Positions 1 to 33,254 of a stretch of 33,254 nucleotides of DNA are shown here, in pieces. A model generated the notes under the pieces. The model was not told the DNA's origin, searched no databases, and saw nothing but the letters and a program-made list of their open reading frames with translations. The stretch comes from Spirochaetota bacterium. Its GTDB lineage: Bacteria; Spirochaetota; UBA4802; UBA5550. The stretch lies in contig JAKLIV010000002.1 of the NCBI GenBank assembly GCA_022709405.1, positions 69,700 to 102,953 on the forward strand, in the 5' to 3' direction. Each line of letters opens with the position of its first letter. Position 1 is the stretch's first letter. Both the position numbers and the translations under genes were made by a program.

Positions 1-1237
1 CGACATGGAGCGACCTCGGGGCATATTCAAGGGATATCGCGGTTGCGGTCGCCAGGGACCCGTTCGTGTCATCAACGGAATACACCAGAATTGAATCATC
101 GTCCGTGACCGTAACATACAAAAATGTCGGAATGTGTCGCACGGCTTTTTCACCCGCAACCATGGCCAGCGCGAGCGGCCCGTTTCGGCCGGTAATCGTC
201 CCTGCCGGGGCCAGTCCGCCCGTTTCCTGGTTGATCTCGAACGCAGACACGGTGCAGGAGCCCCTGTTTGATGAGTACACGAATCGTCCGGAAGGATCGG
301 CCGTGACCGAGTACGGCGTGTCGCCGGTTTCGGCGCGCGGCAGAACCTCGGCCAGCACGCCCGTTTCCTGGTTGATGACGTAGGCGGATACGTTGTCCGA
401 ATTGGCGTTCGCCGTGTAGAGGAATCTCCCCGAGGGATCAATGGCGACCGAGTAGGGAGTGTCGCCCGTCACAACCCGCGGCAGGGACTCGGTCAAAGCC
501 CCGGTGGAGCGGTCGATACGATATACCGAGATATTGTCCGAATCCGCGTTCGCCGAGTAAAGAAACCTGCCGTTCGGGTGCACGCAGACCGACACAGGGT
601 ATGCTCCCGAGGCTACGGCCTCACCCGGCGTAAGCAGGCCCGTGTTCCGGTCGATTGAATATACCGAGATATTGTTGGTGCCGATATTGCCGGCATAGGC
701 GAACTTTCCGAAAGGGTCGAGGGCGATACAGTAAGGCGTTGACTTGGCGGGCGCGCTGGGGAACTGTTCGGTCAATTGTCCCGAATCGGGATCTATCGCG
801 TAAACCGTGATATTGTGGTAAACCGAATTTGTCACATACGCAAATTTACCCGCGCCGTCTATTGCAATTGAAACAGGGCCCTCTCCCGCGTCCGCAGCCG
901 TTCCCGCAGTCAGTCGGCCGGTGGCCTGGTCTATGGTATAGACCGAAATATCCCCCGAATTCCTGTTCGGGGCGTACAGGAACCTGCCCCACGGATCGGC
1001 GCAGACCGACCGGGGATTCGTGCCTGCCTCGACATAGCCGTTGTGGCGCAACCGGCCGGTGCCGGCGTCGACCGTGTAACATGAGATGGTATCGTCGTCA
1101 TAGTTCGCCGCATAGGCGAAGCGCGGGATGTTCTGCGTCGAATCGCCGCTGTCGCTGCTTCCGCTGCTATCGCAGGCCGCGAAGACAAGCCCTGACATGA
1201 GCATCAGTCCTGCTGCCAATCTCACAGATATTTCCAT
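1..1237 (-). CDS. Lactonase-type (YVTN-like) beta-propeller lipoprotein, C-terminus beyond left edge
   Basis: The frame is open for 412 codons from ATG at 1237 to the window edge, so the C-terminus is missing. A good ribosome site (GGGAGG) lies 5 bases before the ATG. The N-terminus is hydrophobic and ends in Phe-Ala-Ala-Cys22 followed by a Ser/Asp/Gly-rich linker, as in lipoproteins. The rest is a series of ~45-residue units of the form Asp-Pro-x-Gly-(Arg/Lys)-Phe-x-Tyr, then Asn-x-x-(Ser/Thr)-x-Asn-(Ile/Val)-(Ser/Thr)-x-(Tyr/Phe), then a Thr-Gly turn. This is the blade pattern of 6-phosphogluconolactonase-like and surface YVTN propellers. At least seven blades are visible. Because it is exported, a surface binding or scaffold role is more likely than a sugar lactonase; that is inference. 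Adjacent blades are very similar in DNA (around 230-530), which indicates recent blade duplication. Confidence 0.85.
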   Translation of the reverse strand, partial: MEISVRLAAGLMLMSGLVFAACDSSGSSDSGDSTQNIPRFAYAANYDDDTISCYTVDAGTGRLRHNGYVEAGTNPRSVCADPWGRFLYAPNRNSGDISVYTIDQATGRLTAGTAADAGEGPVSIAIDGAGKFAYVTNSVYHNITVYAIDPDSGQLTEQFPSAPAKSTPYCIALDPFGKFAYAGNIGTNNISVYSIDRNTGLLTPGEAVASGAYPVSVCVHPNGRFLYSANADSDNISVYRIDRSTGALTESLPRVVTGDTPYSVAIDPSGRFLYTANANSDNVSAYVINQETGVLAEVLPRAETGDTPYSVTADPSGRFVYSSNRGSCTVSAFEINQETGGLAPAGTITGRNGPLALAMVAGEKAVRHIPTFLYVTVTDDDSILVYSVDDTNGSLATATAISLEYAPRSLHV

Positions 1238-1420
1238 TGATTCCTCCCGGTATGGGGCTTTTGTATTAAAGAAGAAAATGGTTCTCCAGCCCCTGTGTAT
1301 TTATTATTGAATATTACATTATCGATTTCAGCCGCATATTTTTTGCCGCCGATATGCCTCACTGTTTGCCCGATTCTCCGAATTAATCACCGCTTTCGCG
1401 CCTGATCATCCTGCGGTGCA

Positions 1421-1945
1421 TCAAACCCCATCCGAAAAGCAGGACCAGTCCGGCATATACGGCCCCACCCTGAATATCTTCTCGAAGGTGCCCGGCCTGT
1501 ATGCCAGTTCCATATCTATGCCCGGTGCGGGCTCGCCCAGCGATATGGATTTAAAGGCAGGTACATTGCTGCGCCATTTATTCCGGTCTCTGCCCCTGAA
1601 AAAGTTGAGCCTGACATCCGCGTGATCCCGGCCCTTAACCGAAATGGAGGTATATTTTCGCGGCCGCTCGACGATCGAGGTGAAGACGCCCGGCTTCTCA
1701 CCCGCCAGGGAATAGACGAGGGAGCCATCATGCTTCACGAAGAGCGCGCCGCCTTTAAGCTCCGTGTAAAACGCGACATCCCCGTGGGCCTGTCCCATAT
1801 TCTTCACGAAGGGGATGTTAATGGCCGCGCCTGAGGGACTTTTACCCTGCTGCGCGGGAAGCTTTTCGCGGTTCTTCGTGATATACAATACCGAAATCAC
1901 TGAAAGGGAGACAAGAATGCATGATGCTACGATTATCTTTCTCAT
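1421..1945 (-). CDS. Short membrane-anchored DUF7948-like protein, apparently truncated SBBP-repeat protein
   Basis: The ORF has 174 residues, starting at ATG 1945 behind GAGGTG spaced 5 bases. Residues 1-23 form an N-terminal hydrophobic signal or anchor. From about residue 45 the protein carries the pattern of the domain that precedes SBBP beta-propeller repeats: an Asn-x-Gly-Gln motif, a Gly-x-Leu-Phe-Val-x-x-Asp-Gly-x-Leu-Val-Tyr-Ser-Leu strand, Asn-Phe-Phe-x-Gly-(x)n-Lys-Trp-(Arg)-Ser-Asn-Val-Pro, and Leu-Gly-Glu-x-x-Pro-Gly-Ile-Asp-Met. In that family hundreds of residues with repeats follow; here the frame stops soon after the Glu-Lys-Ile-Phe motif. The +1 frame continues to 1383 with a hydrophobic helix and a basic tail, so a frameshift or a deletion fusion is likely. 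A strong promoter upstream (2068-2096) suggests it is still transcribed. The family call rests on remembered motifs. Confidence 0.7.
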   Translation of the reverse strand: MRKIIVASCILVSLSVISVLYITKNREKLPAQQGKSPSGAAINIPFVKNMGQAHGDVAFYTELKGGALFVKHDGSLVYSLAGEKPGVFTSIVERPRKYTSISVKGRDHADVRLNFFRGRDRNKWRSNVPAFKSISLGEPAPGIDMELAYRPGTFEKIFRVGPYMPDWSCFSDGV

Positions 1946-2067
1946 ATCTGCACCTCGCTCACAGTTTATGGATCGGGATTATCTGGGCAATGGACTTGCA
2001 TGTGCACCCCCGGGCGTGTTCATCGTTCAAAAGCGCGGCATGGGTCTGCCTGACGGATATATACTGT

Positions 2068-2096
2068 ATTATATGCCCATTATGGAGGTGAGTCAA
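2068..2096 (-). promoter_or_regulatory. Sigma-70 type promoter for the DUF7948-like gene
   Basis: On the minus strand TTGACT (2096-2091) and a perfect TATAAT (2073-2068) are separated by exactly 17 bases. Initiation would fall near 2060, giving a leader of about 115 bases before the ATG at 1945. Confidence 0.65.
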
Positions 2097-2449
2097 AAAA
2101 ACATCGCCCGCACCGACGGTAGTGTTCATCATTTTATCGCACCCCCATACCGCGATGCAGTTGGGCTTGATCCCAGCCGCTGCCGGCTCAATGAACGCCC
2201 TGCCAGGATTATGAAGATGGAGAAGGAAAAAGCAATTGAACCCCTGAATCCGCCATTCATGAAACACCTCGCTTCACAGGATGTTCCGGCATGCAGGGAA
2301 GCCGACAGTATTTGCCGAAAAATAATGCCGTAACGTCAATTCTCTTATTAATACAGTATGATAGTGCCTGATTGCAAGTCAACAATCATTCGATTATGTT
2401 AAAGAAAAAATCTTCATATTACACAAAAGACACGGTGGTTAAAATTCTA

Positions 2450-2479
2450 TTGACTTATTATAAGTCTATGCGCTAAATA
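2450..2479 (+). promoter_or_regulatory. Possible promoter with overlapping palindrome before the first triple-repeat lipoprotein
   Basis: TTGACT at 2450-2455 is followed after 18 bases by TAAATA, a weak -10. A perfect inverted repeat, GACTTAT-T-ATAAGTC, lies at 2452-2466 over the -35 and could be an operator. The AT-rich setting makes this tentative. Confidence 0.3.
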
Positions 2480-2512
2480 AGAGACAATAGCCTTTTGACC
2501 GGGAGGGATTTT

Positions 2513-4174
2513 ATGAAAAAAATAGCAAGAATCCTTGTTCCATTGTTTATCGCCGCTCTGTCTATGACTGTTTGCGATGACGGCGGCAGCGGCGGAAAGG
2601 ACAGTCCGTCCATGGGAACATTTGTGAAAGAAGTAACCTTAAGCGGTACACCCGTTAATAACTTTGGATTATTTAACAATTTTTATGATTTCACCCATTT
2701 TCAGGTGCTTTACCGGGCGTCCGATATCGCCGGCTCGGGCAACATCAACTCAATTTTCTTCAAATATGCTGCTGACTCATCTAAAACCGTATTCCCTCAT
2801 GCCACCATAAGGATGGCGCATACCAGCAGGGATGAACTCGGTGGCAATGGTTCAAATATGACCTCGAATATCTATGGAAGGGGATCAGCGGTGACGGTCC
2901 TGGATGATGCGACAATCACAGTGCCGGCAGGCCTCACCGGGGAATATTTCAGAATACCATTGAGCACGCCATTCAACTATAACGGGGTGGACAATCTTGT
3001 TTTCGAGATACTGCGCACCGAATCCCCCTCACAAGGCCTGCAGGTCGTGATAGAGGAAGCATCGCCCTCATATCTGTCATTTGTGGTCTCAGCGGACAGT
3101 ACCACTCCGGACACTGTATCAGACTACAGCAACTATGTTCCTCACACGAAATTCGGGTTTTCCGGGGGCGACAATATAGCCGTCAAGGGCGGCAGCGACG
3201 GATGTATTTATCCATTTACCACTGCTCCAGCAAATAAAGTGCAGCAATTATACCTGGCGAGCGACATCAACGGGTCCGGCCCCATAACCGGGATCGCCTA
3301 TTCGCTTAACGCTGATTTAACCGAATCGTGCGCCTATATCATAAGCGTCAGGATGGGCCACACCGACCTGTCCGAGCTCACCACCGTATTTGCAGACAAT
3401 ATCAATGCAGGCTCACCGGTCACGGTTGCCGAGGAAGCCTTCTTCCGGATACCTGCCGGCATGACTGAAGGTTCGTATGTCTGGATTCCGTTCACGGACG
3501 GACCATTCTATTACAATGGAACAGACAACGTCGTCGTTGAAACCCGCGTCACCTATGCTTCCGCAGTTCTTTCACGGCAGGGAATAATAAGGGGCGGGTC
3601 CCGCCTGACCGGCGCTGTCGGAGCAGCCGAAGGCAGCAGGGACGAGTACCTTCCCGGCATCAAGTTCCGGTTCATGGGCGGCACCATGGATGTTATCGAC
3701 GCATACGGGAATGACCCGACGGTGTTCAACAGCTCAGCCGGCGGGTATCAGTTCCTTGTCCGCGCGTCGGAGCTCGGCACTGCGGGCTCGATCACCAGGC
3801 TCGCGTTCAGATTATCAGGAACAGACACAGCCACTGAATACCCGAATTTCACCGTGACCCTGGCCCATACTTCGCAGAATATACTTCTCACTGAAGATGA
3901 GACCAATGTATCCGGAGGCGCACTGGTATACAACAAAACGTTCTCCATGCCTGCCGGACTGAAAGACGGCGACTGGATCGAAATCCCGTTCAGCGCCCCA
4001 TTTATATATAACGGCGCCGACAACCTCGTCATACAGACCACTACGGGCGCAGGGACATCGGTGAATTATGTGCAGGCTACTTCCAACGCTGCGAAGTATG
4101 CCGGCTGCACGAAAACGACCGGCGGCGGGTCTCCGGGTGATTTCAGGGGAGTATTCAGGTTCTGGATTAAATAA
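2513..4174 (+). CDS. Triple-repeat beta-rich lipoprotein (paralogue of 30729-32438)
   Basis: The ATG at 2513 is chosen because GGGAGGG lies 5 bases before it; a TTG at 2495 would place the ribosome site inside the gene. The product has 553 residues: a 20-residue hydrophobic signal, Cys21 followed by Asp-Asp-Gly-Gly and a Gly/Ser linker, then three tandem copies of a ~160-residue unit. Each unit has Tyr/Val-x-Ala-Ser-(Asp/Glu)-(Ile/Leu)-x-(Gly/Ala)-(Ser/Ala)-Gly-x-Ile-(Thr/Asn), then a (Met/Leu)-(Gly/Ala)-His-Thr motif, then Pro-Ala-Gly-(x)n-(Trp/Phe)-(Ile/Arg)-x-Ile-Pro and Pro-Phe-x-Tyr-Asn-Gly-x-Asp-Asn-(Leu/Val)-Val. The pattern resembles beta-sandwich units in secreted proteins of Bacteroidetes and relatives, from memory of the family. 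No catalytic motif is visible. A surface adhesin, matrix or ligand-binding role is inference. The lipobox (Met-Thr-Val-Cys) is non-canonical. A hairpin terminator follows. Confidence 0.85.
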   Translation: MKKIARILVPLFIAALSMTVCDDGGSGGKDSPSMGTFVKEVTLSGTPVNNFGLFNNFYDFTHFQVLYRASDIAGSGNINSIFFKYAADSSKTVFPHATIRMAHTSRDELGGNGSNMTSNIYGRGSAVTVLDDATITVPAGLTGEYFRIPLSTPFNYNGVDNLVFEILRTESPSQGLQVVIEEASPSYLSFVVSADSTTPDTVSDYSNYVPHTKFGFSGGDNIAVKGGSDGCIYPFTTAPANKVQQLYLASDINGSGPITGIAYSLNADLTESCAYIISVRMGHTDLSELTTVFADNINAGSPVTVAEEAFFRIPAGMTEGSYVWIPFTDGPFYYNGTDNVVVETRVTYASAVLSRQGIIRGGSRLTGAVGAAEGSRDEYLPGIKFRFMGGTMDVIDAYGNDPTVFNSSAGGYQFLVRASELGTAGSITRLAFRLSGTDTATEYPNFTVTLAHTSQNILLTEDETNVSGGALVYNKTFSMPAGLKDGDWIEIPFSAPFIYNGADNLVIQTTTGAGTSVNYVQATSNAAKYAGCTKTTGGGSPGDFRGVFRFWIK

Positions 4175-4192
4175 CACAATGAGCACGATAAG

Positions 4193-4213
4193 CCGGCGGG
4201 TCTCCCCCGCCGG
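4193..4213 (+). terminator. Intrinsic terminator after the first triple-repeat lipoprotein
   Basis: An 8-bp perfect GC stem (CCGGCGGG / CCCGCCGG) with a 5-base loop is followed by a moderately T-rich stretch. It lies 18 bases after the stop codon. Confidence 0.6.
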
Positions 4214-4362
4214 TTCTGTTATTCTGCCCATTCAGGATTAATTTTCATTCATTCCGGCTGATTTCAAACCCCTTAAAAATATAGCAGTCCTTGCTCAGTA
4301 ATCATTGACATTTTTCAATACTTGAAAAAAGCTTGTTAACATCCGTCTTTCTGGAAGGTCAC

Positions 4363-4710
4363 GTGCACGAGCTTTCAATAATGGGCAGCATTCTCGACAT
4401 CGTTCTCGAATACGCCCACAAAAACAACGCCAAATGCATAAAAGAAATCAACCTGAGCATCGGGGTGCTTTCCGACGTGATCCCCGACTGGGCGCAGACA
4501 TATTTCGACATGCTCTCCAAAGACACCATCGCCGACAGGGCGGTGTTGAACATCGAGCGGGTCCCCGTGACTCTTAAATGCCGCGCGTGCGGCTACGAAA
4601 AAACCTATCCCGAAGGAGACTGGAAGTTCTTCTGCGAAAAATGCGAGTCCCTTGACATCGAGCTTCTCTCGGGCAGGGACATGACCGTAACGAGCATAGA
4701 GATAGAGTGA
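4363..4710 (+). CDS. hypA: Hydrogenase nickel-insertion protein HypA
   Basis: HypA is the small nickel and zinc protein that, with HypB, delivers Ni2+ to the large subunit of [NiFe] hydrogenases. The start is taken at GTG 4363 because it gives the family N-terminus Met-His-Glu, in which the N-terminal amine and His2 bind nickel; GGAAGG lies 4 bases upstream. The TTG-started extension to 4333 would bury that site. The 115-residue length is normal. The zinc site is visible as Cys-Arg-Ala-Cys and Cys-Glu-Lys-Cys near residues 73-92. It heads a tight group hypA-hypD-hypE-hypC. No hypB is adjacent. TTGACA at 4305-4310 could be a -35, but no good -10 follows. Confidence 0.95.
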   Translation: MHELSIMGSILDIVLEYAHKNNAKCIKEINLSIGVLSDVIPDWAQTYFDMLSKDTIADRAVLNIERVPVTLKCRACGYEKTYPEGDWKFFCEKCESLDIELLSGRDMTVTSIEIE

Positions 4711-4713
4711 CAC

Positions 4714-5778
4714 ATGGAAAAACAACTGACCGGCAAGATGGCCGACATCCTCAGAAACAAGAGACTTGACCGCGAGCTGCGCGTCATGGAAATATGCGGG
4801 ACCCACACCACCGAGTTCTTCCGCACCGGAGTGAAGAACATATTCCCCGAAGGCCTCACGCTCATCGACGGCCCGGGATGCCCCGTGTGCGTGACCACGA
4901 ACGATTACCTTGACCGCGCGATCGAAATCGGCAGGCAGCACGGAGTCATTATCGCCACGTTCGGCGACATGGTGAAGGTCCCCTCATCATACAGCTCACT
5001 CGCGAAGGAGAAGTCAGGCGGTATGGACGTCAGGGTAGTGTATTCGCCGGTCAACGCGCTCGACATCGCGCGCCAGAACCCCGGCCGTGAGGTCATGTTC
5101 CTCTCCGTCGGGTTCGAAACCACCGCCCCGGCCGAAGCCGCGGTTGTTCTCGAGGCGAAAAAAACCAATGTGCCGAATTTTTCTATCCTGTCCGGCAACA
5201 AGCTCACGCCGCCTGCGGTTGACGCCCTTCTCGCGGCCGACGAGGTGAAAATCGACGGTTTCATCATCCCCGGCCACGTGAGCGCCGTCATTGGAGCAGA
5301 CGCATGGGGCTTCATCGCTGCAAAGCACGGCAGGCCGGGAGTTGTCGCCGGGTTCGACGCCGGAGACCTCATCGGCGGGGTCCTGGTTCTCCTGAATCTC
5401 CTTGAAAACAATGAAATAACGATAAAGAACGCCTATACCAGGGCGGTCAATGCATCCGGCAACCTCCGCGCGATCGAGGTAATGCGCGATGTGTTCCTCG
5501 AATCCGACGCTTCATGGCGCGGCATCGGCCTCATTCCAGGCAGCGGGCTCTCGATCAGGGACGCATTCGCGGATTTCGATGCAGAAAAGAAATTTCCGGT
5601 CTCGGTCCCCGAGCCCAGGGAGCACCGGGGATGCAGGTGCGGCGACCTTCTTCGCGGCCTCATCATCCCCACCCAGTGCCCGCTGTTCGGAAAGGCGTGC
5701 ACGCCCGAAAACGCGGTCGGCCCCTGCATGGTGTCATCAGAGGGGCCGTGTTCGGCGTACTACAAATACTGGAGATGA
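4714..5778 (+). CDS. hypD: Hydrogenase maturation factor HypD
   Basis: HypD is the iron-sulphur scaffold which, with HypC, holds the Fe(CN)2CO unit built for the [NiFe] active site. The 354-residue product has all family landmarks: Ile-Cys28-Gly-Thr-His-Thr, Gly-Pro-Gly-Cys56-Pro-Val-Cys59, Gly-Phe-Glu-Thr-Thr-Ala-Pro and Pro-Gly-His-Val-Ser. The C-terminal cysteine-rich part (Cys-Arg-Cys-Gly, Thr-Gln-Cys-Pro, Gly-Pro-Cys) holds the [4Fe-4S] cluster. It begins 3 bases after hypA and its stop overlaps the hypE ATG by 4 bases, so the genes are probably translated together. The protein works in the cytoplasm and should serve both hydrogenases in the window. Confidence 0.97.
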   Translation: MEKQLTGKMADILRNKRLDRELRVMEICGTHTTEFFRTGVKNIFPEGLTLIDGPGCPVCVTTNDYLDRAIEIGRQHGVIIATFGDMVKVPSSYSSLAKEKSGGMDVRVVYSPVNALDIARQNPGREVMFLSVGFETTAPAEAAVVLEAKKTNVPNFSILSGNKLTPPAVDALLAADEVKIDGFIIPGHVSAVIGADAWGFIAAKHGRPGVVAGFDAGDLIGGVLVLLNLLENNEITIKNAYTRAVNASGNLRAIEVMRDVFLESDASWRGIGLIPGSGLSIRDAFADFDAEKKFPVSVPEPREHRGCRCGDLLRGLIIPTQCPLFGKACTPENAVGPCMVSSEGPCSAYYKYWR

Positions 5779-6779
5779 ACGTGACAAAGATACTTCAGGG
5801 ACACGGAAGCGGCGGCAAGCTGATGAACGAGATGATCTCGCGGATCATCGTGAAGACGCTCGGGCCGTCCTCGATCCAGCTCGACGATTCGGCAGTGCTC
5901 GAAATCCCCTCGTCCAGAATCGCTTTCACCACCGACACGTTCACCATCACGCCAATATTCTTTCCCGGCGGAGACATCGGGAGGCTCGCCGTCAACGGCA
6001 CGGTGAACGACCTTGCGGTCATGGGCGCCCGGCCAATGTACCTTTCATGCGCGCTGGTGCTCGAAGAGGGCCTCGACTTCGAGGAGCTCGAGGCCATCCT
6101 GACTTCAATGAAGCGCGAGGCCGACCTTGCCGGAGTGCAGATCGTGACCGGGGATACCAAGGTCGTGCCCAGGGGCAAGGCCGACAGAATATTCATCAAC
6201 ACCACCGGTATCGGGGTGTTCACCGGAGCGGCAGGCAGGGCCGAAATCGTTCCCGGCGACAAAATAATCATCAACGGGACCATCGGCGACCATGGCATGG
6301 CGGTCATGGCGAAGCGGAACAGCCTTTCGTTTTCATCGCCGCTCGAATCCGACTGCATGCACCTGAACCACCTGATCTTGTCATTGACCGAGGCGTTTCC
6401 TGAAAGCGTGAAATTCATGCGGGACCCGACCAGGGGCGGCGTGGCTTCGGTGCTCAACGAGATCGTGCAGGGAAAAAATTTCGGAGCCATGCTCATCGAG
6501 GACGACCTTCCGGTGAAGGAGCCGGTTCGAGGCGCGTGCGAGATACTGGGCCTCGACCCGCTGTACGTGGCAAACGAAGGCAAGGTCCTGGTCGTTATTG
6601 AAAACGGCAAAGCCGATGCCGCGATTGAGCTCATGAGATCCCGCCCCGAAGGCGTAAACGCCGCAATAATCGGCGAGATGATCGGGGATTTTCAGGGCAA
6701 GGCCCTGGTGCGAACTTCCATCGGGGGCAGGAGGATGCTGCCCCTGCTCATCGACGAACAGTTGCCCAGGATTTGCTGA
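5775..6779 (+). CDS. hypE: Hydrogenase maturation protein HypE (thiocarboxamide dehydratase)
   Basis: HypE is a PurM/AIR synthase-like ATPase that turns the carbamoyl group donated by HypF on its C-terminal cysteine into thiocyanate, the source of the cyanide ligands. The product has 334 residues with the N-terminal Gly-His-Gly-Ser-Gly-Gly, Asp-Asp-Ser-Ala, Gly-Asp-Thr-Lys-Val and the diagnostic C-terminus Pro-Arg-Ile-Cys. The start is uncertain: ATG 5775 overlaps the hypD stop, but GGAG at 5771-5774 is directly adjacent to it and better spaced (6 bases) for GTG 5781, which would give a protein two residues shorter. No hypF, the carbamoyl donor, is in the window, so it must lie elsewhere. Confidence 0.96.
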   Translation: MNVTKILQGHGSGGKLMNEMISRIIVKTLGPSSIQLDDSAVLEIPSSRIAFTTDTFTITPIFFPGGDIGRLAVNGTVNDLAVMGARPMYLSCALVLEEGLDFEELEAILTSMKREADLAGVQIVTGDTKVVPRGKADRIFINTTGIGVFTGAAGRAEIVPGDKIIINGTIGDHGMAVMAKRNSLSFSSPLESDCMHLNHLILSLTEAFPESVKFMRDPTRGGVASVLNEIVQGKNFGAMLIEDDLPVKEPVRGACEILGLDPLYVANEGKVLVVIENGKADAAIELMRSRPEGVNAAIIGEMIGDFQGKALVRTSIGGRRMLPLLIDEQLPRIC

Positions 6780-6841
6780 GTTGCCGGTTCGACGCCGGTT
6801 TGAGTATATTATTTAAAACGAAAAAATCACAGGAGACCACC

Positions 6842-7084
6842 ATGTGTCTTGCGGTACCCATGAAAATCATACAGGTAGACGGATTCTACGCTGTTGCCGA
6901 GGCCAAGGGAGTGAAAACCGACGTGAACATCTCACTTGTTCCCGACATAAAGGTCAACGACAAGGTGCTTGTTCACGCCGGTTTCGCGATTGAACATCTC
7001 GATGAAAACGAGGCCAAGGATATCGAGGCAACCTGGGAAGAATACTACGCCATATTGGACAAAGAGAACGGGAAGAAAAAATGA
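6842..7084 (+). CDS. hypC: Hydrogenase assembly chaperone HypC
   Basis: HypC binds HypD during iron-ligand assembly and carries the Fe(CN)2CO unit to the large subunit precursor. The 80-residue product begins Met-Cys-Leu-Ala-Val-Pro-Met-Lys-Ile, the family signature whose Cys2 is essential. A strong AGGAG ribosome site lies 7 bases ahead. The gene follows hypE after 62 bases rather than by overlap, and is the last plus-strand gene before a long hairpin and the converging hox operon. HybG-type paralogues are also possible, but only this copy is visible and it is linked to hypD and hypE. Confidence 0.94.
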   Translation: MCLAVPMKIIQVDGFYAVAEAKGVKTDVNISLVPDIKVNDKVLVHAGFAIEHLDENEAKDIEATWEEYYAILDKENGKKK

Positions 7085-7091
7085 ATACTTG

Positions 7092-7144
7092 CGAGCCGCG
7101 GCGCTGTAGACGCGCAGCGCGTGCGTCTACAGCGCCGCGGCTCG
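7092..7144. terminator. 22-bp perfect hairpin between converging hypC and the receiver gene
   Basis: The arms 7092-7113 and 7123-7144 are perfectly complementary over 22 bases and enclose a 9-base loop. The stem is GC-rich (core GCCGCGGCGCTG). It sits in the 72-base gap between two converging genes, the usual place for a bidirectional terminator. No long T-run follows directly on either strand. Confidence 0.7.
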
Positions 7145-7156
7145 TTCAATCTCTTA

Positions 7157-7528
7157 TTACTTCGTCAGCGCCTTCTTTACCGCAGCAACCAGGCTGTCCG
7201 GATCAATCGGCTTCTGAAAAACACCGTTAAACCCGAGCTTTCCGATTTCCACGTTCATTGCCGTGGCGGACCCGATGCTGCTCAGCAGGTAGATGGGGAC
7301 CTTGGCGTCCTTTTTCCGTATCTGCTGGGCGACCTTGGTCCCCTCGTCCACGGATTCCATCATCATGTCGCATAGGACCAGATCGGGCTTGTTTTTCTTG
7401 AAGCTTTCGATGCCCTCCTTGCCGCTCAGCGACGTGATGGCCTTGAATCCCTTTGCCGTCAATATCGCGGTCACCGAATCCAGGATGTCCGGATCATCGT
7501 CAATAATCAGTATGATCTTATCAGCCAT
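7157..7528 (-). CDS. Stand-alone response-regulator receiver protein
   Basis: The 123-residue protein is a single CheY-like receiver domain with no output domain. The acidic pocket (Asp10-Asp12), the phospho-acceptor Asp54 in Val-Leu-Cys-Asp, Ser83/Ser84 at the end of strand 4 and Lys106 before Pro are all present, so it should be phosphorylatable. The ATG at 7528 has a strong GGAG ribosome site. It is the last gene of the hox operon, 22 bases after the protease gene. No histidine kinase is in the window, so its partner is unknown. A role in signalling hydrogenase state, or in motility or redox taxis, would be guesswork. Confidence 0.9.
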   Translation of the reverse strand: MADKIILIIDDDPDILDSVTAILTAKGFKAITSLSGKEGIESFKKNKPDLVLCDMMMESVDEGTKVAQQIRKKDAKVPIYLLSSIGSATAMNVEIGKLGFNGVFQKPIDPDSLVAAVKKALTK

Positions 7529-7550
7529 AGGAAATCTCCTTCAATTTTTT

Positions 7551-8027
7551 TCAGTGCAACGTAATTGCCCTGTCCGGGTCGATCCCGGCAGACAGGTCGT
7601 TTATGAACGAGCGAAGATAGTCATGCGCGGCGTCCAGGTTCTTCTCCGCATCCGGGCTCAACCCCTCGGCGAAATCCCAGGCATACCCCCTTATTCCCAT
7701 GAGATACGCCCGTACGTTTCTGCCGAAAAGATCCTGGCACAGCGCCAGCACCGACTGCGGCGATACGGAATGGGTCGTAAACGTGATCTCCTCCGAGGGC
7801 CCGATTTCTACGAAATCGAACGGCCCGTCGCCGGCAAGGGACGCATCCACGAAAACAACGCAGTCTGCGTCCGCTATAAAGGCGGCGTCTTCGATGTTCA
7901 GCTGGTAGTTGCTGTCCGTTTCCACGCCGGAGATCCCCGATTCCCCGATCCTCCGCGCCATGGCCGGTCCGAGGCCGTCGTCCTGACGGCCCGGATTGCC
8001 ATAGCCATATACGACTATTTTGCCCAT
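7551..8027 (-). CDS. Hydrogenase maturation protease for the HoxH large subunit
   Basis: This HybD/HycI-family nickel-dependent endopeptidase has 158 residues and starts at ATG 8027, behind GAGGAAA. The family N-terminus is Val-(x)-Gly-Tyr-Gly-Asn-Pro-Gly-Arg-Gln-Asp-Asp-Gly-Leu-Gly. The acidic residue used for Ni binding, the Val-Phe-Val-Asp-Ala strand and Thr-Thr-His-Ser match the usual Glu/Asp, Asp and His trio. The gene starts 4 bases after the hoxH stop, so its substrate is almost certainly the HoxH precursor, cut after the His of the C-terminal Cys-Ala-Thr-His. HoxW is the name used in some HoxFUYH operons; the sequence alone does not prove orthology. Confidence 0.9.
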   Translation of the reverse strand: MGKIVVYGYGNPGRQDDGLGPAMARRIGESGISGVETDSNYQLNIEDAAFIADADCVVFVDASLAGDGPFDFVEIGPSEEITFTTHSVSPQSVLALCQDLFGRNVRAYLMGIRGYAWDFAEGLSPDAEKNLDAAHDYLRSFINDLSAGIDPDRAITLH

Positions 8028-8031
8028 CACG

Positions 8032-9483
8032 CTATTTCCTCTTGCAGTCGAGCAGCTCGTCCTTCGCCCCGTACAGGGACACTTCGAGCGGCATCTTGCC
8101 GAGAGCATGAGTAGCGCAGCTAAGGCACGGGTCATAGGCCCGTATCGCCATCTCGACCCTGTTCATCATACCCTCGGTGATTTCGGGTTTTCCTGTAAAC
8201 ACCTTTTTCGCGACGAAATCGACCGCACGGTTCATGGGCTCGTTGTTGTTCGTGGTCGACACGATGAGGTTCGCCATGACAATCTGGTCATCGTCGTTTA
8301 TTCTGTAATGATGGAACAGGGTGCCGCGCGGCGCTTCGATAAGGCCGACGCCCTCGTTTCTCTTCTTTCCCTTTTTCACGAGATCGTTCTTCTGGAGATC
8401 CGGATCGTTGAGGAGCTCCTTGATCACCTCGGCCGAATGCAGCAGCTCGATGAGCCGCGCCCAGTGCATGTGCATCGACATGTGGTTCGGCTTGCCCTTG
8501 GTATAGGCTTTGTAAACCTCGAACTCCTTCTGGGCCAGGGGCGTGGGAATGAAGTCCGCGGTGTTCAGGCGGGCCAGAGGGCCCACGGTATACCAGCCGT
8601 CCTTCTTCCCGATCGATTTGAGGTACGGGAACTTCATGTAGCTCCAGCTCCTCACCTCTTCGCCGATATATTTAAGATAGTCCTGGTAATCTACGTCGTT
8701 CAGTATCTTTTTGCCGTCGGCGTCGACCGCCCTGAGCACGCCGTGATACAGGTCGAGCGCTCCGTCCTTGCGGACGAGGCTCAGGTGGCTGGACGGGAAC
8801 ACCGCGAAATTGTCGATCATGTCGGCGTTCTTCGCATGGTAGCTCTTGAAGAAATCGACAGCCCCCTGCGCCCAGTCGATCATCTTGTCGATGTTCATCG
8901 GATCGGCGCCCTTGAGGAAGCTGTCCCGTTCCTGGACCGAAAGGTTCTTGTTGATGCCGCCGGGGATCGCGCCGGTCCCGTGAATCTTCTTTCCGGCGGT
9001 CGCCAGGATGATCTCCTGCCCGAATTTCCTCATCATGACGCCCTGGACCGCGAGATCCTTGTGCTGCAGGGCCACGCCGATCACGTTCCTGATCGCAGGG
9101 TCTCCGTCCGCCCCGAAAAGCAGGTCGGGCGAAACCAGATGGAAAAAATGCAGCGCATGCGACTGGAACATCTGCCCGTGGTGCATGAGCCTTCTCATCT
9201 TGTCGCCGGTGGGCGTAAGTCCATCGCCCGTCCCCGCGCCGACAATGACGTCAAGCGCCTTGGCGGCGGCGAGATGGTGGCTGACCGGGCAGATGCCGCA
9301 CAGGCGCTGCACCAGCACCGGGGCCTCCCAGTATGGCCGTCCCTGCACGAAACGCTCGAAGCCGCGGAACTCCACGATATGGAGCCGGGACTGCGATACG
9401 TTTCCCGAATCATCGAGATGGATGGTCACCTTGCCGTGGCCCTCCACCCTTGTTACTGGTTCTATCGTTATCTTTTTTGCCAT
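8032..9483 (-). CDS. hoxH: [NiFe] hydrogenase large subunit HoxH (group 3d type)
   Basis: This is the catalytic subunit of the cytoplasmic bidirectional NAD-linked hydrogenase. The 483-residue precursor has the L1 motif Arg-Leu-Cys62-Gly-Ile-Cys65-Pro-Val-Ser-His and the L2 motif Asp-Pro-Cys453-Leu-Ser-Cys456-Ala-Thr-His, the four ligands of the Ni-Fe centre. A 24-residue tail after His459 is the part removed by the maturation protease encoded next. The N-terminus Ile-Glu-Pro-Val-Thr-Arg-Val-Glu-Gly-His-Gly-Lys-Val-Thr and Glu-Phe-Arg-Gly-Phe-Glu-Arg-Phe fit HoxH and the related MvhA. The HoxF and HoxU genes upstream favour the NAD-reducing type. The ATG at 9483 has an AGAGG site and follows hoxY after 14 bases. 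There is no selenocysteine codon at the Cys453 position. Confidence 0.95.
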   Translation of the reverse strand: MAKKITIEPVTRVEGHGKVTIHLDDSGNVSQSRLHIVEFRGFERFVQGRPYWEAPVLVQRLCGICPVSHHLAAAKALDVIVGAGTGDGLTPTGDKMRRLMHHGQMFQSHALHFFHLVSPDLLFGADGDPAIRNVIGVALQHKDLAVQGVMMRKFGQEIILATAGKKIHGTGAIPGGINKNLSVQERDSFLKGADPMNIDKMIDWAQGAVDFFKSYHAKNADMIDNFAVFPSSHLSLVRKDGALDLYHGVLRAVDADGKKILNDVDYQDYLKYIGEEVRSWSYMKFPYLKSIGKKDGWYTVGPLARLNTADFIPTPLAQKEFEVYKAYTKGKPNHMSMHMHWARLIELLHSAEVIKELLNDPDLQKNDLVKKGKKRNEGVGLIEAPRGTLFHHYRINDDDQIVMANLIVSTTNNNEPMNRAVDFVAKKVFTGKPEITEGMMNRVEMAIRAYDPCLSCATHALGKMPLEVSLYGAKDELLDCKRK

Positions 9484-9497
9484 AATTGTTATCCTCT

Positions 9498-10037
9498 TTA
9501 ATCAAACTTGACCACTTCGTACGGCAGGTTCAGCTCCTTGCCGGTCAGCAGCGCCACGAGCGCCTCCCAGATCAGGTCGGCCCTCGGCGGGCAGCCCGGC
9601 AGGTAATAGTCGATCTTCACGATCTCGTGCAGGGGATAGACCCTGTCGAGGATCATCGGGAGCTCGTCGTCGTTGGGGATGATCTTGTCATCAACCGTCG
9701 GGCAGTCAAGATACGCCTCTTTGAGGCACTCTTCGACCGGTATCCCGTTGCGCATCGCGGGAAGGCCTCCCATGATCGCGCATTCGCCGAGCGAGATGAG
9801 AATCTTGCAGTGTTTCCTGAACTCTTTGAGGTTTTCCACGTTTTCGCTGTTGCAGCACCCGCCCTCGATGATTCCGATGTCGCACTGCTTGGTGAACTTT
9901 TTGATGTCGTCCACCGGTGATTTGTTGAACTCCACCAGCTCGATGAGCTGGAGAATCCTGTCGTCGATGTCCAATATTGACATATGGCAGCCGAAACATC
10001 CCGCCAGGGAAGCCGTCGCCACTACTGGTTTACTCAT
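9498..10037 (-). CDS. hoxY: [NiFe] hydrogenase small subunit HoxY
   Basis: HoxY carries the single [4Fe-4S] cluster that links the Ni-Fe site of HoxH to the diaphorase module. It has 179 residues, as expected for the short type 3 small subunits, and no signal peptide, so it is cytoplasmic. The proximal cluster ligands are visible as Cys14-x2-Cys17, Cys86 in Leu-Gly-Glu-Cys and Cys149 in Leu-Pro-Gly-Cys-Pro-Pro. Medial and distal clusters are absent, as in other HoxY. An extra Cys pair (61-62) is present. GGAGG lies 6 bases before ATG 10037. It sits 26 bases after hoxU and 14 bases before hoxH. Confidence 0.95.
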   Translation of the reverse strand: MSKPVVATASLAGCFGCHMSILDIDDRILQLIELVEFNKSPVDDIKKFTKQCDIGIIEGGCCNSENVENLKEFRKHCKILISLGECAIMGGLPAMRNGIPVEECLKEAYLDCPTVDDKIIPNDDELPMILDRVYPLHEIVKIDYYLPGCPPRADLIWEALVALLTGKELNLPYEVVKFD

Positions 10038-10063
10038 GATTTTCCTCCATTACTATCCATCTC

Positions 10064-10762
10064 TCAATTTCCCTGAATTTCACTGCCAATGGGCTTCTGG
10101 TCGTATTTACGCTTTCCAACCGGCACGACGAACCCGACTTCTTTCTTGAGCAGGGCGCCGACCGGACAGATGTCCATTGCCTGCTGGGCCTGCTTGTCGG
10201 TCATCCCGGCCGCGAGTTCGGGATCTGCCGTGATCATCGTCCTGTCGCCCCTTTTGACCGGCCCGAAAATGTGCTTTCCGTCCTTTGTCGTGACGCCCCT
10301 GTGGCACCTGAGGCAGAGAATGCACCTGTTCCTGTCGATGTAGAGCTTCGGTATCGACGCGTCGACCTGCTTAGTCGGCCACAGATACGGGAACCGCGGA
10401 GCCATCATGAGATACCTGTATCCCAGGGCCTGCAATTCGCAGTTGCCGCTCTTCTCGCACGTCGGGCACATGTGATTTCCCTCGACGAAAAGCATTTCGA
10501 CGATAGCTTTGCGCATGTCTTCGAGCTCGGGAATGTTGTTCTGGACCACAATGTCGTTCGCGATCGGCGTCGTGCATGCGGCCATATTCCGGCCGCCGAC
10601 CCTTACGGTGCAGATCCTGCACGCCCCGGCCGGTTTCAGCCCGTCATAATGACAGAGCACCGGAATATAAACCCCGTTTTCCTTTGCGGCCTCGACGATC
10701 GTCTGGCCCTTTTTCCCGGTGCACTCTTTTCCGTCTATAGTAAAAGTGATTTTATCGCTCAT
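10064..10762 (-). CDS. hoxU: NAD-linked hydrogenase diaphorase subunit HoxU
   Basis: HoxU is the NuoG-like iron-sulphur subunit that wires HoxF to HoxY. The 232-residue protein has a plant-type [2Fe-2S] domain (Cys37, Cys48, Cys51, Cys63), a His-Cys cluster motif (Asn-His-Met-Cys-Pro-Thr-Cys-(x)5-Cys) near residues 94-105, and a C-terminal ferredoxin-like motif (Cys-Ile-Leu-Cys-Leu-Arg-Cys with a distant Cys-Pro-Val-Gly-Ala). The start is ATG 10762, which overlaps the hoxF stop by 4 bases; GGGGG lies upstream. An upstream extension would run into hoxF. The length fits HoxU and is far shorter than NuoG or HydA-type subunits. Confidence 0.94.
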   Translation of the reverse strand: MSDKITFTIDGKECTGKKGQTIVEAAKENGVYIPVLCHYDGLKPAGACRICTVRVGGRNMAACTTPIANDIVVQNNIPELEDMRKAIVEMLFVEGNHMCPTCEKSGNCELQALGYRYLMMAPRFPYLWPTKQVDASIPKLYIDRNRCILCLRCHRGVTTKDGKHIFGPVKRGDRTMITADPELAAGMTDKQAQQAMDICPVGALLKKEVGFVVPVGKRKYDQKPIGSEIQGN

Positions 10763-12576
10763 GAATGTTCCCCCAATTGCGGTTTTCTTCCGGCGTACTT
10801 GCACGAATCCTCGACCGCAGCGGCCAGGTCGAACTCGGTTGAGTACTCAACGTCTTTCTTGACTTTCGCCTCGTAGAGTTCCCGGAAGTTTTTCAGCGTG
10901 GTGTAAATCGGGTTGGGAGACGTCTGCCCCAGGCCGCACCTGCTCATGCTCTTCACGATGAGGCACCAGTCCTCGAGCTCCTTGAGATCGGCCATGGTCC
11001 CATTGCCGTGCATGATCTTTTCGAGCTTGTTCCTGAGGATGACGTTGCCCGCGCGGCAGGGAACACACCATCCGCACGATTCTTCCACGAAAAAGTCCAT
11101 GAAATTATGGACCACTTCGAGCAAGTCGGTATTGGAGCCGATCACGATAATGGAGCCGCCCGTGGCCAGGTCGTCGAAGCATATCCTTCGCCCGAAGTCC
11201 TTCTTGCCGACGCAGTTGCCCGACGGTCCGCCCACCTGAACCGCGACCGCCGGACGGCCGTCGCACTCCTCGAGAAGGGTCTGGATGGTCATTCCGAATT
11301 CGACCTCGTAGATACCGGGCTTTTTACAATCGCCCGACACGCTGAGGAGCTTTGTCCCTTTGGACTGCGCGGTCCCCATTTTCGCGTACCATTCGCCGCC
11401 CTCGAGGATAATTCTTGTCGCTGTGCAATAGGTCTCGACGTTGTTCACGATCGTCGGTTTTCCCATGTAGCCGTACTGCGCGGGAAACGGCGGCCTGTTC
11501 CGGGGCGCGCCCCTCTTGCCTTCGGCGGATTCGATGAGCGCCGACTCCTCGCCGCACACATACGCGCCCGCGCCGAGCTTGATCGATATATCGAAAGAGA
11601 ACCCTTTCTTGCCGCCGGCGTCCTTGCCGAGCATTTTCTTCTTGCGAAGTCCGGCGAGCACGTTCTCGAGATAGTCTTTCAGATAAGCGTATTCGGCCCT
11701 GAGGTACAGGATCCCTTCATCAGATCCGATGGCGTAGCCCGCCAGGGCCATTCCCTCGAAAAGCATGTGGGGCAGCTCGGTGAGTATCACCCTGTCCTTG
11801 AATGTCCCGGGTTCGCCTTCGTCGGCGTTGCAGATGACGTATTTTTTCTTCCCGGCGGCATCCCGGCAGAAAGACCATTTCATTCCTGCGGGGAATCCTG
11901 CGCCGCCTCGACCCCGAAGGTTTGACTTTTTCATTTCGTCGATGACTCCTGCCGGATTCATCGAGACCGCCTTTTTAAGGGCCGAACCGCCCTCAAACGG
12001 CGCAAAAAGCACCTGGCCTTTCTTCTGAATGTTGTTGTTCACCATGGATTTGACCAGAGCAGACTGGTTCTGGCCGTCGCCCAGGTCTTTTACCATTTTA
12101 TTAACGTCTTTCCCGGCCTTCATGGCTTCGACCAGGTCCTTCGCCTTCTCGGGCGTAAGGTTGGTGAAAACCGCGCCGTTGATGATCGCGGCCGGCTCCT
12201 GATCGTTCATGCCGATACATGACGTGTCAAAAAGCCCGATAACCCCGTCGGAGCTGACGCTGCCGAATTTGCACCTGGCCCCCTGCTCAAAGGCCTTTGC
12301 AACTGCGGCGCGCCCTTTCATCACTGCGACAGCGCTGTTATTCAGGTAAACGGAATATTTACCAACCGGCTTTTTTGAGAAAAAGTGGTAGAAAGTCACC
12401 ACACCTTCGACGTCGGTAGTGGAAATGCCGAGCTGTCTGGCAATCTGAAGAACCGCCTCGTCGGAAACGCATCCCATTGCATCCTGGACATCACGGATGA
12501 TGTCAAGAAGACAGGTAGCGTCACCGCCGTGATTCTTCACTGCCTTTTTTACAACAGTGTCTGCTTCTTTACCCAT
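10759..12576 (-). CDS. hoxF: NAD-linked hydrogenase diaphorase subunit HoxF with fused NuoE-like N-terminus
   Basis: HoxF binds FMN and NAD(H) and is the entry point for hydride. The 605-residue protein is a fusion. Residues 1-165 are NuoE/HoxE-like, and residues from about 190 are NuoF-like with Arg-Gly-Arg-Gly-Gly-Ala-Gly-Phe (221-228), Asn-Ala-Asp-Glu-Gly-Glu-Pro-Gly-Thr-Phe (250-259) and the [4Fe-4S] motif Cys501-x2-Cys504-x2-Cys507...Cys547. The size matches the ~600-residue HoxF of the Ralstonia eutropha type HoxFUYH enzyme. In the NuoE-like part the first cysteine pair is absent (Leu-Asn-Asn-Ser-Ala-Val-Ala at 78-84) and only Cys120 of the second pair is left (Cys-Ile-Gly-Met-Asn), so a normal [2Fe-2S] cluster cannot form there. 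It is the first gene of the operon; the ATG at 12576 follows GAGGG. There is no second FeS-rich C-terminal extension as in HydB of bifurcating enzymes. Confidence 0.94.
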   Translation of the reverse strand: MGKEADTVVKKAVKNHGGDATCLLDIIRDVQDAMGCVSDEAVLQIARQLGISTTDVEGVVTFYHFFSKKPVGKYSVYLNNSAVAVMKGRAAVAKAFEQGARCKFGSVSSDGVIGLFDTSCIGMNDQEPAAIINGAVFTNLTPEKAKDLVEAMKAGKDVNKMVKDLGDGQNQSALVKSMVNNNIQKKGQVLFAPFEGGSALKKAVSMNPAGVIDEMKKSNLRGRGGAGFPAGMKWSFCRDAAGKKKYVICNADEGEPGTFKDRVILTELPHMLFEGMALAGYAIGSDEGILYLRAEYAYLKDYLENVLAGLRKKKMLGKDAGGKKGFSFDISIKLGAGAYVCGEESALIESAEGKRGAPRNRPPFPAQYGYMGKPTIVNNVETYCTATRIILEGGEWYAKMGTAQSKGTKLLSVSGDCKKPGIYEVEFGMTIQTLLEECDGRPAVAVQVGGPSGNCVGKKDFGRRICFDDLATGGSIIVIGSNTDLLEVVHNFMDFFVEESCGWCVPCRAGNVILRNKLEKIMHGNGTMADLKELEDWCLIVKSMSRCGLGQTSPNPIYTTLKNFRELYEAKVKKDVEYSTEFDLAAAVEDSCKYAGRKPQLGEHS

Positions 12577-13117
12577 AATCCCTCGTTTAATTTAAGATGT
12601 TCAATCTTTTGTTTTACCTATATAAATAAATTTTTTATATAGCTCATATATATAATGCTTATAAAGCTATGAAATATTTATCAAGAAAAATAAAAATGTT
12701 ATTGAAATTTTATAGATTTTTATCATATATTATTCATATTTATTCATTATGTGTTATTATATTTATTAATAATGTTAATATATGCTATTTATTATTCTTT
12801 AAATGCTATCATTATAATAAATCATAATTTTATCCAGAATAAATTGTGAATTTATTCACTATCTTAATATTATAATAATTATAATATTCACAGTAATAAA
12901 GGACTTGAATTCTTCTGTTTGAGGAAATGAAAAAGAAGTAACAACAACCGTTCGTATGAATTTTATTAATATGTCATAATATATCAAGAAGATTTTATAT
13001 ACAAATTAAAAAAAATTAGCCTATATAATTAATTAAATATTCACGCACCATTTTATTGGTTGATATTTATCCCTTATGTGTTTTTAACTTTCTAAAACAG
13101 ATTCAATGAGGACAGCC
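12577..13117. other. Highly AT-rich divergent control region between hoxF and nikR
   Basis: No gene is visible. The 541 bases are almost all A and T, in strong contrast with both flanking genes, and must hold the promoters of hoxF (leftward) and nikR (rightward). So many TATAAT-like words occur that no single promoter can be chosen. A TATGA-N14-TCATA inverted repeat (12955-12978) resembles NikR half-sites with shorter spacing. A 15-base word around 12719-12733 recurs upstream of the other hydrogenase operon. Confidence 0.6.
12954..12979. promoter_or_regulatory. Candidate NikR-like operator
   Basis: GTATGA (12954-12959) and TCATAA (12974-12979) form an inverted repeat with five of six positions paired and a 14-base spacer. 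The E. coli NikR operator is GTATGA-N16-TCATAC, so the half-sites match but the spacing is 2 bases short. The very AT-rich setting raises the chance of coincidence. Confidence 0.3.
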
Positions 13118-13540
13118 ATGCAAAATATCGTTCGGTTCGGCGTTTCAATCGATGACAAGCTTCTTGATAAATTCGACGCACTGATAGCAAAGAAGGGATA
13201 TGTCAACCGCTCTGAAGCGATCCGCGATCTCATACGCTCGATGCTGGTCGACGAAGACATCTCCGATCCCGAGGCCGAATCGATCGGCACCCTGAGCCTC
13301 GTGTACAACCATCACGCCAGCGAGCTTGCCGACAAGCTCAACGACCTCCAGCACCACAGCTACAAGAACATCGTTTCGACGACCCATATCCACCTCGACG
13401 AGCATAACTGCCTCGAAGTGCTGATCCTCAAGGGCAAGACCCGCGAGGTAAAGGCGATCGCCGACAAGCTTTCCTCGATCAAAAACGTGAAGAACGGCCA
13501 GCTTACCCTGACCCGCGCAGAAACCGAAAAGGAAGAATAA
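13118..13540 (+). CDS. nikR: Nickel-responsive regulator NikR
   Basis: NikR is a tetrameric ribbon-helix-helix repressor that binds DNA when Ni2+ is present. The 140-residue protein has the N-terminal RHH domain (Val-Arg-Phe-Gly-Val-Ser-Ile ... Arg-Ser-Glu-Ala-Ile-Arg-Asp-Leu-Ile-Arg) and a C-terminal ACT-like domain. The high-affinity nickel site is intact: His79, His90, His92 and Cys98, in the spacing of E. coli His76, His87, His89 and Cys95. The start is ATG 13118 because GAGGA lies 5 bases before it; ATG 13106 would place this site inside the gene. It lies between two hydrogenase operons and no nickel transporter gene is near, so control of the hydrogenases is the natural inference. Confidence 0.96.
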   Translation: MQNIVRFGVSIDDKLLDKFDALIAKKGYVNRSEAIRDLIRSMLVDEDISDPEAESIGTLSLVYNHHASELADKLNDLQHHSYKNIVSTTHIHLDEHNCLEVLILKGKTREVKAIADKLSSIKNVKNGQLTLTRAETEKEE

Positions 13541-13563
13541 AAAAAGGGGGATTTTCATCCCCC
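13539..13563 (-). terminator. Intrinsic terminator for the exported-hydrogenase operon
   Basis: Read on the minus strand, a 6-bp stem (GGGGGA / TCCCCC, loop of 6) is followed by seven T residues. It lies about 110 bases past the large-subunit stop and overlaps the nikR stop codon. Confidence 0.65.
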
Positions 13564-13640
13564 CCCAACCCCCCCGAGAGGGGGCTCAGCTTCAATAATT
13601 CTGATTTTTAAAGTCCCCCTCCGGGGGATTCAGGGGGGCC
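13546..13640. repeat. G/C-tract intergenic element
   Basis: Between the converging nikR and large-subunit genes lie alternating runs of C and G (13546-13584 and 13615-13638) that can fold as several short hairpins: GGGGG/CCCCC at 13546-13563, CCCCC-GAGA-GGGGG at 13571-13584 and CCCCC-TCC-GGGGG at 13615-13627. An A/T-rich stretch of about 30 bases separates the two halves. Such elements are often dispersed repeats, but only one copy is in this window. Confidence 0.5.
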
Positions 13641-13671
13641 TCAAGCGGCCCTCCTTATTCTATCATCAAAT

Positions 13672-15240
13672 CTAACAGACCCTGAATTTTGAGATATCCC
13701 TGTCGCCTTCCATGACATGTACGGCGCAGGCGATGCACGGGTCGAAAGACCTGACCACGCGCGCGGCCTCGATCGGGTTGTTGACGTCCGATATCGGTGT
13801 GCCGATAAGGGCTTCTTCGACCGGTCCCCTGACTCCGCTGTCGTCCCTGGGGCCGCAGTACCAGGTCGTCGGAACGACCGCCTGATAGTTGGCGATCACC
13901 CTGTTCTTGACCACGATCCAGTGACCAAGGGCGCCGCGCGGGGCCTCGACGAGGCCTTCGCCCTCGCCCGATTCCGGGATGCTGTAGGTCGATCTGGGCT
14001 CTCCGCCCTTTTCAAGATCGTCGAGCATCTCGTAGGCGTGCTGCGCGAGCAGCTTGCATTCTATGACGCGTGAAGCGTGACGGCCAAGCACCGAGAACGC
14101 GGCGGGCACTTCAGCTTTGAAAATCGCCAGTATCGCATCGAGCTCCGACTTGACGGCCTGATTTCCCGACAGATACGCGATGGCGACGCGGGCCAGCGGT
14201 CCGACTTCCATGGCCTTGCCGTTATAACGCGGTGCCTTGAGCCAGGTGTATGCGCCAGGCTTGTTTGGATTCGCCACGGTCTGCCCCTGGTATGGGTGCA
14301 GGTTCGAACCTGACTGGTAGCGGGCGTACGCCACATTCTCCCTGATCAGGCCGGTATCGAGCTTCTGCACTTTTCCATCGTAGAAGGCGCCGCGCTCGAA
14401 CAGGAAGTCTTTCTGGTCTTCGTCCTTGTCCATGAGACCATAGGCCAGGAAATTGTTGAACTTGCCGAGCTTGAAGTATTCGGGAAAGGCCTTCGCGACC
14501 GCAATCACGTGGTTCGCATATACATCGTTCACGAATTCCTCGACCTCTTCGAGCAGGCTGCGATATTCGTTGATTTTTTCCCGTGTGGGGACCTGGGTCA
14601 CGCCGCCCGGAACCAGACCGATCGCATGGGGAGCCCTGCCGCCGAAAAGGGCGACCATCTTGTGCGCTTTCATGCGGATTTCAAGAGCCTTGACGTATCC
14701 GGAAATCGCCTCGATGTTGAGGTCCTGGTCTTTTATGTAGAAGTCTTTTCCTTCATAGCGGGGAAGGAACGGCGCGACCGCGGTGATCGCGTCGGCCCTG
14801 TCTTTCTTCCTGGAAAGCTCGTCCCTGGCCCAGTCTTTCAGGTTGGCCAGCTTCGGATCGCGTCCCTTGTAGCCCAGTATCGCAGTGATATCCACGAAGT
14901 CCAGGGCCGCAAGATGATAGAAATGCAGGATATGAGACTGCAGGTAGTTCGCCGCGAGCACGAGGTTCCTCAGCAGCCTTCCGTTTTTGTTCGGTTTGAT
15001 GCCGAAAGCCGCGTCAAGGCACTTGCTCGACGCAAGGCCGTGGGATATCGGGCACACGCCGCATATCCTCTGGGTGATCTGGTTGGCGTCAACCGGATTT
15101 CTTCCCAGCAGAATGTTCTCGAAACCGCGGTACATATCGCCCTTGCATTTGGCGTCAACGACCCTGCCGTTCTGGACGTCCAATTCTATTGCGAGGTGGC
15201 CCTCAATACGTGATATGGGATCAAGCAGTACTTTAGCCAT
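13672..15240 (-). CDS. Exported [NiFe] hydrogenase large subunit (group 1 type)
   Basis: This is the catalytic subunit of the exported uptake hydrogenase. The 522-residue precursor has the L1 motif Arg-Ile-Cys60-Gly-Val-Cys63-Pro-Ile-Ser-His and the L2 motif Asp-Pro-Cys502-Ile-Ala-Cys505-Ala-Val-His, followed by a 14-residue tail that is removed on maturation. The N-terminus Leu-Asp-Pro-Ile-Ser-Arg-Ile-Glu-Gly-His is typical of group 1. The start is ATG 15240: GGAGG lies 9 bases upstream, and the ATG at 15255 overlaps that ribosome site. It overlaps the small-subunit stop by 8 bases. It has no signal of its own and would be co-exported by the Tat signal of the small subunit. The Ni ligand position is Cys, not selenocysteine. 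Confidence 0.95.
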   Translation of the reverse strand: MAKVLLDPISRIEGHLAIELDVQNGRVVDAKCKGDMYRGFENILLGRNPVDANQITQRICGVCPISHGLASSKCLDAAFGIKPNKNGRLLRNLVLAANYLQSHILHFYHLAALDFVDITAILGYKGRDPKLANLKDWARDELSRKKDRADAITAVAPFLPRYEGKDFYIKDQDLNIEAISGYVKALEIRMKAHKMVALFGGRAPHAIGLVPGGVTQVPTREKINEYRSLLEEVEEFVNDVYANHVIAVAKAFPEYFKLGKFNNFLAYGLMDKDEDQKDFLFERGAFYDGKVQKLDTGLIRENVAYARYQSGSNLHPYQGQTVANPNKPGAYTWLKAPRYNGKAMEVGPLARVAIAYLSGNQAVKSELDAILAIFKAEVPAAFSVLGRHASRVIECKLLAQHAYEMLDDLEKGGEPRSTYSIPESGEGEGLVEAPRGALGHWIVVKNRVIANYQAVVPTTWYCGPRDDSGVRGPVEEALIGTPISDVNNPIEAARVVRSFDPCIACAVHVMEGDRDISKFRVC

Positions 15241-16237
15241 TGATGGCGCCTCCATTTCTGAGTTTCAATACGACTTCCCGTGTTTCGGGATGCAGACTCT
15301 TTATCTCCTGCGCGCTTGCAGTGAGATGCTTGAATATGCCGCGCTTGCCGTAATCGGGAAACACGTTCTCGGTGCATCCGATGCATCCGGCGCCGCAGGC
15401 GGTGCATGTGTTCATTCCGTCGTTCCATTTCCTGGTGGGGATATCGCACCCGCTGTCCATACCCAGGCAGCCGAGATTGTACAGGCAGCCCTCGTCGCCC
15501 CAGTGTTTGGCGAATATGCCTTCCTTGTACTCATTCAGGTGCTCGCACTGCTCGTGCACGGTCTTTCCATAATACATGACCGGCCTGTTCTGCTCGTCGA
15601 GCTTGGGAACGCCCTTGAGCAATACATGAAGCAGCGTGCCGACTATCCAGTCGGGATGCGGCGGGCACCCGCCGATATTGATGATCTGCCTGTCGGGCAG
15701 GATCGAGGCCAGCGATTTGGCCCCTGTCGGATTGTCTCCCGTGGCCCTTACTTCGGCCCCGGGAATCCCTCCGCCCGTGGCGCAGGTCCCGACAGCCACA
15801 ACGGCAATCGCGTTCTGGCCGAGCTTTTCGATCCATTCCCTGGCGCTCACATGACGGCCGTCGATTTCGCCGATCGTGCAGTACAGATCGTCCCTGGTGG
15901 GTATCGATCCCTCGACCACGAGAACGAAATCCTTCCTGTTTTTCTTGACCGCGTCTTCCAGTACGCTCACCGCAACATGTCCGGTGCCGCTCATGAGCGT
16001 CTGGTGAAAATTGAGCGAAATATGCTCGGTTATCACGCCGGCCACGTCGGGCGCCACCTTGTTCAGCAGTGAAACCGAACATCCCGAGCAGGACTGCGCC
16101 TGGATCCAGATCACGTTGGTCCTTTCAGAAACCCTCTCCAGGGCCTTTTTACAGCCCTGCAATACAACTCCCGGAAACGCCAAAGCGGCCGAGGTACCGC
16201 CCATTATTTTCAGGAATTCCCGCCTGCTTAATGACAT
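15233..16237 (-). CDS. Exported [NiFe] hydrogenase small subunit with Tat signal
   Basis: The 334-residue precursor starts at ATG 16237 behind AGGAGGA and carries a Tat signal (Ser-Arg-Arg-Glu-Phe-Leu-Lys at 4-10, then a hydrophobic stretch). The proximal cluster uses Cys50-x2-Cys53, Cys152 and Cys191, and the distal cluster His228, Cys231, Cys251 and Cys257. At the medial site Cys264, Cys278, Cys285 and Cys288 are all cysteines; Cys278 falls where Desulfovibrio gigas has proline and a [3Fe-4S] cluster, so a [4Fe-4S] cluster is likely. Gly52 lies where oxygen-tolerant enzymes have an extra Cys. The signal ends Val-Leu-Gln-Gly-Cys29, which could be a lipobox. The C-terminus has no transmembrane helix. 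Group 1 assignment is firm; the subgroup is not. Confidence 0.94.
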   Translation of the reverse strand: MSLSRREFLKIMGGTSAALAFPGVVLQGCKKALERVSERTNVIWIQAQSCSGCSVSLLNKVAPDVAGVITEHISLNFHQTLMSGTGHVAVSVLEDAVKKNRKDFVLVVEGSIPTRDDLYCTIGEIDGRHVSAREWIEKLGQNAIAVVAVGTCATGGGIPGAEVRATGDNPTGAKSLASILPDRQIINIGGCPPHPDWIVGTLLHVLLKGVPKLDEQNRPVMYYGKTVHEQCEHLNEYKEGIFAKHWGDEGCLYNLGCLGMDSGCDIPTRKWNDGMNTCTACGAGCIGCTENVFPDYGKRGIFKHLTASAQEIKSLHPETREVVLKLRNGGAING

Positions 16238-16256
16238 ATAGTCCTCCTGTTTATTT

Positions 16257-16712
16257 TTAACAGGCCGCCGCGTCGAATATTTCACGCACGGCCTTCGGTA
16301 TGGATTCACGTACGGAATCGCTGATACCTATACCAAGTGTTCCGATGTCTTCCGGCACGATCCCGATTATTTCGATTTCAGGGACCTCGCCTAATATCCT
16401 CAATGAAGCTATGACTTCTTTTATTCCAACATCATGAAGCGAAAAGGAGCCTTTTCGTTCCGACAGGTGTTCCGGCGTGAACCGGTACACCGATCCGGGC
16501 TCGTCATCGGCCCTGAGCGCGTCGACGATGATGATCTTGTCGCGTCCCTGCATCAGCGGTATGAGATCATGGCCGGCAGTGCCTCCGTCGGCCAGTTCAA
16601 CGTCCCCGGGCAATTCCATCCCGGCTTCGGCGATGTGGTTCACGATGTGCACGCCGATACCGTCGTCTTTTTGCAGAATATTGCCGATGCCCAGCACCAG
16701 AACCCTTTTCAT
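16257..16712 (-). CDS. Hydrogenase maturation protease for the exported hydrogenase
   Basis: This 151-residue HybD/HyaD-family endopeptidase has Val-Leu-Gly-Ile-Gly-Asn-Ile-Leu-Gln-Lys-Asp-Asp-Gly-Ile-Gly at the N-terminus, Ile-Ile-Val-Asp-Ala-Leu in the middle and Ser-Leu-His-Asp-Val-Gly around residue 93, the three regions that bind nickel in HybD. It removes the C-terminal tail of the large subunit after nickel insertion. Unusually the gene precedes both structural genes, with 21 bases to the cytochrome gene before it and 19 bases to the small subunit after it. It differs clearly from the hox-linked protease, so each hydrogenase has its own. Confidence 0.93.
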   Translation of the reverse strand: MKRVLVLGIGNILQKDDGIGVHIVNHIAEAGMELPGDVELADGGTAGHDLIPLMQGRDKIIIVDALRADDEPGSVYRFTPEHLSERKGSFSLHDVGIKEVIASLRILGEVPEIEIIGIVPEDIGTLGIGISDSVRESIPKAVREIFDAAAC

Positions 16713-16733
16713 CGTGGACGAGACCCCTTCACC

Positions 16734-17141
16734 TCAATGACCGGCCGCTTGCCCGGCCATATGGCATTCCATGCACTTCTGCGGGCCGTCCTTTTTCGCA
16801 ATGTGGCAGTCGAGGCACAGGCCGTGCATTCTCTCATACCCGTTGTCGCCGATATGGCATTTGGCGCAGACTTTCTCCCTTTGGGGATTGTGTTGCTTAT
16901 GGTGACACGCGGCGCAATCGAGGCCCTGTGCCGCATGGGTCTTGTGCGACATCATGACCGCGCCCACGTTCGCCTTCAGCGGCGTCACGCCGTCAGGTGC
17001 TTTTCCGAATTCGGTTATCTTGGTAATGGTCACTTTATCGGTGACCCCGTTCCCCTTTGCCCAGGGGTCCACATTGCAGCCGGCGGCCGCGAAAAGCATG
17101 GCTCCGGCAATGACGACCGGAAATAATCTTGTTACGTTCAC
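16734..17141 (-). CDS. Tetrahaem cytochrome c3-like lipoprotein
   Basis: The 135-residue precursor starts with GTG 17141, chosen by GGAGGG 5 bases upstream. A hydrophobic signal ends in Ala-Ala-Gly-Cys22, a lipobox, so the protein is probably membrane-tethered. Four Cys-x2-Cys-His motifs (76-80, 92-96, 109-113, 123-127) with further histidines (His66, His69, His81, His84) give the layout of class III cytochrome c3. It leads the operon, directly before the protease and hydrogenase genes, and is the obvious electron acceptor from the small subunit. No cytochrome b or quinone-linked anchor is present in the operon. Haem attachment will need a cytochrome c maturation system encoded elsewhere. Confidence 0.93.
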   Translation of the reverse strand: MNVTRLFPVVIAGAMLFAAAGCNVDPWAKGNGVTDKVTITKITEFGKAPDGVTPLKANVGAVMMSHKTHAAQGLDCAACHHKQHNPQREKVCAKCHIGDNGYERMHGLCLDCHIAKKDGPQKCMECHMAGQAAGH

Positions 17142-17200
17142 TGATACCCTCCAGCAGTTAAATTGAATGAATAATGTATTATTTTAGCAACCCAGCATAC

Positions 17201-17223
17201 AGGGGGAAATGAACCCCTTTTTT
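17201..17223 (+). terminator. Rightward intrinsic terminator in the leader of the exported-hydrogenase operon
   Basis: AGGGG and CCCCT pair across an 8-base loop and are followed by a T-run on the plus strand. No rightward gene precedes it, so it may stop antisense transcription; on the minus strand it forms a leader hairpin. Confidence 0.5.
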
Positions 17224-17240
17224 ACTAATAATTGTTAACA

Positions 17241-17268
17241 TTTATAATTTTGACCGTATATTAATCAA
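17241..17268 (-). promoter_or_regulatory. Candidate promoter of the cytochrome-hydrogenase operon
   Basis: On the minus strand TTGATT (17268-17263) is followed after 16 bases by TATAAA (17246-17241). It would give a leader of about 95 bases before GTG 17141. The AT-rich setting lowers confidence. Confidence 0.4.
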
Positions 17269-17743
17269 GATATTTTGTAATTTATCAGACATTATTGTAA
17301 TATTTTTTATAGCATAGAAGATACTTACAATTATTCATAATTTATCATATATTATGCATCTTGTAAATGGATAACAATAAAGAGGAGTAACTATCGTGAG
17401 GTGATTATAAAAGAAACTGCAACAGGGTAAATGATGGGAAACCGAGAGGCATTTTTGAATCCATCACTGGTATATTTTTTCACACAATTGAATACTCCCC
17501 AGCAATACATTATTATAAATGTCACAGAGCTATTCACGTAAATTGTATCAAAGAGACCAGTGAAAACATGAATAATGTCATATAACTTCACCATGTATGA
17601 TCTCGGCAACAGGGTTCAACTCAAATTTTTTATTATACTACTTACAGATAAAATTTAACATGAACGTAACAATCCCCATGGCAGGTCTTTTCGAGGCGGA
17701 TTATCGATTGAAAAAATCCCGTCGGAAAGCAGTGTAGGTCATC

Positions 17744-17989
17744 ATGTCGAACAACATAAAAATTCAAGTCGAATGTTACTCCGGGCACAGGGCAAACGAG
17801 CGTCCGTTGCGATTCAGTATAGGCGCGAACATCTTTGACGTGATTGACATCCTGGACCGCTGGTACGGGCCCGATCATCTGTATTTCAAAATCAGGGCCG
17901 ATGACGGGAACATATATATCCTGAAGCATATCGAAGACGAAGATAAAGATGAATGGGAGCTTGAATACTTCATGAAGAGCGGCGAATGA
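17744..17989 (+). CDS. Small conserved acidic protein of unknown function
   Basis: The 81-residue cytoplasmic protein contains Val-Glu-Cys-Tyr-Ser-Gly-(x)n-Glu-Arg-Pro-Leu-Arg-Phe, Asp-Arg-Trp-Tyr-Gly-Pro-Asp, and Asp-Asp-Gly-Asn-Ile-Tyr-Ile-Leu, then a highly acidic C-terminus. From memory this pattern recurs in small uncharacterised proteins of anaerobic proteobacteria. No catalytic motif or metal site is evident and no function can be assigned. It converges on the GtrA-like gene, with only 3 bases between the stop codons. Confidence 0.75.
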   Translation: MSNNIKIQVECYSGHRANERPLRFSIGANIFDVIDILDRWYGPDHLYFKIRADDGNIYILKHIEDEDKDEWELEYFMKSGE

Positions 17990-17992
17990 ACA

Positions 17993-18463
17993 TCAACGGG
18001 CGTCATAATCATTGAACAGGAAGAACCGCCGCCCGAAGAAGTTCCAGAGCGAGACAACCGCTGCCGAAACGATTTTTGAAAGCATATAATGCGTTCCGAT
18101 TATCCCGGTGAACAGCCACATAAGCAGTTCGGTGAGGCCGAGTCCGATAACGCCGATGATCACGAAAAAAGCGTACTCTGACATGTTCCCGTACCGGGGC
18201 GTGTATGCGTTGAAAACGATTTTTTTACACAGGAAGTAATTCGCCGTCGAACCGGCGATAAAGGCGATTCCGGCGGAGACCAGGTAATGTAGCCCGAGCT
18301 CGGTAAGAACGAACAGCATGACGTAATCGATAAAAAAAGCGGCCTGCCCCGCGAGCGGATTTCTGACAAACTGTATGACGATATTCCCGGTCGGCCTCCT
18401 GAAAATCCCGTTCCAGTCCTTCATCGCGATCATGTCCCGGAGCTCTTTGAACTTTTCTTCCAT
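17993..18463 (-). CDS. GtrA-like four-helix membrane protein
   Basis: The product has about 156 residues with four hydrophobic segments and the GtrA pattern: an amphipathic start, Gln-Phe-(x)n-Gly, a Tyr-Phe-Leu-Cys-Lys-Lys-Ile-Val-Phe segment after helix 2, and Leu-Trp-Asn-Phe-Phe-Gly-Arg-Arg-Phe-Phe-Leu-Phe at the end, where 'Asn-Phe-x-x-(Arg/Lys)-(Arg/Lys)-x-x-x-Phe' is diagnostic. Members help flip or transfer polyprenyl-linked sugars for cell-surface glycans. The start is ambiguous: ATG 18463 is used, while an in-frame TTG at 18484 adds seven residues. No glycosyltransferase lies next to it, so the substrate is unknown. Confidence 0.85.
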   Translation of the reverse strand: MEEKFKELRDMIAMKDWNGIFRRPTGNIVIQFVRNPLAGQAAFFIDYVMLFVLTELGLHYLVSAGIAFIAGSTANYFLCKKIVFNAYTPRYGNMSEYAFFVIIGVIGLGLTELLMWLFTGIIGTHYMLSKIVSAAVVSLWNFFGRRFFLFNDYDAR

Positions 18464-18828
18464 CCCGCCAGTCCGCCTGATCAATATCGGACAGCCGCTG
18501 CGCGCGAAGCCCCGGCAGGCGGACCCGTTTCATGCGATCCCGGCCGCCAGGCATCGTGTTGCGAAGATCGGCGCGTTACCCCGGCTGTCTGCAAACAGCT
18601 TCAGGCCGCCGGTCCCGGCGGTCAAGCACTATCGGGCATACCCGCCTTTGATTTCCCTGCCGCATGTTTTTCAATCCCCCTGCCCCGCTTTGCCGTGCCC
18701 GCCTTCATCGAATTTTTGCGTAAAAAAAGGCCGTATACCGGCAAAAACTTTGTCTCAAAAAGCCCGCTGAAGCGACTATATAATGAACGGATGTCCGGCG
18801 TCCGAAAACCTTATCGGGAGCGAACCCC
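18464..18828. other. Intergenic region without a recognisable gene
   Basis: The 365 bases show no reading frame with a ribosome site and recognisable product. A perfect TATAAT at 18779-18784 lies about 45 bases before the next gene, but no -35 stands at the proper distance. Confidence 0.45.
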
Positions 18829-19388
18829 ATGGCTGAAGTCTTTCTCAATCCCGCATTCACCGCGCTGAAAGGCCGCATCGGCGGCGTCGTGTTCTACAGC
18901 TACAATGACAGAACATTCCTCCGCTCGTACGTCGTGCCCCGCAATCCCGACAACCCGGCCCAGAGGGCGAACCGTATGCTGTTCCGGGACGCGATGAAAT
19001 CGTGGCAGGGGCTTTCATCCTTTGACAAATCGTCGTACAACCACAGGGCCAGCAGGCTCGGCATGACCGGCCACAATCTTTTCATATCGCGGTACATGGC
19101 GTCGCGCCGCCGCAGTTCCGATGCCGAATCCTGCCCCGAATATCCCCGCAGGGCCGTTCCCGCAGCGACAGTTTCTTCTCTGCCGGTTCACGGTCGGTCC
19201 CTCTCCGTCTCAGGTTCTATGTCGGGGCGGATTACGGGAATTGCCGGCCCGGGAACGGTTTTACGCGCGGACTGGGGATAAAGGGCGGGCTTATATCTCC
19301 CGGCCAGCTTCGCTGGGACACCATCGATTGCGACATTGAGCTTGAGTCGCTCGACGATCCTCAGAAGTTCCCGCTAAGGTTCGAGTGA
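18829..19388 (+). pseudogene. Conserved unknown protein, probably frameshifted
   Basis: The frame from ATG 18829 (GGAGCGAACCCC upstream) is open to 19281 and gives 150 residues. Its first ~90 residues are family-like: Leu-Lys-Gly-Arg-Ile-Gly-Gly-Val-Val-Phe-Tyr-Ser-Tyr, Val-Pro-Arg-Asn-Pro-Asp-Asn-Pro-Ala-Gln-Arg-Ala-Asn-Arg, Trp-Gln-Gly-Leu-Ser and Met-Thr-Gly-His-Asn-Leu-Phe-Ile-Ser-Arg-Tyr-Met. I have seen this pattern in uncharacterised, possibly phage-like proteins. After about 19100 the frame becomes Ser/Arg/Pro-rich, while another frame (codons starting at multiples of 3, ending at TGA 19386-19388) reads as ordinary beta-rich protein ending Arg-Trp-Asp-Thr-Ile-Asp-Cys-Asp-Ile-Glu-Leu and Phe-Pro-Leu-Arg-Phe-Glu. 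A single-base shift near 19100-19200 would join them into a ~185-residue protein. A sequencing error is equally possible. Confidence 0.6.
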
Positions 19389-19449
19389 GGCTAACGTCCT
19401 TCCCGCCTGAATCCCCACAGGCAATGCATCAGATGTTTCAGCCTTTTCT

Positions 19450-19496
19450 TAATTGACAGATATTTGCCGGCCGACGATCTTTCCCGTAGTCAATTA
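19450..19496 (+). promoter_or_regulatory. Inverted repeat upstream of the SulP gene
   Basis: TAATTGAC (19450-19457) and GTCAATTA (19489-19496) are perfectly complementary over 8 bases with 31 bases between. The left arm contains TTGACA (19453-19458), a -35-like word, and the right arm touches the AGAGG ribosome site of the gene starting at 19507. It could be an operator or a leader stem that affects translation. Confidence 0.35.
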
Positions 19497-19506
19497 GAGG
19501 TGAATC

Positions 19507-21279
19507 GTGACCGACACGCACATCCGGAAAAACAATCCCCTGCCCTTCAGGTCCCGCGGGCGCGGCCTGCGCCGATGGGTCCCGGTTCTCAATACACTGA
19601 AAGATTACGAACGCGGATGGCTACTGCACGACATCGGGGCCGGGCTGGCGCTCACCGCCATCCTCGTGCCTGTGGGCATGAGCTACGCTTCGGCCTCGGG
19701 CCTGCCCGCGATTTACGGCCTGTACGCCACGATTTTTCCGCTTATCGTGTACGCGGTTTTCGGCCCCAGCCGCATTCTGGTCCTGGGCCCGGACTCCGGC
19801 CTGGTCGGAATCATCGCCGCGACCGTTCTGCCGCTGTCGGCCGGAGACCCCGACAGGGCCGTCGCCCTTGCAGGCATGCTCGCCGTTATTTCAGGCGCGC
19901 TGTGCGTGCTTGCCGGCCTGGCGCGGTTCGGGTTCATCACCGACCTTCTGTCCGCCCCGATACGTCTCGGGTACATGAACGGCATCGCGGTCACGGTTCT
20001 GATCGGCCAGACGCCGAAGATTCTGGGCTTCCCGGTGAGCGGGAGCAGCTTCATGGAAGAAACACGCGGCCTTATACTCGGCATCGCCGGCGGAAAAATC
20101 AACTCGACGGCCTGCGTCATAGGGTTGTCATGCCTGGCGGTCATTATCGGATTCAAACGCCTGACGCCCCGGATACCGGGCGTGCTGATCGCCGTCGCGG
20201 GCGCAACGATAGCGGTCACGCTGATGGATTCGACTGCATCGACCGGATTACCGGTGATCGGCGCCCTGCCGCAGGGGCTTCCCCGGTTCACGGTCCCGGC
20301 CGTTTCCTGGGACGAATTCGTCAGCCTGTGCGCCGCCGCGGTCGCCGTCGCGCTGGTGTCTTTCGCCGATATGAGCGCCCTGTCCCGGACCTACGCGCAC
20401 CGGACCGGAGCCGAAGTCGACAGCAACCAGGAAATCATCGCCCTGGGAGCGGCCAATATTGCCGCCGGACTTTTCCAGGGATTTCCCGTGACCAGCAGCT
20501 CTTCGCGCACCCCTGTCGCCGAATCCGCCGGCGCGAAGACACAGGTCGCCGGCGTTGTCGGCGCCGCATGTATCGCATTCCTGCTGATCTTCGCTCCCGG
20601 GCTGCTGCGCAACCTGCCCTTTGCGGCCCTCGGGGCAATAGTGATCGCATCATGCATCAGCCTGATCGACATCCGCGGCGTCCTGCGGCTGTACAGGCTC
20701 CGCCGCGACGAGTTCGTGTTCTCGGTCGCGTGTTTTCTCGGCGTGGTACTGCTCGGCGTCATCCAGGGGATATTCATCGCCGTGGCCCTGGCGTTCCTCG
20801 CGTTCATCTGGCGCGCATGGCAGCCCTACGACGCGGTGCTCGGGCATGTCGAGGGGCTCAACAGCTATCATGACATATCCCGTCATCCCGAGGCAAAGCT
20901 CATCCCCGGCCTGGTGCTCTTTCGCTGGGACGCGCCCCTGTTTTTCGCCAATGCCGAGATATTCAGGAGCCACCTGCTGCGCGTGATATCGCGAGCGCCC
21001 ACGCCGACCAGGTGGGTCGTCGTCACCGCGGAGCCCATCACCGATATCGACACCACGGCCGCAGACATGCTTGCCGATCTTGACGCCGTGCTGCACAAGG
21101 CGGGCATGGACATCTTCTTCGCCGAAATGAAGGGGCCGGTAAAGGACCGCCTGAAACGGTACGGCCTCTTCAACAGGCTGGGCGTCGATAACTTCTTTCC
21201 CACCATCGAGCAGGCGGTGCAGAAATACATTCAGGTGCACGGAACGCAGCCCTTTCCGGACGGGAGGCAAAGACCATGA
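19507..21279 (+). CDS. SulP (SLC26-type) anion transporter with STAS domain
   Basis: The 590-residue protein starts at GTG 19507 after AGAGG. The N-terminal ~430 residues form the multi-helix SulP core: Pro-Val-Gly-Met-Ser-Tyr-Ala near residue 57, Gly-Leu-Tyr-Ala-Thr, Phe-Gly-(Pro)-Ser-Arg, Gly-Pro-Asp-Ser-Gly-Leu-Val, and the Gly-Phe-Pro-Val-Thr-Ser-Ser-Ser-Ser-Arg-Thr motif of the substrate region. The C-terminal ~130 residues are a STAS domain with Asp-Ile-Asp-Thr-Thr-Ala. Members carry sulphate, bicarbonate, C4-dicarboxylates or other anions; the substrate cannot be read here. Its stop overlaps the next start by 4 bases, so a joint function with the Gate protein is likely. Confidence 0.93.
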   Translation: MTDTHIRKNNPLPFRSRGRGLRRWVPVLNTLKDYERGWLLHDIGAGLALTAILVPVGMSYASASGLPAIYGLYATIFPLIVYAVFGPSRILVLGPDSGLVGIIAATVLPLSAGDPDRAVALAGMLAVISGALCVLAGLARFGFITDLLSAPIRLGYMNGIAVTVLIGQTPKILGFPVSGSSFMEETRGLILGIAGGKINSTACVIGLSCLAVIIGFKRLTPRIPGVLIAVAGATIAVTLMDSTASTGLPVIGALPQGLPRFTVPAVSWDEFVSLCAAAVAVALVSFADMSALSRTYAHRTGAEVDSNQEIIALGAANIAAGLFQGFPVTSSSSRTPVAESAGAKTQVAGVVGAACIAFLLIFAPGLLRNLPFAALGAIVIASCISLIDIRGVLRLYRLRRDEFVFSVACFLGVVLLGVIQGIFIAVALAFLAFIWRAWQPYDAVLGHVEGLNSYHDISRHPEAKLIPGLVLFRWDAPLFFANAEIFRSHLLRVISRAPTPTRWVVVTAEPITDIDTTAADMLADLDAVLHKAGMDIFFAEMKGPVKDRLKRYGLFNRLGVDNFFPTIEQAVQKYIQVHGTQPFPDGRQRP

Positions 21280-22232
21280 CCGCCGACATAATCGTCAAGG
21301 CGCTCGCGTCCACCGCAAAATATCTGCTCATGGCGGTGCCGGTTATGGCCATGGGCATATTCGTCATGTCGCTTCTCCAGAACAGCGGCATGATCAGGCG
21401 CATATCATGGATAGCCCGGCCGCTCGTGCGCTTCGGCCGCCTCAAGGAGCCGGTGGCCGTGACCTTCGTCACCTCTTTCGGATCCCCGTCCGCTGCGAAC
21501 GCCATGCTCAGGGGCCTGTACGATAAAAAGGAGATAACCGGGCGCGAGCTCATGATCGCGGTGCTCGCCAACGCGTTCCCGGTAATGGTCATGGAGATGC
21601 GCTCCATGCTCCCGGCCATGGTTTCCCTGCTGGGCGAAACCGGGGCGCTCATGTTCTGCCTGCTCCTGGCCCTCAGGTTCATCCAGACCATCATGGTCCT
21701 CACTGCAGGCAGGCTCCTGCTTCCCCGCGACGGCGGCGCATCCGGCAGCGCCGTCCCCGCGCCTGAACCGTTAAGGGGCCGCAGGCTTGTCGTGAAAAGC
21801 ATATCGGACACCCTGCCACCGATCAGGCGGATAGGCATGATAACCGCCCCGGTCACGCTCGCCACCTATATCCTTCTCGGGGCCGGGGTTTTCGAGGCCC
21901 TTTCCGGCCGCATGACCTTCCTCACGCGCATTTTCCCGGTGCCGATTGAGGGCGTGGGCGTCGTGGCCGCGTATTTCGGACACTATGTCGCCGGGTACAC
22001 GATGGCCGGCAGCCTGCTCTCGGGCGGGGCGCTCACGGTCAAGCAGACAATCATAACGCTGCTTACCGCAAAGGTGCTATCGAGCGTGGTGTTCGCGCTC
22101 AGGCATTCGACGCCATACTACATCGGTATATTCGGGACAAGGCTGGGAACGCGGATAATGCTCGCTTCGACAATGCTGCGGAACGCGGTCAATATCGCGG
22201 CAATAGCGGCCCTGCAGTTTCTGTGGCCGTAG
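21276..22232 (+). CDS. Gate-domain (nucleoside-recognition type) membrane protein
   Basis: The 318-residue protein is predicted to cross the membrane many times. It has two Gate-type halves, one with Phe-Gly-Ser-Pro-Ser-Ala-Ala-Asn-Ala-Met-Leu-Arg-Gly-Leu-Tyr near residue 68 and one with Gly-His-Tyr-Val-Ala-Gly-Tyr-Thr-Met-Ala-Gly-Ser-Leu-Leu-Ser-Gly-Gly-Ala-Leu-Thr near residue 236, linked by a polar loop (about 150-170). The Gate family appears in nucleoside transporters, FeoB and spore-maturation proteins. Uncharacterised double-Gate proteins of this size are found in archaea and anaerobes. ATG 21276 overlaps the SulP stop, so translation is coupled. The role is unknown: a second transporter subunit or an energy-coupling partner are guesses. 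Confidence 0.8.
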   Translation: MTADIIVKALASTAKYLLMAVPVMAMGIFVMSLLQNSGMIRRISWIARPLVRFGRLKEPVAVTFVTSFGSPSAANAMLRGLYDKKEITGRELMIAVLANAFPVMVMEMRSMLPAMVSLLGETGALMFCLLLALRFIQTIMVLTAGRLLLPRDGGASGSAVPAPEPLRGRRLVVKSISDTLPPIRRIGMITAPVTLATYILLGAGVFEALSGRMTFLTRIFPVPIEGVGVVAAYFGHYVAGYTMAGSLLSGGALTVKQTIITLLTAKVLSSVVFALRHSTPYYIGIFGTRLGTRIMLASTMLRNAVNIAAIAALQFLWP

Positions 22233-22306
22233 CAGTGACCGGTGCGGCGGAAGTCCTGTTCTTCATGAATCCGCCCTGGAAAAGCCGCAGGAAGCCCATT
22301 GCGGAT

Positions 22307-23053
22307 TCAGTCTTTCAGGAACCGCACGCTAAATCCTTTTATTATCAAGCGAGTGCCGTTATAGAATTCGGCAATATAACTCATCAGCGTGTAGATAAAA
22401 ATCATCAATCCCACGAGCTCGAGTATCTCCTCCATGGTCGTCCAGAACGCATAGAGATAATCCGACCTGGGGTAAAGCCCGGCCCTGGTGGCGCCGAGCA
22501 TTTCAAAGACCAGCGCCCCGGTAACATAAATCACTCCCGATATAAAAAAAAGATTCCTGTAATTCCCGGGAAGGTCTCTCAGGAAACCGATGTACGCCGC
22601 GCCGAAGATGATAAGCAGTATGCCATACGGCAAAACCCATGCGAAATAAAAAACACTCCCCTTCCCGATTTCGAGCAAATTTCTGACAGGCTCCCTGAGG
22701 CTGTCGTGTATCCTGAAATATTCGTCAAAGGCCAGAAACACGAAAATGAAGCACAGGATGAGCCACAAAACCCGATGCTTCTCATTGTACCTGAGCTTTC
22801 TTATCGAAATCACGTAAAGAAGACCGCCGCAGAACAGCAGCAAAAACGCCGAATAGAGCGTAGGAATGTTTTGTTCATGATTAAGATCAATAATCCCGAG
22901 ATAATGGTGATATCCATAATACATGAACAGATGAAAGAAATGGGCCAGAATCACCATCGCGGTAATAATACTTAGGAATAATGATACATTTTTAGGCCGT
23001 AAAAGCAATTCATGGTATTGTTTTATTTTGCGATTCATCGGCATTTCCATCAT
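22307..23053 (-). CDS. Multi-spanning membrane protein of unknown function downstream of the efflux operon
   Basis: The 248-residue protein has about seven hydrophobic segments. Polar residues inside or at the ends of helices stand out: Ala-Phe-Asp-Glu-Tyr-Phe-Arg-Ile-His-Asp-Ser near residue 110, Glu-Met-Leu-Gly-Ala-Thr near 186 and Thr-Met-Glu-Glu-Ile-Leu-Glu-Leu-Val-Gly near 208. Such buried Asp, Glu and His could bind a metal or haem or form a proton path, but no family is recognised. Starts at 23053 or at ATG 23038 are both possible; ribosome sites are weak. Two perfect palindromes lie just upstream (23073-23124), so it may be regulated separately from the tolC-like gene that ends at 23145. 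Confidence 0.8.
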   Translation of the reverse strand: MMEMPMNRKIKQYHELLLRPKNVSLFLSIITAMVILAHFFHLFMYYGYHHYLGIIDLNHEQNIPTLYSAFLLLFCGGLLYVISIRKLRYNEKHRVLWLILCFIFVFLAFDEYFRIHDSLREPVRNLLEIGKGSVFYFAWVLPYGILLIIFGAAYIGFLRDLPGNYRNLFFISGVIYVTGALVFEMLGATRAGLYPRSDYLYAFWTTMEEILELVGLMIFIYTLMSYIAEFYNGTRLIIKGFSVRFLKD

Positions 23054-23072
23054 TGTTTTCTTCGGTCAGGTC

Positions 23073-23094
23073 ATTGATTAACCGGTTAATCAAT
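23073..23094. promoter_or_regulatory. Palindromic operator candidate 1
   Basis: A perfect 22-bp palindrome with core ATTAACCGGTTAAT lies 20 bases upstream of the ATG at 23053. Its centre is 32 bp from that of a second copy, about three helical turns, which suits two dimers bound on one face of the DNA. Confidence 0.75.
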
Positions 23095-23106
23095 ATGTCA
23101 AGTGTT

Positions 23107-23124
23107 TAATTAACCGGTTAATTA
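23107..23124. promoter_or_regulatory. Palindromic operator candidate 2
   Basis: A perfect 18-bp palindrome with the same 14-bp core as the site at 23073-23094. It lies between the tolC-like stop (23145) and the membrane-protein start, so it should control that gene, which reads leftward. Confidence 0.75.
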
Positions 23125-23144
23125 GTTTAATATACATCAGGAAA

Positions 23145-24449
23145 TTACCTCCCTGTCGCCTGCATATAATAGATCTGTTTTAGACGGTAATTGACTTTGG
23201 CCTCGATAATCCCGTCTCGGGCCTCCTGTAAAACCGCCTGAGCCTCGAGCATATCGGAAAGATTGACCAGGCCGTTATAATAGCTGTCAGCGGTCACTTT
23301 CTGGTTTTCATCGGCCTGGCGCATGGAATCTTCAGCCAGGGCAACCTGCTTATAGGCGTCGTTCAGGTCCTGCCATGCCTTCTCCATCTGGAGCAAAAGG
23401 AGATCGGTTTTATCTTTAAGATTATTTTCTGCAATAGTCTTCCTGATAGATTGGCCTTTTAGCTCATACGCGCCGCCCCACCAGTCCGAGATCGGGACAC
23501 TGACCTGACCGTATAGCACGCCGTTGAATCGGTTCTTGTCATCATCGAATCCGTAATACATTGCGCTAACCCCTACCCCCACCTGAGGCAGAAATTCGCC
23601 CATCTTCATTTTTGCCTTGAGCTTCTCGGCCTCGACCGATTTTTTCAGGAGAATGTATTCAGGCCTGCCGCCGAGCGCCTGCACAGGGTCCACATACAGC
23701 GATTCAGGGTCGACATCCTGAATATCGCCGTCGAAAACGATATTCGAATCGTACGATATGCCCATGAACTGGCAGAAAGCCATTGTCGCGATCGTTTTTC
23801 CGTTTTCAAGTTTCGATTTATTGAGCAGCATTTCGCTCTTCTTTTGCCTGACTCTGAGCACGTCGTTTTTCATGACGATCCCGGCCCTGTTGGCGTCCTC
23901 TACCTGGCGCAGCAGGGCATCCAGCAATTCCCCGTATTTCGAGATCGTGACCGCCTTTCTGTTTAAGCATACGATCCGCCAGTACTGTTCCTCGGTTTTA
24001 AGAACCATATCGTTCTCGGAAAGCTTGCGCCTGAATCTGCCTGCCTCGACGCCCAGCGAAGCGAGTTGATTGCCGAAATAGATTCTTCCTCCCGCATACA
24101 CGGGCTGCACGAGATTCACGTAGCTCACGTTGCCCTTCTCGAGCATTCCGAAAGTAAGTCCGCCCGGCATCAATGCTGCGAACTGTCCCGGCAGCTCGAT
24201 CGATTTCTCCAGCAGATTTTCATTTGCGGCGAACGCGAACGCGCCGGCGCTGAGCTTAGGGAAATATTTTGCGATCGCGGAGTTTTTCAGCTTCCTGGAC
24301 TCCTCGATTTCGAGATCGCTGTTTTTCATCGCGTAGTTGTTGGCGAGCGCGAGCTTTTTGCATTCGTCCAGAGTCAGCAGGCTCTGTGAAAAGACGGAGC
24401 TCAGTGAGGTCAGAGCCAATATTGCAAAACAATATAATTTTTTTTTCAT
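23145..24449 (-). CDS. TolC-family outer membrane efflux protein
   Basis: The 434-residue precursor starts at ATG 24449 with a Lys-rich signal peptide ending near Ser-Val-Phe-Ser-Gln. The upstream extension to 24533 would overlap the RND gene and hide the signal. The mature part begins Leu-Leu-Thr-Leu-Asp-Glu-Cys-Lys-Lys-Leu-Ala-Leu-Ala-Asn-Asn, the usual first helix of the outer-membrane efflux family, and has two similar halves of long alpha-helices with a beta segment each (Val-Gln-Pro-Val-Tyr-Ala-Gly-Gly and Val-Ser-Val-Pro-Ile-Ser-Asp-Trp-Trp-Gly-Gly). It forms the trimeric outer-membrane channel of the tripartite pump encoded just upstream. Confidence 0.92.
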   Translation of the reverse strand: MKKKLYCFAILALTSLSSVFSQSLLTLDECKKLALANNYAMKNSDLEIEESRKLKNSAIAKYFPKLSAGAFAFAANENLLEKSIELPGQFAALMPGGLTFGMLEKGNVSYVNLVQPVYAGGRIYFGNQLASLGVEAGRFRRKLSENDMVLKTEEQYWRIVCLNRKAVTISKYGELLDALLRQVEDANRAGIVMKNDVLRVRQKKSEMLLNKSKLENGKTIATMAFCQFMGISYDSNIVFDGDIQDVDPESLYVDPVQALGGRPEYILLKKSVEAEKLKAKMKMGEFLPQVGVGVSAMYYGFDDDKNRFNGVLYGQVSVPISDWWGGAYELKGQSIRKTIAENNLKDKTDLLLLQMEKAWQDLNDAYKQVALAEDSMRQADENQKVTADSYYNGLVNLSDMLEAQAVLQEARDGIIEAKVNYRLKQIYYMQATGR

Positions 24450-24529
24450 AATTATAATCTCTCTCTTGAAATACCAGGTCGCAGGAGATATCCGTCCAAC
24501 GATATGACGGGAGGATACCTCGCAGTAAC

Positions 24530-27500
24530 TCATTCCGGCTGAAGAACATCATCCGATTTATGGATATACATATAAAGCACCGGCAGAACATACAGTGTCA
24601 GGACCATGGAAAACAGCATTCCGAAGCAGATAACGGCCCCGAGCGGACCCCACAACGGCGAGCGGCTCATCATCATGGGAACGACTCCCACTGCGGCCGC
24701 CGCCGACGTGAGAAATATCGGGCGCATCCTTCTTTTGCCGGCCAGAAGAGCGGCCTCCCTGACCGTCATATTATGCCGGCTGATGAGTGATTCCCCATAA
24801 TCAACGAGAATGATGCCGTTTCTGACAACGATACCGCTGAGGCTTATCAGCCCGAGAAAAGAGGTGAAACCGAATGGATACCCGGCAACCAGAAGCCCAG
24901 TCACGGCACCCAGGACACAGAGCGGCATGGTGGTCAGGATCAGTAACGATAATTTCATTTTTTTAAACTGAAAAAGAAGGATCACGAACATGACTATAAC
25001 ACCGGTCAGCAGCGAGTATGCCAATCTGGGATAATTTTCCCGTTCGCCTTCGTAATCCCCGCCATACTCGAGATTCACCCCGGCCGGCAAATCCAGCTTT
25101 TCAATTTCCGGCACAATTTTTTCCAGTATATCCGAGGCGTTTCTGCCGATGTGCACCTCTCCCTTGACGGTAAGAGTCCGCACGCCGTTGCGCCTGACGA
25201 TTTGGCCCTCGGTCCATTCAGGGCGGATTTCTGCAACCTGCCGCAGGGGGATGTTGGTGAAGGCCATCGGAGCGGATACATACTGGTTGAGGATATTCTG
25301 GTATTTTGGTTTTCCCTTCCTGTCGGTTCGAAGGACGATATCGACCCGGTGATCCCCCTCCCATACTGTCGACAGAGGCAGCCCCTTGAAGCCGGCTGCC
25401 AGTGAATAGGCGAGGAAGGTCTTGGTCAATCCAAGCCGGTTCAGATCGTCTTTCCTTACATCCACCAGGACTCCCTGCAGCGGTTGTTCGTAATCATCGT
25501 GCACCCATCTGAAGCCGTCCACTTTATTCATAATGCCGGAAATCGATGCGCCGACCTTTTTCAAATCCTCGACATTATCACCGGATATTCTCACCTCGAT
25601 CGGCGAAGAAGAGAGACTGATTTCAAGCTGTTTCCATTTAACGTATGCGCCGGGAATGAAATTTCCGTATTTTTTGTCGTACTCCCTCAATATCTCCTCG
25701 GTAGCCTCATTCGAGATCGTGTTCACGATGAACTGTGCATAGTTCTTCGAAGGCATATTCGGCGCGTAGACCGTGTGAAAGCGCGGTGATCCGGTGCCAA
25801 CGAACGACGCCACTGTCACCACCCGTTTGTCTTTTTTCAACAGGTCCTCAATCCGGAGCACGGCCTTCTCCGTTTCATCAATCGAACCGCCGACCGGCAT
25901 GTACACCTCTATCGCAAACTGGTTCCGGGTCACCTTGGGAAACAGCTCACGTGAGATAGAAACAGCGAGCAGCAACCCTGCAATAACCGAAATAATTCCG
26001 ATCGCAATCGTGGTTTTCGGCGTGTTGAATGCCTGCTTGAGTGTCCCATCATAAACAGTCTGCATCCGATCCAGGAACGAACGCCGGTTTTCTGCAGAGT
26101 CATGCTTCAGCCCTTTCCTGATCAGGGTATAATTCATCATGGGGACAATGAAGACCGCGACGATCAACGATACCATGAGAGTAACCGCAACGGTAATTGA
26201 AAATGTCTTGAACATATCCTTTGCCAGACCTGTCATAAAAAACACGAGAGGAAGAAATGCTGCTATTATCGAAAGTGTTGCTGTCAATACAGGGACAAAC
26301 AACTCTGACGCGCTTTTTCGTGCCGCATCCCATGGATTCAGGCCCTGGTCGAGCTTTTCTACATGGTTGTCTATGATGACTATGGAATTGTCCACGACCA
26401 TGCCGAGCACCACGATAAGCGCCGCCAGTGAAACCGTATGCAGCTCGACATTCATCAAATGCAGGATACCAAGGGTAATCAGAATCGAGAGGGGTATCGT
26501 AACTGCGGCTATGCCGGCGATCCTTTTCGGGAGCAGCACCATCGTTACAAGGATGACTGCGACAATGGCGACAAAAAACTCAATCAGGAACTCGGTTATT
26601 GACTTGTCCACGACCCTCGGCATGTCGGCGATTTTACCGACTTTGACGTCAGAGGGCATGCTATTCGAAAAACCGGCCAGGACCCGGTCAACGTCTTTCC
26701 CGAAGTTGACGATGTTGTTACCGTAATGCATTTCAAGCGACAGCAAAAGGCTTTTATTTCCGTTGACCCTGATAAATGAATCCGGGTCAGCGTATTCGCG
26801 CCTGATTTCGGCTACGTCCCTGAGCCTGATTATGTTTCCGAGCGGGTCGGCATATACGATCTGCCGGGCTATGTCCTCTTCGGTGTTGTATCGCGGCGGC
26901 ACATGGATCGGCATGATCAGTTTACCGGTATCAAGCTCGCCGGCATAAGTCACCGATCCCTCTGTCTTCAGGGCAGCAAGAAGCGACAGGGGTTTTATCC
27001 CGTACGATGCGAGTTTCGAATCATCGATATAAATGCCGATCTGTTCTCTCTGGAGTCCGAACTCGCGTATATTCGATACGGCTTCGATCTTTCTCAACTC
27101 GATCTCAAGGCTTTTCATATATTCCTCGAGTTCCTTGTATGAGCGGACATCAGAGCTTATTGTGAGCAGAATAGCCGATGTGTCGCCGAAATCGCTGTTC
27201 GCCGCCAGCGCGATCACTTCGGGCGGGAGCTGCTGCTTGAGCTCGTTCAGTCCATGACGGAGCTTGACCCAGAACGCATCGGTCCGCGTACGGTCGATAT
27301 CATCAACCACCTCGACGAACACGATCATTATGCCTTCCCTTGAAATCGAATAGGTCTTCCTCCGGTTGACCTCCTTGAAACTGAACAGATATTCTTCGAC
27401 CTTTGATGTGAGCTGAGACTCGACCTGTCCCGATGACGCACCTGGGAAGAACCCGATCACCAGACCCTGACGGATGGTGAATTCAGGAAACTCCTGCCGC

Positions 27501-27610
27501 GGCATTTCAAACAGCGAATACAGGCCGAACAGGAGCAGCATGCTGATTATGAACAGCGTGATCTGTTTATTTTTTATTGCCCATACAATAGGATTTATCT
27601 TCTCTTTCAT
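24530..27610 (-). CDS. RND-family efflux permease (inner-membrane pump)
   Basis: The 1026-residue protein is full length for an AcrB-like pump: a helix at 17-35, a large periplasmic loop, a block of helices from about 340, a second loop and a second helix block. Conserved words include Pro-Arg-Gln-Glu-Phe-Pro-Glu-Phe, Gly-Ala-Ser-Ser-Gly-Gln-Val-Glu, and Gly-Met-Val-Val-Asp407-Asn408-Ser-Ile-Val-Ile. The last aligns with AcrB Asp407-Asp408, so the second proton-relay acid is Asn here, as in many related pumps. It takes a proton gradient to drive export of hydrophobic or toxic compounds; the substrate cannot be read. It lies between the adaptor (68 bases upstream) and the tolC-like gene. Confidence 0.95.
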   Translation of the reverse strand: MKEKINPIVWAIKNKQITLFIISMLLLFGLYSLFEMPRQEFPEFTIRQGLVIGFFPGASSGQVESQLTSKVEEYLFSFKEVNRRKTYSISREGIMIVFVEVVDDIDRTRTDAFWVKLRHGLNELKQQLPPEVIALAANSDFGDTSAILLTISSDVRSYKELEEYMKSLEIELRKIEAVSNIREFGLQREQIGIYIDDSKLASYGIKPLSLLAALKTEGSVTYAGELDTGKLIMPIHVPPRYNTEEDIARQIVYADPLGNIIRLRDVAEIRREYADPDSFIRVNGNKSLLLSLEMHYGNNIVNFGKDVDRVLAGFSNSMPSDVKVGKIADMPRVVDKSITEFLIEFFVAIVAVILVTMVLLPKRIAGIAAVTIPLSILITLGILHLMNVELHTVSLAALIVVLGMVVDNSIVIIDNHVEKLDQGLNPWDAARKSASELFVPVLTATLSIIAAFLPLVFFMTGLAKDMFKTFSITVAVTLMVSLIVAVFIVPMMNYTLIRKGLKHDSAENRRSFLDRMQTVYDGTLKQAFNTPKTTIAIGIISVIAGLLLAVSISRELFPKVTRNQFAIEVYMPVGGSIDETEKAVLRIEDLLKKDKRVVTVASFVGTGSPRFHTVYAPNMPSKNYAQFIVNTISNEATEEILREYDKKYGNFIPGAYVKWKQLEISLSSSPIEVRISGDNVEDLKKVGASISGIMNKVDGFRWVHDDYEQPLQGVLVDVRKDDLNRLGLTKTFLAYSLAAGFKGLPLSTVWEGDHRVDIVLRTDRKGKPKYQNILNQYVSAPMAFTNIPLRQVAEIRPEWTEGQIVRRNGVRTLTVKGEVHIGRNASDILEKIVPEIEKLDLPAGVNLEYGGDYEGERENYPRLAYSLLTGVIVMFVILLFQFKKMKLSLLILTTMPLCVLGAVTGLLVAGYPFGFTSFLGLISLSGIVVRNGIILVDYGESLISRHNMTVREAALLAGKRRMRPIFLTSAAAAVGVVPMMMSRSPLWGPLGAVICFGMLFSMVLTLYVLPVLYMYIHKSDDVLQPE

Positions 27611-27678
27611 CGCCCATCTCTTTATTTACATCTTCTAAAATTCAATCTATACGCGGAGAACTTGATTATCACTTCAGT

Positions 27679-28728
27679 TTAGTCCTTCACAATTCGTATA
27701 TCCGATCGTTCAGTCAATTTGTGCTGGCCCGAGACTACTATATAATCATGAAGTTTAATGCCGCCGCTAACCGCGATGCCGCTACCCGAAAGACCGCAGA
27801 TTTCCACATGCTGTTTCACCGCTTCCTCATTGATCATATTGACCTTGTAGACATAGGCTTTTCCATCTTCATCCATGAGGACCGATTCGCTCGGAATGAC
27901 CACCGCTGAGCGCCGGTGCTTTTTACGCATAACCGCATTGCACAGCATGCCTGGCTTCAGCCTGCCGTCCCGGTTCGATATTCTTACCTTTGCTTTATAA
28001 GTATGGGAAAGCATATCGGCGACGACGCCAATCTCATGGACCGCGCCCGTATATTTTGCGTTATTAAGGGCGGGTACTGTCACGGTGACAGATTCTCCCT
28101 TCTGAATGTCCCCGATTTCATTCTCGGGAACGGCGATCTTCGCGTATACGGAATCTATTATCACTATCGTTATCGCCGACAATCCCGGCACCGTATTCAT
28201 TCCCGGTTCGATCCCGCGCTTCCCGACAATCCCGTCCTCAATGGCGTACAGACTGCAGTCGTCAGCATTCTCCTTCGCAATGGCGGCTGCGGCCCTTGCT
28301 TTCTCCATGCCTGTCTCCACCTCTACAAGCTTGATCTCAGGAAGATTCCCGTTGTCGTAAATGGTCTTTAGCCGCCGGTATGCGTCCTCCGCCTGTTTCT
28401 GTGTCGCCAGAGCCATATTATAGGCATTCAGGAAGCTTTCGTTGTTCAGGGTAGCCAGGAGCTGTCCTTTCCTTACGCGGTCCCCCTCGTTTACCAGCAC
28501 GTCACGCACAGTTCCAACCGTTGAGAAACTCATCGGGATCGATTTCGATTCTTCAATGGTGCCGCAATAGGCGAGTTCGCGTACACTGTCGGTATGTGTT
28601 ACTTCCTGGACTTTCACCGGAATCGGCCCGGCGCCATCATGCTGGCCGGCCGGCCTGCTGCACCCGGTTGTCAACGCCAAAACAATAATGGCTGCGGTTA
28701 TGGTTATTTTATGAGTATTGCTTTTCAT
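27679..28728 (-). CDS. RND efflux periplasmic adaptor (membrane fusion) lipoprotein
   Basis: The 349-residue product starts at ATG 28728, with GAGGA five bases before it; the TTG at 28740 would include that site. The signal ends Leu-Thr-Thr-Gly-Cys23, a lipobox. The mature protein has the adaptor plan: Val-(x)n-Gly-Thr-Ile-Glu, a lipoyl half (Val-Gly-Thr-Val-Arg-Asp-Val-Leu-Val-Asn-Glu-Gly-Asp-Arg-Val-Arg-Lys-Gly-Gln-Leu-Leu, given here as separate residues), a helical hairpin, the second lipoyl half (Ala-Ile-Glu-Asp-Gly-Ile-Val-Gly), a beta-barrel and a membrane-proximal part with Val-Ile-Pro-Ser-Glu-Ser-Val. It bridges the RND pump and the TolC-like channel. Confidence 0.93.
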   Translation of the reverse strand: MKSNTHKITITAAIIVLALTTGCSRPAGQHDGAGPIPVKVQEVTHTDSVRELAYCGTIEESKSIPMSFSTVGTVRDVLVNEGDRVRKGQLLATLNNESFLNAYNMALATQKQAEDAYRRLKTIYDNGNLPEIKLVEVETGMEKARAAAAIAKENADDCSLYAIEDGIVGKRGIEPGMNTVPGLSAITIVIIDSVYAKIAVPENEIGDIQKGESVTVTVPALNNAKYTGAVHEIGVVADMLSHTYKAKVRISNRDGRLKPGMLCNAVMRKKHRRSAVVIPSESVLMDEDGKAYVYKVNMINEEAVKQHVEICGLSGSGIAVSGGIKLHDYIVVSGQHKLTERSDIRIVKD

Positions 28729-28764
28729 GTTCTTCCTCAATACGTTTAGAATATTAACGTTTTA

Positions 28765-28781
28765 TGGTCGAATTATGACCA
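28765..28781. promoter_or_regulatory. Candidate TetR operator before the adaptor gene
   Basis: TGGTC-N7-GACCA is a perfect 5-bp inverted repeat between the tetR stop and the adaptor start. On the minus strand it reads TTTGGTC, the same seven bases that lie in the tetR promoter at 29411-29417. Confidence 0.45.
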
Positions 28782-28788
28782 AAAAAAA

Positions 28789-29379
28789 TCATTTTCTTAT
28801 GCCTCTCAAAAAAATCTCTATAAGAAGGTCCAGTTTGTCGGTTGCCATGATTTTCTTTTCCAGGAACAGATCCATATGCAGGCCCCGGATAGCGCTGACT
28901 ACGATTGAAGACATGGTAAGAACGTCCTTTGGGCTATAGTGGATGAATTCATTGTTTTTTATTCCGTAAGAAAGAATATCATTTATCATTTCGATCTCTT
29001 GCGTGTCAAGACTGGTGCGAATCTGATTGATTACCTGATTGTTCCCGACAAGTTCCCCCCGAACTATTTCATAAAGGCTGGACGTATTCTTCAACTCTTC
29101 AAAAATTGTCAGCAGATATACTTTCAATTTCTCCTGGGCCGTCTTTTTATTGTCGACCTGGTCTTTCGCTTTCCGTATCAATGATTCAATCAATCGTGCC
29201 GCGAAATCCATGAAGATATCTTCTTTGCTCTTGTAATAATAATAAATGGTGCTCTTCCCCTTTCCTGCCGCTTTCGCGATGTCTTCCATGGTGGTCTTGT
29301 TCAGGCCCCATTTCTGAAAAAGAATTCCGGCCGCGTCGAGGATGGCCTCCCTGATTATATTGTCCTTTTCTTCGTTCAT
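28789..29379 (-). CDS. TetR-family transcriptional regulator of the RND operon
   Basis: The 196-residue protein has an N-terminal helix-turn-helix typical of TetR/AcrR: Ile-Leu-Asp-Ala-Ala-(x)2-Leu-Phe, Thr-Thr-Met-Glu-Asp-Ile-Ala-Lys-Ala-Ala-Gly and Gly-Lys-Ser-Thr-Ile-Tyr-Tyr-Tyr-Tyr-Lys-Ser-Lys-Glu-Asp (about 12-55), followed by a helical ligand domain. It is the first gene before the adaptor, pump and channel genes in the same direction, so it is most likely their ligand-released repressor. Inverted repeats in its own promoter suggest autoregulation. No Shine-Dalgarno site stands out before ATG 29379. Confidence 0.93.
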   Translation of the reverse strand: MNEEKDNIIREAILDAAGILFQKWGLNKTTMEDIAKAAGKGKSTIYYYYKSKEDIFMDFAARLIESLIRKAKDQVDNKKTAQEKLKVYLLTIFEELKNTSSLYEIVRGELVGNNQVINQIRTSLDTQEIEMINDILSYGIKNNEFIHYSPKDVLTMSSIVVSAIRGLHMDLFLEKKIMATDKLDLLIEIFLRGIRK

Positions 29380-29386
29380 TGAATAT

Positions 29387-29401
29387 TAGTCTTTTCGACT
29401 A
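29387..29401. promoter_or_regulatory. Inverted repeat just upstream of the tetR start
   Basis: TAGTC-N5-GACTA is a perfect 5-bp inverted repeat, 8 bases before the ATG at 29379. It could be a secondary operator or a small leader hairpin. Confidence 0.35.
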
Positions 29402-29411
29402 TTTATGTATT

Positions 29412-29435
29412 TTGGTCTAATATAACGAATACCAA
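29412..29435. promoter_or_regulatory. Candidate autoregulatory operator in the tetR promoter
   Basis: TTGGT-N14-ACCAA spans the -10 box and the spacer of the promoter at 29419-29447. Its left half shares TTTGGTC with the inverted repeat before the adaptor gene. Confidence 0.4.
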
Positions 29436-29447
29436 TAGATTCGTCAA
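29419..29447 (-). promoter_or_regulatory. Promoter of the tetR-efflux operon
   Basis: On the minus strand TTGACG (29447-29442) and TATATT (29424-29419) are separated by exactly 17 bases. Transcription would start about 30-35 bases before the tetR ATG. Confidence 0.6.
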
Positions 29448-29453
29448 GAATAT

Positions 29454-30035
29454 TTAAATTTTTAATGCTACCGAATTCACCGTGTCCTGGATCACGCGAT
29501 TGATCGTCGCAAGGTCCGAGCCGGCGTCATACACGAAGCTCACGGTCACCAGGGTGTTCTTCTTCGGGAACGCGGCCAGGTAGAACTCCATCACCTGGGT
29601 AGTTTCGGGAGCCGCATTTTCATACCTGAGCCCGATTACCGGCCCCCCGGACCCGATGAACTCACGCTCCGAAATCTTCTTCACCGAATCGTTCCCTGAA
29701 AGCTGCTGCACCAGACTGTCCCTGGCCGGGCCCGGGCCCGTTACCGTCGGGGCCATGGTGTCCAGGTACACCGAAACCAGCAGCGCGTCTCCGCCGCACG
29801 AAAGTGAAATCAGGCTCGCACTGCCGCTCCGGTCCTCCACGCAGGGTATCGGGACAGTCATGGTAAAGCCGTACGCGGCGTTCTCGACCGCCGTTTTTCC
29901 GGATGCGACGGCCACATTGTTTTTTTCCCTGTTGATCACCGAATAATCGGGCTGCGCATTTTCGGCGACCGCGATACAGGCGCCCAGAATGGCAGCGGCG
30001 CAGGCAGCGATCGGCATCAATGAGTATTTTTTCAT
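29454..30035 (-). CDS. Secreted or lipid-anchored protein of unknown function
   Basis: The 193-residue precursor has a signal ending Leu-Gly-Ala-Cys20, a canonical lipobox, although cleavage after Ala-Val-Ala by signal peptidase I is also possible. The mature part holds Tyr-Gly-Phe-Thr-Met-Thr-Val-Pro, a strand with two cysteines (Ile-Pro-Cys and Leu-Ser-Cys) that may form a disulphide, and Val-Met-Glu-Phe-Tyr-Leu-Ala-Ala-Phe-Pro near the end. This recalls small periplasmic proteins of a PsbP-like or DUF1795 beta fold, but no family is firmly recognised. GGGGGG lies before ATG 30035 and a good promoter lies further upstream. Confidence 0.75.
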   Translation of the reverse strand: MKKYSLMPIAACAAAILGACIAVAENAQPDYSVINREKNNVAVASGKTAVENAAYGFTMTVPIPCVEDRSGSASLISLSCGGDALLVSVYLDTMAPTVTGPGPARDSLVQQLSGNDSVKKISEREFIGSGGPVIGLRYENAAPETTQVMEFYLAAFPKKNTLVTVSFVYDAGSDLATINRVIQDTVNSVALKI

Positions 30036-30098
30036 ATCAGTAATCCCCCCGCCCCGCAGGGCCGTAAATAATGATATTTCTGCAGAGAATCTCCATCA

Positions 30099-30126
30099 AT
30101 GATACAGCTTCCAATCCGTATGTCAA
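30099..30126 (-). promoter_or_regulatory. Promoter of the secreted protein at 29454-30035
   Basis: On the minus strand a perfect TTGACA (30126-30121) is followed after 16 bases by TATCAT (30104-30099). It lies about 60 bases before the ATG. Confidence 0.6.
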
Positions 30127-30172
30127 ACCAATAAGGCGCTCGGCACAGGCATACATGCAAATCATTTTATCT

Positions 30173-30200
30173 TTGACATCTGCGGGATTTCATGTTTAAT
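30173..30200 (+). promoter_or_regulatory. Promoter of the small membrane protein at 30230
   Basis: TTGACA (30173-30178) and TTTAAT (30195-30200) are separated by 16 bases, giving a leader of about 23 bases. It diverges from the promoter at 30099-30126. Confidence 0.55.
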
Positions 30201-30229
30201 CATATCATAAACCACACGCGAGGCAGACC

Positions 30230-30619
30230 ATGCTCAAATACATGCTCATGTGGATACCCCTGCTTGCGACAGCATTTGTAAACGCGGCGCTGCGCGAGAT
30301 GACCTATGCGCCCCTGATGGAAAGGGAATGGGCGCACCGGATTTCGGTCTTGACCGGAATCGTCCTCATCGGAGCCGTGGCCTGGCTCATGCTCAAAAGG
30401 AATCCCCCGGCATCCTCGAGGGATGCGGTTTTCGGGGGGATAACATGGCTCGTCATGACCGAAACCTTCGAGTTCTGCATGACGGTCCTTTACTCGAAGA
30501 AACCGCTCGGGTTTTTTCTTGAGATGCACAATCTTCCCGCCGGGGAGTTATGGCCGCTCCTGCTCGTCTGGATAGCCCTGCTCCCTCCGCTTTATTTCCG
30601 CTTCAGGCAAAGGAGCTGA
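30230..30619 (+). CDS. Small four-helix membrane protein of unknown function
   Basis: The 129-residue protein has four hydrophobic segments (about 4-20, 38-56, 69-87 and 103-120). Polar residues within or beside helices include Asn18, Arg22-Glu23 and Thr78-Glu79-Thr-Phe-Glu-Phe-Cys. No family is recognised and no partner is evident. The ATG at 30230 follows GAGGC. It has its own promoter and is followed 109 bases later by the second triple-repeat lipoprotein gene. Confidence 0.75.
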   Translation: MLKYMLMWIPLLATAFVNAALREMTYAPLMEREWAHRISVLTGIVLIGAVAWLMLKRNPPASSRDAVFGGITWLVMTETFEFCMTVLYSKKPLGFFLEMHNLPAGELWPLLLVWIALLPPLYFRFRQRS

Positions 30620-30657
30620 TGCATCCGCAGCTTTATGACAGGCCAAAAAAATAATTA

Positions 30658-30687
30658 TTGACCTGCGCCGTGTTTCAATAATTTAAT
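30658..30687 (+). promoter_or_regulatory. Candidate promoter of the second triple-repeat lipoprotein
   Basis: TTGACC (30658-30663) is followed after 18 bases by TTTAAT (30682-30687), about 40 bases before the ATG at 30729. Confidence 0.4.
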
Positions 30688-30728
30688 AACGGCGGTTATA
30701 TTTCAACTCATGACCGGCGAGGATACCC

Positions 30729-32438
30729 ATGAAAAAAATATTCCTGTTCATGCTTCTGATTTTTGTTCCGGCGATCGTCATCAACAGCTGCGATGACGGA
30801 AACGGCAACGGAGGTGGTTCATCCATCACCGACTCGCCAGCAGGCACGTTTACCAGGCTGTTCGAAGATGCGGCCGGCTCCGGCAACGCGTCGCCGTTTT
30901 GGGGAGGGACCGATGTCAAAGCCCAGTACCTGTATACATCCGACGAGATCAGCGGAAACGGACTTATCACCGCTATCCGGCTTCAGCTGTCATCTGCGAC
31001 GACGACCGACAGATACTGCCCGAACGTGACCATTAAAATGGGGCACACCAGCCTGACCGCGCTGACCAACACCTGGGCTAACAATGTGCAGATTGGACAG
31101 GGCGCCGAAATAACGATTCTGGACAACAAGACCATCGAGGTCCCCATATCGGATGCCGGATCATGGATCGACATCCCGCTGGATACGCCCTTCTACTACA
31201 ACGGGGTCGAAAACCTGGTCGTCGACTTTGAAAAGACCTCCGGGTGCTCCGCGAACATAATGACAACCAATGCTCCCGGCACAAGCCGCAGGGCGCTGTC
31301 GACTGCTCCGGACAACAGCCCCGGCGTCGCCGAGTACAATACGACAACCTCGTCCACACCAGACGGTTCACATCCATGGATGCAGTTTGTGTTCAGCGGC
31401 GGGGAGAACACGCAAAACTATGGCGGGACCAGCAACAACTCCTGGCCGTTTTCAAGTTCCGCTCCATTGAGAACGCAAAACCTCTACCTTGCATCAGATA
31501 TAAACGGGTCCGGATCAATAACCGGAATCGCTTTCCAGCTAAATACCGTTTCATCCGCCGGGAGCTTTACCTACACGCTGAAGTTTTCACACGCAACAGT
31601 AAATACACTGAACGAGACATTCTCAAGCAACTATTCTGACACGGCCGTCACTGCCGCCGACAGCGTCACCTTCACCGTACCGGGCGACATCCCTGCAGGA
31701 GATTGGTTCTGGGTTCCTATTCCTGATGATACATTCATTTACAATGGTAACGACAACCTGATCCTTGAGGTCGCTACAACATCCGGTACCGCCTTCGAAA
31801 ATTTGCGGGTATCTGCTCGTACTGGAGCGCGTGTATGGGCAAATGGTGCGACTACAACCATAGGGACTGTCGACACTTGCGTATACCATATAAAACTCCG
31901 TTTTCACGGCGGCACCCTGGACGTGATCAGCGACAGCACAGAAAGCTCGACCAAGATATTCAACACCACCCTGAGCGGGATCATGGGCCTCTATCATGCG
32001 AGCGAGCTCGGCGCGTCGGGCACGATCACCTCGGTCTACTGCCGCCTCAATGACGCGGCCTCTACCGCTGCCTCATACGACCGGTTCAGGCTCATCATCG
32101 GCCACAGCAGCGGCACGAGGCTCGTAACCACGCCGTCCGACAACTTCATCGCACAGCACTCCGCGGTCAACGGCACGGTGTCGGTGCCAGCGGGGCTCAT
32201 CGCCGGCGACTGGATCGAAATCCCACTTGCCGCGCCGTTCGAATACAACGGGACCGACAACCTCGTCGTATGGATGGGGACCTACGCCGCTTCAGGCGCG
32301 GGCGTGAAGCATGGGTGCCGCCTGTCCTCGGTGCAGAGCCAGTATACCGAAAACCTCGCGTACGGGCTCCCGGGAAACAGCGCCGTATCGGCCCCTGTCA
32401 ACCAGAAGCTCGACCTGCGGCTGAAGATCGTGAAATAG
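30729..32438 (+). CDS. Triple-repeat beta-rich lipoprotein (paralogue of 2513-4174)
   Basis: The 569-residue precursor has the same plan as the product of 2513-4174: a 20-residue hydrophobic signal, Cys21-Asp-Asp-Gly and a Gly-rich linker, then three ~165-residue units. Shared words are Leu-Tyr-Leu-Ala-Ser-Asp-Ile-Asn-Gly-Ser-Gly, (Met/Ile)-Gly-His-(Thr/Ser)-Ser, Gly-(Asp/Ser)-Trp-(Ile/Phe)-x-(Ile/Val)-Pro and Tyr-Asn-Gly-(Thr/Val/Asn)-(Asp/Glu)-Asn-Leu-(Val/Ile). The middle repeats of the two proteins are closest. The signal end (Ile-Asn-Ser-Cys) is a loose lipobox. No enzyme motif is seen. A cell-surface binding or structural role is inference. The start is ATG 30729 with GAGGA nine bases ahead. 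Confidence 0.85.
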   Translation: MKKIFLFMLLIFVPAIVINSCDDGNGNGGGSSITDSPAGTFTRLFEDAAGSGNASPFWGGTDVKAQYLYTSDEISGNGLITAIRLQLSSATTTDRYCPNVTIKMGHTSLTALTNTWANNVQIGQGAEITILDNKTIEVPISDAGSWIDIPLDTPFYYNGVENLVVDFEKTSGCSANIMTTNAPGTSRRALSTAPDNSPGVAEYNTTTSSTPDGSHPWMQFVFSGGENTQNYGGTSNNSWPFSSSAPLRTQNLYLASDINGSGSITGIAFQLNTVSSAGSFTYTLKFSHATVNTLNETFSSNYSDTAVTAADSVTFTVPGDIPAGDWFWVPIPDDTFIYNGNDNLILEVATTSGTAFENLRVSARTGARVWANGATTTIGTVDTCVYHIKLRFHGGTLDVISDSTESSTKIFNTTLSGIMGLYHASELGASGTITSVYCRLNDAASTAASYDRFRLIIGHSSGTRLVTTPSDNFIAQHSAVNGTVSVPAGLIAGDWIEIPLAAPFEYNGTDNLVVWMGTYAASGAGVKHGCRLSSVQSQYTENLAYGLPGNSAVSAPVNQKLDLRLKIVK

Positions 32439-32458
32439 GCGGGTGTCGCGCTCCCGGG

Positions 32459-33112
32459 TCATTCGAAAACGAGGGAGCCGAAATAATCATACCGGTGAAA
32501 ATCGGGGCGTGGCGTACAGACCGGGTTCAAGCTCAGGTAATGCGGGAGCTCCGTGTCGTCCCCGCACTTGTAGAAGTTGCCCCGCGCCGCAAGTCCCCCG
32601 AATCCTTTCAGGCCGCAGTCCCTGAAAATCCCGACCGGGATGCAGACCGCGAGGTCCCATGAAGATACGCTGGCGGATTCATCGAGAGGCGCACTCCCGA
32701 GAGAAGAGCTGCGCATGATCGTATCGACCAGCGCCGGATCAAGCAGCGTGCGATCACCCCTTCCGCGCCCATACGCGCAGTGCGGCACGCCGACACAGTT
32801 GAACTCGAAATTATAGTACACGCCGTCGGCGAGCGGCGAGAAAAAAAACTCCACGCAGCTGTCCCGGTGCACCGGCCCGTTCACCTCTGTGATCCTCGCG
32901 CGCGGGCGGTCTCCCGAAACATAAAAGCACAGCAGTATCCGGTCGTCGCTGTGGCCGATCCGGAACGAAACATCCGGCCTGTGCGCGAAAGAGTTCCAGT
33001 TCACCGTATCGAGCGGATGGATCGGCGCCTGTTCCTGAAGAAAGCGCGCGGCTTCCGGTGCAGTGAAGCTCCGGTCCAAGATTGCCATGCGGGGAACGAT
33101 CAGCTCTTTCAT
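32459..33112 (-). CDS. CBM9-like (carbohydrate-binding family 9 type) protein
   Basis: The 217-residue protein matches the DOMON-like CBM9 group common in Bacteroidetes: Pro-Asp-Val-Ser-Phe-Arg-Ile-Gly-His, Ile-Leu-Leu-Cys-Phe-Tyr-Val, Asn-Gly-Pro-Val-His-Arg-Asp-Ser-Cys-Val-Glu-Phe-Phe, Tyr-Tyr-Asn-Phe-Glu-Phe-Asn, Trp-Asp-Leu-Ala-Val-(x)-Ile-Pro, and the C-terminal Arg-Gly-Asn-Phe-Tyr-Lys-Cys-Gly-Asp ... Pro-Asp-Phe-His-Arg. No signal peptide is present, so it may act in the cytoplasm, and no catalytic module is fused. ATG 33112 lacks a clear ribosome site; ATG 33088 is an alternative start. The function is unknown beyond a possible glycan- or ligand-binding fold. Confidence 0.8.
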   Translation of the reverse strand: MKELIVPRMAILDRSFTAPEAARFLQEQAPIHPLDTVNWNSFAHRPDVSFRIGHSDDRILLCFYVSGDRPRARITEVNGPVHRDSCVEFFFSPLADGVYYNFEFNCVGVPHCAYGRGRGDRTLLDPALVDTIMRSSSLGSAPLDESASVSSWDLAVCIPVGIFRDCGLKGFGGLAARGNFYKCGDDTELPHYLSLNPVCTPRPDFHRYDYFGSLVFE

Positions 33113-33163
33113 GGGGCGGGATTGACCGGAGCAAGTGAATCCGCCCCGGGCGTCAATGATTTA

Positions 33164-33254
33164 TTATTTCCAGTCTCTGAACGCGGCAGGGACGTCCGCC
33201 GTGTATCCGTAATGCGCGGTGAATATCCTCTTCACCCCTTTGAATCCGCCTATC
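33164..33254 (-). CDS. C-terminal 29 residues of an unidentified protein (runs off right edge)
   Basis: A minus-strand frame enters from the right edge and stops at TAA 33166-33164. It reads as normal protein: Gly-Gly-Phe-Lys-Gly-Val-Lys-Arg-Ile-Phe-Thr, then His-Tyr-Gly-Tyr-Thr-Ala-Asp-Val-Pro, then Phe-Arg-Asp-Trp-Lys. It lies 51 bases upstream of the CBM9-like gene in the same direction, so the two may form an operon. The fragment is too short to identify. Confidence 0.5.
   Translation of the reverse strand, partial: IGGFKGVKRIFTAHYGYTADVPAAFRDWK

Follow-up and report, generated by a model that had tools for sequence, protein, structure and literature searches.

AcrR, MtrR, TtgR, and NalD belong to the TetR family and repress RND pumps through a palindromic operator in the efflux promoter. 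QacR is a TetR regulator that binds as two dimers. For HlyIIR of Bacillus cereus, excerpts of two reports describe a 44-bp perfect inverted repeat bound by two dimers (PMC3566180, PMC1828608), and an excerpt of a third describes CprB as a dimer of dimers on opposite sides of a 22-bp site (PMC4150764). We analyzed a 33,254-nucleotide stretch of DNA from a Spirochaetota bacterium (here called the window) that carries two perfect palindromes in front of a gene for an uncharacterized membrane protein. Judging from the sequence, these palindromes probably form the tandem operator of a dimeric repressor of the TetR family whose gene lies in another part of the genome. In contrast to AcrR, MtrR, TtgR, and NalD, the predicted regulator is not linked to its presumed target. 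An operator pair of the TetR type beside efflux genes would be fairly ordinary biology; what is unusual is a predicted shift in operator layout between lineages.

The genes around the sites are arranged on the minus strand in the order TetR regulator (28789 to 29379; PF00440), RND periplasmic adaptor (27679 to 28740; PF16576, and TIGR01730 above its cutoff), RND permease (24530 to 27610; NCBIfam RND models, below curated cutoffs), and TolC-type outer membrane efflux protein (23145 to 24533; PF02321), the last gene of the RND operon. After 91 bp that hold both sites comes the presumed target gene (22307 to 23053, minus strand), which encodes a 248-amino-acid membrane protein with about six hydrophobic segments and may start at an in-frame ATG at 23050, 23044, or 23038. 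Site 1 is a perfect 22-bp palindrome, ATTGATTAACCGGTTAATCAAT, at positions 23073 to 23094, with its dyad between 23083 and 23084. Site 2 is a perfect 18-bp palindrome, TAATTAACCGGTTAATTA, at positions 23107 to 23124, with its dyad between 23115 and 23116. Common to both is ATTAACCGGTTAAT, and the dyads lie 32 bp apart. An earlier, sequence-only reading of this DNA had reported two perfect palindromes of these lengths with a common core and this distance between centers, and its positions were exact. The two sites flank an exact minus-strand TTGACA (23096 to 23101), the likely −35 element of the predicted membrane-protein promoter, so that site 1 sits just downstream of it (18 bp from its first base to the dyad) and site 2 upstream. 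We saw no good −10 hexamer for this promoter, and a consensus promoter scan lists none here.

Sites 1 and 2 are the two longest perfect palindromes in the window, the next longest being 14 bp, and they are its sole matches to the 14-bp core when up to three mismatches are allowed (2 found, 1.07 expected). A single long palindrome is by itself not very rare: shuffling the whole window gave one of at least 18 bp in 14 of 100 cases and one of at least 22 bp in 2 of 100. When the 300 bp surrounding the sites, which are AT-rich, were shuffled 5,000 times, no shuffle contained two palindromes of at least 16 bp. Sites 1 and 2 are the only occurrences of the 12-bp core TTAACCGGTTAA in the genome (4.38 Mb, 94% complete), and its confinement to this place rules out a dispersed repeat.

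The sequence-only reading had taken the 32-bp spacing, three helical turns, as a sign of cooperative dimers. The spacing stands, but the cooperativity does not follow from it, because the sites sit in a plus-strand direct repeat that this reading had missed, whose period of 32 bp offers a second possible cause for the three-turn spacing. The first 26-nucleotide unit (23065 to 23090) holds the core of site 1, and the second (23097 to 23122), which is 85% identical and starts 32 bp further on, holds the core of site 2. The spacing could therefore be a duplication period instead of selected helical phasing. The stronger form of this idea, which the repeat itself favors, is that a 32-bp unit was duplicated in tandem to give the pair and that only one of the sites is functional, but we consider it unlikely. 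The flank differences between the copies are mostly symmetric within each site (GATTAA...TTAATC and AATTAA...TTAATT), as if each had been kept palindromic, both sites fit the motif described below, and an RND gene of a relative (G008) is also preceded by a tandem pair, with the sites 17 bp apart (L160).

We also considered that the palindromes might act as RNA, forming a hairpin or a terminator after the efflux operon and ahead of the membrane-protein gene. The transcript folds with −24.9 kcal/mol (z of −3.9, with 0 of 200 shuffles as good), the copies pairing with each other, but two palindromes that share a core fold well regardless. No stem followed by a U-tract was found at the window sites, and a terminator scan gives only a small, separate stem at 23155 to 23138. 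Single palindromes of the same kind precede pump and TetR genes elsewhere, mostly behind TTGACA, and we regard an RNA element as very improbable.

The TetR gene at 28789 to 29379 is the nearest regulator gene found, but its product is highly improbable as the protein that binds the palindromes. Its region has a different dyad, GGTC-N7-GACC, which we read from the sequence at 28766 to 28780 before the adaptor gene and presume to be the local TetR site, and not TTAACC halves. Its own promoter carries no TTAAC palindrome, and the protein falls outside the TetR subfamily associated with the palindromes, with only 15 to 22% identity to its members. The claim in the earlier reading that the sites look unlike those of the local TetR was thus borne out.

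Operators of the LacI family provide a further comparison, since identical core pairs are found near LacI genes in other phyla. Pairs of TTAACCGGTTAA 31 to 32 bp apart adjoin LacI genes in Firmicutes, and 2 of 13 core-pair loci (L005 and L012; 84,980 species scanned, pair at 10 to 30 bp) have a LacI gene near them. However, the genome under study, at 94% completeness, has no match to PF00356, while 9 of 14 control genomes do. A LacI operator is contradicted by the lack of a LacI gene in this genome, and we give this reading almost no weight.

For the reading that we prefer, an operator of an unlinked TetR, the first evidence from outside the window is a third site. The pattern TTAACNNGTTAA occurs at three places in this genome, namely, the two window sites and one intergenic place on contig C24, which precedes the gene for an orphan RND permease by 136 bp. 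Among related TetRs, such sites come in two layouts, TTAAC-N2-GTTAA (N2) and TTAACC-N4-GGTTAA (N4). We compared 23 orphan RND homologs with a gene start, taken from 26 loci (L089, L090, and L092 were left out because the gene start is absent). An exact N2 or N4 palindrome stands upstream in 9 of the 14 from the same family and in 0 of the 9 from other families. Three of those nine are N2 sites (this genome, G005, and G008), and six are N4 sites, all from one genus. At the G005 gene, the identical core lies within a 34-bp perfect palindrome. Weak sites before the orphan RND gene in G002, G009, G014, and G020 fit TTAATT-N4-GATTAA by eye. The putative tandem operator at L160 (G008:C114; 3867 to 3920), which stands before an RND gene and behind TTGACA, comprises three sites at 17-bp intervals, of which the first two are exact N2 sites and the last is partial.

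With a motif matrix based on 12 N2 sites, all from other genomes, we scored 264 kb of DNA from this genome, partly overlapping. The three highest scores were 35.3 at window site 2, 29.7 at window site 1, and 26.7 at the C24 site, and the next place scored 17.7. The N2 sites in the motif had been located either by the core itself or by their position next to the orphan RND gene, so that this ranking is partly circular, and the flanks alone make the independent test. On flanks alone, sites 2 and 1 scored 12.0 and 6.6 and the C24 site scored 4.3; 21 of 22 other core matches scored −4.9 or less. Random 22-mers reached 12.0 in 3 of 17,880 cases and 6.6 in 14 of 17,880. The same motif is therefore found at further genes of the predicted regulon across several species, both at the orphan RND gene and in the flank-only test. 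The one remaining core match, with a flank score of 9.6, is an extended N2 site in G014 (L163:3995, contig C21) upstream of a gene for a sulfatase-domain protein; it fits the motif and may mark a further regulon member.

Of 21 listed dyads, 18 have an exact TTGACA on the gene strand no more than 60 bases upstream, and in 14 of these it is 27 to 34 bases away; the 21 include both window sites, of which site 2 has no TTGACA upstream, and the one unproven sulfatase site. The same test at random positions in this genome gave 179 hits in 13,110.

Scans of 20 family genomes gave different results for the two layouts. With 65 sites against 77 for the reversed control, the bare pattern TTAACNNGTTAA shows no enrichment in the family; TTAACC-N4-GGTTAA gave 26 against 9. 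We followed 20 N2 loci with a CCGG, CCAG, or CTGG center and fetched 20 N4 sites beyond those already seen at the orphan RND gene, counting all 26. Seven of the 20 N2 loci lie before a TetR gene of one subfamily, 2 lie before an RND gene, and 11 lie before neither. Of the N4 sites, 7 of 26 lie before a TetR gene of the same group, 6 before the orphan RND gene, and 13 before neither. The lack of enrichment of the bare pattern and the loci with neither gene downstream speak against the operator reading. The TetR-associated sites of both layouts are within about 50 bp of the TetR gene start or just inside its frame. In seven relatives, the N2 layout stands at the promoter of the TetR gene itself, whereas the subfamily member of the genome under study has the N4 layout there (L140:4051).

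These results make the second, unlinked regulator proposed by the sequence-only reading likely, since the same motif precedes other pump genes and an unlinked TetR subfamily, and the operator pair itself is very probably what that reading took it to be, as predicted from the sequence. The check it had suggested, a search for core copies near promoters and for a regulator gene flanked by the core, succeeded in relatives. In the genome under study, the center of the third copy is changed, and the site of the candidate regulator is spaced differently.

A few matches in these scans looked like something other than TetR operators. Two N4-centered copies of one element in this genome (G000:C1:22158 and G000:C201:7461; L138:4059 and L139:4062), which account for two of the 13 N4 sites before neither gene, have similar flanks in opposite orientation and look like a dispersed repeat, not an operator. 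In G014 and G016, of one genus, the core TTAACCGGTTAA lies upstream of a type III glutamine synthetase gene (L162:4064 and L166:3993; domain call made for G014). Its flanks do not fit the TetR motif, and a different regulator may share this core. In the genome under study, two places with a one-mismatch core, G000:C15:1791 and G000:C166:3924, are near-identical in sequence, one of them within a 196-amino-acid frame that resembles a small transposase by eye. This looks like a duplicated element, with the core there by chance.

The TetRs of the subfamily are 239 to 280 amino acids long, with one outlier of 224, and have GARM in common, as well as an unusual helix, (V/A)N(K/Q)AL(I/L)HY(Y/H). The next gene belongs to one cluster in 11 of the 13 TetR loci compared; where tested (L178 and L168), it encodes an outer membrane efflux protein (OMF), and an RND gene follows in the operons at L178, L164, and L165. 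The genome under study carries such a TetR-OMF-RND operon on contig C291, with the TetR gene at L178:9411-10205 and the N4 site directly behind TTGACA. The C291 TetR was the one clear subfamily member in the 919 kb of this genome that we read (21%). Other candidates were rejected, among them the TetR at G000:C33 and the TetR at L225:8774-9391, which has another motif upstream. A near-match search of this genome for the regulator gave seven 12-mer sites with one mismatch and two symmetric ones with two, none before a subfamily TetR gene. The same was true of 16 further regions with 14-mer or 12-mer sites at two or three mismatches, 13 of which lie inside a frame of at least 150 amino acids.

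Among solved chains, the best match to the TetR profile was HlyIIR (E values of 5e-24 to 2e-23), and AcrR, MtrR, TtgR, and NalD were matched as well. AcrR and MtrR were also among its NCBIfam matches, which were far below curated cutoffs and mostly confined to the DNA-binding domain. Among the papers searched, none contained the 12-mer core, whereas six contained the inner 10-mer and four a related string; judging by their titles, none of these ten concerned bacterial gene regulation. HlyIIR differs in size, with chains of 186 to 202 amino acids against 239 to 280, and in its target, which is a neighboring gene for a pore-forming protein and not a pump. Its inverted repeat, as the excerpts describe it, is reminiscent in length of the AT-rich, very long palindromes that the N2 group has in G005, G008, and G013 (more than 30 bp with few mismatches, against 22 and 18 bp in the window).

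On the TetR tree, the N2 and N4 labels fall on the two sides of one branch (one change, support of 71/81, 92% of bootstrap trees). Six N4 TetRs have the recognition helix VNKALIHYY(F/Y), six N2 TetRs have VNQALLHYH(F/Y), and the N2 TetR of G002 has ANQALIHYYF. Since a helix-turn-helix dimer needs half-sites about one turn apart, we infer that the N2 site is read as AATTAA-CCGG-TTAATT and the N4 site as TTAACC-N4-GGTTAA, so that each half-site is displaced by 2 bp. In its extended form, the N2 palindrome would then also hold two overlapping, half-matched N4 frames with a 4-bp offset (TTAATT-AACC-GGTTAA and its mirror). The likeness to QacR and CprB would lie in this feature, one extended palindrome readable as two overlapping, offset sites, with the 4-bp offset here a prediction. 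With an N4 matrix, the C291 site scored 23.8, window site 2 scored 13.9, and site 1 scored 4.8 at best; chance places reach about 12.

The C291 site is of the N4 kind and the window sites are of the N2 kind, and either the C291 TetR reads both layouts or the genome has a second member of the subfamily. The second branch of our best explanation, in which an N2-reading TetR with a VNQALLHYHF-type helix is the regulator and the C291 TetR serves its own N4 site only, is plausible, though we would rate it somewhat short of an even chance. It agrees with the single change that divides the two types on the tree, with the consistent difference in the helix (VNKALIHYYF or similar versus VNQALLHYHF), and with the N4 character of the C291 TetR. 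Against it, every N2-type TetR found has an N2 site at its own promoter, although these TetRs were found by that site; in this genome, no subfamily TetR gene follows any of the three N2 sites, and no second close member appeared within the 919 kb read. More tentatively still, and with some doubt, we suggest that an orthologous TetR switched its operator layout between sister lineages together with the change in the helix (K to Q and IHYYF to LHYHF). The genome under study would then stand in between, its regulator using N4 at home and N2 at distant targets via two overlapping, half-matched N4 sites.

Returning to the tandem operator as a whole, we infer that its repressor is the TetR at G000:C291 or a close paralog. 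Such a repressor, from the subfamily that heads the TetR-OMF-RND operon, would also act on the orphan RND pump gene. Bound to site 1, just downstream of the −35 element, and to site 2, just upstream, it would keep RNA polymerase off the promoter. A ligand, perhaps a pump substrate or similar molecule, would release the promoter, and the membrane protein would then be made together with the efflux pumps. The sequence-based support for this model consists of the palindromes, the TTGACA between them, and the recurrence of the extended motif ahead of pump genes and TetR genes within the same bacterial family. It would place an uncharacterized membrane protein in a predicted efflux regulon that consists of the TetR-OMF-RND operon, the orphan RND pump, and the membrane-protein gene. 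The two layouts, split along the TetR tree with a change in the recognition helix, may represent a small natural experiment on repressor-operator co-change, with the genome under study as a putative intermediate.

The membrane protein (22307 to 23053) matches no Pfam or NCBIfam family. Its homologs are found in 6 of 392 genomes of the phylum, this one included, and in 7 plasmid records. The other 19 genomes of the bacterial family yielded no homolog, and such a palindrome is absent beside the G033 homolog, so that the pairing of site and gene has no evolutionary footprint. Likewise, AACCGGTT is absent from the homolog loci L004 and L019 to L022. A single-sequence structure prediction was poor (pLDDT of 56.9), and we found no relative with a solved structure. 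The protein appears to represent an unnamed six-helix family with scattered relatives (G033 and plasmids of Deinococcus and alphaproteobacteria), and the G033 homolog adjoins a gene that by eye resembles a polyketide synthase gene. Elsewhere in the window, positions 4714 to 17141 form a hydrogenase region with HypD, a hydrogenase maturation protease, two NiFe hydrogenase sets, a NikR-like regulator, and a cytochrome c3-like gene.
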